DNA of 37,570 bases from Oscillospiraceae bacterium (GTDB lineage: Bacteria; Bacillota; Clostridia; Oscillospirales; Oscillospiraceae), in the NCBI GenBank assembly GCA_017516925.1, contig JAFXAQ010000041.1, forward strand, positions 1 to 37,570. The letters run 5' to 3'. Numbering within the stretch: position 1 is the first letter of the stretch; the number at the start of each line of letters is the position of its first letter. Both the position numbers and the translations under genes were made by a program. Under the pieces are notes generated by a model. It worked only from the letters and a program-made list of their open reading frames with translations. It had not been told where the DNA came from and did no database searches. Positions 1 through 37,570 of the stretch are shown here, one piece after another.

Positions 1-99
1 ATTCCGGTCCAGATTGAAGGAAATGCCGTTAACGGCCTTTACTTCACCGGCATCGGTAAAGAAGGAGGTATGCAAATCTTTAACTTCAAGCAGCGGCAT
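1..99 (-). CDS. Oligopeptide/dipeptide ABC transporter ATPase (OppD-like), 5' fragment cut by window edge
   Basis: Only the first 33 codons lie in the window. The minus-strand ATG at 97-99 is preceded by AAGGAGCG. The peptide begins MPLLEVKDLHTSF and continues with GEVKAVNGISF, the standard N-terminus of Opp/Dpp ATPases (beta-1, then the A-loop region before Walker A). Walker A itself lies outside the window. It follows the permease gene at 117-1547 after 17 bp, which matches the usual oppB-oppC-oppD order, so it should energise that permease pair. The family assignment is secure from the N-terminal signature and context; substrate cannot be judged. Confidence 0.85.
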   Translation of the reverse strand, partial: MPLLEVKDLHTSFFTDAGEVKAVNGISFNLDRN

Positions 100-116
100 T
101 TGTATACGCTCCTTTC

Positions 117-1547
117 TTAGTTGTTAAGCTTGGGATCAAACGCATCCCGCAGACCGTCGCCAAGCAGGTTCAGGGACAGCACGATGATACTGATCACAAT
201 AGCAGGGATAATCAAACGGTAGGGATAGGAGTCGATACCGTTCAGCGCATCGGAAGCCAGAGAGCCCAGAGAAGGCATCGGGGCGTTCACGCCCAGGCCC
301 AGGAAGGACAGGTAGCTTTCGGTGAAAATAGCGCTGGGGATCTGCAAAGCGGTGGAAATAAACACCACACCGATGCTGTTGGGGATCAGGTGCTTGGTGA
401 TAATCCACTTACCCTTGGCGCCGGTGGCACGGGCATTGAGCACGTACTCCTGCTCCTTCAGGGACAAAATCTGACCGCGGATCTGACGGGCCATAGACAC
501 CCAGTACAGAAGGGCGAACACGATGAAAAGGCTGATCATATTTGAGCCCAGCTTTTCCAGCATCGTGCCCTCAATGGCACTGCCAAGAGCATCCTTCATA
601 ACCGATGCCAGCAGGATAACCATCAGCATATCCGGCAGGGAGTAAATCACGTCCACGATACGCATAATGACCATATCCACCTTGCCGCCGCAATAGCCGG
701 CCAAGGAGCCCATCAGCATACCGATTACCAACACGATCAAGCTGGCGAAGAAGCCAACCAACAGAGAAATCCGGGTGCCGTAGACCACGCGGATGAAGTA
801 GTCACGGCCCTGATCGTCGGTACCGAAAATGTGGGGGAATACCTTGCTTGTTTCCCCTTCATAGCCCTCAAAACGGGCAATATAGAAGCCCTTACGTCCG
901 GAAATCAGGGTCATATCCCCTTCCTCACGGACAGCTTCTCCACGCCAGGTGGTCTCCCAAAGCCAGCGGGAAAGCTCACGCTCGCCGGAGAAAACGCTGG
1001 TGTCCATCTGAGTGTACTCTTCGTACTTGGCATCGGCAGGCATTTTGGAAATCAGTGCCACAAAGGTTTCCTTGCTCACATCACCGGCCTGATACTCAGC
1101 AACCAGCTTTTCCAAATCTGCCTTGGTCTGGGCATCCTTTGCCACGTCAATGTCCTTCTGGGACTGAATCATATACACTTCCTTCGTGGCAAGAGGAACG
1201 AAATAAATCTCCGCATTGACCGTGCCCAAAAGCTTGAGTGCTTCCGTTGCACCGTATGTAAAGGGCTTCAGGTCATTATAGGTGGGGTCCACAGGCTTGC
1301 CCACGGTAATACCCAACTGCTGCTCATAGGAATAGGGCCAGAAGCTGGGAATAAAAATGGCAGACAGGGTAATCAGCACCACCATAATCAAGCTGATAGT
1401 GGCAACCTTGTTCTTCAAAAGGCGCTTCACACCGTCCTTAAAGAAGGTGGTGGACTCGCGCATCTGCACAATGTATTCTTTCTCTTCCTCGGTAGCCGGA
1501 GCAAAGGAATCCAAGTTCACGTGCATAGTGAATTTTTTCTTTTCCAT
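117..1547 (-). CDS. Oligopeptide-type ABC transporter permease (OppC-like) with a large extracytoplasmic insertion
   Basis: This is a 476-residue inner-membrane permease subunit of a peptide/nickel-type ABC importer. The ATG at 1547 is chosen over an upstream in-frame start because GGAGG lies 8 nt before it. The N-terminal OppC segment precedes TM1 (about residues 48-66). The canonical HxxGTDDQGRD motif appears only at about 239, followed by the BPD transporter core with an EAA-like loop (ARATGAKGKW) and the ending LGDGLRDAFDPKL. Usual OppC proteins are about 280-340 residues; the excess is an insertion at about 97-233 between TM1 and TM2, on the outer face. The stretch at about 185-228 (RWLWETT, then GDMTLISGRKGFYIARFEGY) resembles the second half of parvulin/PPIC-type domains of Gram-positive foldases; this is a pattern-based inference. 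It is co-transcribed with the OppB-like gene upstream and the OppD-like gene downstream. Confidence 0.9.
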   Translation of the reverse strand: MEKKKFTMHVNLDSFAPATEEEKEYIVQMRESTTFFKDGVKRLLKNKVATISLIMVVLITLSAIFIPSFWPYSYEQQLGITVGKPVDPTYNDLKPFTYGATEALKLLGTVNAEIYFVPLATKEVYMIQSQKDIDVAKDAQTKADLEKLVAEYQAGDVSKETFVALISKMPADAKYEEYTQMDTSVFSGERELSRWLWETTWRGEAVREEGDMTLISGRKGFYIARFEGYEGETSKVFPHIFGTDDQGRDYFIRVVYGTRISLLVGFFASLIVLVIGMLMGSLAGYCGGKVDMVIMRIVDVIYSLPDMLMVILLASVMKDALGSAIEGTMLEKLGSNMISLFIVFALLYWVSMARQIRGQILSLKEQEYVLNARATGAKGKWIITKHLIPNSIGVVFISTALQIPSAIFTESYLSFLGLGVNAPMPSLGSLASDALNGIDSYPYRLIIPAIVISIIVLSLNLLGDGLRDAFDPKLNN

Positions 1548-1560
1548 TGTTGCCGCCTCC

Positions 1561-2490
1561 TTACTCCAGGTTAATCCGGGGATCAACGGCCTTGTACAGG
1601 ATATCGCTGATCATATTCATAATCACGATTAAAGTTGCCAAAATAATGGTTGTACCCATAATCATGGGATAGTCACGGTCGGTAATGGAGCTGACGAAGG
1701 CTCTGCCGATACCGGGCACAGCAAAAATCTGCTCTACCACCAAAGAACCGGTAACAATGTAAGCCAGCATCGGTCCAAAATAGGTAATGACCGGAATGAG
1801 GGCATTTTTCAGGGCGTGACCGAAGATAATCTTCACGCCGGAAACACCCTTGGCCTTGGCGGTACGGATATAGTCCTGACCCAGAACGTCCAGCATAGAG
1901 CTGCGGGTCAGACGGGTAATATTCGCCATTGGCGACAGTGACAGCGTAATAATGGGCAAAATCAAGCCGCCCTCAGATGCGCCGTTTGCCGGCAAAATAT
2001 GGAAGGTAATGGCGAATAAAATGAGTAATAGCGTACCCATAATAAACGAGGGCATGGAGATGCAGGCGGTGGTAAAGACCATCACAACCCGGTCAATCAG
2101 CTTATTCCGGCGCAGCGCAGCCACAGAGCCCAGCACCACACCAACCACCAGCGCAATCGCGGCAGCGGTAATACCCAGCTCAGCAGAGGTCTTCATGCCA
2201 TCGCTGATGACATCGATAACATCACGGCCACGGTTTTTCAGGCTGGGACCGAAGTCAAAGCGCAGCACGATATCGGAAAGATATGTACCGTATTGCTCCA
2301 ACAGCGGCTTATCCAGACCGTACTTTGCCTCCAAAGCAGCCTTTGCAGCAGGGGTAATCGCCTTTTCACTGGCGAAGGGGCCGCCGGGCACTGCACGGGT
2401 GACAAAGAAAGTGATGGTAATGACGATCCACACAGTCAGTATCGCCAGACCAATTCTTTTTAAAATGTATAACAACGTCTTCGTATTCAT
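1561..2490 (-). CDS. Oligopeptide-type ABC transporter permease (OppB-like)
   Basis: This 309-residue multi-spanning permease is the first gene of the opp-type operon. The ATG at 2490 follows AGGAAAGGA. It begins with an amphipathic start and TM1 (about residues 9-30) containing the TFFVTRAVPGGPF motif typical of OppB/DppB. The BPD_transp_1 core is present, with TRSSMLDVLGQDYIRTAKAKG, the EAA-type loop that contacts the ATPase, and an ending DILYKAVDPRI typical of the family. Length is normal for OppB. It ends 13 bp before the start of the OppC-like gene. A consensus promoter lies about 75 bp upstream. No substrate-binding lipoprotein is visible in the window; it may lie beyond the left edge. 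Confidence 0.93.
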   Translation of the reverse strand: MNTKTLLYILKRIGLAILTVWIVITITFFVTRAVPGGPFASEKAITPAAKAALEAKYGLDKPLLEQYGTYLSDIVLRFDFGPSLKNRGRDVIDVISDGMKTSAELGITAAAIALVVGVVLGSVAALRRNKLIDRVVMVFTTACISMPSFIMGTLLLILFAITFHILPANGASEGGLILPIITLSLSPMANITRLTRSSMLDVLGQDYIRTAKAKGVSGVKIIFGHALKNALIPVITYFGPMLAYIVTGSLVVEQIFAVPGIGRAFVSSITDRDYPMIMGTTIILATLIVIMNMISDILYKAVDPRINLE

Positions 2491-2565
2491 CTTACTGTCC
2501 TTTCCTCTATATACCTTGCGCGCCGGACACTTGTCTTTGAGCGCCTGTAAGAAAATTGTCTATTT

Positions 2566-2594
2566 ATTATAATCAAATTCACCCCCCTTGTCAA
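2566..2594 (-). promoter_or_regulatory. Consensus sigma-A-type promoter of the opp-like operon
   Basis: On the minus strand TTGACA (2589-2594) and TATAAT (2566-2571) are separated by exactly 17 bp, a full match to the housekeeping consensus. It lies upstream of the OppB-like gene and implies high basal expression unless repressed. Confidence 0.85.
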
Positions 2595-2640
2595 TGGTAT
2601 ATTTATTTGGTACTTTGCGTTTTTCCTGGAAAAAGATGCT

Positions 2641-2677
2641 TTTAGGGGCGGCACGCAGGCCGCCCCTAAGCTTTTTA
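2641..2677 (-). terminator. Hairpin terminator after the GH-A-like gene
   Basis: An 11-bp GC-rich inverted repeat (TTAGGGGCGGC / GCCGCCCCTAA) with a 6-nt loop lies just beyond the stop codon at 2695. On the minus strand it is followed by TAAAAGCATCTTTTT. The T-run is slightly displaced, so termination efficiency is uncertain. Confidence 0.55.
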
Positions 2678-2694
2678 TTCAGATATTGCGTTGA

Positions 2695-4287
2695 TTATAT
2701 ATTCCCCCATTGGTCGACGGAAAGCACCCGGTAATGGGCTGTCTCATCCGTCACCGGCAGGTCGCAGGCCACGGTGGAGGCAATCTGTGTATCTCCGGCA
2801 AATACCCGGTAGTAGCAGTGGTTGGGGTCGGAAACCGGTTTCCAGGTCAGCGTTCCGTCCTGAATAGCAAGACCTTCCGCCACCACAGGCGCCGCCTTTT
2901 CCTGATAGTCGGTGGTGAAGAAGGTAATGCTGTTGCCCTTAAGGGTGTAGACAGGATTTTCAGCCGGTACGGTTGCGCAGACGCCCTGCAGGTCACCGAA
3001 CTGATTGTAAGGCACATTGTCAGGGTCATATTCATAGACCCGGAGTTCCTTATTAAATAAGGCAGAATCCAGTGTAATCTCCGTAGGCTCTGCATTGCGG
3101 TTGACAATACCGATGCTGACGGAGCCATCCCGGTTCAGGATTCCGCAGCTGCGCAGGTTCTTGTCACCGGTGTCAACGGTCAGCACCTTGGAGTTGCGCT
3201 TGAACAGCTTGACCATAGGACCGATGCCGAACCAGACCTCCTTGGGTGAGTAATCTCCATCGTCCTCCCAGCGGAAGCTGCCCCACTTATTATAGCGGAT
3301 ATCCGTGGTGCCGGGGAGCAGGAAGCGTTCACACTCGCCCCATTTTTGGGCATAGCCGGGTTTTGAAGAATAGGCGCAGGAATAGGGGTCCGGCAAATCC
3401 GCATAGCTCCAGTAAGCAAAGGCGTAGATGCCTGCATTGATGGCGGCAAATGCCATCTCCACCAGCATCAGGGCGCTGTAGGCGCAGGTTTTGGGGTCCA
3501 GGAAGAAACGGCAGACATCCGCCACAGAGCCGTTTTGGTAGGTCAGCCCGGGAATGCCGTCCTGAATGCCCATTTCCGCCAAAATCAGCCGCTTGCCGTC
3601 ATTTTTAATCGCCTTCATCACCTGCTCGTTGCACTTGGCGTAGAAGAAATCGTAGAAGGTCAAATCATCCAGCTTGTGGGAGTTGTCATAGATATGTAAG
3701 GAGTAGTCCTCAGTGATGGCATTCATATGGCGGATTGCCCAGTCCATAGTGTCCCAGGTGTGGTAGCCGGTAGCCTCGGTGGCAAGCAAGCCGGTATCCA
3801 GCTCCCGCTTTTTAAATGCCCGGTACAAAAGCTCCTGATAATGCTTGTAGCGAGGCAAGTCCTGCATCAGCTTACCCCAGTCACCCTCGGACATCTCACC
3901 GGAGAAGCAGTAGTAGCGTAAATGCTTCATTCCCTTCTCGTTTTTCATATATGCCAGCTTGTCAGCGACCTTTTCGCAGTAGTCCACCATTTCCTCCTCG
4001 GTGAAATTCACCCTTGCCCGGGTGGTGGTGAGGAAAATGGGAGTGTCGGTGACCTTCTGCATCCGTTCATAGTACTCTGCAAAAGCGTCCATAGACTCCT
4101 TGGTCTGGTCAAAATAGCCGGCAAAGGTCCGCATAAAGCCCGGGGCAACCTCCCGATAGCACTTGCACAAAATCTGGTCAAAATGCTCCTTCTCGATAGC
4201 CGGGTACATCATGGCTTCAATATTGTTAAAGCCCATACCGCCGAAAATCTGGGGATAGCGGCTTTTGATAATTTTCACAGTTTGCAT
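2695..4287 (-). CDS. Clan GH-A-like glycoside hydrolase with C-terminal beta domain, family uncertain
   Basis: The predicted protein has 530 residues. The ATG at 4287 is preferred to a GTG three codons earlier because AGAGGT lies about 8 nt before the ATG. It has no signal peptide, so a cytoplasmic location is likely. Residues 1 to about 340 look like a (beta/alpha)8 barrel. Two acidic candidates sit where clan GH-A enzymes place acid/base and nucleophile: E at about 131 (CFSGEMSEG, end of a beta-4-like strand) and E at about 238 (LILAEMG, beta-7-like). A beta-sandwich follows (about 345-440), and the last 80 residues read like a fibronectin type III module. I cannot assign a GH family; GH39, GH51 and GH5-type proteins are the nearest by eye. 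It is translated after the FAD oxidoreductase gene with a 12-bp gap, so the two probably share a substrate. Confidence 0.6.
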   Translation of the reverse strand: MQTVKIIKSRYPQIFGGMGFNNIEAMMYPAIEKEHFDQILCKCYREVAPGFMRTFAGYFDQTKESMDAFAEYYERMQKVTDTPIFLTTTRARVNFTEEEMVDYCEKVADKLAYMKNEKGMKHLRYYCFSGEMSEGDWGKLMQDLPRYKHYQELLYRAFKKRELDTGLLATEATGYHTWDTMDWAIRHMNAITEDYSLHIYDNSHKLDDLTFYDFFYAKCNEQVMKAIKNDGKRLILAEMGIQDGIPGLTYQNGSVADVCRFFLDPKTCAYSALMLVEMAFAAINAGIYAFAYWSYADLPDPYSCAYSSKPGYAQKWGECERFLLPGTTDIRYNKWGSFRWEDDGDYSPKEVWFGIGPMVKLFKRNSKVLTVDTGDKNLRSCGILNRDGSVSIGIVNRNAEPTEITLDSALFNKELRVYEYDPDNVPYNQFGDLQGVCATVPAENPVYTLKGNSITFFTTDYQEKAAPVVAEGLAIQDGTLTWKPVSDPNHCYYRVFAGDTQIASTVACDLPVTDETAHYRVLSVDQWGNI

Positions 4288-4299
4288 TGTCGGCACCTC

Positions 4300-5661
4300 T
4301 TATTCTGTGTAGTTCCACTTTTTACCGGTGGTGAGAATTGCGTTGTTCTCAAGAAGCGTTTCCCGCAAGGCTGTGATATCCACGTCCTTGGGGTCCCGCT
4401 TCGTCTGTAACGCCAACGCTGCGGCAGTACCTGCCGCCTCACCCATACCCATACAGGTTGCCATCACTCTGGTCAGACCGTAGATGCTGCTGTCAATGGA
4501 GGCACAGCGACCTGCCACCAGCAGATTGTGAATATTTTTCGAGACCAGACAGCCGTAGGGAATGCCCACAGCGTGCTCCACCGGCTGAATGGACAGCTTG
4601 TTGGAATGGGGCACGTGGACGTCCACGTTGTAGCCTGCAAGGGTCACCGTATCTTCAGGAGTGGCATAGTCCGTCAGGCAGTCGGCGGTGAGGGTCTTCT
4701 GCCCCACGATGCGCCAGCTTTCCCGGGAGCCCAGACAGGGGGAAATGGATGCCAGATAGCAATCCTCAAAGCCGGGGGCGTATTTCTTGAAGAAAAGCAT
4801 CAGCTCCTTGATTTGGTTGTGACACTCGAATTCTCCCTGCAATACGCTTTCGTAATCGGAGGTGTCCACACCGTTTGCCCGGGTGGTGTTAATCAGCACC
4901 TGACCCGGCTCCCCTAACGTCATAAAAATAATCCGGTCTCTGGGCAAGGAATAGTCGCCGTTTTCCTTTGCCTTGGCAATGAACTCGCCGAAGCCGGTGA
5001 ACACAAAGGCCTTGGCATCAAACTGTGCCATATTCTGCTCCATACCGTAGGTGTCCGGCAGCTTGGCTGTCTCCGGGTGCTGCTTCAGGTAAGCACGGAA
5101 ACGCTCCTTATTTACATTACCAATGGTAAAGGTCAGGGACGGCGGCTGCAGCTTTTCCGCTTTCTGGCACAATGCCCCGGCTCTGGTGGCTAAGCAAGCG
5201 TCGCCGGTGGCGTCGATAAAGACGGATGCCCGGAAGCTTCTGACCTCGCCACGGCACAGGGCAGTGATTTCCGTAATCCGGTCATTTTCGGTTTTCACGT
5301 CCATCAGCTCCGCATACAGCAGCACGTCCACCCCGGCCTCCCGGCACATTTCAAAGGAAACGATCCGGAACCAATGGGGGTTGATAATGGTCAGGCTGTT
5401 ATGCACCGGACAGGGATAATGCCCCATGGTACCGCCCAGCTGAGAAAGCCGGTCCACAAACTCCTGAGGAATACCCCCTACCACGTGGTCCCCTGCCCGG
5501 TCCACAAAGCCCAAAAGAGGCAAACCGGAATTGGCAAGTCCACCCAAAGCAGCGCTGCGTTCCACCAACAGGGTTTTCAGACCTGCCCGGGCAGCGGCAA
5601 TGGCAGCAGGCAGACCGCCGGGACCGCCACCCACCACTATCAAATCATAGGTCTTTGTCAT
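4300..5661 (-). CDS. FAD-dependent oxidoreductase (FAD_oxidored, PF12831-like)
   Basis: This 453-residue flavoprotein starts at an ATG preceded by GGAGGAAC. The N-terminal Rossmann dinucleotide motif is DLIVVGGGPGGLPAA, followed by an acidic residue in LLVERS and a LGGLANSG segment. The second FAD contact, FIDATGDACLA, lies near 150. The C-terminus has NLLVAGRCAS and TRVMATCMGMGEAAGTAAALA, the signature of the FAD_oxidored group found in clostridial and Bacteroidota carbohydrate loci. The substrates of most members are unknown; oxidation of a sugar or sugar derivative is an inference from the linked glycosidase gene. It is the first gene of a two-gene operon, divergent from the AraC gene at 5770. 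No signal peptide is seen. Confidence 0.85.
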   Translation of the reverse strand: MTKTYDLIVVGGGPGGLPAAIAAARAGLKTLLVERSAALGGLANSGLPLLGFVDRAGDHVVGGIPQEFVDRLSQLGGTMGHYPCPVHNSLTIINPHWFRIVSFEMCREAGVDVLLYAELMDVKTENDRITEITALCRGEVRSFRASVFIDATGDACLATRAGALCQKAEKLQPPSLTFTIGNVNKERFRAYLKQHPETAKLPDTYGMEQNMAQFDAKAFVFTGFGEFIAKAKENGDYSLPRDRIIFMTLGEPGQVLINTTRANGVDTSDYESVLQGEFECHNQIKELMLFFKKYAPGFEDCYLASISPCLGSRESWRIVGQKTLTADCLTDYATPEDTVTLAGYNVDVHVPHSNKLSIQPVEHAVGIPYGCLVSKNIHNLLVAGRCASIDSSIYGLTRVMATCMGMGEAAGTAAALALQTKRDPKDVDITALRETLLENNAILTTGKKWNYTE

Positions 5662-5709
5662 ATGTGTTCCTCCAGCTTTTATAATATACTATGATTATTC
5701 CCTCTATAA

Positions 5710-5738
5710 TTGACAAAATCAATGGAATCTTATATGAT
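5710..5738 (+). promoter_or_regulatory. Promoter of the AraC-type gene at 5770
   Basis: TTGACA (5710-5715) and TATGAT (5733-5738) are spaced by 17 bp on the plus strand. A 7-bp inverted repeat, TATGATA (5733-5739) and TATCATA (5754-5760), begins at the -10 element and could be an autoregulatory operator. Confidence 0.75.
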
Positions 5739-5769
5739 ATATTTATAATTTTCTATCATAGGAGTACTT

Positions 5770-6507
5770 ATGGAGCTGGTAAAATTACAGGGCTACGTCC
5801 GGGTGGAGCGCAGCACCTTCCGGGATGAGCATTTCTACAGCACCCAAAACTTTTTATATATCATTGAAAAAGGTGTCTTTGCTTACACCGTAAAGGGCAA
5901 GACCTACCGGGCAGGAGCGCTGGACTGTGTGCTTTTCAAAAAAGATACTTATTATGAGCGTACCGTGGTTTCCCCGGTGGTTCTGCATATTTTCCAGTTG
6001 GCGCAGTCATATCCCGACACCGATTCGCCTGTCTCCATGGTCAACCGGCAGCGCATCCGGGAAAACATCACCTTGCTGGAGGGCCTTCAAGGCGCCCTCA
6101 AGGAAAATCTGCCCTACATTGAGCATTTGCTCAACGATATCCTGTACACCTACCGGCAGGAAACCCTGCAGCCTCCGGAAACCACCGACAGCCGCATTGC
6201 CAATGCGCTGTCCATTCTCCGGGACAATTTCCACCGGGATTTGTCAGTCAATGCCCTGGCAGAGGCGGTGCACCTGTCCTATCCCCAATTTAACCGCCTG
6301 TTCGTTCAGCAATTAGGGATGACCCCCATCCGCTATATCCACCGGCTGCGATTGGAAAAAGCCAAAGGTCTTTTGTACACCACCAAGCTGCCCATCAAGG
6401 TCATTGCCGGCGAGTGCGGCTTCAAGGACATTTACTATTTCAGCAATTTCTTCCGCGCAGCCACCGGCTGCAGCCCCACCCAATACAGAAACAAGCCCGG
6501 TTTGTAA
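5770..6507 (+). CDS. AraC-family transcriptional regulator
   Basis: This 245-residue regulator has GGAG 8 nt before the ATG. The N-terminal cupin-like effector domain spans about 1-130. The C-terminal DNA-binding domain (about 145-243) has two helix-turn-helix units: LSVNALAEAVHLSYPQFNRLF and, after IKVIAGECGFKDIYYFSN, the conserved ending PTQYRNK. Its architecture and N-terminal pattern match the regulator at 23455, suggesting paralogues. It is transcribed divergently from the FAD oxidoreductase/GH-A-like pair, which it probably activates in response to a released sugar. The stop codon lies inside the stem of the terminator at 6493-6518. Confidence 0.93.
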   Translation: MELVKLQGYVRVERSTFRDEHFYSTQNFLYIIEKGVFAYTVKGKTYRAGALDCVLFKKDTYYERTVVSPVVLHIFQLAQSYPDTDSPVSMVNRQRIRENITLLEGLQGALKENLPYIEHLLNDILYTYRQETLQPPETTDSRIANALSILRDNFHRDLSVNALAEAVHLSYPQFNRLFVQQLGMTPIRYIHRLRLEKAKGLLYTTKLPIKVIAGECGFKDIYYFSNFFRAATGCSPTQYRNKPGL

Positions 6508-6518
6508 CCGGGCTTTTA
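6493..6518 (+). terminator. Intrinsic terminator of the AraC gene
   Basis: AAGCCCGGTT / AACCGGGCTT is a 10-bp stem with a 3-nt loop followed by TTTTAATTT. The stop codon of the AraC gene (6505-6507) forms part of the loop and stem. Confidence 0.85.
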
Positions 6519-6530
6519 ATTTAGGAAACG

Positions 6531-6563
6531 GATTGCCACGGGCGGCACAGCAGCCTCGCAGTC
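6531..6563. repeat. Diverged partial copy of a dispersed repeat
   Basis: The segment reads GATTGCCACGGGCGGC, then AGCCTCGCAGTCA. It closely parallels the right half of the element at 33569-33719 (GATTGCCACGGACGGC, then GTCCTCGCAATGACG). It is wedged between two terminators and is probably a decayed remnant of the same intergenic family. Confidence 0.6.
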
Positions 6564-6566
6564 AGT

Positions 6567-6603
6567 AAACGCCCGGTTCAGCATAAGGCTGAACCGGGCG
6601 TTT
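6567..6603 (-). terminator. Terminator hairpin after the GH1 gene
   Basis: A perfect 16-bp inverted repeat (AAACGCCCGGTTCAGC and its complement) with a 5-nt loop lies 4 bp beyond the GH1 stop codon. The flanking AAA/TTT supplies short U-runs on either strand, so it may work in both directions. Confidence 0.7.
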
Positions 6604-6606
6604 GGA

Positions 6607-8007
6607 TTAGTTAATCATTCTCTTTTTGCAGATTTCGCTGAAGTAGTAGCGGCTCTTCTTCCAGCGGCGGCGACCGGTGTTGTGGTCCACCCAGGTCAGA
6701 CCGAAGCGCAGACGGTAGCCGTCCTGAATTTCATAGGAGTCGGCATCGTTCCAGTAGTAATAGCCCTTAACAGGATAACCGGCACGGATGCAGCGGCAGA
6801 CCACACGCAGGTGCTCACGCAGATAGGTGATACGCTCCGGGTCGTTGCACTCTGTTTCTTCGTCGTACTTATTGGGGATGGCGCAGCCGTTTTCCGTGAT
6901 ATAAAGGTCCATTCCGGGACACAGCTCGGCGGCATACTGAATCAGGTCCATCAAGCCAGCCGGGTAGGGCGCATAGGCCTGACCTGGCTCTGCGTAGAAG
7001 CTTTCCGTACCGGAAAAGCCCAGAACGTTGTCCGCCTGCTTGGTACGTCCGTAGGTATAGTAGTTCAGGCCCAGGAAATCCATCGGCGCAAACCACTTGT
7101 CCAGGTCCTCCTGATAATGCTCCGGCATCGTGTCTACCACTTCCTGGGTGTACTCCATCAAACGAGTGGGGTACTTGCCCTGGACCAGAGGCAGAGTCCA
7201 CCAGTCCAGTTGGTTTTCCATATTGCGGTTTGCTGCGCCCAGGTCCTCGTCATTGATTTCTGCCGGGGTGTTGGGCTGCATACAGTTGACGATGCCGATT
7301 TTGCCCTCCAGGTTCATACTGCGGTACAGACGGATTGCCCGGAAGTGGGCAAGAATTACGTGGTGACCTGCCAGGGTGGAGCGCTTTCTGTCCTCAATAT
7401 AGGGCGGGAAACGTCCGGTGAGGTAGCCTGCGCGGATGGAGCAGTGGGTTTCATTGAAGGTGCTCCACAGCTTTACCCGGTCGCCAAAGGCTTCAAAGCA
7501 GACCTTGGCATAGGCTTCAAACCAAACGGGGAATTCCGGGTTTTCAAAGCCGCCCTTTTCAAACAGACACATAGGCAAATCCCAGTGGTACAAATCCACA
7601 AAGGGAGTAATGCCGCAGGAGAGCAGCTTGTTGATGACCTTATTGTAAAATTCGATACCCTTGGGATTGACCTCGCCCACACCTGTGGGAATGATACGGG
7701 GCCAGGAAAGAGACAGCCGGTAGGTGTTCTGACCGGTCTTTGCCATATCGTCGATGTAGGCTTCGTAATTATCGTAGAAGAAGCAGCCCCGGTCTGTCAG
7801 GTCCTCGGAGTTGGGCATGGCTGCGCCACCGGCAGAGCCTGCCTTTTTCCGGGCTGCGGGAGACTTGCCTGCGTAGAGCTTTGCAAAGTGGTCCATAATG
7901 CTTTCACTCTTGCCGTCGGCATCCCAGGCGCCCTCAGACTGGAAGGCGGAGTTGGCGGTGCCAATCAAAAAATCTTCCTCCAAGAAAAATCCAAAATCCT
8001 TTTTCAT
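6607..8007 (-). CDS. GH1 family beta-glucosidase / 6-phospho-beta-glucosidase
   Basis: This 466-residue (beta/alpha)8 glycosidase is normal length for GH1. The ATG at 8007 follows AAAGGAGT. The N-terminal GH1 signature is FLIGTANSAFQSEG. The acid/base glutamate is E186 in STFNETH, and the nucleophile is E372 in LYITENG. QSEGAW and the late WVDHN region are also typical. No signal peptide is visible, so it acts on imported beta-glycosides. I did not find a clear phosphate-binding motif of the 6-phospho subgroup, and no PTS gene is nearby; the linked ABC and ceramidase-like genes favour a plain beta-glucosidase or beta-galactosidase. It is second in an operon with the gene at 8014-9312, with a 6-bp gap. 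Confidence 0.93.
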   Translation of the reverse strand: MKKDFGFFLEEDFLIGTANSAFQSEGAWDADGKSESIMDHFAKLYAGKSPAARKKAGSAGGAAMPNSEDLTDRGCFFYDNYEAYIDDMAKTGQNTYRLSLSWPRIIPTGVGEVNPKGIEFYNKVINKLLSCGITPFVDLYHWDLPMCLFEKGGFENPEFPVWFEAYAKVCFEAFGDRVKLWSTFNETHCSIRAGYLTGRFPPYIEDRKRSTLAGHHVILAHFRAIRLYRSMNLEGKIGIVNCMQPNTPAEINDEDLGAANRNMENQLDWWTLPLVQGKYPTRLMEYTQEVVDTMPEHYQEDLDKWFAPMDFLGLNYYTYGRTKQADNVLGFSGTESFYAEPGQAYAPYPAGLMDLIQYAAELCPGMDLYITENGCAIPNKYDEETECNDPERITYLREHLRVVCRCIRAGYPVKGYYYWNDADSYEIQDGYRLRFGLTWVDHNTGRRRWKKSRYYFSEICKKRMIN

Positions 8008-8013
8008 TGCCTG

Positions 8014-9312
8014 TTACTCCTTTTCTATCATTGGTCGAATATTCTCTACAGTGTTGTTAAGCAGGTACCAGTCTGCATCCTCCCGGTAGCCCTGAATTGC
8101 GCCATACAGGAAATAGTTCACTTCATATCCGCCACGGCAAATGGCATCCTGGGTAATAAAGTACCCTTTGGAACCGTTGGCATTGATGACAGGCAAAATC
8201 TCTGCTTCCGGAAATGCCTTGTCGATCCGCAAGCCAATCTCGCTGAACAGCTCATAAGGAAATGCCACGAGCACCACATTGTCCAGAGCAATGGCGGTCT
8301 GGAGGAAGGAATCCTCCGTTTCCTCCGGTGTGCCCTGCTCATAAGCGTTGATCACCTGCTGGGCAATGTGCTTCATTCGTCCGGACATATTAACGGTCCG
8401 TTCCTTGTACTTTTCATACATTGCCCGGGCCTCCTCCAGAGGCATCCGGGGCTGCAGCGGCGCTGCACAGGTGTTTGCGCATACCTGCAGCTGTGGGGTT
8501 TTATACTCGGCAACCTGCTCATAAATCCGGATGGCATCCTGAGCAGCCACTGCGCCCAGCTCCCGGACAAGGTCCATATTGCCTATGGTCTTGCCGTTGG
8601 AAAGTCTGGGACCGATGTCACCCTCCGGACCGTTGACAAAGGCAGTCATTGCGCCGGTTTCTGCTTCCAGTCCGTCAATCATCACACCAGCCCAATCCCG
8701 GCTGATTTGGGTGCATTGACCGGCAGCGGTACAGTGGGCGCCATAGTGAATGATGTTGGCAACGTTCTTTCCATTTTCATCCCGGAAGGACATCACCAGC
8801 ATACGGGGGTTAAAACTGCCCCATTCATTCTGACCGAGAATGATCTTATTCTCCAACGTCAGCTCCCGGCGGTTAATGCCTACGTAGCTGTTGCCGCTGG
8901 CAACACCCATGGTCACCGGCACCGGAGCCTGCATTGCCCTTTTGGCAGCGCTGAGCACCTGGGGCAGGAAAATTGTTTCAAAGTAGGGGGTATCCACATC
9001 GCCCCAGCCCACGCCGCCGGAAAGGTTCGGTCCGGAATGGGTATGGGTAGCGCAGAGAATGCAGTTTTCTCCGGGAATCCCCAGCTGCTGCTCTATGGTA
9101 TCCAGCGTCCGCTGACTGAATTCGGTACTGACTGCGCAGACCGTTGCGCTGATCAGCAGACTGACCGCATTCCCCTGCTTGAAATAAAAGGCGGTTGCGG
9201 TCAGGTCATCCGCAACACTTTCTGAGAAAATGTCCGGACGGTATCCGTAAAGCTGTCCGCCCAGCTCCGGGGTAATAATCTCCCGGGCAACGCCCAGATA
9301 TAGCGCATCCAC
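8014..9312 (-). CDS. Neutral/alkaline ceramidase-like zinc hydrolase (PF04734-like)
   Basis: The 432-residue product starts at GTG 9312, with GGGAG about 12 nt upstream; no in-frame ATG lies nearby. The N-terminus LYLGVAREIITPELGG and the metal motif CATHTHSGPNLSGG are hallmarks of the neutral ceramidase N-domain family. Further conserved points are IIHYGAHCTAAG (second His), VNGPEGDIGPR, FPYELFSEIG (Glu) and GYFITQDA followed by GGYE (Tyr), which match the expected zinc ligands. Authentic secreted ceramidases are about 650-750 residues with an Ig-like C-domain and a signal peptide; both are missing here, so the substrate may not be ceramide. It leads an operon with the GH1 gene and is divergent from an AraC gene. 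A minus-strand TATAAT sits at 9349-9354 with no good -35, as expected for an activator-dependent promoter. Confidence 0.75.
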   Translation of the reverse strand: MDALYLGVAREIITPELGGQLYGYRPDIFSESVADDLTATAFYFKQGNAVSLLISATVCAVSTEFSQRTLDTIEQQLGIPGENCILCATHTHSGPNLSGGVGWGDVDTPYFETIFLPQVLSAAKRAMQAPVPVTMGVASGNSYVGINRRELTLENKIILGQNEWGSFNPRMLVMSFRDENGKNVANIIHYGAHCTAAGQCTQISRDWAGVMIDGLEAETGAMTAFVNGPEGDIGPRLSNGKTIGNMDLVRELGAVAAQDAIRIYEQVAEYKTPQLQVCANTCAAPLQPRMPLEEARAMYEKYKERTVNMSGRMKHIAQQVINAYEQGTPEETEDSFLQTAIALDNVVLVAFPYELFSEIGLRIDKAFPEAEILPVINANGSKGYFITQDAICRGGYEVNYFLYGAIQGYREDADWYLLNNTVENIRPMIEKE

Positions 9313-9348
9313 AATTAACCACGCTCCCTTGCATTCTATCTCGAGCTT

Positions 9349-9354
9349 ATTATA
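9349..9354 (-). promoter_or_regulatory. Candidate -10 box of the ceramidase-like/GH1 operon
   Basis: A perfect TATAAT on the minus strand lies 37 bp before the GTG start. The 17-18-bp upstream position holds only TGTTTT/CTGTTT, a weak -35, which would fit activation by the divergent AraC regulator. Confidence 0.45.
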
Positions 9355-9468
9355 GACCTATAGCGCTTAGAAAAACAGAGGGATAATTGATAATTTATTC
9401 GCAAAAATTCTTATTTATATTGCAGTTTTTTCCGCCATATGCTAAAGTATTTCCGGGGGAGTGAGGAA

Positions 9469-10278
9469 ATGCTTTACCAAAAATTGCTTATCAACAAAAA
9501 TTCCTACTTGATTTATGTTACCGAGGCCCGGAATTTTCAAATTCACCGGCACCCGGAAATTGAACTGAGCTTTTGCCTGGAGGGTTCCTACACCATTGGT
9601 GTGGGCAATACCCGCCACCGGTTGCAAAAAGGCGACCTGGCCGTGATCAATTCCATGGTCGCCCACGAGGCTTTTCAAAATGAATCCCAAGTTGGGCGCA
9701 GACTGACCATTGAGTTCGGTCCCAGCTTTTTGAAGGAGCATTTCTCCGCAGTGGCTAATTTGGACTTTGACATTGCCGTATACCATCTGCAACAAGCTGA
9801 CCCGCTACTTCCCTTATTGGAGGAGGTTGCAAAGCTGCATCAGAATCCCGGCAATTTCTCAGACTTGGTTTTGAAAGGAAATCTGTACCACATCAGCGCA
9901 AGGATTTTGCAGGAACTGCTCAGTTGTCATACCCCCGACGCTGCCAAGCAAGGCGTGCAGGAAGTTACAAAAATCGAGCAAGCTCTGGGCTTTATTTACG
10001 ACCACTACGCAGAATCGCCGGACCTTGACCGGGTATCCCAGCTGTGCGGCTACAGCAAAAGCCACTTTTGCAGAGTTTTCAAAAACATCACCGGGGACAC
10101 CTTCCACAACGTGCTCAACCGACACAGAATCGAGATCGCTTGTCTATACTTAAAAGAGAGCAACACCTCTGTGGAAAGCGTTGCGCTACAGGTTGGTTTT
10201 CCGGATGCCAAAAGCTTTTGCCGTGTTTTCAAAAAACAAACCGGAACAACCCCAAATCAATATCGCCACGCAAATTAA
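9469..10278 (+). CDS. AraC-family transcriptional regulator
   Basis: The 269-residue form begins at ATG 9469, which has GGGGGAG and GAGG close upstream; an in-frame ATG at 9439 would add 10 residues but lacks a ribosome binding site. The N-terminal cupin domain (about 15-100) has FQIHRHPEIELSFCLEG, then the KGDLAVINSMVAHE pattern of sugar-sensing AraC proteins. The C-terminal 100 residues hold two HTH units (LDRVSQLCGYSKSHFCRVF; VESVALQVGFPDAKSFCRVF) and the TPNQYR ending. It is divergent from the ceramidase-like/GH1 operon across a 156-bp AT-rich gap, so it is the likely regulator of that operon. Confidence 0.93.
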   Translation: MLYQKLLINKNSYLIYVTEARNFQIHRHPEIELSFCLEGSYTIGVGNTRHRLQKGDLAVINSMVAHEAFQNESQVGRRLTIEFGPSFLKEHFSAVANLDFDIAVYHLQQADPLLPLLEEVAKLHQNPGNFSDLVLKGNLYHISARILQELLSCHTPDAAKQGVQEVTKIEQALGFIYDHYAESPDLDRVSQLCGYSKSHFCRVFKNITGDTFHNVLNRHRIEIACLYLKESNTSVESVALQVGFPDAKSFCRVFKKQTGTTPNQYRHAN

Positions 10279-10308
10279 AAAGGGCATCCCGGAGGGGATG
10301 CCCTTTTC
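10279..10308. terminator. Bidirectional terminator between AraC gene and FGGY kinase gene
   Basis: The stem GGGCATCCC / GGGATGCCC with loop GGAG is flanked by A4 and T4. It immediately follows the AraC stop codon and abuts the kinase stop codon on the other strand, so it serves the convergent ends of both transcripts. Confidence 0.85.
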
Positions 10309-11773
10309 AATGATAAATGGGTGCCAAGGCATCGTGGATTGCCTTGTATTTGGGGAACAACTTTTCATAGATTGCCTGGTTTTCCGGGTTGGGGGTGGAA
10401 ACAGAATCAATCTCCACGCAGGTTTCCGCCGCCTCAGCAAAGCTACCGAACCAGCCGATGCCAACCGCCGCGAGCATTGCCGTACCGAAGGAGGAATCGT
10501 CCACCTTCACCTTCTGCATTTCCAGCCCCAGCACATCCGCCACTATTTGCCGCCACAGCATACCCTTGGCGCCGCCGCCGATAATTCGGACCCGCCTCAT
10601 TTCCACGCCCAATTCCTTGAGGGTGTTCAGGCAGTCCTTCAGGCTCATTGCCACACCCTCCAGGGTTGCCCGGGTGAAGTGGGCTGTGGTATGACCGGCG
10701 CTGATGCCGGTATAGCTGCCCCGCAAATCCGGGTCGTTGTAGGGTGTCAGCTCTCCGTTTAAGTAGGGATGGAACATAAGCCCCTCACAGCCGGGGGCGA
10801 TTTTTTCTGCCGGGATATTCAGGTCTGCAAAGGGTTCTCTGCCGATGGTATCCCGGTACCAGCGGTAGCTGGCAGCGCAGCTGGCGGTTGCCGTACCCGG
10901 GTACCACAGACCCGGCACCACATGGCGATAATTAAAGATAAATTTACTGTCCAGAGGCTTGTCCGTCACAATGCAGATCCGTCCTGCCGTTGCCAGCTTC
11001 ACCGTGGCATGACCCGGCGCTACATTGCCGGCGGCAAAGACCTCCATCACCGTATCGGTGGTGCCCACCAGCACCTTGGTTCCGGGGGCTAAGCCAAATT
11101 CCGTTGCCCGTTCCCCTTCTACCGTGCCAACAACGTCCGTTGGTTTACATAACTTCGGCAGCCATTCCATCCGGATATCGCAAACCCGACACAGCTGTTC
11201 AGACCAGCATTCATTTTTCACATCGTAGAACATGGAACCGGCGGCATCGATGGTATCTGTCTCCATGGTTCCGGTCATACGAAAGCGCAGATAATCCTTG
11301 GCAAAAAGGATATAACGAATTTTGCTCCAAACATCCGGTTCGTGCTTTTTAAGCCACATAAACTGGGGCAGCGTCCATACTGTGGTAGGTGCGTTCATCG
11401 CCTGCGCCATAATCATATCCAGGCAGGTATCCTTCAGCTGCTGCACTTCTGCCTTGCTGCGCTGGTCTGTCCACAAAATCGCATTGCGCAGCACCTGCTT
11501 GTTTTCGTCCAGCAAAACCGCTGTATGGGTTGCCGCATCAAAGGACAGGGCTTCTATCTGCTCCGGCTGGGCATTTGCCTCTTTCAGGATATCGGCAAGC
11601 GCCGTCTTAAAAGCAACGCACCAATCCTCCGGGTTCTGCTCACACCAGCCCACTTTTGGATAATGGGTGGGGTACTCACACCCGGCAGTGGCAGCAATGC
11701 GACCTGCCTGACTCAGCAGCGTCAGCTTTACACTGCCGCTGCCAATGTCTACACCTAATACGTATTTTTCCAT
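10307..11773 (-). CDS. FGGY-family carbohydrate kinase (xylulokinase-like), last gene of the nine-gene operon
   Basis: This 488-residue kinase is normal FGGY length. The N-terminal phosphate loop is YVLGVDIGSGSVKLTL. The first FGGY domain also has SFDAATHTAVLLDE and ILWTDQRS, and the second has the ATP-site pattern RIIGGGAKGMLWRQIVADVLG. TTDTVMEVFAAGN carries the expected catalytic-region Asp. Overall it reads as a XylB-type ketose or sugar-acid kinase; substrate is not settled by sequence alone. It starts 1 bp after the IolB-like stop codon, so it belongs to the same transcript, and a terminator follows. A second FGGY kinase at 34455 belongs to another operon, so the two probably have different substrates. 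Confidence 0.88.
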   Translation of the reverse strand: MEKYVLGVDIGSGSVKLTLLSQAGRIAATAGCEYPTHYPKVGWCEQNPEDWCVAFKTALADILKEANAQPEQIEALSFDAATHTAVLLDENKQVLRNAILWTDQRSKAEVQQLKDTCLDMIMAQAMNAPTTVWTLPQFMWLKKHEPDVWSKIRYILFAKDYLRFRMTGTMETDTIDAAGSMFYDVKNECWSEQLCRVCDIRMEWLPKLCKPTDVVGTVEGERATEFGLAPGTKVLVGTTDTVMEVFAAGNVAPGHATVKLATAGRICIVTDKPLDSKFIFNYRHVVPGLWYPGTATASCAASYRWYRDTIGREPFADLNIPAEKIAPGCEGLMFHPYLNGELTPYNDPDLRGSYTGISAGHTTAHFTRATLEGVAMSLKDCLNTLKELGVEMRRVRIIGGGAKGMLWRQIVADVLGLEMQKVKVDDSSFGTAMLAAVGIGWFGSFAEAAETCVEIDSVSTPNPENQAIYEKLFPKYKAIHDALAPIYH

Positions 11774-11774
11774 A

Positions 11775-12563
11775 TTACTTCAAAACCCAATCGTGGTCCG
11801 GGTCGTTGGTACGGTAGATACCCTGCACATCCCCAGCCATCAGCCACAAAATGTACATTTTGTAGCCCGGGGCGGTCTGGGTCAGGTGGTAACCCTTGGG
11901 GAACTCCACCAAATCATTATTCTTCACCCGATAGGTTTCGTCAATCTCCCCATCCCGGGTGTACAGGCTCTGGAAGCCATAGCCCTTTTCCTGGTCAAAC
12001 AGGAAGTAGTAAATTTCTTCTGCCTCTGCCTCCACAGGCATATTGTTTACGTCGTGCTTGTGACCGGGGTAGCCTGCCCAGTTGCCGGGCTCCACGAAGG
12101 ATTCGCCAATGGTCAGGTAGTCGGCATTGGTGTCGCCGTCAATGAGGAAGTGGGCATCCCGCTTCATAGGGGTATCGCCCAGGGTCATAATCTTGACTTC
12201 CTCCGGCTTGCGCCACTGGGGCTGGGAATCCTTGTCCGTGGGGGTATCAATCACACCGATCCGCACGTGGTTGCAGCCGGTGAAGGTAACGCTGGAGCGT
12301 CTGGGTACATAAACCGTGTGGGCAGGACCTTCAAATACAGTGGTTCTCTTGCCTACCTGCTTCCAGTCATTTTCGCCCACCTTCACGTCCGCATTGCCAA
12401 ACATAAAGATAAAGGCATATTCCTTTTCTTCCGTATTGACGGTAACGCTGTCACCCTGATTTAATTCGATAATGCCGAACTCCAAACGCTTGCAGCTGCA
12501 CTTGTCAATTTCGCACAGCTTGGTATAGCCGATTGTGGGCACATAAGACTTTTTCAAATTCAT
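11775..12563 (-). CDS. iolB: 5-deoxy-glucuronate isomerase-like cupin (IolB family)
   Basis: This 262-residue bicupin has IolB features in order: an N-terminal cupin with GDSVTVNTEEKEYAFIF, then NWAGYPGHKHD (metal-binding histidines), EEIYYFLFDQEKGYGFQ, LYTRDGEIDETYRVKNND, FPKGYHLTQTAPGYKMY and the diagnostic end NDPDHDW. IolB converts 5-deoxy-D-glucuronate to 5-dehydro-2-deoxy-D-gluconate in inositol catabolism. KduI is a related alternative but lacks this C-terminal pattern. The start overlaps the EtfA stop codon (ATGA), and its GGAGG site lies within the etfA 3' end, indicating translational coupling. No iolG, iolE or iolD gene is present in the window, so the true substrate may differ from that of classical IolB. 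Confidence 0.85.
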   Translation of the reverse strand: MNLKKSYVPTIGYTKLCEIDKCSCKRLEFGIIELNQGDSVTVNTEEKEYAFIFMFGNADVKVGENDWKQVGKRTTVFEGPAHTVYVPRRSSVTFTGCNHVRIGVIDTPTDKDSQPQWRKPEEVKIMTLGDTPMKRDAHFLIDGDTNADYLTIGESFVEPGNWAGYPGHKHDVNNMPVEAEAEEIYYFLFDQEKGYGFQSLYTRDGEIDETYRVKNNDLVEFPKGYHLTQTAPGYKMYILWLMAGDVQGIYRTNDPDHDWVLK

Positions 12564-13420
12564 AACAATTCCTCCAGTTGATTTATGATAGTCTCCCAGT
12601 CTCCCACAATGCCGTAATCGGCATACTGGAAGATAGGCGCTTTGGGGTCTTGGTTAATGGCAATCACCGTTTCCGCGCCGGACATACCGGCAAGGTGCTG
12701 TACCGCGCCGCTGATTCCCACGGCAATATACAGCCGGGGGCTGACGGTGGCGCCGGTGATGCCTACCTGGGCGCTATAGGGCGCATAGCCCAAATCCACA
12801 GCGTTCCGGGAAGCACCCAGAGCTGCGCCGATTTTGTGGGCAAAGGCTTTGAGCTTGTCAAAGCCCTCTTTGGAGCCGATACCTGCGCCGCCGGAGACAA
12901 TGATTTTTGCTTGGGTAATACCTTGGTCGCCTGTCTGCCGCTGCTGCTCTATGCATTTTACGGCATCTGAAAAGCAAGCTTCCCATTCCTCTGTCTGGGG
13001 GTATTCCCCGTTGGGGTCTGCCGGGAAGGTTCCCGGGCGCACTGTTGCCATTTGCACAGCGCTCAGGGTTTCAATGGTTGCCATCAGGCTGTTGCCGAAG
13101 GCTGGGCGGGTCTGGAGCAGCTGACCGGTCTCCGTAATTTCCAGTCCGGTGCAGTCTGCGGTAAGACCTGCCTGCAGGCGGTATGCCAACATCGGCATAA
13201 TGCACCGCAGGCGGACCGTTGCCGGGGCAAGAATCACCCGGGCATTATTTGTCTCTGCCACCAAGCCTTTGGCAATGGCAGAATCGTCTGCCGTTGCTGC
13301 TTCCGCCTTGGCAACAGAAAGAATCCGCAGCTGCAGTTTTCCTGTTTCCGCCAGCTGTGCTGCTTTGCGCTGCAAGCCCATATCCGGCCGGGTGCCCTGT
13401 ATCAGCAGTAATTCCTGCAT
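12560..13420 (-). CDS. etfA: Electron transfer flavoprotein alpha subunit
   Basis: The 286-residue protein starts at ATG 13420, with GGGGGTG upstream and TGATG overlap with the etfB stop; a longer reading upstream only covers etfB in another frame. The C-terminal FAD domain is clear: KIIVSGGAGIGSKEGFDKL, GASRNAVDLGYAPYSAQVG, TVSPRLYIAVGISGAVQHL and DPKAPIFQYADYGIVGD are the canonical EtfA signatures. The N-terminal nucleotide-binding half is somewhat shorter than in typical 310-340-residue EtfA. With EtfB it should carry electrons between a dehydrogenase and ferredoxin, NAD or the quinone pool. The adjacent FAD dehydrogenase and Fe-S genes are the obvious partners. Confidence 0.93.
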   Translation of the reverse strand: MQELLLIQGTRPDMGLQRKAAQLAETGKLQLRILSVAKAEAATADDSAIAKGLVAETNNARVILAPATVRLRCIMPMLAYRLQAGLTADCTGLEITETGQLLQTRPAFGNSLMATIETLSAVQMATVRPGTFPADPNGEYPQTEEWEACFSDAVKCIEQQRQTGDQGITQAKIIVSGGAGIGSKEGFDKLKAFAHKIGAALGASRNAVDLGYAPYSAQVGITGATVSPRLYIAVGISGAVQHLAGMSGAETVIAINQDPKAPIFQYADYGIVGDWETIINQLEELL

Positions 13421-14178
13421 CACTGCACCCCCTTTATGATACCACACAGCGCTTCCGGATTGCAATAGCTGCATTTGCGCAGCCCCGGGGCTTTGGTATC
13501 CACGTGAACCACTTTGGTCTTGGAGCCTTGCAGACCGCACTGCTCCGCCACCAGACCGATATCCGCTGCGGTCAGGATTTCCACTTGCTTATCCTTTGCT
13601 CTGCGTCTTCCCAGAATGCTGGGCAGCCGCAGGGTATAAGAATATTCGCAAAGGGACACCACACAGGGCAGCTCCACCGTCAGGGTTTCCACTGCGGTTT
13701 CCAGCAGTCGCCGGCAGGAAAGTCCGTTGTCAGCTTTTTCCAGCTGCTGCCCATTGGTCACCGCCGGAATGTCCAGGGCGGCAGCCAGCTGTCCGGGTAT
13801 CTGCCCGGTTTCCGCATCCAGCGCTCTGCGACCGCACAAAATACAGGAAAATTCCCCCAGACAGCGTACCCCGGCAGCCAGTGCCCTGGCAGTTGCCAGA
13901 GAATCCGCCCCGGCAAGGGCTCTGTCACTGAGCAGCACCACCCGGTCCACCCCCAGGGCAAACAGCTCCTGCAAAAGGGCTTCTCCCTTGGCAGGTCCCA
14001 TAGAGAGCACCGTCACCTGGGTGTCCGCCTCTTTCAGCCCCAAAGCCGCCTCCACAGCGGAAAGGTCCGCAATATTCAGTTGCAGGCTGGTGCTATCCCG
14101 CTTCAGGCGAAACTGACCGTCCAGCGCCACCTCCGCTGCCGCAGGCACCAGCTTCACACAAGCAATGATTTGTTTCAT
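13420..14178 (-). CDS. etfB: Electron transfer flavoprotein beta subunit
   Basis: The 252-residue product starts MKQIIACVKLVP, the standard EtfB N-terminus. It contains LNIADLSAVEAAL, VTVLSMGPAKGEALLQEL and DRVVLLSDRALAGADSLATA, followed by CGRRALDAETGQIPGQLAAAL, all typical of EtfB, with the nucleotide-binding core conserved. The C-terminus is unusual in carrying CSYC before the end. The ATG at 14178 has AAGGAACC upstream. A stable intercistronic hairpin separates it from the Fe-S gene. Whether it is a confurcating (FAD/NADH-type) or simple AMP-type EtfB cannot be decided without alignment. Confidence 0.92.
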   Translation of the reverse strand: MKQIIACVKLVPAAAEVALDGQFRLKRDSTSLQLNIADLSAVEAALGLKEADTQVTVLSMGPAKGEALLQELFALGVDRVVLLSDRALAGADSLATARALAAGVRCLGEFSCILCGRRALDAETGQIPGQLAAALDIPAVTNGQQLEKADNGLSCRRLLETAVETLTVELPCVVSLCEYSYTLRLPSILGRRRAKDKQVEILTAADIGLVAEQCGLQGSKTKVVHVDTKAPGLRKCSYCNPEALCGIIKGVQ

Positions 14179-14204
14179 GATAAGCGGTTCCTTATATGTT
14201 TCTG

Positions 14205-14230
14205 CCCGAAGCGGCTAATGCCGCTTCGGG
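14205..14230 (-). other. Intercistronic stem-loop between Fe-S protein gene and etfB
   Basis: CCCGAAGCGGC and GCCGCTTCGGG form an 11-bp perfect stem with a TAAT loop in the 59-bp gap, the longest gap in this operon. No U-run follows on the minus strand (CAGAAACAT), so it is more likely an mRNA processing or stability element than a terminator. Partial attenuation remains possible. Confidence 0.6.
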
Positions 14231-14237
14231 TGTAAAA

Positions 14238-15317
14238 TCAAACAACCTCGTTCAATGCGGTGTACAGGTCGACCAAGGTCATACCCTCCGGTACGCACTG
14301 GCTCAGGCACAAATATGCCTGGGGATTGGCAGTGAGCATTGCCTTTGCTTCCGTGCGGCACAGGTCAGCCCAGCGACCGGAAGCCACCTTGGTGGTAATT
14401 CCCGGCATATAGCTTAGCGCAACGGCAGTACCACAGGATTTTGCCAACCGTTCCTTGTTGAACATCTCCGTCAGGGTATAGCCGGCTGCCTTGGCAATAT
14501 CACGCACAGGGGCAAACTCATGGAAGCTACGTGCCAGACGGTCATCGTCGTGGCAAGCGCCTGCGCCCTTTGCTTCTGCCTTGGGGGTGAGCTTGCCATC
14601 TTCCAGCAGCTTTGCCACATAAGCGGTAGCCGTAACCACCTCTGCCTTAATCTCGCAGCCCCACTCGGCATAATGCTGCTTCATAATTTCCGCATCATAG
14701 CTGTCCAGCACCACCACAGTGGGAAGACCGGTTGCGTTGATAGCATCTGCGCAGGACTTCGCCTGGTCGGTAACCTCCTGCACGTAGCCCATGAGGTCAG
14801 CGAGCATCATACCGGAGGCAGGCTCACAGTCCAGCACCTTGGCGCTGACACCGGCCTTTTTCAAAAGGCGCAAATATGCCTTTGCCATTTCCGGCACTTT
14901 GCAAGCTGCCACTTCGCCAATGTACACCAGCACATCGGTGCCGTCCTGACCAAAGGAGGGCTTTTCTGCGCCGTAAATATTGCCGCTATTTTCGATATTT
15001 TCAATGCACTGCATAACCGCTGCAGGCGCCAAATCGTTGACAACAGCCTCGGTTCTTGCCTCCCGGATAAACAGCGGGGGCTGATAGCCGGTGCAGCAAT
15101 CGTTGACACAGGCATCGCAGAGCATACACTCATACATCGCCTTTGCCATATCCTTATCAAATTCTGCCGTACCCTTGGAGAGCATACTCAGCAGCAAGCC
15201 CTTTGCCCGGGGGGTATTCAATTCCTTGCCGGTCTGGTGCTGCACAGGGCACAGATGACGGCACATCCAACAAAAACGGCACTTTTCCGCATGCTGTAAA
15301 GCTTTTTGACTTACCAT
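14238..15317 (-). CDS. Fe-S electron-transfer subunit (GlcF/GlpC/HdrD-like, CCG domains partly degenerate)
   Basis: The 359-residue protein has two N-terminal 4Fe-4S motifs, CRFCWMCRHLCP (about 13-24) and CMLCDACVNDC (about 64-74), as in GlcF, GlpC and HdrD. Two CCG-type (cysteine-rich) repeats follow. The second, around HDDDRLARSFHEFAPVRDI, EMFNKERLAKSCG and LCLSQC, retains the pattern, but the CC of CCG is reduced to SC, and the first repeat is poorer still. Loss of CCG cysteines suggests it carries electrons without the noncubane 4Fe-4S chemistry of HdrB/HdrD. AGGAGG precedes the ATG. It lies between the FAD dehydrogenase and etfBA and probably bridges them. Confidence 0.85.
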   Translation of the reverse strand: MVSQKALQHAEKCRFCWMCRHLCPVQHQTGKELNTPRAKGLLLSMLSKGTAEFDKDMAKAMYECMLCDACVNDCCTGYQPPLFIREARTEAVVNDLAPAAVMQCIENIENSGNIYGAEKPSFGQDGTDVLVYIGEVAACKVPEMAKAYLRLLKKAGVSAKVLDCEPASGMMLADLMGYVQEVTDQAKSCADAINATGLPTVVVLDSYDAEIMKQHYAEWGCEIKAEVVTATAYVAKLLEDGKLTPKAEAKGAGACHDDDRLARSFHEFAPVRDIAKAAGYTLTEMFNKERLAKSCGTAVALSYMPGITTKVASGRWADLCRTEAKAMLTANPQAYLCLSQCVPEGMTLVDLYTALNEVV

Positions 15318-15332
15318 TTCCCTTACCTCCTC

Positions 15333-16763
15333 TTACAGACCCATCTTGTAGGGGTTCATAATGCCGTTGGGGTCCAGCTTTTCCTTCAGGGCCTGCAACA
15401 CCTGCAGGGCAGGACCGTACTGCTCCTTCACCAGCCGGGACAGCTTCAAGCCGACACCGTGGTGGTCATTGAGCACGCCGCCATTTGCCAGGGCAGCCCG
15501 GACACCGGCATTCCAAATCTGGTTATGTACTCGCAGCGCTTCCTCAGAATCGGCGGGCGGGTTATCGATAATAAACCGGGAGTAGTTCATTGCGCCCCAG
15601 TCATACCAGTGGGAGCTATGGGAAATGAAGCGGACACCGTACTGGCTGAAATTGTCCTCTACGGCAGACTTCATTGCCCGGTAAATCTTCTCAATGTTAT
15701 CGTGGGTTGCCACAGTATCCAACGTGCCGAACATCTGGGGCAGGTCCATAATATGGTCGGGATAGAAGAAGGTAATCCGGTTTTCAAACCACTTTTCGCC
15801 GTACTCGGTGCCCAAATCCTCTGCGCCGTACTTTTTGGCAATCTCCAGAACAATCTCCAGCTCCGCATCCACGATTTTCTGATAGCCCTCCAAAGTCAGG
15901 TTCAGGAAGGAGCCCTTCTTGGCAAAGCCGATAATTTTCTTGATGATGGAAACGGTTTCCGCCTCATCAAACAGACGGACAATGGAGGGCTTCACCGCCT
16001 GGACAATCTCCCGGCAGGCCTGATAGCCCTCGTGGATATCCGGGAACAGGAATGCGTGGTGGATACGAACCTCAGGCTGCTTCACAATCTTGAAGGTGCA
16101 CTTGGTCATAATACCCAGGGTGCCCTCAGAGCCCAGGAAGAAGGGAATCAGGTTCGGACCGGAGGAATGCTTAGGTACCGGCAGGGTGTTGATGATGTCG
16201 CCATTGGGCAGCACCACCTCCAGACTCAGGCACATATCGTCCATTTTGCCGTACTTGGTGGACAAAATACCGATGCCGTTGTGAGCCAGGGCGCCGCCGA
16301 CGGTGCAGCAGGTCATACAAGAGGGCAGGTGCATCACGGAGTAGCCCTTCTCGTTGACGTAGTCCTCCAGGGTTGCGAAAATCATACCGGTTTCGCAGGT
16401 GACGTGACCGGCTTCCACATCCAGATTGATCAGCTTGTCCATCCGCTTCATATCCAGCAGGATGCCCCCGGCAACCGGCAATGCGCCGCCCTGACTGCCG
16501 GAGCCGCCGCCCCAGGTAGTCACAGGGATTTTATAATAGTTGGCAATCTTCATCACCTTGGAAACTTCCTCGGTGGAGCCGGGACGGACGATGATTTCCG
16601 GCATAGGACCTTCCTCGCCTGCATCCTGCCACTTACGGCTCAGCCAGAAATAGTCAACGGAATATACCGCACGCTCGGTCTTGCCGGTGGACACGTTTTC
16701 CACGCCCACCGCATCCTCCAGCTCGGAGCAGATCATCCGGAACATCAGAGATTTCTCTTGCAT
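15333..16763 (-). CDS. FAD-binding dehydrogenase, GlcD / AGPS / D-lactate dehydrogenase type
   Basis: This 476-residue flavoenzyme has an N-terminal PCMH-type FAD domain with EIIVRPGSTEEVSKVMK, WGGGSGSQGG (pyrophosphate loop) and SCMTCCTVGGALAHNGIG, followed by STKYGKMDDMCLSLEVVLPNG. The C-terminal FAD-oxidase domain ends in LNDHHGVGLKLSR and LDPNGIMNPYK, matching the catalytic-His EHG/HHG motif and closing signature of GlcD, LctD and alkyl-DHAP synthase homologues. These enzymes oxidise 2-hydroxy acids. With etfBA and an Fe-S gene next door, it resembles the dehydrogenase of ETF-dependent lactate dehydrogenases such as Acetobacterium LctBCD. The sugar genes around it suggest a polyhydroxy acid or polyol substrate (inference). 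GGAGG precedes ATG 16763; an out-of-frame ATG sits 5 nt upstream. Confidence 0.88.
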   Translation of the reverse strand: MQEKSLMFRMICSELEDAVGVENVSTGKTERAVYSVDYFWLSRKWQDAGEEGPMPEIIVRPGSTEEVSKVMKIANYYKIPVTTWGGGSGSQGGALPVAGGILLDMKRMDKLINLDVEAGHVTCETGMIFATLEDYVNEKGYSVMHLPSCMTCCTVGGALAHNGIGILSTKYGKMDDMCLSLEVVLPNGDIINTLPVPKHSSGPNLIPFFLGSEGTLGIMTKCTFKIVKQPEVRIHHAFLFPDIHEGYQACREIVQAVKPSIVRLFDEAETVSIIKKIIGFAKKGSFLNLTLEGYQKIVDAELEIVLEIAKKYGAEDLGTEYGEKWFENRITFFYPDHIMDLPQMFGTLDTVATHDNIEKIYRAMKSAVEDNFSQYGVRFISHSSHWYDWGAMNYSRFIIDNPPADSEEALRVHNQIWNAGVRAALANGGVLNDHHGVGLKLSRLVKEQYGPALQVLQALKEKLDPNGIMNPYKMGL

Positions 16764-16777
16764 AACATTTTTCCTCC

Positions 16778-17440
16778 TTAATCAATTGGGTTGATTACCC
16801 AGTTTTCACCGTAGATGCCGGGTACTGCGCCCCGTTGCACCAGAGATGTGTTGTCTTCGTGGGCAATAAGCCACTTGTTTTTTGCCCAAAGCAAGCCCTG
16901 CTTCCGGTCTTCCAACGGCAGGTTTGTGCCACGCTGCAGCCCCACAATGCTGGAAAAACCGTTTTTGGTCACTTCACAGGGACAGAAATGCAGGGTATCG
17001 GAATACACCTCCACCATTTGACCTTGGGCAAGGTAGAATGCCTTAATTTTGCTGGCATCCAATCGACCGTCCGCATCCAGATCGCTGCGCTTGGCAAGCA
17101 GCAGTACCAGCTCCCGGACAGCCACATTGAACTCGTTGCAGGTGTGCCACTCCAAAGCGTTCAGCTGCTTGGAATGTCCAAAGCACAGACCGATCTGCTC
17201 ATCCAGCTGACCGCACAGCCCTTGCCGCAGGTCTGCCGCCTCCGGCAGCGCCTCCAGCTCGGGCACCGAGGCTAAGTATTTGCTGCCTTCTTCCGGAAAC
17301 GTCACCGCCGCCTCTGCTGTTTCGCAGAAGGCCTTGGTGTCCATCTCCACCACCCGTCCGTAAGGCTTAAAAGCCGGGTCTTGGACAGCGTAAATGGCAA
17401 TATGGGGGTTTGCCTTTTGCAGCGCTTTCAGCTTATCCAT
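16778..17440 (-). CDS. DUF4867-like cupin-type protein of sugar operons
   Basis: The 220-residue protein opens MDKLKALQKANPHIAIY, then VQDPAFKPYGRVVEM, and contains LGFGHS-like LCFGHSKQLNALEWHTCNEFNVA and VYSDTLHFCPCEV. This agrees with my memory of the DUF4867 family, which occurs beside sugar kinases and class II aldolases in Firmicutes. The layout, with two short beta-rich halves and a histidine/glutamate-rich centre (GHSKQLNALEWH), suggests a single cupin fold related to ureidoglycolate-lyase-type proteins. The function is unknown; a sugar isomerase or mutarotase role would suit the context. The start overlaps the PfkB stop codon by 8 nt, so translation is coupled. GGGGGTC precedes the ATG. 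Confidence 0.7.
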   Translation of the reverse strand: MDKLKALQKANPHIAIYAVQDPAFKPYGRVVEMDTKAFCETAEAAVTFPEEGSKYLASVPELEALPEAADLRQGLCGQLDEQIGLCFGHSKQLNALEWHTCNEFNVAVRELVLLLAKRSDLDADGRLDASKIKAFYLAQGQMVEVYSDTLHFCPCEVTKNGFSSIVGLQRGTNLPLEDRKQGLLWAKNKWLIAHEDNTSLVQRGAVPGIYGENWVINPID

Positions 17441-18353
17441 CGCAAATGACCCCCTTATTTTCTTTCATAAACTGCAGCACCTCGTCAAAGCCGGGAATGC
17501 CCTCCTGGGCACCTACCCGGGTGCATTTCAGGGCAGAGGTGGCAGAGGCAAAGGCTGCTGCCTCGGAAACTTCCATTCCCTTGACCCGGGCGGCAACGAA
17601 GGCGCCGTGGAAGGTATCCCCTGCGCCGTTGCTGTCCACCGCTTTCACCGGGAACACCGGGTAACGCACAGCTTTTCCGTTTTCCCAGATAAAGCCGCCC
17701 TTGGAGCCCTGGGTGATAATCAACACCTCCGGGTGATACATCTCATACAGCTTTGCCGCCGCTTCCTCAGCATTTTCGCAGCCGGTGAATTTCAGGGAAA
17801 ATTCCTCCGAGGGAATCAGCACATCCACCAGCGGCAGCAGCCGGTCAATCCCGGGATAGGGGGCGCCTGCATCCAGGCTGACCTTCACCCCGAATTCCTT
17901 TGCCTTTTGGGCGGCATACACAGCGCAGTCCAGCTGGTGTCCGTCCAAATGGAGATATTTGGCATTTTGCAAAACCGTCAGGTCCACATCCGACGGCTGG
18001 GGCGGTGTGACCGTTCCCCGGTTCCACACGCAGGTGCGGCTGGCATTGGAGGTATTCAGCAGCACAACACTATGGAACGATTGCGCTCCCGGAATCACCC
18101 GGATATGACTGCCGTCCACACCGTAGGTTTCAAAAGCGGTGCGGATATGATTGCCATACATATCGTCACCCACAGTACCGATATAGCCGCTTTTTACCCC
18201 CAGCTTACGCATTGCCACCAGACCGGTGGCGCAGGGACCGCCGCCCTGGAGCTTGGTTTGCGCGCTTTGCTGTTTGGTGTCCTCTTTGGGGTAGCTGTCC
18301 ACCGTCATCAGAACATCCAGAACCGCTGCGCCGATACCCACTACCTGTACCAT
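17433..18353 (-). CDS. PfkB-family sugar kinase
   Basis: The 306-residue kinase starts at ATG 18353, preceded by GGGAGC; an in-frame upstream ATG lies inside the aldolase gene and lacks a site. The PfkB signature 1 is GGGPCATGLVAMRKLG (about 37-52), and signature 2 is DSNGAGDTFHGAFVA (about 240-254) with catalytic base D246 and the anion-hole GAGD. It sits one base after the class II aldolase stop codon, the same pairing as kinase and aldolase in the tagatose, sulfofructose and inositol (IolC/IolJ) pathways. Because IolB is in the operon, an IolC-like 5-dehydro-2-deoxygluconokinase role is the first hypothesis. The family is too varied to assign by eye. Confidence 0.88.
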   Translation of the reverse strand: MVQVVGIGAAVLDVLMTVDSYPKEDTKQQSAQTKLQGGGPCATGLVAMRKLGVKSGYIGTVGDDMYGNHIRTAFETYGVDGSHIRVIPGAQSFHSVVLLNTSNASRTCVWNRGTVTPPQPSDVDLTVLQNAKYLHLDGHQLDCAVYAAQKAKEFGVKVSLDAGAPYPGIDRLLPLVDVLIPSEEFSLKFTGCENAEEAAAKLYEMYHPEVLIITQGSKGGFIWENGKAVRYPVFPVKAVDSNGAGDTFHGAFVAARVKGMEVSEAAAFASATSALKCTRVGAQEGIPGFDEVLQFMKENKGVICDG

Positions 18354-18354
18354 A

Positions 18355-19173
18355 TCAGTCTGCTCCCAACAGCTTAATTTTTTCAATGGCAAATGCCTTG
18401 ACTGCCTTCACAGGCTCCTTCATAAAGGTGTCGATGCCGATGATGCTGGGGTCCACGGTACGGACCGTGTCCAGGAAAGCGCAGCAAAGGTCGGTACCGA
18501 AGTTGACCTTGCGGATACCGGCTTCGATGGAAGCACGGATTTGGTCATCGGGTACGCCGCTGCCGCCGTGGAGCACCAGATGGGTGTCCAATGCCTTATG
18601 CAGCTCGGCAATTCTCTCCAGCGCCAGCACCGGCGCCTGCTTGTAGTGACCGTGGGCAGTACCCACCGCCACAGCCAGCGCTGCCACGCCGGTTCCCTCT
18701 ACAAATTGGGCAGCATCCTCCACGGTGGTGTAATCGGTGCTGACGCCGTCCTTGGCAAAGCCAACGTGACCCAGCTCGCCTTCTACGGATACACCCATCT
18801 CCTTTGCCATATCCACCACAGACTTGGTAATGGCAATATTCTTCTCCAAGTCTTCTTTGGAAGCATCGATCATCACACCGGTGGCGCCGTAACGCAGGGC
18901 ACGGAGTACCTGGGGCACACCGGCGCCGTGGTCCAGATGGAACGCAGCAGGCACGTGCATGGTGTCCACTGCCTCCATGATAGCCGGGGCAACGAACCGG
19001 GCCAGGTCTGCATCAAACAGACGGCTGTACATCTGGAAGATTACCGGCGCGCCGGTCTCCTCCGCAGCCTCCATAACGCCCATCACCGTCTCGGTGTTGT
19101 AAACATTGAACGCAGGGATAGCAAAGCCCCCGGCTTCGCCCAGCTCCAAAATCTCTTTCAAATCATAACGCAT
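18355..19173 (-). CDS. Class II fructose-bisphosphate-type aldolase (GatY/IolJ/FbaA family)
   Basis: The 272-residue zinc aldolase starts at ATG 19173 behind AAGGAG; an in-frame extension upstream runs through the promoter and is rejected. The zinc and catalytic features are AAFHLDHGAG (D81, H82), VEGELGHVG, GTAHGHYK (H174) and LVLHGGSGVPD (H202). KVNFGTDL forms the phosphate-binding end. It cleaves a ketose 1-(bis)phosphate or related acid phosphate to DHAP plus an aldehyde. The first gene of the operon, it is directly followed by a PfkB kinase. IolJ-type activity (releasing DHAP and malonic semialdehyde) is suggested by the IolB homologue in the operon; tagatose- or fructose-type activity is equally possible from sequence. 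Confidence 0.92.
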   Translation of the reverse strand: MRYDLKEILELGEAGGFAIPAFNVYNTETVMGVMEAAEETGAPVIFQMYSRLFDADLARFVAPAIMEAVDTMHVPAAFHLDHGAGVPQVLRALRYGATGVMIDASKEDLEKNIAITKSVVDMAKEMGVSVEGELGHVGFAKDGVSTDYTTVEDAAQFVEGTGVAALAVAVGTAHGHYKQAPVLALERIAELHKALDTHLVLHGGSGVPDDQIRASIEAGIRKVNFGTDLCCAFLDTVRTVDPSIIGIDTFMKEPVKAVKAFAIEKIKLLGAD

Positions 19174-19200
19174 TGTATTTTCTCCTTCCGCTTTGACACG

Positions 19201-19263
19201 CATTCTATCATTTTCCCACTGTAGAACGGCACATCCACCCATTCTATGATAGGCATTCTATCA
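19201..19263. repeat. Triple CATTCTATSA repeat in the aldolase/rpiR control region
   Basis: CATTCTATCA occurs at 19201-19210 and 19254-19263, and CATTCTATGA at 19240-19249. The middle copy contains the palindrome CTATGATAG. The third copy contains the minus-strand -10 box TAGAAT. Arrangement and location suit an operator array for the divergent RpiR regulator. Confidence 0.6.
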
Positions 19264-19283
19264 CAATTTCTCCTGCTTTGCAA
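19255..19283 (-). promoter_or_regulatory. Promoter of the nine-gene aldolase-to-kinase operon
   Basis: On the minus strand TTGCAA (19278-19283) and TAGAAT (19255-19260) are 17 bp apart, with a TGN extended -10. Two further copies of the repeat lie just downstream of the predicted start, where a bound repressor would block transcription. Confidence 0.65.
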
Positions 19284-19314
19284 TAGCGCAGAGCGCTTTT
19301 TTTCAAAATACTGT

Positions 19315-19342
19315 TTGATTCTTTGCCTGAAAATGGTATAAT
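19315..19342 (+). promoter_or_regulatory. Promoter of the rpiR-like gene
   Basis: TTGATT (19315-19320) and TATAAT (19337-19342) are spaced 16 bp, with an extended -10 (TGG before TATAAT). It drives the regulator and epimerase. Confidence 0.75.
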
Positions 19343-19372
19343 AAGCCCATAATCACATCCGGGAGGTTTGTT

Positions 19373-20212
19373 ATGGAACAAACACTCAGCAAAATCCGCA
19401 ATTTGTATGATACGCTCGGTCGGGGAGAACGAAAAATTGCCGACTGGCTTCTGGCGCACCCGGCTGAGCTGATCAGCCTGTCCATCAGCGAGGTGGCGTC
19501 TGTTTGCGGCTGCGGCGACGCAACCGTTATCCGGTTTGCCAAGCGGCTGGGCTTAAGCGGCTATCAGGAGCTGAAAATCAACGTCGCCCGGGAAATGGGC
19601 GGCAACCTCACCGGCAATCTGGCTTTTTCTCCGGAAGACACGGTGATGGACGTGTATAACAAACACATTGCCGATATCAAAATTACATTGGATGAAACCC
19701 GGGCATATTTAAACCCCACCGCTATGGAGCAGAGCGCAGAGGCGCTGCGCAATGCCCGGTCCATTTCCATCATCGGCTTGGGCAACTCCGCCCCCATTGC
19801 CCAGGACGCTGCCCACAAATTTCTGCGGGCAGGACTGCCTGCCAGCGCATATTCAGACAATCATATGCAAATGATTGTCACATCCCATCTGGGACCGGGG
19901 GATGTGGTGATGGCCATTTCCCACTCCGGCTCCTCTGTGGACATCGTTTCTGCATTGGAACGGGCAAAAGCCAACGGCGCCACCACCATTTGCATCACCA
20001 ACCACGGCAAGTCCCCCGTGGACAAGCACAGTGATTATCTGCTCTACACCAACGCCCAGGAGACCAAATACAGCATTCTGGCTATGACCTCCCGGATTGC
20101 CCAGCTGGCGGTGATTGACACCCTTTACAGCTATATCGTCATCCGTGGCGGCGACACCATTTCTCAGGCAATCCACTCCACGGAGGAAGCGCTGGAAAGC
20201 AAAAAATACTAA
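19373..20212 (+). CDS. MurR/RpiR-family transcriptional regulator (HTH + SIS)
   Basis: The 279-residue protein has GGGAGG before its ATG. The N-terminal HTH_6 domain (about 1-77) includes GRGERKIADWLLAHP, ISEVASVCGCGDATVIRFAKRLG and GYQELKINVAREM. The C-terminal SIS domain (about 120-250) has SISIIGLGNSAPIAQD, ISHSGSSVDIVSALERAKANGA and TICITNH, which bind sugar phosphates. It is divergent from the nine-gene operon; three CATTCTATCA-type repeats lie between, so it most likely represses that operon and is released by a phosphorylated pathway intermediate. It is followed by the aldose epimerase 11 bp downstream. Confidence 0.94.
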   Translation: MEQTLSKIRNLYDTLGRGERKIADWLLAHPAELISLSISEVASVCGCGDATVIRFAKRLGLSGYQELKINVAREMGGNLTGNLAFSPEDTVMDVYNKHIADIKITLDETRAYLNPTAMEQSAEALRNARSISIIGLGNSAPIAQDAAHKFLRAGLPASAYSDNHMQMIVTSHLGPGDVVMAISHSGSSVDIVSALERAKANGATTICITNHGKSPVDKHSDYLLYTNAQETKYSILAMTSRIAQLAVIDTLYSYIVIRGGDTISQAIHSTEEALESKKY

Positions 20213-20223
20213 GGAGTATCATT

Positions 20224-21102
20224 ATGGGCTTATTTACCATTCAAAACGAAAGCTTGACGGTTATTTTGGATTCTGTAGGTGCGGTACTGCACAGCATTCA
20301 AAAGGACGGTGCGGAATACCTCTGGCAGGGTGACCCCACCTATTGGAAGCGCCGGGATGCCAACCTGTTTCCTTATGTGGGACGGCTTACTGACGGGAAA
20401 TACTTGCTGGACGGCAAGCACTATCCTATGACCATCCACGGCTTTTGCATCGGCACAGAATTTGCCGTAACGGAGCAGACGGAAGCTTCGATACGTTTCA
20501 CCCTGAAAGACAGCGAAACCACTTATGAAATGTACCCCTTCCATTTTGCCTTTCACGTGATTTATCAGCTGGAGGGCAGCGCCATTGTCAAAACCTGCCT
20601 GGTGGAAAACCGGGACACCCGGGAAATGTTCTTCGGCATCGGCGGACATCCCGGCTTTCAGGTGCCTCTGGGGGGCGACGGCAGCTTTGCGGACTGGAAG
20701 CTGGTCTTCCACAAGCCCTGTAGCCCCACCCGCATTGACTTTGACCCCAGTAACTACCGTCTTTCCGGCACCACCTCAGCCTTCCCCCTGGAAAACGGCA
20801 CCACAATCCCCCTGAGACACGAGCTGTTCGATTTGGATGCGGTGGTGCTGCAGGACACCTCCCGGACAGTCACCATCTGCTCAGAAAAATCTCCGCGTTC
20901 TGTTACAGTAGCTTATCCGGACTGCGGCTTTGTGGGTCTGTGGCATGCTCCCAAAACCGATGCGCCCTATGTGTGTATCGAGCCATGGGTCAGTCTTCCC
21001 TCCCACAGCGCTTATATAGAGGACCTGTCCAAACAGGAACACATCATTCACCTTCCCCAGGGGGAAACCTACCGCAATATTATGACCATTACCTTGGGCT
21101 AA
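20224..21102 (+). CDS. Aldose 1-epimerase family protein (LacX-like)
   Basis: This 292-residue galactose-mutarotase-fold protein shows LWQGDPTYWKRRDANLFPYVGR, MTIHGFC and MYPFHFAFHVIYQL (conserved histidines), GIGGHPGFQVPL and CIEPWVSLP, where the Glu corresponds to the catalytic base of aldose epimerases. These features and length fit the LacX subgroup of Firmicutes, which interconvert sugar anomers and are linked to tagatose-type pathways. No signal peptide is present. An AAGGAG site precedes the ATG. It shares a transcript with the RpiR regulator and probably feeds the neighbouring kinase/aldolase operon. A strong terminator follows. Confidence 0.9.
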   Translation: MGLFTIQNESLTVILDSVGAVLHSIQKDGAEYLWQGDPTYWKRRDANLFPYVGRLTDGKYLLDGKHYPMTIHGFCIGTEFAVTEQTEASIRFTLKDSETTYEMYPFHFAFHVIYQLEGSAIVKTCLVENRDTREMFFGIGGHPGFQVPLGGDGSFADWKLVFHKPCSPTRIDFDPSNYRLSGTTSAFPLENGTTIPLRHELFDLDAVVLQDTSRTVTICSEKSPRSVTVAYPDCGFVGLWHAPKTDAPYVCIEPWVSLPSHSAYIEDLSKQEHIIHLPQGETYRNIMTITLG

Positions 21103-21111
21103 CCAGCACCC

Positions 21112-21144
21112 GGAGACGGCACACCTGCCGTCTCCGAATTTTTT
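21112..21144 (+). terminator. Terminator after the aldose epimerase gene
   Basis: GGAGACGGC / GCCGTCTCC forms a 9-bp stem with a 6-nt loop followed by GAATTTTTTG. Confidence 0.88.
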
Positions 21145-21155
21145 GTAAAAAAAGG

Positions 21156-21184
21156 AAGACATTTGCAAAATTTAGTGTTATACT
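21156..21184 (+). promoter_or_regulatory. Candidate promoter of the Na/Pi cotransporter-like gene
   Basis: An extended -10, TGTTATACT (TATACT at 21179-21184), lies 17 bp from AAGACA (21156-21161), about 40 bp before the start codon. Confidence 0.5.
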
Positions 21185-21223
21185 GTATTTATCCACTCTA
21201 CATTTTTGAAAGGGCGAGACATT

Positions 21224-22960
21224 ATGACAATTGCAAATATTATCACCCTGCTGGGCGGCTTAGCCTTCTTCCTGTTCGGAATGGCGCTTTTGGGCGACGG
21301 TCTAAAGCGTGTTGCCGGCAGCAAATTGGAAACCATTCTGGCAAAGCTCACCTCCACAACCTTCAAGGGTGTGCTTTTGGGTGCGCTGGTTACGGCCGCC
21401 ATTCAGTCCTCCTCTGCAACCACCGTTATGGTTGTGGGCTTTGTGAACTCCGGCATTATGAAGCTGACCAATGCCATCGGTATTATTATGGGCGCCAATA
21501 TCGGCACCACCGCCACCGGCTGGCTGCTGGTTCTGGCAGGTGTGGACGTATCTTCTGCCACCATCTTTGCTTTTGTTGCCTTTGTGGGCATCATCCTGTA
21601 TTTCTTCTGCAAAAAACAAAGCCTTAAAAATATCGGTATGATTTTGCTGGCCTTCTCTGTCCTTATGAGTGGTATGCAATCTATGAGCGCCGCTATGAAG
21701 CCCCTGCGCTCCAGCCCGGTATTTCTTGAGTTTATGTCTGCGGTATCCCATCCTCTGCTCTCTCTGCTGGCAGGCGCTGTCATCACCGCCATTATTCAAA
21801 GCGCCTCCGCCTCCATCGGCATTCTGCAGGCCCTGTCCGCCACCGGTATCATCGGCTATGATGTGGCTATCCCTATGATTATCGGTATGTGTATCGGCGC
21901 TTGCGCACCTGTGCTGTTCTCCTCTATTGGCGCCAACATCAACGGTCGCCGGGCTGCCTTCGTGTATCTTTACTTTAATGTAGCCGGCGCAATTATCCTG
22001 ATGCCCATCTTCTACATCATTCACGCGATTGTGGATTTCTCCTTTATGCACCAGCCGGTGGACACCGTAGGCATCGCCATCATCAACACAGTCTTTAATA
22101 CGATTACCACCATTGCACTGATGCCGATAATCCGCTGGTTCGAAAAGCTGACTATCCTCACTATCCGGCAAAAAAGCGGAACAGAAGAGGAAAGCTTTGA
22201 AGAGAACCTTCTGGAAGAACGCTTCCTCAATTATCCTCCCCTTGCGCTGGAGCAAAGCGGTCGTGCAATTGACCTGATGTCCCACGCAGCATTTAAGAGC
22301 CTCAAAAAATCCACAGACCTGCTGGCAGAGTTCAACCAGGAAAAGTACGGAAAAATTATGTCCCGGGAAGATATTGTGGACCGGTATGAGGATGCGGTGG
22401 GCGCCTACCTGATTCGTTTGAACGCCAAGGCGCTTTCCGAAAAAGAGACCCAGGTCGCTGCAAAATATCTCTCCTGCCTGACCAATCTGGAACGTATTTC
22501 CGACCATGCGGTCAACCTGGCAGATTTGGGTAAGGAGCTGGCAGAGAAGAATATCCGGTTCTCTGCGCCGGCACAAAAAGAACTGCAAACCTGCATCGAC
22601 GCTGTGCTTGAAATATTGGATATGACGCAGCAAGCCCTGCAAAACAACGATTTGGAAATGGCAAAAATGGTCGAGCCTCTGGAGGAAACCATCGACATTC
22701 TGACCAAAAAATGCAAAAGCAACCATATCCAGCGTGTCCAGACCGGCAGCTGTACCTTGGAATTGGGCTTTATATTTAACGACTGTCTGAGCAACATTGA
22801 ACGTGTTGCAGACCACTGCTCCAACATTGCCATTTCGGTATTGGAGGCTGCGGACTCTGCCGTCCACGCTCACGGTTATCTGCGTTCCATCAAAGAAACC
22901 GACAACAACCAATACCACCTTTTGGTAGCAGGCTATACCGCCAAATACAACATCGACTGA
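21224..22960 (+). CDS. Na/Pi cotransporter family protein with C-terminal PhoU-like domain
   Basis: The 578-residue membrane protein starts at ATG 21224 with AAAGGG upstream; a TTG 18 nt earlier is less likely. The two inverted Na_Pi_cotrans repeats carry the paired QSS signatures, AAIQSSSATT (about 65-75) and AIIQSASASIGI (about 190-201), with GANIGTTATG and GACAPVLFSSIGANI between helices. Eight or so hydrophobic segments occupy residues 3-310. The soluble tail (about 345-560) is two PhoU-like helical bundles containing CLTNLERISDHAVNLADLG and CLSNIERVADHCSNIA. Such proteins import phosphate or related anions with sodium; B. subtilis-type YjbB is similar. It is transcribed alone between two terminators. 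Confidence 0.92.
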   Translation: MTIANIITLLGGLAFFLFGMALLGDGLKRVAGSKLETILAKLTSTTFKGVLLGALVTAAIQSSSATTVMVVGFVNSGIMKLTNAIGIIMGANIGTTATGWLLVLAGVDVSSATIFAFVAFVGIILYFFCKKQSLKNIGMILLAFSVLMSGMQSMSAAMKPLRSSPVFLEFMSAVSHPLLSLLAGAVITAIIQSASASIGILQALSATGIIGYDVAIPMIIGMCIGACAPVLFSSIGANINGRRAAFVYLYFNVAGAIILMPIFYIIHAIVDFSFMHQPVDTVGIAIINTVFNTITTIALMPIIRWFEKLTILTIRQKSGTEEESFEENLLEERFLNYPPLALEQSGRAIDLMSHAAFKSLKKSTDLLAEFNQEKYGKIMSREDIVDRYEDAVGAYLIRLNAKALSEKETQVAAKYLSCLTNLERISDHAVNLADLGKELAEKNIRFSAPAQKELQTCIDAVLEILDMTQQALQNNDLEMAKMVEPLEETIDILTKKCKSNHIQRVQTGSCTLELGFIFNDCLSNIERVADHCSNIAISVLEAADSAVHAHGYLRSIKETDNNQYHLLVAGYTAKYNID

Positions 22961-22970
22961 TACAACTCTT

Positions 22971-22999
22971 TGCGCCCGCATATTGCGGGCGCATTTTTT
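22971..22999 (+). terminator. Terminator after the Na/Pi cotransporter-like gene
   Basis: TGCGCCCGCA / TGCGGGCGCA is a perfect 10-bp stem with a 3-nt loop followed by T6. Confidence 0.92.
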
Positions 23000-23039
23000 C
23001 CATTTTTTGCTCTGTTTTCCGAAAAGAAACAATTATATT

Positions 23040-23154
23040 TTTGCCTTTTTCGGCAAAGCTAGGTGCAAGGAAAGAAAAATGCTTTCTTCGGAAAGTGTTG
23101 GACTTTCCAAGAAAGCGTCGTCTGCTTGCAAAAGCGGACGCAATAAAAGGAGAG
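23040..23154 (+). ncRNA. Structured 5' leader of the spore-protein gene (candidate cis-regulatory RNA)
   Basis: Three consecutive hairpins precede the SASP gene: TTTGCC/GGCAAA (23040-23057); GCTTTCTT-C-GGAAAGT pairing with ACTTTCC-AAGAAAGC (23081-23116, 15 bp with one bulge); and CGTCTGCTT/AAGCGGACG with a GCAA tetraloop (23119-23140). The last ends 5-6 nt before the AAAGGAG site (23147-23153). The GGAAAG at 23069-23074 could pair with CTTTC in the second hairpin, so alternative folds are possible. I match it to no known riboswitch class. Confidence 0.5.
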
Positions 23155-23161
23155 AAATATT

Positions 23162-23362
23162 ATGAGCAACAAGAACAACAACCAGATCAATGTGCCCCAG
23201 GCCCGTGAGGCTATGGACCGGTTCAAGATGCAGGCTGCCTCCGAAGTCGGCGTAAACCTGACCAACGGCTACAACGGTCACCTGACTTCCCGTGAGGCAG
23301 GCTCCGTCGGCGGCCAGATGGTCAAGAAGATGATCGAGGCTTACGAGCAGGGTATGCAGTAA
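23162..23362 (+). CDS. Alpha/beta-type small acid-soluble spore protein
   Basis: The 66-residue protein has AAAGGAG 8 nt before its ATG. It contains the SASP signatures FKMQAASEVGVNL, the region cleaved by the germination protease GPR, and YNGHLTSREAGSVGGQMVKKM, the second DNA-binding helix with the conserved G and the KKMI end. Such proteins coat and protect forespore DNA from UV and heat and supply amino acids on germination. Its presence indicates an endospore-forming host. A sigma-G promoter would be expected, but I could not identify one with confidence. A structured leader precedes it and a hairpin follows. It is unrelated to the flanking sugar genes. Confidence 0.93.
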   Translation: MSNKNNNQINVPQAREAMDRFKMQAASEVGVNLTNGYNGHLTSREAGSVGGQMVKKMIEAYEQGMQ

Positions 23363-23366
23363 TTGC

Positions 23367-23390
23367 ACCGGGCAGACAACCGTCTGCCCG
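23367..23390 (+). terminator. Hairpin after the SASP gene
   Basis: CGGGCAGAC / GTCTGCCCG forms a 9-bp stem with an AACC loop, followed by TACATACTTG rather than a T-run. It is probably a weak terminator or an mRNA 3' stabiliser. Confidence 0.55.
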
Positions 23391-23397
23391 TACATAC

Positions 23398-23426
23398 TTG
23401 AAGTTCCCCCAGCGCTGTGATATACT
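23398..23426 (+). promoter_or_regulatory. Promoter of the AraC gene at 23455 with overlapping inverted repeat
   Basis: TTGAAG (23398-23403) and TATACT (23421-23426) are 17 bp apart, with an extended -10 (TGA). The inverted repeat TGACG-TTATC-CGTCA (23426-23440) covers the predicted transcription start and could be an operator. Confidence 0.75.
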
Positions 23427-23454
23427 GACGTTATCCGTCACAGGAGGTTAGATT

Positions 23455-24213
23455 ATGGAGCCTGTATTGCTGGTTTGCAAAGCGCTGCACCGGGACACCT
23501 TTGACAACGAAGTGTTTACCGGGCAGGATGATATTCTGGCTGTGGTAGAAAAGGGCAGCTTTGTTTTTGACAACGGCAGCGGCGAGCAGCAGGTCGGTCC
23601 CGGCGAAGCGGTTAATTTTAAGAAAAATATTACATATCACCGCCACATTCTGCAGCCTGCGGACCTGTATTTATTCCGTTACCGGGCAGAGGTGGATTTG
23701 TTTGGAAGCGGCAAGGTCCTGTTCCGTGACCACGAGCGCATACGCTCCACCCTGGCGCTGCTGCATATCTGTGACAGCGCTGTACAGCTGGATACCTTCG
23801 CTTGCCAGAGAGCTCTGTTTGCGGATATTGTCAATCAGTACCGGCTGGAAAATGCGGCGGTGCTGGAGGAAAACTCGCAAAAAGACCCTGTGGTGTCCGA
23901 GGCTATCGCCTACATCCACAGCCACCTTCACGAAAAGATTAATTTAGCTCAGCTAAGCAGCCGGTGTTTTCTCTCTTATGTCCAGTTTTCCCGCCGTTTC
24001 AAGCAAGCCACCGGCACCACGCCCCAAAATTATATCGCAGGTCTACGGTTAAAAAAGGCGCAGCTGCTGCTGTCAGACACAGACCTTTCCATAAAGCAGA
24101 TTGCCCGGGATTGCGGCTTTGGCAGCGAATATTATTTCAGTAATTTTTTTCGCTCCCACTGTTTGCTGTCCCCTTCCCGTTACCGCGCAATGATTCAAGC
24201 CGCAGAGGACTAA
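23455..24213 (+). CDS. AraC-family transcriptional regulator
   Basis: The 252-residue regulator has AGGAGG before its ATG. An N-terminal cupin domain (about 1-110) contains GPGEAVNFKKNITYHR. The C-terminal HTH pair is INLAQLSSRCFLSYVQFSRRF and IKQIARDCGFGSEYYFSNFFR, with ending SPSRYR. It resembles the regulator at 5770 in layout and in phrases such as FKK-(N/D)-x-x-Y and YYFSNFFR, so they are likely paralogues. It converges on the SDR/dehydratase/aldolase operon and is its nearest regulator; whether it controls that operon is inference. Confidence 0.93.
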   Translation: MEPVLLVCKALHRDTFDNEVFTGQDDILAVVEKGSFVFDNGSGEQQVGPGEAVNFKKNITYHRHILQPADLYLFRYRAEVDLFGSGKVLFRDHERIRSTLALLHICDSAVQLDTFACQRALFADIVNQYRLENAAVLEENSQKDPVVSEAIAYIHSHLHEKINLAQLSSRCFLSYVQFSRRFKQATGTTPQNYIAGLRLKKAQLLLSDTDLSIKQIARDCGFGSEYYFSNFFRSHCLLSPSRYRAMIQAAED

Positions 24214-24220
24214 ACAATTA

Positions 24221-24250
24221 CGCCCCGAGATGCTCTCGGGGCGTTTTTTT
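24221..24250 (+). terminator. Terminator between AraC gene and KDPG-aldolase-like gene
   Basis: CGCCCCGAGA / TCTCGGGGCG forms a 10-bp stem with a 3-nt loop followed by T7 on the plus strand. The stop codon of the aldolase on the other strand lies at its edge, so the convergent transcripts share it. Confidence 0.92.
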
Positions 24251-24887
24251 ATCGAATTTTTTCCGTGTGACGACGGGCATTTTCCCGGATGGTATCCAAA
24301 TCTCCCTTTTCTGCCAGTTCCGGAGTCACGATAGTCACACCGGCTGCCAGTGCCGTAGCACCGGTGGCAAGGAATTTTTCAACCGTATTGGGATTGATGC
24401 CACCTGTGACCATAAAGGGAATGTGAGAAAGGGGTGAGATCACATTTTTCAGGTAGCCTTCTCCGTCCGGCAAAATGGGGAATATTTTCACCACATCCGC
24501 ACCTAATTGATACGCACGCATAATTTCCGTCGGAGTGTAAGCACCGGGGATCGACAGCAGTCCCTTTTTCTTGGTAAATGCAATCACCTGCTCGTCGGTG
24601 TTGGGCGCTACAATAAACTGCGCACCGGCTTCCCAAGCCGCCTGTGCGTGTTCTACGCACAGCACTGTGCCTGCGCCTACACTGACGTCCGGTCCAAAAT
24701 GCCCACGCAGCTGCCGAATAATCGACCCGGTCTCCTGCGCCGTAGTCTCCCGTCTGGGGTCAAAGGTAATCTCAAAAATGCGGATGCCACCCTCGTACAT
24801 TGCCTGGGCTGCAGGCAATGCAACCTCCGGACGGATGTGGCGCAAAATTCCCACAAAGCGGTGTTTTTTCAAAAGCTCTATACTCAT
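24249..24887 (-). CDS. eda: KDPG / KDPGal-type aldolase (2-keto-3-deoxy-6-phosphogluconate aldolase family)
   Basis: This 212-residue class I aldolase has the family layout: RFVGILRHIRPEVALPAAQAM, FEITFDP with general-base E39, VGAGTVL, FIVAPNTDEQV, IPGAYTPTEI, VVKIFP with Schiff-base lysine K134, and MVTGGINPNTVEKFLATGA. The position equivalent to the substrate-carboxylate arginine after the base (ExxxR in Eda) is D43 here, with arginines two and three residues later, so substrate preference may be altered. The start overlaps the dehydratase stop codon by ATGA, giving translational coupling. It would split the deoxy-keto acid made by the dehydratase into pyruvate and an aldehyde. No KDG kinase is in this operon. 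Confidence 0.9.
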   Translation of the reverse strand: MSIELLKKHRFVGILRHIRPEVALPAAQAMYEGGIRIFEITFDPRRETTAQETGSIIRQLRGHFGPDVSVGAGTVLCVEHAQAAWEAGAQFIVAPNTDEQVIAFTKKKGLLSIPGAYTPTEIMRAYQLGADVVKIFPILPDGEGYLKNVISPLSHIPFMVTGGINPNTVEKFLATGATALAAGVTIVTPELAEKGDLDTIRENARRHTEKIR

Positions 24888-26068
24888 TTGTTTTCACCGA
24901 TTCCTTTAAAGTAGAAGACGGTATCGTCCTTGGGACGGATTTCAGTCAGGTTGCCGGTGTAGTGCCGCAGGTTGATGGGATGGTAGGGTCGCGCTTCCAC
25001 CGCCTCCACATTCACATCAATGCCCAGACCGGGCTTATCATTTATGCGGATATAGCCATCCTCGAAAATGACCTCCTCGTTGGTGATTGCCTTGCGGAAG
25101 GAGCCGTCGTTGATCATAATTTCGTGGATCAGGAAATTGGGGGTTGCCGCCGCCAGCTGCAAAATAGCAGCATTGGAAATAGGTCCGGAGGGATTGTGGA
25201 AGGAAATGGGAATGTGCTTGGCTTCTGCCATACCGGCAATCTTTTTACATTCCATCATACCGCCGGTGTGGAACATATCCGGCTGGGCAATGTCCACCGC
25301 ATCTCTGGCAAACAGATTGTCAAAGCCGTAAATGGAATAGACACGCTCGCCTGCAGCAATGGGTACCAAAGACTTTTCCTTAACCTTGGCGATAGCGTCG
25401 ATGTTATCCGGGGGACAGGGCTCCTCCAGGAACATCGGCTTAAAGGGCGCCAGCTCCCGGGAGATTTCAATGGCGGTGTAGGGATTGAAGCGTCCGTGGC
25501 ACTCGATGAGCAATTCAACCTCGCTGCCCACTGCCTCACGGACTGCCCCCACAACCGCAACCGCCTCATTCATTTCCTCCTTGGTCAAGGTCATATGCGC
25601 CTTTCCGAAGGGGTCCCATTTCAGCGCTTTGACACCCAGCGTCACCGTTTCCTTGGCTTTGGCTGCAAAGTTTTCCGGGGTCTTGGAGCCGGAGAACCAG
25701 CCGTTGGCATACATTTTTACCTTGTCCCGCATTTTGCCGCCAAAAAGGTTGTAAACCGGCGTGTTGAAATACTTACCCACGATATCCCACATCGCCATTT
25801 CCACACCGCTGATGGCGGACATCAGCACAGGACCGCCCTTCCAGTAGATATCCCGATAGACCTCAAAGCGCATTTTTTCAATTTCCAGAGGATTTCTGCC
25901 GATAATCAGCCGCTTCAGGTCCTCCACGCAGCCCTTCAGCGCCATTTCCTGAGTGCCCAGAGAGGCTTCGCCCCAGCCGTACAAGCCCTCGTCGGTCTCC
26001 ACCTTGAGAAAGGTCCAGTTGGTACGGTAGGCATCCATAATGTAAACCTTAATGTCTGTAATTTTCAT
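24884..26068 (-). CDS. Enolase-superfamily sugar-acid dehydratase (galactonate dehydratase-like)
   Basis: The 394-residue enzyme starts at ATG 26068 (AGGAG 10 nt upstream); a GTG two codons earlier is less likely. It has the mandelate-racemase/enolase fold. Metal ligands at E189 (LLIECHGRF), E215 (FLEEP) and E241 (AAGER) and the base H291 (ISFHNPSGP) have the same 26-26-50 spacing as D183/E209/E235/H285 of E. coli DgoD. H191 matches DgoD H185. The first ligand is Glu instead of Asp. KWDPFGKAHM and MAMWDIVGK also fit the DgoD-like subgroup. It should remove water from an aldonate to give a 2-keto-3-deoxy acid. The gene follows the SDR gene by 6 bp and overlaps the KDPG-aldolase-like gene. Confidence 0.88.
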   Translation of the reverse strand: MKITDIKVYIMDAYRTNWTFLKVETDEGLYGWGEASLGTQEMALKGCVEDLKRLIIGRNPLEIEKMRFEVYRDIYWKGGPVLMSAISGVEMAMWDIVGKYFNTPVYNLFGGKMRDKVKMYANGWFSGSKTPENFAAKAKETVTLGVKALKWDPFGKAHMTLTKEEMNEAVAVVGAVREAVGSEVELLIECHGRFNPYTAIEISRELAPFKPMFLEEPCPPDNIDAIAKVKEKSLVPIAAGERVYSIYGFDNLFARDAVDIAQPDMFHTGGMMECKKIAGMAEAKHIPISFHNPSGPISNAAILQLAAATPNFLIHEIMINDGSFRKAITNEEVIFEDGYIRINDKPGLGIDVNVEAVEARPYHPINLRHYTGNLTEIRPKDDTVFYFKGIGENK

Positions 26069-26074
26069 AATCAC

Positions 26075-26833
26075 TCACTCCTTTTTTGTATATGGCAGCA
26101 AACAGGCGGTAAGACCGGAATCCACGGTCAGGTCAGTACCGGTAATGCTGGCAGCCTGGTCAGACGAAAGGAACCAAACAGCATTGGCAATTTCCTCCTC
26201 CGTGGACTCCCTGCCCGCAGGATAACGGCTTCGCCGGGCAGCAAGCTCTTCGCTGCTTAAACTGTCCCAGCGGCTGGAATGAACCGCCCCTGCCACCACA
26301 TTGTTGGCACGGATATGATACTGACCCAGCTCATACGCCATATACCGCACCAGCACAGACAGCGCAGCCTTGGACATCCCGTACACGGCTCTGCCGTGAA
26401 GACCGCCGGTGCCCTGTACCGAGCCAACGGTCACGATTGAACCGCCGGTTTCTTTCATCAGCCGGGCAGCGCATTGGCAGCAGAAAAAGGTGCCCTTGAT
26501 GTTCACATCCGCCACCGCATCAAATTCTTCCTCTGTGCTCTCCAGCAGCGAATAGCCTACGCCCAGATGGGCGCTGTTGGCAACGAACACATCCAGCTGC
26601 CCAAAGTCCTGCTGCAGCCGGTCAAACACCTGACGGATACTCCGGACATCTGTCAGCTGCATTTCATACCCCCGAACCGGAACAGCGTATTCCTTTTCCA
26701 AAGCTTCCGCTGTTTCCCGGGCAGAAGTGCCGTCACGGCTGGTAATTGCCACGGCATAGCCTTCCGCCGCAAAGCGCTTTGCCACCGCCAGTCCGGTATT
26801 TCGGGTGGCACCGGTAATCAGTACAACCTTCAT
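26075..26833 (-). CDS. Short-chain dehydrogenase/reductase (sugar dehydrogenase candidate)
   Basis: This 252-residue classical SDR has the cofactor motif TGATRNTG (7-14), N111, the catalytic serine in TVGSVQG (S138) and YGMSK (Y151, K155), and the C-terminal FLSSDQAASITGTDLTVDSG. Arg/Ser residues after beta-2 (TSRDGTS) would favour NADP, but this is uncertain. First gene of an operon with an aldonate dehydratase and KDPG-type aldolase, it probably oxidises a free sugar such as galactose or a deoxysugar to the lactone. No lactonase is present. GGAGGAAGG precedes the ATG. The upstream region lacks a good -35 and has three ATGATAAAAT repeats, which suggests activator control. Confidence 0.88.
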   Translation of the reverse strand: MKVVLITGATRNTGLAVAKRFAAEGYAVAITSRDGTSARETAEALEKEYAVPVRGYEMQLTDVRSIRQVFDRLQQDFGQLDVFVANSAHLGVGYSLLESTEEEFDAVADVNIKGTFFCCQCAARLMKETGGSIVTVGSVQGTGGLHGRAVYGMSKAALSVLVRYMAYELGQYHIRANNVVAGAVHSSRWDSLSSEELAARRSRYPAGRESTEEEIANAVWFLSSDQAASITGTDLTVDSGLTACLLPYTKKE

Positions 26834-26852
26834 TTTCCTTCCTCCTTTTCTT

Positions 26853-26938
26853 ACTTATAATATTTTATCATCACCTTTCCCCTTTCCAAATACGTAATTT
26901 TATCATATTCCCGTTACAAACTTACAATATTTTATCAT
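26853..26938 (-). repeat. ATGATAAAAT repeat array upstream of the SDR operon
   Basis: Two 19-nt direct repeats differing at one base occupy 26853-26871 and 26920-26938. The minus-strand core ATGATAAAAT recurs at 26862-26871, 26897-26906 and 26929-26938, spaced 35 and 32 bp, about three helical turns. The array lies 20-105 bp before the SDR start codon, suggesting regulator binding sites. Confidence 0.65.
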
Positions 26939-26945
26939 TCTGCTT

Positions 26946-26992
26946 TGTGCAAAAAAATACACCCCAAAAGTGTTTCGCTTTTGGGGTGTATA
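26946..26992 (-). terminator. Terminator of the alpha-galactosidase gene
   Basis: ATACACCCCAAAAG and CTTTTGGGGTGTAT form a 14-bp stem with a 7-nt loop, 4 bp beyond the GH36 stop codon. On the minus strand a run of seven T residues follows. Confidence 0.9.
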
Positions 26993-26996
26993 TTGC

Positions 26997-29150
26997 TTAT
27001 ACTTTTTTCAGCTCCAGCGTGCAGGTGGCAAAGTCCTGCACCGCATAGCGCAGCGCAATGCCACGGTGCATCAGCAGGCTTCCGGGGTAACGCTTGCCGG
27101 TATTCACGTCCTCGTACACTGCCTCCGGGTCAAGCCCCCGGAGCCGAACCTTATCCTCCAGCTGGCGGCCGTTGCGAATAATCGACAGCACCCGGCAGCC
27201 CATCACAAAGGTATGGGTCTGATCCTCCGACGCCACCTGCCAGACGCACTCATTGCCCTGGAAGGGACTGCGCAGCCGGTGGAAGATACCTTCCCGAATC
27301 AGCGGCTGAATGCCCTTTGCAAAAGCAGTCTGGGCCTTGACCTGCTCCAACTCCTCATCCGTCAGCTGGGCAAGGTCCAGCTCATACCCGAACATACCGA
27401 AATATGCCACATCCGCCCGGGTTTTCAGGCTGGTGACACGCCCCACCTGATGATTGGGCACGGCGCTGACGTGGGCGCCGATGGCGCTCAAAGGATAGCA
27501 CATAGAGGTGGAATACTGAATCTTCAGCCGGGCAATGGCATCGGAATTGTCGCTTGCCCAAATCTGGGGCATATAAGCCAGCACACCGGGGTCAAACCGA
27601 CCGCCGCCGGAGCAGCAGCCCTCGAACAGAATATGGGGGAAGCGCTCTGTCAGCCGGGACATAATGTTGTAATAGCCCAGCACATAGCAGTGGTGGAAGC
27701 CGTCAAAGGGAGCGTCGCAGACAATCCGGTTCATATCCCATTTCACATAGGTGATATTGGCGCTTTGCAGCACCTGACTGACCGCCTCCACAAGATAGTC
27801 GCAGACCTCAGCCTTGCTCAGGTCCAGCACCCACTGGTAGCGGTACTCAATAGGCTCGATTTGGGGTACCCGCACCACCCAGTCCGGATGGGCACGGCAA
27901 AGCTGAGAATCGGGGCTGACCATCTCCGGCTCAAACCACAGACCGAATTCCAGCCCCATGGCATTGAGCTTCTCCGCCAGACCGGACAGACCCTCCGGCA
28001 ACTTTTTCCGGTTTACAACCCAGTCACCCAAAGAGCTTTGGGCATCATCACGCTTACCGAACCAGCCGTCATCCAGCACAAACAGTTCAATCCCCACAGC
28101 CTTGGCTTTTTCCGCCATTGCCAGTAGCTTCTGCTGGTCGAAATCAAAGTAGCAGCCCTCCCAGCTGTTAAGCAAAATGGGTCTTTGCTTTTTCGCCCAT
28201 TCGCTGCGCATCAGGTGATTTTGGTACAGTCCGTGGTATTTTTGAGACAACTGACCAAAGCCGCTGTCACTATAGCAGATGACGCTCTGGGGGGTGAGGA
28301 ACTCCTCACCCGGCTCCAAAACCCAGCTGAAGGACTGGTCGCTGATGCCCTGCTGAATGCGCAGTCTGCCTGCCCAGTCCATCTGGGCAACGGTGGAATG
28401 GTTGCCGGAGTAAATCAGATTGAAGCCGTAAACCTCACCGGTCTGCTCGTCGCCACCGGGGGTGGTAACCATCACAAAGGGGTTGTTCCAGCGGCTGCCC
28501 CGACCGGTATTGTCGCAAATTTCCACAAGTGCGCCCTTGGAAAGAACCGTGCGCTCCAGCCCACGCTCTCTTCCCCAGTCGCCGCAGAAGTGAATCAGCT
28601 CATACTTTCCCTGAGGCAGGTCTACGTTGGCAGAATAAGCCGACTGCAGTTCAATGGAGGCATCGCCACGGTTGACAATGACAGCGCTGCGGGCAATCAC
28701 ATCGTACTTCTCAAACACCACATAGTAAAGCAGTACCTCTATCCCCACAGCATCGTCGGCAAGGACCACTTCCAACGTGTCCGCCTTGCCAAACAGGGTA
28801 GGCATACCCGTCATCTGGAAGGACTGACCCTCCAGCACCCGGGCTTCCTTATATTTCAGGCACAGAATGCTGTTGCCCAGAGCGTTGACCAGCTGCAGGG
28901 CAGGATGCCGCTGCTCACTGCGTCCGTAGACCGGATACTCCTGGGGCAGAGAGCTTAAGTGGGGATGCTTGGCAGTGCTGACCAGTACCGGAAATGCCTC
29001 CCGCAGCAGCTCCGGGTCCTGGGTGTAGTCCACATCGGCAATTTTCCTGCCGTAGTGGAAATTCAGCAGGTCCTCCTCGGCATTGCGATACATCACATAG
29101 CTGGTATTTTCGGTTTGCAGATGAATGGTTTTTCCGTTTTGAATAATCAT
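26997..29150 (-). CDS. GH36 alpha-galactosidase
   Basis: The 717-residue enzyme starts at ATG 29150 behind AGAGGTG; a longer in-frame reading would cross the promoter. It has the GH36 arrangement of N-terminal beta-supersandwich (about 1-320), (beta/alpha)8 barrel (about 325-630) and C-terminal beta-domain. The barrel holds LNSWEGCYFDF, ELFVLDDGWFG with DWVVNRKKLPEGL, GLWFEPEMVSPDS, the nucleophile D472 in YVKWDMNR, GCCSGGGRFDPG and WASDNSDA with the acid/base aspartate. Lack of a signal peptide means it hydrolyses imported alpha-galactosides such as raffinose-family sugars. It is monocistronic, between a strong promoter and a terminator, and could supply galactose for the adjacent SDR/dehydratase/aldolase route. 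Confidence 0.96.
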   Translation of the reverse strand: MIIQNGKTIHLQTENTSYVMYRNAEEDLLNFHYGRKIADVDYTQDPELLREAFPVLVSTAKHPHLSSLPQEYPVYGRSEQRHPALQLVNALGNSILCLKYKEARVLEGQSFQMTGMPTLFGKADTLEVVLADDAVGIEVLLYYVVFEKYDVIARSAVIVNRGDASIELQSAYSANVDLPQGKYELIHFCGDWGRERGLERTVLSKGALVEICDNTGRGSRWNNPFVMVTTPGGDEQTGEVYGFNLIYSGNHSTVAQMDWAGRLRIQQGISDQSFSWVLEPGEEFLTPQSVICYSDSGFGQLSQKYHGLYQNHLMRSEWAKKQRPILLNSWEGCYFDFDQQKLLAMAEKAKAVGIELFVLDDGWFGKRDDAQSSLGDWVVNRKKLPEGLSGLAEKLNAMGLEFGLWFEPEMVSPDSQLCRAHPDWVVRVPQIEPIEYRYQWVLDLSKAEVCDYLVEAVSQVLQSANITYVKWDMNRIVCDAPFDGFHHCYVLGYYNIMSRLTERFPHILFEGCCSGGGRFDPGVLAYMPQIWASDNSDAIARLKIQYSTSMCYPLSAIGAHVSAVPNHQVGRVTSLKTRADVAYFGMFGYELDLAQLTDEELEQVKAQTAFAKGIQPLIREGIFHRLRSPFQGNECVWQVASEDQTHTFVMGCRVLSIIRNGRQLEDKVRLRGLDPEAVYEDVNTGKRYPGSLLMHRGIALRYAVQDFATCTLELKKV

Positions 29151-29187
29151 ATGGACACCTCTTCTGTCAGGCAAGTATTCTATGCTT

Positions 29188-29216
29188 ATTCTAGCTTTTT
29201 CCCCAGCCTGTGTCAA
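29188..29216 (-). promoter_or_regulatory. Promoter of the alpha-galactosidase gene
   Basis: TTGACA (29211-29216) and TAGAAT (29188-29193) are 17 bp apart on the minus strand. It is close to full consensus. Confidence 0.82.
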
Positions 29217-29235
29217 GGGCAGCGCCGATACATAC

Positions 29236-29271
29236 TTGCCAAAAACCCGGGTTTGTGGTATACTTTACAAA
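29236..29271 (+). promoter_or_regulatory. Promoter of the DtxR/MntR-like gene, with overlapping palindrome
   Basis: TTGCCA (29236-29241) and TATACT (29259-29264) are 17 bp apart, with an extended -10 (TGG). TTTGT (29252-29256) and ACAAA (29267-29271) form an inverted repeat across the -10, a plausible autoregulatory operator for a metal-sensing repressor. Confidence 0.72.
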
Positions 29272-29292
29272 AATGCAGCAAGGAGCTTTGTT

Positions 29293-29664
29293 ATGGGCAT
29301 TCACGAATCCGGAGAAATGTACTTGGAAACGATACACGTTCTGCAAAAAAAGAACGGCGCTGTCCGTTCTGTGGATATTTCAGAATATATGGGCTACTCT
29401 AAGCCCAGCGTCAGCCGGGCTGTGGGGCTTTTGAAAAAGGGCGGCTATATCGTGGTGGATAAGGACGGTTATATCACCCTGACCCCCAGTGGTCTGGAAA
29501 CTGCCAACAAGATTTATGAGCGCCACACAGTCTTAAGCAATATGCTGACCATGCTGGGTGTGGACGCGGAAACCGCCGCCGAGGATGCCTGCCGCCTGGA
29601 GCACGCTATCAGCGACCAATCCTTTGAAGCCATCAAAAAGCATTTGGAAAATTTGAAACAGTAA
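29293..29664 (+). CDS. DtxR/MntR-family metal-dependent regulator, short form
   Basis: The 123-residue protein starts at ATG 29293 with AAGGAG upstream. It has the MntR winged-HTH (about 5-65): GEMYLETIHVLQ, VDISEYMGYSKPSVSRAVGLL and DGYITLTPSGLETA. The dimerisation helices follow with ERHTVLSNML and AEDACRLEHAIS, which carry the His, Glu and His metal ligands. The position of MntR D8 is Glu here. There is no SH3/FeoA domain, as in MntR rather than IdeR/DtxR. It is probably a manganese or iron repressor, but no transporter gene is adjacent, so its targets lie elsewhere. A bidirectional terminator follows. Confidence 0.88.
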   Translation: MGIHESGEMYLETIHVLQKKNGAVRSVDISEYMGYSKPSVSRAVGLLKKGGYIVVDKDGYITLTPSGLETANKIYERHTVLSNMLTMLGVDAETAAEDACRLEHAISDQSFEAIKKHLENLKQ

Positions 29665-29666
29665 CC

Positions 29667-29697
29667 TAAAACCCTCCGGCTGAGCCGGAGGGTTTTT
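29667..29697. terminator. Bidirectional terminator between MntR-like and secreted-protein genes
   Basis: AAAACCCTCCGGC / GCCGGAGGGTTTT forms a 13-bp stem with a TGA loop and flanking A and T runs between convergent genes. Confidence 0.9.
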
Positions 29698-29702
29698 ACG
29701 TT

Positions 29703-32495
29703 TTATTCCGCAGCCGTAATGGAAAGCGGGTTCTTGCGGGTGTGGTTGACAGACTCAATCAGCACATCGATATGCTGCTCGGTCAGGGGCAGGTCACCCA
29801 GCATCTTATGACGGTTATTCCAGGGTGCCCGGTCCTCCCAGCGGATGGTATCCACCTTAATTTCGGTCAGCTCGTCGATATCAAAAATGTCGCAGTACAG
29901 ATTGTAGGCAACAATCAAACGGGCATAGTCCGAAATGTGGGTGTAGTCACGGTACAGGTCGTAAACCTGGTCCTCGTCGTACTGGGGTACGCCCAGAACC
30001 TCCCCTGCATACTGCACAGGGGTTGCGTTGTAAATCACCTTGTAGAAGCCCGGGTCATCCGCAATGCATTTCTTCGTCCACTCCACCAGCTTGTTGTAGT
30101 GGTTCACGTGGGAGAATCCGTAGTCCTGGGTATAAATACCCTTAAAGGAAACGGTAGCCGGCTGTCTGGTAGCGTCGGTGTAGAAGTTCTCGTCGGTGGG
30201 GCTTGCCCAGGTCATATTGTAGAGGATTTTGGTATCGTAGTCGATATTGTCCAGAATGTAGTTCCGGAACCATTTCACCATTGTCTGTCCGTCAACCAGG
30301 TGGGTCATTTTGGACTCCAGACCCAAATGACGGCTGGATTCATTGTACATAATCATATCCCAGGTGTGGGTCTTCAGACCGTCAATAATGGTAGACTCGG
30401 TGGTAATCGTCTGCCAATCTCCGCCGGTATTGATGTAATAGTAGTACACAGGGGAATTGTTCTGGGCAGCCTGGATATGCTCTGTCAGGGCGTAGCCTGC
30501 GTACATTTCCACGATTACAAACTTCTGGTCGGGCATTTCCGCCTTCAGGACCGCAGGCAGCTGCCAGATGGCATCCTGACCGTGGCTGTTACTGATGTTC
30601 AGAATCTTCAAAACATCGTCCTTGGTGGGATCCTTGTATGCCAGGAGATTGCTCACATCCCACTCCTTGACGACGCTGAGCAGCGGTCTGCACATACCCC
30701 AAACCGCATCCTTCTGGGCTGTAGTCAGGTTGTCCCAAAGCTTGCTGACACCCTCCACCTGCTCTGCAAAGGTCCGGCTCACCCCGTCACCAAACAGATA
30801 GGTGCCGTCCTCCAGCAGAAGGTAGGCTCTGCCGTAAATGGGCATATTGGCATTGCGGCTGTTTGCCACATCAGCGGCAGTGTCCTTCATAATGTTCTTC
30901 AGCAGGGTACTGCTGCTTGCGTTGCCCCCGGCAGTGAAGGTGGTAAACTTAGAATACTTGCAGTCTGTGGCAAGATTCTCCTCCGTGGGCTCGCCCTTGA
31001 CGCTCAGGGCAACACCATAGGAGCTGACCAGCTCCGCCACCATTTCGTCGCCGCCGAAATCACTCTTATAGTAAATACCTACGCTTTCGGAGCGCAAAGA
31101 CATAGACTTGATCTGCAGGTCAACGCAATGGAAGGACTTTGCCCCATCCTTTTCAATCATCAGGTAGGCGTTCTCTGCCTGGGTAGCCTCCAGAGGCAGT
31201 CCCATCACAGAGCCGGTGACGTCGGTCAGGGTTCCGTAGACGCTGTCGGCAACGGTAAAGTCGTCGGTTTCGCTGTCCATACAGTACAGGTTCTTACCCT
31301 CGGCCACAGTCACCTTGCCGGTCATGCTGTAGCCGTTTAAGTCCAGGTACAAATCTTCTGTCACAGCCACATCTGCGCTGATATCTTTGTTCAGGCGCAC
31401 CAGCTTGTTGCCGGCATTGGCCAGAGCCTCTTCCCAGGTATCATAGTTGGTGATCTCGTCACCGTCCAGCACAGAAGCTTCCGCATTGGGGTTTGCGTAG
31501 GTCAAAAACAGCTGTGCAGGATCGGAGTCCACATAGAAGCCGGGGGTGGAGCAAGTGATCTTTGCACCACGGATATTGCCGTTGAGCTCCATATTACCAA
31601 TATCCATACCATGGCTCAAGGTGATATCCGGATTGAAGGTAACATTGGCTGTGCCGGTGTAAGTGCCGCTGATTGCGAAGTTAGAACCGGTAATGGCATC
31701 AAAATAGATATCATCTACCTGGGCATTTCCACCCAAAATCATCTTTACCGTGCTGTCATTGACAAACACGCAGTCACCACGACCAACATCCGCAAGCGCC
31801 TTGCCGCCAATGACCTGACCGCCCATCAGGTTGATCACACCATTCTGGCAAGCCGCAATAGCGCCGCCGCAGCCGTCAGCGCAAGCGGAGATATACCCCT
31901 TTGCATCTTCATTGAGGGTACATTCGCTGGCATCCACAACGCCGCCGTACATATTGAATTCCGGATTGAACACATTCTTGGTGTAAACACCGATAACGCC
32001 GCCGCAGGTATTGGCACCGCCTGCAGCGGAGATAAACTTCAGCGTGCCGGAGTACAGGTTCACCTGACCGCCGTTACTGATACAAGCAACACCGCCCATA
32101 GGGTTGTTGCTGCCACCGGTGGCGACTACCTTACCACCGCCAACGCTGTCGAAAATACTCAGAACCGGGCGCTCAGAAGCAGAGGGGTTGCTCATCTGGG
32201 CACGGCTGACCAGGAAAGAACGACCCTTGGTATTCATGGTGTGTCCGTTCAGGTCAATACAAACGATGCCCAGAATCACCTTTTGGGCGCAGTTCGGCAG
32301 GTCCTCAGTCAAATAATAGTGACCGGTGGAAATATTGGTTGCGGATGCATTGGCTGTGCTCCAGGGAGACCAATCCACCCAGTTCAGGCACTGGTGGCAG
32401 AAACGGTTGACCGTGGCTTCCTCGGCGGAAACCGACCCGGCCATCACGCCCAGCATCAGCGCCAGTGTCAAAATCGCAATTAAGCATTTTTTCAT
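29703..32495 (-). CDS. Large secreted protein: beta-helix-like N-terminal part plus DUF4886/SGNH-like hydrolase domain
   Basis: The 930-residue protein begins with a Sec signal peptide (about 1-24, ending SVSAEE). A short CHQC-containing segment (33-36) follows, then repetitive strand-turn sequence (about 60-300) with IDLNGHTM, YSGTLKF and MGGQVIGG phrases, like a right-handed beta-helix. LDLNGYSMTG recurs near 384-393, and a middle beta-rich region (about 440-600) follows. The last 300 residues begin VLKILNISNSHGQDA with a candidate nucleophile S637. They also hold YNESSRH (about 717-723) and DYTHIS with D850 and H853, matching the block I and block V (DxxH) residues of SGNH hydrolases as in DUF4886. 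This suggests a secreted carbohydrate esterase or deacetylase. No LPXTG or S-layer anchor is visible. It is divergent from an AraC gene. Confidence 0.75.
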   Translation of the reverse strand: MKKCLIAILTLALMLGVMAGSVSAEEATVNRFCHQCLNWVDWSPWSTANASATNISTGHYYLTEDLPNCAQKVILGIVCIDLNGHTMNTKGRSFLVSRAQMSNPSASERPVLSIFDSVGGGKVVATGGSNNPMGGVACISNGGQVNLYSGTLKFISAAGGANTCGGVIGVYTKNVFNPEFNMYGGVVDASECTLNEDAKGYISACADGCGGAIAACQNGVINLMGGQVIGGKALADVGRGDCVFVNDSTVKMILGGNAQVDDIYFDAITGSNFAISGTYTGTANVTFNPDITLSHGMDIGNMELNGNIRGAKITCSTPGFYVDSDPAQLFLTYANPNAEASVLDGDEITNYDTWEEALANAGNKLVRLNKDISADVAVTEDLYLDLNGYSMTGKVTVAEGKNLYCMDSETDDFTVADSVYGTLTDVTGSVMGLPLEATQAENAYLMIEKDGAKSFHCVDLQIKSMSLRSESVGIYYKSDFGGDEMVAELVSSYGVALSVKGEPTEENLATDCKYSKFTTFTAGGNASSSTLLKNIMKDTAADVANSRNANMPIYGRAYLLLEDGTYLFGDGVSRTFAEQVEGVSKLWDNLTTAQKDAVWGMCRPLLSVVKEWDVSNLLAYKDPTKDDVLKILNISNSHGQDAIWQLPAVLKAEMPDQKFVIVEMYAGYALTEHIQAAQNNSPVYYYYINTGGDWQTITTESTIIDGLKTHTWDMIMYNESSRHLGLESKMTHLVDGQTMVKWFRNYILDNIDYDTKILYNMTWASPTDENFYTDATRQPATVSFKGIYTQDYGFSHVNHYNKLVEWTKKCIADDPGFYKVIYNATPVQYAGEVLGVPQYDEDQVYDLYRDYTHISDYARLIVAYNLYCDIFDIDELTEIKVDTIRWEDRAPWNNRHKMLGDLPLTEQHIDVLIESVNHTRKNPLSITAAE

Positions 32496-32531
32496 ATTGC
32501 TTTCTCCTTTACGTGATTTTCTTACACGTAA

Positions 32532-32537
32532 ATCATA
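32532..32537 (-). promoter_or_regulatory. Candidate extended -10 of the secreted-protein gene
   Basis: TGTTATGAT reads on the minus strand 37 bp before the start codon. The -35 position (TTCTTA, 32555-32560) is weak and touches the TTGCAT repeats, in keeping with AraC activation. Confidence 0.45.
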
Positions 32538-32557
32538 ACAAATCTACACCAAAATAA

Positions 32558-32606
32558 GAATTGCATATTGATTTTTTGATATTGCATTTTGTCCTAGATA
32601 TTGCAT
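32558..32606 (+). repeat. Three TTGCAT repeats in the divergent AraC / secreted-protein promoter region
   Basis: TTGCAT occurs at 32561-32566, 32582-32587 and 32601-32606; the last two are part of an identical GATATTGCAT. Spacing of 21 and 19 bp places them on one face of the helix, as AraC-type half-sites are. Confidence 0.65.
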
Positions 32607-32628
32607 TATTATAAAGATGTGCTATACT
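32601..32628 (+). promoter_or_regulatory. Promoter of the AraC gene at 32647
   Basis: TTGCAT (32601-32606) and TATACT (32623-32628) are 16 bp apart, with an extended -10 (TGC). The -35 is the third TTGCAT repeat, which suggests autoregulation. Confidence 0.7.
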
Positions 32629-32646
32629 GGTTACGAGGTGATTGTT

Positions 32647-33519
32647 ATGTCGCTGCTGATTTCCCTTACAGAGCTCAGTGCAGGAAGTGCCGGGTATTAT
32701 GTGTATGCCAACACCCGTCGCAGCACTTCCCGTCTGCCCCATTATCACGATTATTTTCAAATTTCCTATGTAGCAAAGGGCGCTTTACAGCACCGGCAGG
32801 GTACGGACTGTGCCCGTCTGCAGGCAGGCGAGGCTTTTATCATTCCCCCGGGCTTTGTACATCAGGTGCAACCGGAACATCCCGCCACCCTGCAGTACAA
32901 TCTGGCCTTTTCCGAGGAGCTGTTTTCTTCGGATTTTCTCCAATCCGGCGCCTTTCGCTTTTTGCAGGAGCTGCGTTCCCATTACGATTCCGGCGCTGTA
33001 CAGCTGCAGCTGCGCCCTGTCCAATGGCAAAGTGAAATTTTGGAAATGCTGATGCAATGCCTGCTTCGGCAGCAGACAGTCCCCTGCGCCCCGGAGCTTT
33101 CCGCCGCCCCGGGACTTGTGGGCAGCATTGTGTCCATTCTGGCGCAATGCTACTACGACAGCACGGAAAGCCAGCCCTGGTCCAGCCGGGACAATCTGCA
33201 TATGCTGCGCCGGTGCGTTGCCTATGTGGACGCCCATTTTACGGAAGACCTGAGCCCGGATAGTCTTTCCCGGCAGTTTGCCATTTCCCGGTCTGTTCTA
33301 TGCAGCGCCTTTCACCAGCGCACGGGTCTATCCCTGCACAGGTACATTTCCCAGAAACGCATCCAGCAAGCCCAGCTGCTGATTCGCACCCAGGAAAATA
33401 TGCCCTTAAGTGAAATTGCCGCCCAGGTGGGCTATGAGGACAGCTCCACCTTTTACCGCAACTTCCGCAAGCTTACCGGCATATCCCCTGCCCAATACCG
33501 AAAGCTTTGTGCAAAATAA
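32647..33519 (+). CDS. AraC-family transcriptional regulator
   Basis: The 290-residue protein starts at ATG 32647, preceded by GAGGTG; an in-frame upstream ATG overlaps the -10 box. The N-terminal cupin (about 20-100) has RLPHYHDYFQISYVAKGAL and GEAFIIPPGFVHQV. The C-terminal domain carries LSPDSLSRQFAISRSVLCSAF and LSEIAAQVGYEDSSTFYRNF, with ending SPAQYRKL. It is divergent from the secreted DUF4886 protein gene and shares a control region with three TTGCAT repeats, so it is probably that gene's activator. Confidence 0.92.
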   Translation: MSLLISLTELSAGSAGYYVYANTRRSTSRLPHYHDYFQISYVAKGALQHRQGTDCARLQAGEAFIIPPGFVHQVQPEHPATLQYNLAFSEELFSSDFLQSGAFRFLQELRSHYDSGAVQLQLRPVQWQSEILEMLMQCLLRQQTVPCAPELSAAPGLVGSIVSILAQCYYDSTESQPWSSRDNLHMLRRCVAYVDAHFTEDLSPDSLSRQFAISRSVLCSAFHQRTGLSLHRYISQKRIQQAQLLIRTQENMPLSEIAAQVGYEDSSTFYRNFRKLTGISPAQYRKLCAK

Positions 33520-33568
33520 GGATAACCTGCCAGCCTCCGGCACTGCGAAGAGCCCCCCTATCTTCCTT

Positions 33569-33719
33569 CGTCACTGCGAGAGTGGTGCTCCGCGCAGCGA
33601 ATCTAAAATAGTAATGATTGCCGGGGGCAATCATACATAAATTCACAAGCCCGTGGCAGTCAGCAATACCCATTGGGGAACTGATTGCCACGGACGGCAA
33701 AGCCGTCCTCGCAATGACG
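33569..33719. repeat. Intergenic MITE-like element with terminal inverted repeats
   Basis: The 265-bp gap 33520-33784 has no gene. It holds a 151-bp segment bounded by CGTCACTGCGAG (33569-33580) and CTCGCAATGACG (33708-33719), inverted repeats matching at 11 of 12 bases. Inside are two smaller hairpins: ATGATTGCC/GGCAATCAT near 33612-33633 and GGACGGC/GCCGTCC near 33692-33707. A partial copy of the right end lies at 6531-6563. The termini resemble the CGTCATTGCGAGG-type interspersed repeats known in many clostridial genomes. Confidence 0.7.
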
Positions 33720-33744
33720 GTGGAACAGCGCACCCTTTGTGCAA

Positions 33745-33789
33745 AATAAAGATTGCGCATCCGGACAATCCGGATGCGCAATCTTTATT
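33745..33789. terminator. Very long bidirectional terminator hairpin
   Basis: A perfect 21-bp inverted repeat with a CAA loop is centred at 33767, followed by TTTTT on the plus strand and by TATTTTGC on the minus strand. The stop codon of the rpe gene (33785-33787) lies inside the stem. Confidence 0.85.
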
Positions 33790-34435
33790 TTTCGATTTGC
33801 GCGCAGAAGGCGGCACGGTCGGCAGAGCCAAAGAAGGCAGAGCCGGCAACCAGCACGTCAGCGCCGTTTTCCTTGCAAACTTCCCCGGTGGTCAAATCCA
33901 CACCGCCGTCCACCTCCAGGTGGCACTGGGGATTTACTTCATCCAGCATCTGGCGAAGCTTTTTCAGCTTAGGCATCATATCCGCCATAAATTTCTGTCC
34001 GCCAAAGCCCGGCTCCACCGTCATCACCAGCACCAAATCCACCATAGGAAGGTACTGTGCAATGGCTTCCGCCGGGGTCTTGGGCTTGACCACAATACCG
34101 GGCTTTACCCCGTGGGAACGGATCTGCTCCAAGGTCTTTTGGATGTTCTCGGGGGTATCTGCCTCCACGTGAATGGTCAGGTAATCAGCGCCTGCCTTGC
34201 AGAATTCCTCGGCATACTTAATGGGGGTGTCAATCATCAGGTGCACGTCCAGCACCAGGTCGGTAATTTTCCGCATTGCCTTGACCCAGGCATAGCCAAA
34301 GGACATATTGGGCACAAAGTGTCCGTCCATAATATCCACGTGCAGCCACTTGGCGCCGTCAGCCTTGGTCTGCGCCATATCCTCGGCAAAGTGCATATAG
34401 TCTGCTGACAAAATAGAAGGGGATAAAATTGCCAT
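33785..34435 (-). CDS. rpe: Ribulose-phosphate 3-epimerase
   Basis: This 216-residue TIM-barrel epimerase starts at an ATG behind AGAGGAAAT. The family motifs are complete: SPSILSADYMHF, LHVDIMDGHFVPN (metal ligands and catalytic Asp), DVHLMI, VMTVEPGFGGQKF and LEVDGGVDLTTG (second catalytic Asp), with GSAFFG closing the phosphate site. It interconverts D-ribulose 5-phosphate and D-xylulose 5-phosphate; an allulose-6-phosphate epimerase role (AlsE) is an alternative because it lies in a sugar operon. It is the last gene after the SIS and FGGY kinase genes, with a 19-bp gap to the kinase. Confidence 0.94.
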   Translation of the reverse strand: MAILSPSILSADYMHFAEDMAQTKADGAKWLHVDIMDGHFVPNMSFGYAWVKAMRKITDLVLDVHLMIDTPIKYAEEFCKAGADYLTIHVEADTPENIQKTLEQIRSHGVKPGIVVKPKTPAEAIAQYLPMVDLVLVMTVEPGFGGQKFMADMMPKLKKLRQMLDEVNPQCHLEVDGGVDLTTGEVCKENGADVLVAGSAFFGSADRAAFCAQIEK

Positions 34436-34454
34436 AATATTTCCTCTGCTTTAC

Positions 34455-35906
34455 TTAGATTTCGTTAATTTTAAGAGCTGCTTCATACAGGGCACAGAAG
34501 CGGCGGTATTTTTTCTGCAGATGCTCGCTTTCTCCGGGGGTGTAGTGCTTTTCCATTTTTACGCAAGCCCCCACCGCATCGGCAAAGGCTGCAAACGCAC
34601 CGTCCGAAACACCGGCAATCATTGCTGCGCCCAGACATGCCGCTTCCTTCTCTGCGGGAATATGCACCGGAAGACCGGTAATATCCGCCTGATACTGGCA
34701 CCAGACAGGGCTCTTGGCGCCGCCGCCGGTGGCAATAATGCCGGTCAGCTCCACTCCCTTTTGGGCAATGTGCAGGCAATTCTTTTTCAGCACAAAGCTG
34801 ACACCCTCCATCACTGCCCCTGCCATATCGATGGCATCGTGCTCCTGACGAAGTCCCCAGAACACACCGGTGGCTTCACTGTGGAACTCCGGAGCGTTGG
34901 TGCCCACAAGATAGGGTAAGAACAGCAAGTCATTGGGCTTCCGCTGAGATAGCTCCCGGTTCATCGTGTCATAATCTGCCTGCATACAGGTGCGCTTGAA
35001 CCACTCCAGACTGACACCGCCGCTTTCGGCAACGGGCAGCATCACATAGGTATCCGGCAGGAAGCCATAGTGCATGGCGCTACCGCAGCTTTTGGGCGTA
35101 GGTTGCCCGCACATAGTGGCCATAGCCATTACCGTGCCGGTGGACAAGGTAATGCCGCCGGGGGCGATATTGCCGGTGCCAATCATACCGGCAAAATGGT
35201 CCAGCGTGCCCACGTTGACCTTGGTTTGGGTGCTCATACACAGCTTTTCTGCCATCTCCGGCAGCAGGGTCCCTGCCACGGAGCAGGGCTCGCAAAGTGT
35301 CGGCAGCTGGCTTTGGGAAATGCCGATGGTCTCCAGCATTTGTCTCCAGTAGCACTTGTTATAAATGTCAAAATAGAAGCTGAAGGTAGCAATGGACATA
35401 TCCGACAGCTTTTTGCCGGTGAGGTAATACACCACATAGTCCTTCAGCAGCATATAGGTCTCAGCACTGTTGTAAATCTCCGGACGGTTGTTCCGCAGCC
35501 ACTGGATTTTGGTGGCGGGCCAGGTAGGCAGCACCGCCATTTGTCCCGTGACCGCCTCGCAGGTTTCCGCAGAGAACACCTTGGACAGTTCTTCGCACTC
35601 CCGGGTGGAACGCTCATCCATCCAGGAGATTGCGTTCATCAGGGGCTTGCCGTCCTTGCCAACCACCACCAGGCTTTCCGCCTGTCCGGTAAATGCCATT
35701 TCCCGAATTTCCGTAATGTGGTTTGCTTCCACCATGCTCCGCAGAAGCTCTGCCAAATCGGCGCAGTAAACCTCTGCATTAAATTCCACAAAACCGTTTT
35801 CCCGGATATACTCTACCGGGCGGCTTTGCCGGTCAATCAGCGTAAAATTTTTGTCATAGATGGCAGCCTTCATATTGGTGCTGCCCAAATCAATTCCTAT
35901 GTACAT
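34455..35906 (-). CDS. xylB: FGGY-family kinase (xylulokinase-like)
   Basis: The 483-residue kinase begins MYIGIDLGSTNMKAAIYD with the phosphate loop, followed by REMAFTGQAESLVVV, AISWMDERS, GTLDHFAGMIGTGN, the FGGY-domain ATP motif IATGGGAKSPVWCQYQADI and EAACLGAAMIAG. This is most like xylulokinase or a related ketopentose kinase, whose product would be the substrate of the following rpe gene. GAGGGG precedes the ATG. It follows the SIS-isomerase gene by 7 bp. The first-domain motif GQAES differs from the GQMHG of classical XylB, so D-ribulose or a hexulose is possible. Confidence 0.87.
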   Translation of the reverse strand: MYIGIDLGSTNMKAAIYDKNFTLIDRQSRPVEYIRENGFVEFNAEVYCADLAELLRSMVEANHITEIREMAFTGQAESLVVVGKDGKPLMNAISWMDERSTRECEELSKVFSAETCEAVTGQMAVLPTWPATKIQWLRNNRPEIYNSAETYMLLKDYVVYYLTGKKLSDMSIATFSFYFDIYNKCYWRQMLETIGISQSQLPTLCEPCSVAGTLLPEMAEKLCMSTQTKVNVGTLDHFAGMIGTGNIAPGGITLSTGTVMAMATMCGQPTPKSCGSAMHYGFLPDTYVMLPVAESGGVSLEWFKRTCMQADYDTMNRELSQRKPNDLLFLPYLVGTNAPEFHSEATGVFWGLRQEHDAIDMAGAVMEGVSFVLKKNCLHIAQKGVELTGIIATGGGAKSPVWCQYQADITGLPVHIPAEKEAACLGAAMIAGVSDGAFAAFADAVGACVKMEKHYTPGESEHLQKKYRRFCALYEAALKINEI

Positions 35907-35913
35907 AAGCCCC

Positions 35914-36519
35914 TCACAGCGCCTTGTTGTTCAGCCGTTCCCCCACTGCTCCGCCGGGGTGAATGAGGGCAAACTGCTCTGCCTGATAGCCGGTGTACTC
36001 AATCAGCGCCGCCTGCAGAGCGTGGAAAATCATACACAGGGCGGTGGTGGAAGTGGTGCCCTGGGCGTTCCACTTATCCGTCTCCCGGTTCACGTGCTGC
36101 TTGATAACCACATCCGCAGCGGTTGCCAGCGGGGATTCCAAATTCTCCGTCACGGTGATAATCTTAACGCCCTTTGCCTTGCAGATATCCACAATGGGCA
36201 GCAGCTCCTTGGTCTTGCCGCCACGGGAGGCAAATACCATTACATCCCCCTCCTGAATAAAGCCGGTGGCGCCGTGGACAGCCTCGGCAGGGCTTACAAA
36301 CCGAGCAGGACGCTCGATGCAGCACATCAGATGGGCAAAGTGCTGGCAGATAATGCCGGAGTGACCGCTGCCGGAAGCGCCGATCCGGGGTGCCTTTGCC
36401 AGCAGCTCCACCGCCTTGGAAAATGCCTCGTCATCGAAATAATCCTTCATTTCGTTGATGCACTGGGCCTCGATATCATAGGCAGCCTTCGCAGCCGCCA
36501 AAACTTCCTTGTTTACCAT
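35914..36519 (-). CDS. SIS-domain sugar-phosphate isomerase (KdsD/GutQ- or hexuloisomerase-like)
   Basis: The 201-residue protein is a single SIS domain. It has RIGASGSGHSGIICQHFAHLM, FASRGGKTKELLPIVD, VKIITVTEN and the end FALIHPGGAVGERL, which is the C-terminal signature of arabinose-5-phosphate isomerases (KdsD/KpsF/GutQ). The usual lysine of GxGKSG is histidine here, and the CBS pair of KdsD is missing, as in some Gram-positive stand-alone homologues. It heads the operon with an FGGY kinase and rpe, so interconversion of a pentulose and aldose phosphate is the likely role. AGGAGG precedes the ATG. Confidence 0.85.
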   Translation of the reverse strand: MVNKEVLAAAKAAYDIEAQCINEMKDYFDDEAFSKAVELLAKAPRIGASGSGHSGIICQHFAHLMCCIERPARFVSPAEAVHGATGFIQEGDVMVFASRGGKTKELLPIVDICKAKGVKIITVTENLESPLATAADVVIKQHVNRETDKWNAQGTTSTTALCMIFHALQAALIEYTGYQAEQFALIHPGGAVGERLNNKAL

Positions 36520-36549
36520 AGAGCTTACCTCCTAAATTTTATTAAATTC

Positions 36550-36578
36550 AGTATACTATTTTTTTCCTATGATTGCAA
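36550..36578 (-). promoter_or_regulatory. Promoter of the SIS-kinase-rpe operon
   Basis: TTGCAA (36573-36578) and TATACT (36550-36555) are 17 bp apart on the minus strand, about 30 bp before the start codon. Confidence 0.78.
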
Positions 36579-36609
36579 GGTATTTTGCGGTTTTTCTCAA
36601 GAATGTCTA

Positions 36610-36638
36610 TTGACGGTTTGCCACCGAGTTGGTATAAT
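36610..36638 (+). promoter_or_regulatory. Promoter of the TIM-like/YjbQ genes
   Basis: TTGACG (36610-36615) and TATAAT (36633-36638) are 17 bp apart, with an extended -10 (TGG). Strong expression is expected. Confidence 0.85.
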
Positions 36639-36669
36639 ATAACAGGAAAATTGATAAAGGAGCGATATT

Positions 36670-37362
36670 ATGACCAACATTAAAGCCCCGTTCTTTGAAA
36701 TCGGTCCCAAGTCCTACCTGTACGGCGACGAAATTCTGGAGCTGGCTCAGGCTGCGGACAAGGCATCGGAAAAGTATGACGTGGACATTATCTTCACCTG
36801 CCCGGTGGTGGATATCCGCCGCGTCAAGGAAAACACCAAGCGCATCCACGTCTTTGCGCCCCATATGGACCCCATCCCTGTGGGCAGAGGTCTGGCTGAC
36901 ATTCTGCCCGAAAGCCTGGTTGCTGCCGGCGCTGAGGGTGTTATGCTGAACCACGTGGAAAAGCCCCTGAGCTTTGAGGTGCTGGCTGAAACCATCAAGC
37001 GTGCCGAAGAAGTGGGCCTGACTACCATCGTCTGCGCCGATTCCGAGGCAGAGGCTGCCAAGATTGCAGCTCTGAACCCGGATATCATCGTTGCAGAGCC
37101 CTCCTCCCTGATTGGCACCGGTGTCAGCGTCGGTCCCGAGTATGTGGAGGCCGCTACCCGTTGCGTCAAGGACGTAAACCCCAACATTCTGGTACTCACC
37201 GCAGCCGGTATCTCCGGCGGCGAGGACGTATACAACACCATCATCGCCGGCGCCGATGCCACCGGTTCTTCTTCCGGTGTTGCCAAGGCTGCTGACCGCC
37301 CTGCCATGGTGGACGAGATGATCGCCGCCTGCCGCAAGGCCTGGGATGAAGCACACAAATAA
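36670..37362 (+). CDS. Triosephosphate isomerase homologue of the short archaeal type
   Basis: The 230-residue protein has AAAGGAG before its ATG. It fits short archaeal TpiA in order: an N-terminal FEIGPKSYLYG (the usual NxK is GPK, lysine kept), VMLNHVEKPLS with the catalytic-histidine position of archaeal LNHSE, DIIVAEPSSLIGTGVSVG with the catalytic glutamate and phosphate-gripping loop, TAAGISGGEDV and GADATGSSSGVAKA. Canonical bacterial TpiA is about 250 residues with different motifs, so this is probably a second, specialised isomerase (for example acting on a C4 or C5 sugar phosphate) rather than the glycolytic enzyme. It shares an operon with the truncated YjbQ gene 28 bp downstream. 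Confidence 0.78.
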   Translation: MTNIKAPFFEIGPKSYLYGDEILELAQAADKASEKYDVDIIFTCPVVDIRRVKENTKRIHVFAPHMDPIPVGRGLADILPESLVAAGAEGVMLNHVEKPLSFEVLAETIKRAEEVGLTTIVCADSEAEAAKIAALNPDIIVAEPSSLIGTGVSVGPEYVEAATRCVKDVNPNILVLTAAGISGGEDVYNTIIAGADATGSSSGVAKAADRPAMVDEMIAACRKAWDEAHK

Positions 37363-37390
37363 TTTTTTACATATTTAGGAGGAAATCACA

Positions 37391-37570
37391 ATGGAATTTA
37401 AAATGGTTCAAAAAGAAATTCAGCTGCAGTCCCGCGGCTGGATCCCCACCTTCCACGACATCACCGCAGATGTCCACAAGATCGTCGGTGACTCCGGCAT
37501 CCAGAACGGCACCGTGTCTGTGGTCTCTCACCACACCACCTGCTCCGTGATGATTCAGGAGTGCTCCCAC
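37391..37570 (+). CDS. YjbQ/UPF0047 family protein, 3' end cut by window edge
   Basis: The first 60 codons are present, with AGGAGG upstream of ATG 37391. The peptide contains GWIPTFHDITADVHKIV and VVSHHTTCSVMIQE, the N-terminal half of the YjbQ (PF01894) signature, in which HHTT and MIQE are conserved around a metal/phosphate site. Family members have been tied to thiamine-phosphate synthesis as a side activity; the true role is unclear. It is co-transcribed with the TIM-like gene. Confidence 0.88.
   Translation, partial: MEFKMVQKEIQLQSRGWIPTFHDITADVHKIVGDSGIQNGTVSVVSHHTTCSVMIQECSH

Follow-up and report, generated by a model that had tools for sequence, protein, structure and literature searches.

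A conserved sugar-breakdown operon predicted to couple sugar splitting to an ETF-linked flavin enzyme

The operon and the described systems nearest to it

In the papers and structures compared here, the ETF complexes act on lactate and on acyl- or enoyl-CoA substrates. The Ldh-EtfAB complex (LctBCD) of Acetobacterium woodii contains an EtfA with a ferredoxin domain. Glycerol kinase (GlpK), an FGGY kinase, works alongside the anaerobic GlpABC, which comprises a FAD dehydrogenase and an Fe-S subunit of the CCG fold. The late inositol steps of the Bacillus subtilis type (IolB-IolC-IolJ) bring together an IolB-family isomerase, a PfkB kinase and a class II aldolase. Sulfo-EMP and sulfo-EMP2 (SftI/SqvD, DUF4867, YihV, SqiA) combine an SftI-family isomerase, DUF4867 and a sulfofructose kinase, and the PF01116 aldolase of sulfo-EMP2 acts on a ketose-1-phosphate. 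Alkyl-DHAP synthase (AGPS), an enzyme of ether lipid synthesis, catalyses no net oxidation. The operon analysed here shares parts with each of these systems.

The window is the whole stretch of 37,570 nucleotides of Oscillospiraceae DNA that was analysed. ORF and domain searches confirmed an unbroken nine-gene operon on its minus strand at 10307..19173, with the order and families given by the sequence-only reading:

18355..19173, minus strand: class II aldolase (PF01116)
17433..18353, minus strand: PfkB-family sugar kinase (family search)
16778..17440, minus strand: DUF4867 cupin (PF16161)
15333..16763, minus strand: GlcD-type FAD dehydrogenase (FAD_binding_4 and FAD-oxidase_C)
14238..15317, minus strand: Fe-S protein (Fer4_8, two CxxCxxC motifs)
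13420..14178, minus strand: EtfB; beta subunits of bifurcating ETFs are its closest relatives
12560..13420, minus strand: EtfA (ETF alpha), FAD-binding domain present
11775..12563, minus strand: IolB/KduI-family isomerase (PF04962; TIGR04378 above cut-off)
10307..11773, minus strand: FGGY carbohydrate kinase, xylulokinase-like (TIGR01312)
19373..20212, plus strand: RpiR/SIS regulator, divergent from the operon
20224..21102, plus strand: aldose 1-epimerase, adjoining the RpiR gene
9439..10278, plus strand: AraC-family regulator, downstream of the operon

The spacings between the genes from the aldolase to the FGGY kinase are +1, -8, 14, 15, 59, -1, -4 and 1 bases, those for PfkB and EtfA being counted from the first Met. 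The two plus-strand regulator genes, AraC and RpiR, bracket the operon. Of the 22 other genomes, 5 have an RpiR homologue within the stretch retrieved, and 4 have relatives of the aldose 1-epimerase inside the operon. The promoter scan gave a promoter-like site 82-110 bases upstream of the aldolase; as 14 such sites were found in the region against 6.4 expected, any single one means little.

Of the 394 genomes scanned from the order, 17 contain a match to the operon dehydrogenase; further matches are in two other genomes of the phylum, in three named Oscillospiraceae MAGs and in one genome of the same genus. Among the 23 operon genomes, the tblastn table gives FGGY in 22, the aldolase in 22, PfkB and IolB in 21 each, and ETF in 18. 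The neighbourhood thus extends well beyond one strain and passes the conservation check that the sequence-only reading had set for its own refutation, and a chance arrangement is ruled out because the operon is kept across the 23 genomes. This sugar-breakdown operon, which would couple sugar splitting to an ETF-linked flavin enzyme, is real and conserved. IolB, PfkB and the aldolase are adjacent in many relatives. PfkB and the aldolase, with DUF4867, the aldose epimerase and the SftI-like isomerase described below, are called module B; the FGGY kinase, the dehydrogenase, the Fe-S protein and the ETF are called module A. The module B genes lie between the dehydrogenase-Fe-S pair and the FGGY-ETF genes in many relatives. 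No published description of the gene combination was found in the open-licence literature, in agreement with the sequence-only reading, to which no described pathway with this set was known. At the locus L032, long antisense ORFs overlap the operon genes.

Isomerases, PfkB kinase and aldolase

The aldolase retains the zinc and catalytic residues. Aldolases were aligned from 20 of the 22 genomes in which they were found (G140 and G793 were left out), and the column of the DPR arginine is occupied by Asp in 19 and by Gly in one. The arginine is present in EcGatY and in the FBA fragment of the window's own genome. It was counted in the GatY column, as the DPR of FbaA falls in an insertion and the FbaA column is uninformative. 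We take the DPR arginine, R331 of FbaA, to be the C6-phosphate arginine. The route through fructose- or tagatose-bisphosphate was rejected because this residue is lost, with some doubt for the 13 of 20 aldolases that have an arginine five residues before the site; the window protein has none there.

A NagB-like protein is encoded in 7 and a NagA-like protein in 6 of the 23 genomes. All seven NagB-like proteins retain D72, H143 and E148 and have lost R172, K208 and two loop residues. R172 and K208 are presumably the 6-phosphate residues of NagB, and canonical GlcN-6-phosphate deamination was rejected on account of their loss. According to the comparison with solved structures, the best relatives of PfkB are ribokinase (130 bits) and then the sulfofructose kinase YihV (126 bits), and the operon PfkB is closer to both than to IolC. 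R138 of YihV is kept in none of 20 operon PfkBs (of 21 found, G793 being left out); K27, N109 and R138 are assumed here to be the residues with known roles in YihV.

The window IolB scores 223 bits against TIGR04378 and exceeds the equivalog cut-off of 205. The sequence-only reading had assigned inositol-type late steps to the operon. IolD exceeded its cut-off of 715 bits in none of the 17 operon genomes tested (of 23), with three weaker matches at 214-227 bits; the same search gave matches in all 14 control genomes, three of them over the cut-off. IolE was likewise over its cut-off in none of the 17, one weak match of 77 bits being found in G140, and the window's own genome is 84% complete. 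As neither cut-off was reached in the 17 genomes tested, the operon appears not to belong to inositol catabolism, and that pathway was rejected.

A sulfoquinovose-isomerase (SftI)-like gene is located on another contig of this genome (C28 of G000). Of the 17 operon genomes belonging to the order, 14 carry the subfamily at 440 bits or more, a limit chosen after the scores were known, as does G093, which has part of the cluster, truncated by the contig end; among the 394 scanned genomes the subfamily occurs only together with the operon or a fragment of it. The co-occurrence is tight also where the SftI-like gene lies on a separate contig. Isomerisation by IolB, as suggested earlier, is retained in the route below, but IolB is doubtful as the sole isomerase because the SftI-like aldose isomerase co-occurs with the operon. 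The one SftI-like protein tested, that of L022, reaches 94 bits against the NF048012 cut-off of 700. DUF4867 corresponds to the SftX/SqvB family, for which a ketose ring-opening or mutarotase role is proposed and unproven (PMC11968277; PMC9594981).

The FGGY kinase, the dehydrogenase and the ETF

The window FGGY kinase scores 433 bits against TIGR01312 (cut-off 380), and that of L022 is below the cut-off. FGGY kinases were aligned from 19 of the 22 genomes in which they were found (G106, G506 and G793 were left out). The QMHG and DNAAG-type pocket motifs of E. coli XylB are absent, and all 19 carry ATHT (PTHT in L043) and (S/T/M)TDT..E instead. The R83/E84 pair of GlpK, which we take to be pocket residues, is absent in all 19, the window kinase included, and glycerol kinase activity was rejected for this reason. 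In four alphaproteobacterial plasmid records, whose gene tables are incomplete, a GlcD-FGGY pair occurs with no annotated module B genes nearby, and an SDxxxE-type motif like that of the operon FGGY is present in three of the four plasmid kinases.

Residues of the dehydrogenase and the Fe-S protein were counted in 21 of the 23 genomes (G215 and G793 were left out). The duplicate loci L057 and L059 did not enter the residue counts. All 21 dehydrogenases contain [AS]HxSHWY and [DE]HHG; the window protein has SHxSHWY and DHHG, resembling AGPS, and the G793 dehydrogenase, outside the counts, carries the same motifs. The best PDB sequence match is AGPS (2uuu, 4bby). The likeness includes the HHG motif and is close for the Dictyostelium enzyme with its (A/S)HxSHxY motif, whereas mammalian AGPS lacks the AHxSH motif. 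The operon dehydrogenase, unlike AGPS, comes with an Fe-S protein and an ETF as partners. The exact string GH.GDGN.H is absent from E. coli GlcD.

In LctD the metal ligands are H377, H384 and E422. In 21 of 21 operon dehydrogenases the first His is kept, the second His is replaced by Met and the Glu by His, whereas His-His-Glu is retained in all three controls. The sequence-only reading had a hydroxy acid oxidised by an LctD-like enzyme, and the replacement of two of the three ligands speaks against it. The overall fold is nevertheless shared with LctD-type D-2-hydroxyacid dehydrogenases. Mouse D-lactate dehydrogenase ranks first in the fold comparison (highest Z), with LctD level with AGPS, and this ranking speaks for a lactate-type dehydrogenase, counter to the metal-site objection. 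Judged by the metal site, a plain lactate or glycolate dehydrogenase is unlikely. Among the 50 VIA rows listed for the dehydrogenase there is no sugar-phosphate dehydrogenase, which excludes nothing.

The Fe-S protein had been described as CCG-type. Its modelled fold is indeed that of the CCG proteins (EtfD/LutA/HdrB-like; top match EtfD, E 2.9e-15) and bears out an ETF-type Fe-S partner for the dehydrogenase, but the CCG motif itself is absent, with SCG at 294 instead. As regards the ETF, LctB is the first-ranked PDB relative of EtfB, and five matches reach E 1e-20 or better, namely LctB, A. fermentans EtfB, CarD, C. difficile EtfB and 7koe, the last of which we take to be a bifurcating ETF. 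The closest relatives of EtfB are thus bifurcating ETFs. Gly at position 123 of A. fermentans EtfB is a bifurcating-type position (PMC12630350). It is Gly in 13 of 15 aligned ETFs (of 18 found; G127, G042 and G793 were left out) and Ala, still a small side chain, in the window (Ala122) and in L035. The operon differs from LctBCD in the lost ligands, in having a separate EtfD/HdrB-like Fe-S protein in place of the EtfA ferredoxin domain, and in its setting among sugar genes. It differs from GlpK/GlpABC in the flavoprotein family, in the ETF as acceptor and in an FGGY kinase without R83/E84.

A candidate route and its alternatives

We propose, with a probability of about 0.4, that the operon serves a hitherto undescribed breakdown of an unusual sugar of the hexose type, with module B, which splits a ketose-1-phosphate, joined to module A. 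In module B, the SftI-like isomerase, DUF4867 and the aldose epimerase would open an aldose without a 6-phosphate and turn it into a ketose. Some relatives may have a second source of the ketose, an N-acetylamino sugar processed by the NagA-like and NagB-like enzymes. PfkB would phosphorylate the ketose at C1, and the class II aldolase would split the product into DHAP and an unphosphorylated aldehyde. Module A would work as a kinase-dehydrogenase pair: FGGY would phosphorylate a polyol or ketose, which the AGPS-like flavin dehydrogenase would oxidise. Electrons would pass through the EtfD-like Fe-S protein to the bifurcating-type ETF, a logic similar to that of GlpK with GlpABC with the ETF as acceptor. 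IolB may isomerise an aldehyde bridging the two modules, or form a second entry. What was observed is the gene content with its conservation and co-occurrence, and the loss of residues; the substrate, the order of steps and all the reactions are inferred. The order of the sequence-only reading, in which oxidation precedes isomerisation, phosphorylation and splitting, may still hold. A fuller statement, given somewhat less than even odds, is a new anaerobic sugar catabolism: a kinase-paired AGPS-like flavin dehydrogenase, together with a bifurcating ETF and an Fe-S protein like EtfD, would oxidise a phosphorylated sugar or polyol, and an aldolase route through a ketose-1-phosphate would be joined to it. 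The sugars would carry no 6-phosphate, and no free 2-hydroxyacid would be involved. A new aldose-isomerase subfamily and relatives of deacetylase and deaminase, the latter without the 6-phosphate residues, would feed the route.

The modules may instead serve two different compounds from one operon, with IolB, PfkB and the aldolase (and the SftI-like isomerase) for one sugar and FGGY, the dehydrogenase, the Fe-S protein and the ETF for an unrelated polyol or ketose that is frequently found along with this sugar. The plasmid records with GlcD and FGGY favour this, as does G370, which keeps FGGY, dehydrogenase, Fe-S, ETF and SftI-like genes despite the loss of PfkB and of most of IolB and the aldolase, and no chemistry so far joins both modules; the interleaved gene order would be odd for independent units, and we consider this reading possible but rather unlikely. 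Less probable still is a deoxyhexuronate-like compound or polyhydroxy acid, oxidised by an LctD-like ETF dehydrogenase, handed on to IolB and PfkB and cleaved in the manner of the late inositol steps to DHAP and malonic or tartronic semialdehyde. The IolB score, the adjacency of IolB, PfkB and aldolase, the absence of the C6-phosphate arginine, as a uronate-type substrate would require, the nearness of the ETF to LctB and the fold close to LDHD and LctD agree with it. The lost metal ligands and the sub-threshold IolD and IolE speak against it, and it does not account for the SftI-like and FGGY genes. PF14833, the beta-hydroxyacid dehydrogenase family to which the reductases of tartronic semialdehyde belong, is present in only 2 of the 23 genomes.

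The dehydrogenase, Fe-S protein and ETF might also be a D-lactate dehydrogenase for lactate freed from N-acetylmuramic acid or another lactyl sugar. NagB-like, NagA-like and, in 2 of the 23 genomes, MurNAc-6-phosphate etherase-like proteins fit this idea, together with the LctB-like ETF and the first rank of D-lactate dehydrogenase in the fold comparison. The metal site is lost, however, the tested etherase-like protein stays below the cut-offs (137 vs 168 bits at best), and the MurNAc-6-phosphate route does not fit because the NagB-like proteins have lost the 6-phosphate residues; we regard it as quite improbable. A sulfo-EMP-type operon for sulfoquinovose is very improbable, even though the SftI-like isomerase, DUF4867, aldose epimerase, PfkB near sulfofructose kinase and PF01116 aldolase recall one and a GH31 protein occurs in one relative. 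Sulfoquinovose was rejected as the substrate because the SftI-like protein is far below the SQ-isomerase cut-off, R138 of YihV (taken to have a role there) is not kept, and PF14833, the family of sulfolactaldehyde reductases, is missing from 21 of the 23 genomes. The GH31 protein is closest to alpha-xylosidase and below the cut-off, and the operon adds IolB, FGGY and the ETF-linked dehydrogenase to the sulfo-EMP set.

A conserved operon tying ETF to sugar splitting would broaden electron bifurcation in fermenters. Three poorly assigned families also gain a testable home: the AGPS-like FAD dehydrogenases that have an FGGY kinase as partner, those of alphaproteobacteria included, DUF4867 and the SftI-like subfamily. 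The three named relatives originate from herbivore cecum, and the substrate may thus be an unusual diet or glycan sugar.

Operon architecture and spread

The nine genes lie on one strand, from 19173 to 10307 in the window, which confirms the one-strand unit described in the sequence-only reading. The nine families assigned there agree with the placement by Pfam and NCBIfam.

Gene 1, minus strand, aldolase (PF01116)
Gene 2, minus strand, PfkB (Pfam/NCBIfam)
Gene 3, minus strand, DUF4867 (Pfam/NCBIfam)
Gene 4, minus strand, dehydrogenase (FAD_binding_4/FAD-oxidase_C)
Gene 5, minus strand, Fe-S protein (Fer4_8)
Gene 6, minus strand, EtfB (Pfam/NCBIfam)
Gene 7, minus strand, EtfA (Pfam/NCBIfam)
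Gene 8, minus strand, KduI/IolB (exceeds the TIGR04378 cut-off)
Gene 9, minus strand, FGGY (exceeds the TIGR01312 cut-off)

The intergenic distances in gene order are +1, -8, 14, 15, 59, -1, -4 and 1 bases, with PfkB and EtfA started at the first Met. AraC and RpiR regulator genes border the operon. The own genome consists of 67 contigs (1.65 Mb, 83.6% complete).

Among 394 genomes from the order, 17 match the dehydrogenase used as the query (E <= 1e-150, own counted); they represent 14 of 168 genera. A phylum sample of 398 genomes gave three matches (E 1e-130, own counted). Other carriers are three named Oscillospiraceae MAGs, obtained from the cecum of goat and water buffalo, and G793, a genome of the same genus. 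The neighbourhood, which the earlier reading proposed to seek elsewhere, is thus conserved beyond one strain (23 genomes). At least 1 of 24 other same-genus genomes matches, a lower bound as the own protein itself falls below the limit of that search, and none of the 4 other same-genus genomes listed in the scan of 394 does. These low numbers indicate that the spread is patchy.

According to tblastn against the 23 operon genomes, GlcD is present in 23 (by selection), the Fe-S protein in 23 (only 54 residues in G506), FGGY and the aldolase in 22 each, PfkB in 21, IolB in 21 (a 49-residue remnant in G370, none in G140) and ETF in 18. The isomerase described below lies within the fetched stretch in 13, NagB-like in 7, NagA-like in 6 (one partial), DUF4867 in 6, and aldose epimerase in 5 (own counted). 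Part of the set is on a second contig in G786 and G215. Four of the five ETF-less genomes are cut by the end of the contig or stretch; the fifth, G405, has no ETF within its 19.9 kb. A frequent arrangement among relatives runs SftI-like, GlcD, Fe-S, aldolase, PfkB, IolB, FGGY, EtfBA. The copy in G370 is decayed: PfkB is gone, the aldolase and IolB are short remnants, and the remainder is intact.

Isomerase, aldolase and the proposed sugar pathway

In relatives, a gene that frequently adjoins the operon codes for a product about 465 residues long. No Pfam match was found in the three proteins examined, and the match to the sulfoquinovose isomerase SftI is distant (94 bits versus a cut-off of 700). 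The close SftI-like subfamily (>= 440 bits, a limit chosen after the scores were seen) occurs in 15 of 394 genomes of the order. Of these 15, 14 carry the operon (out of 17 carriers in the order); the remaining one, G093, contains a piece of the same cluster truncated by the contig. At E 1e-60, matches occur in 15 of 17 operon genomes versus 18 of 377 others; overall, 17 of the 23 operon genomes have a match. All these counts ignore phylogeny. The own copy, on another contig (C28), shares 81% identity with the copy in G269, a genome of a different family. Judging from this co-occurrence, an aldose-ketose isomerase of the SftI-like kind probably belongs to the pathway.

All 20 operon aldolases aligned retain the catalytic Asp and the Zn ligands known from E. 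coli FbaA. The DPR arginine, which binds the C6 phosphate, is replaced by Asp in 19 and by Gly in one; it is present in E. coli GatY and FbaA and in the own genome's housekeeping aldolase fragment. In 13 of the 20, an Arg lies five residues before this position; the window protein is without it. In the NagB-like proteins, D72, H143 and E148 (E. coli NagB numbering) are conserved. In 7 of 7, R172, K208 and two phosphate-loop residues are lost, and D141 is changed to Asn. The best solved relatives of PfkB are ribokinase (130 bits) and the sulfofructose kinase YihV (126 bits); all 20 operon PfkBs aligned retain K27 of YihV, and none retains R138. Taken together, these features point to sugars without a C6 phosphate, phosphorylated at C1, whose cleavage would give DHAP plus an aldehyde that carries no phosphate. 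The pattern is that of sulfo-EMP2 and of the late steps of inositol catabolism. PF14833, the family that includes tartronic semialdehyde and sulfolactaldehyde reductases, was found in only 2 of the 23 operon genomes (1 of 13 among those >= 90% complete). Thus, neither aldehyde fits easily as the product.

The operon described in the sequence-only reading is confirmed and the interpretation given there partly supported; an inositol route is not supported. The IolD and IolE models are each under the cut-off in all 17 operon genomes covered (of 23). All 14 control genomes likewise gave a signal in the IolD search, three of them above the cut-off, so that the three weak IolD matches in operon genomes carry little information. 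Inositol in Anaerostipes is the subject of PMC8355322. According to PMC11968277, PMC9594981, PMC13219744 and PMC12890257, DUF4867 is SftX/SqvB of sulfoglycolysis, a metal-binding cupin of unproven activity, often adjoined by FucI-family isomerases and FGGY kinases. No description of the nine-gene combination was found in open-licence literature. The operon is conserved and encodes a predicted sugar pathway, apparently undescribed. Judged by its families, this pathway would couple parts known from sulfoglycolysis and from inositol catabolism with an AGPS-like flavin dehydrogenase linked to ETF.

ETF and the Fe-S protein

The five best solved relatives of EtfB are LctB, A. fermentans EtfB, CarD, C. 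difficile EtfB and 7koe. One Gly serves as a marker of bifurcating ETFs, according to PMC12630350; 13 of the 15 aligned operon ETFs have this Gly, and the other two, those of the window and locus L035, have Ala. EtfB and EtfA are separate genes in the window, L034, L035 and L036. A tree of the dehydrogenases groups these four in a single clade, whose sister is L018, a locus with fused ETF. Most relatives (L018-L032) have an EtfB-EtfA fusion of about 460 residues, shorter ahead of the EtfA FAD domain and, L018 excepted, at the EtfB N-terminus.

The predicted structure of the Fe-S protein (pLDDT 94) matches M. smegmatis EtfD best (E 2.9e-15, TM 0.80 by query length, rmsd 4.9), followed by LutA and HdrB. 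Two CxxCxxC motifs are present in 20 of 21 proteins aligned; L043 and L044 are the only ones with a CCG motif at the C-terminus.

Genes around the operon

At 24249-29216 (minus strand), the window encodes an SDR, an enolase-family dehydratase, a KDPG-type aldolase and a GH36. L055 has the same set next to its operon, with 91% identity for the dehydratase but just 29% for GH36; so does L034, without GH36 (69%). A PF04734 ceramidase-like protein, under the Pfam cut-off, is located near the operon at 8014-9312; a distant homologue (24%) adjoins the SftI-like gene on contig C28 (L073 10591-11811). The 533-residue protein at 2695-4296, with no Pfam match, adjoins two Opp-type permeases and may serve as the binding protein for this transporter.

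Between PfkB and the NagB-like gene, L055 (12168-16840) and L056 (10240-14911) each encode two further proteins, one of about 985 aa assigned to DUF6259 and one of 565-586 aa resembling MurNAc-6-phosphate etherase. The families were assigned from L055, to which the L056 copies are 71% and 64% identical. Upstream of the operon, G787 (L057 9482-12374) encodes a ThuA-like protein and a pair of Gfo/Idh dehydrogenases. For one of the pair the nearest match, under the cut-off, is levoglucosan dehydrogenase; these genes hint at 3-keto-glycoside chemistry.
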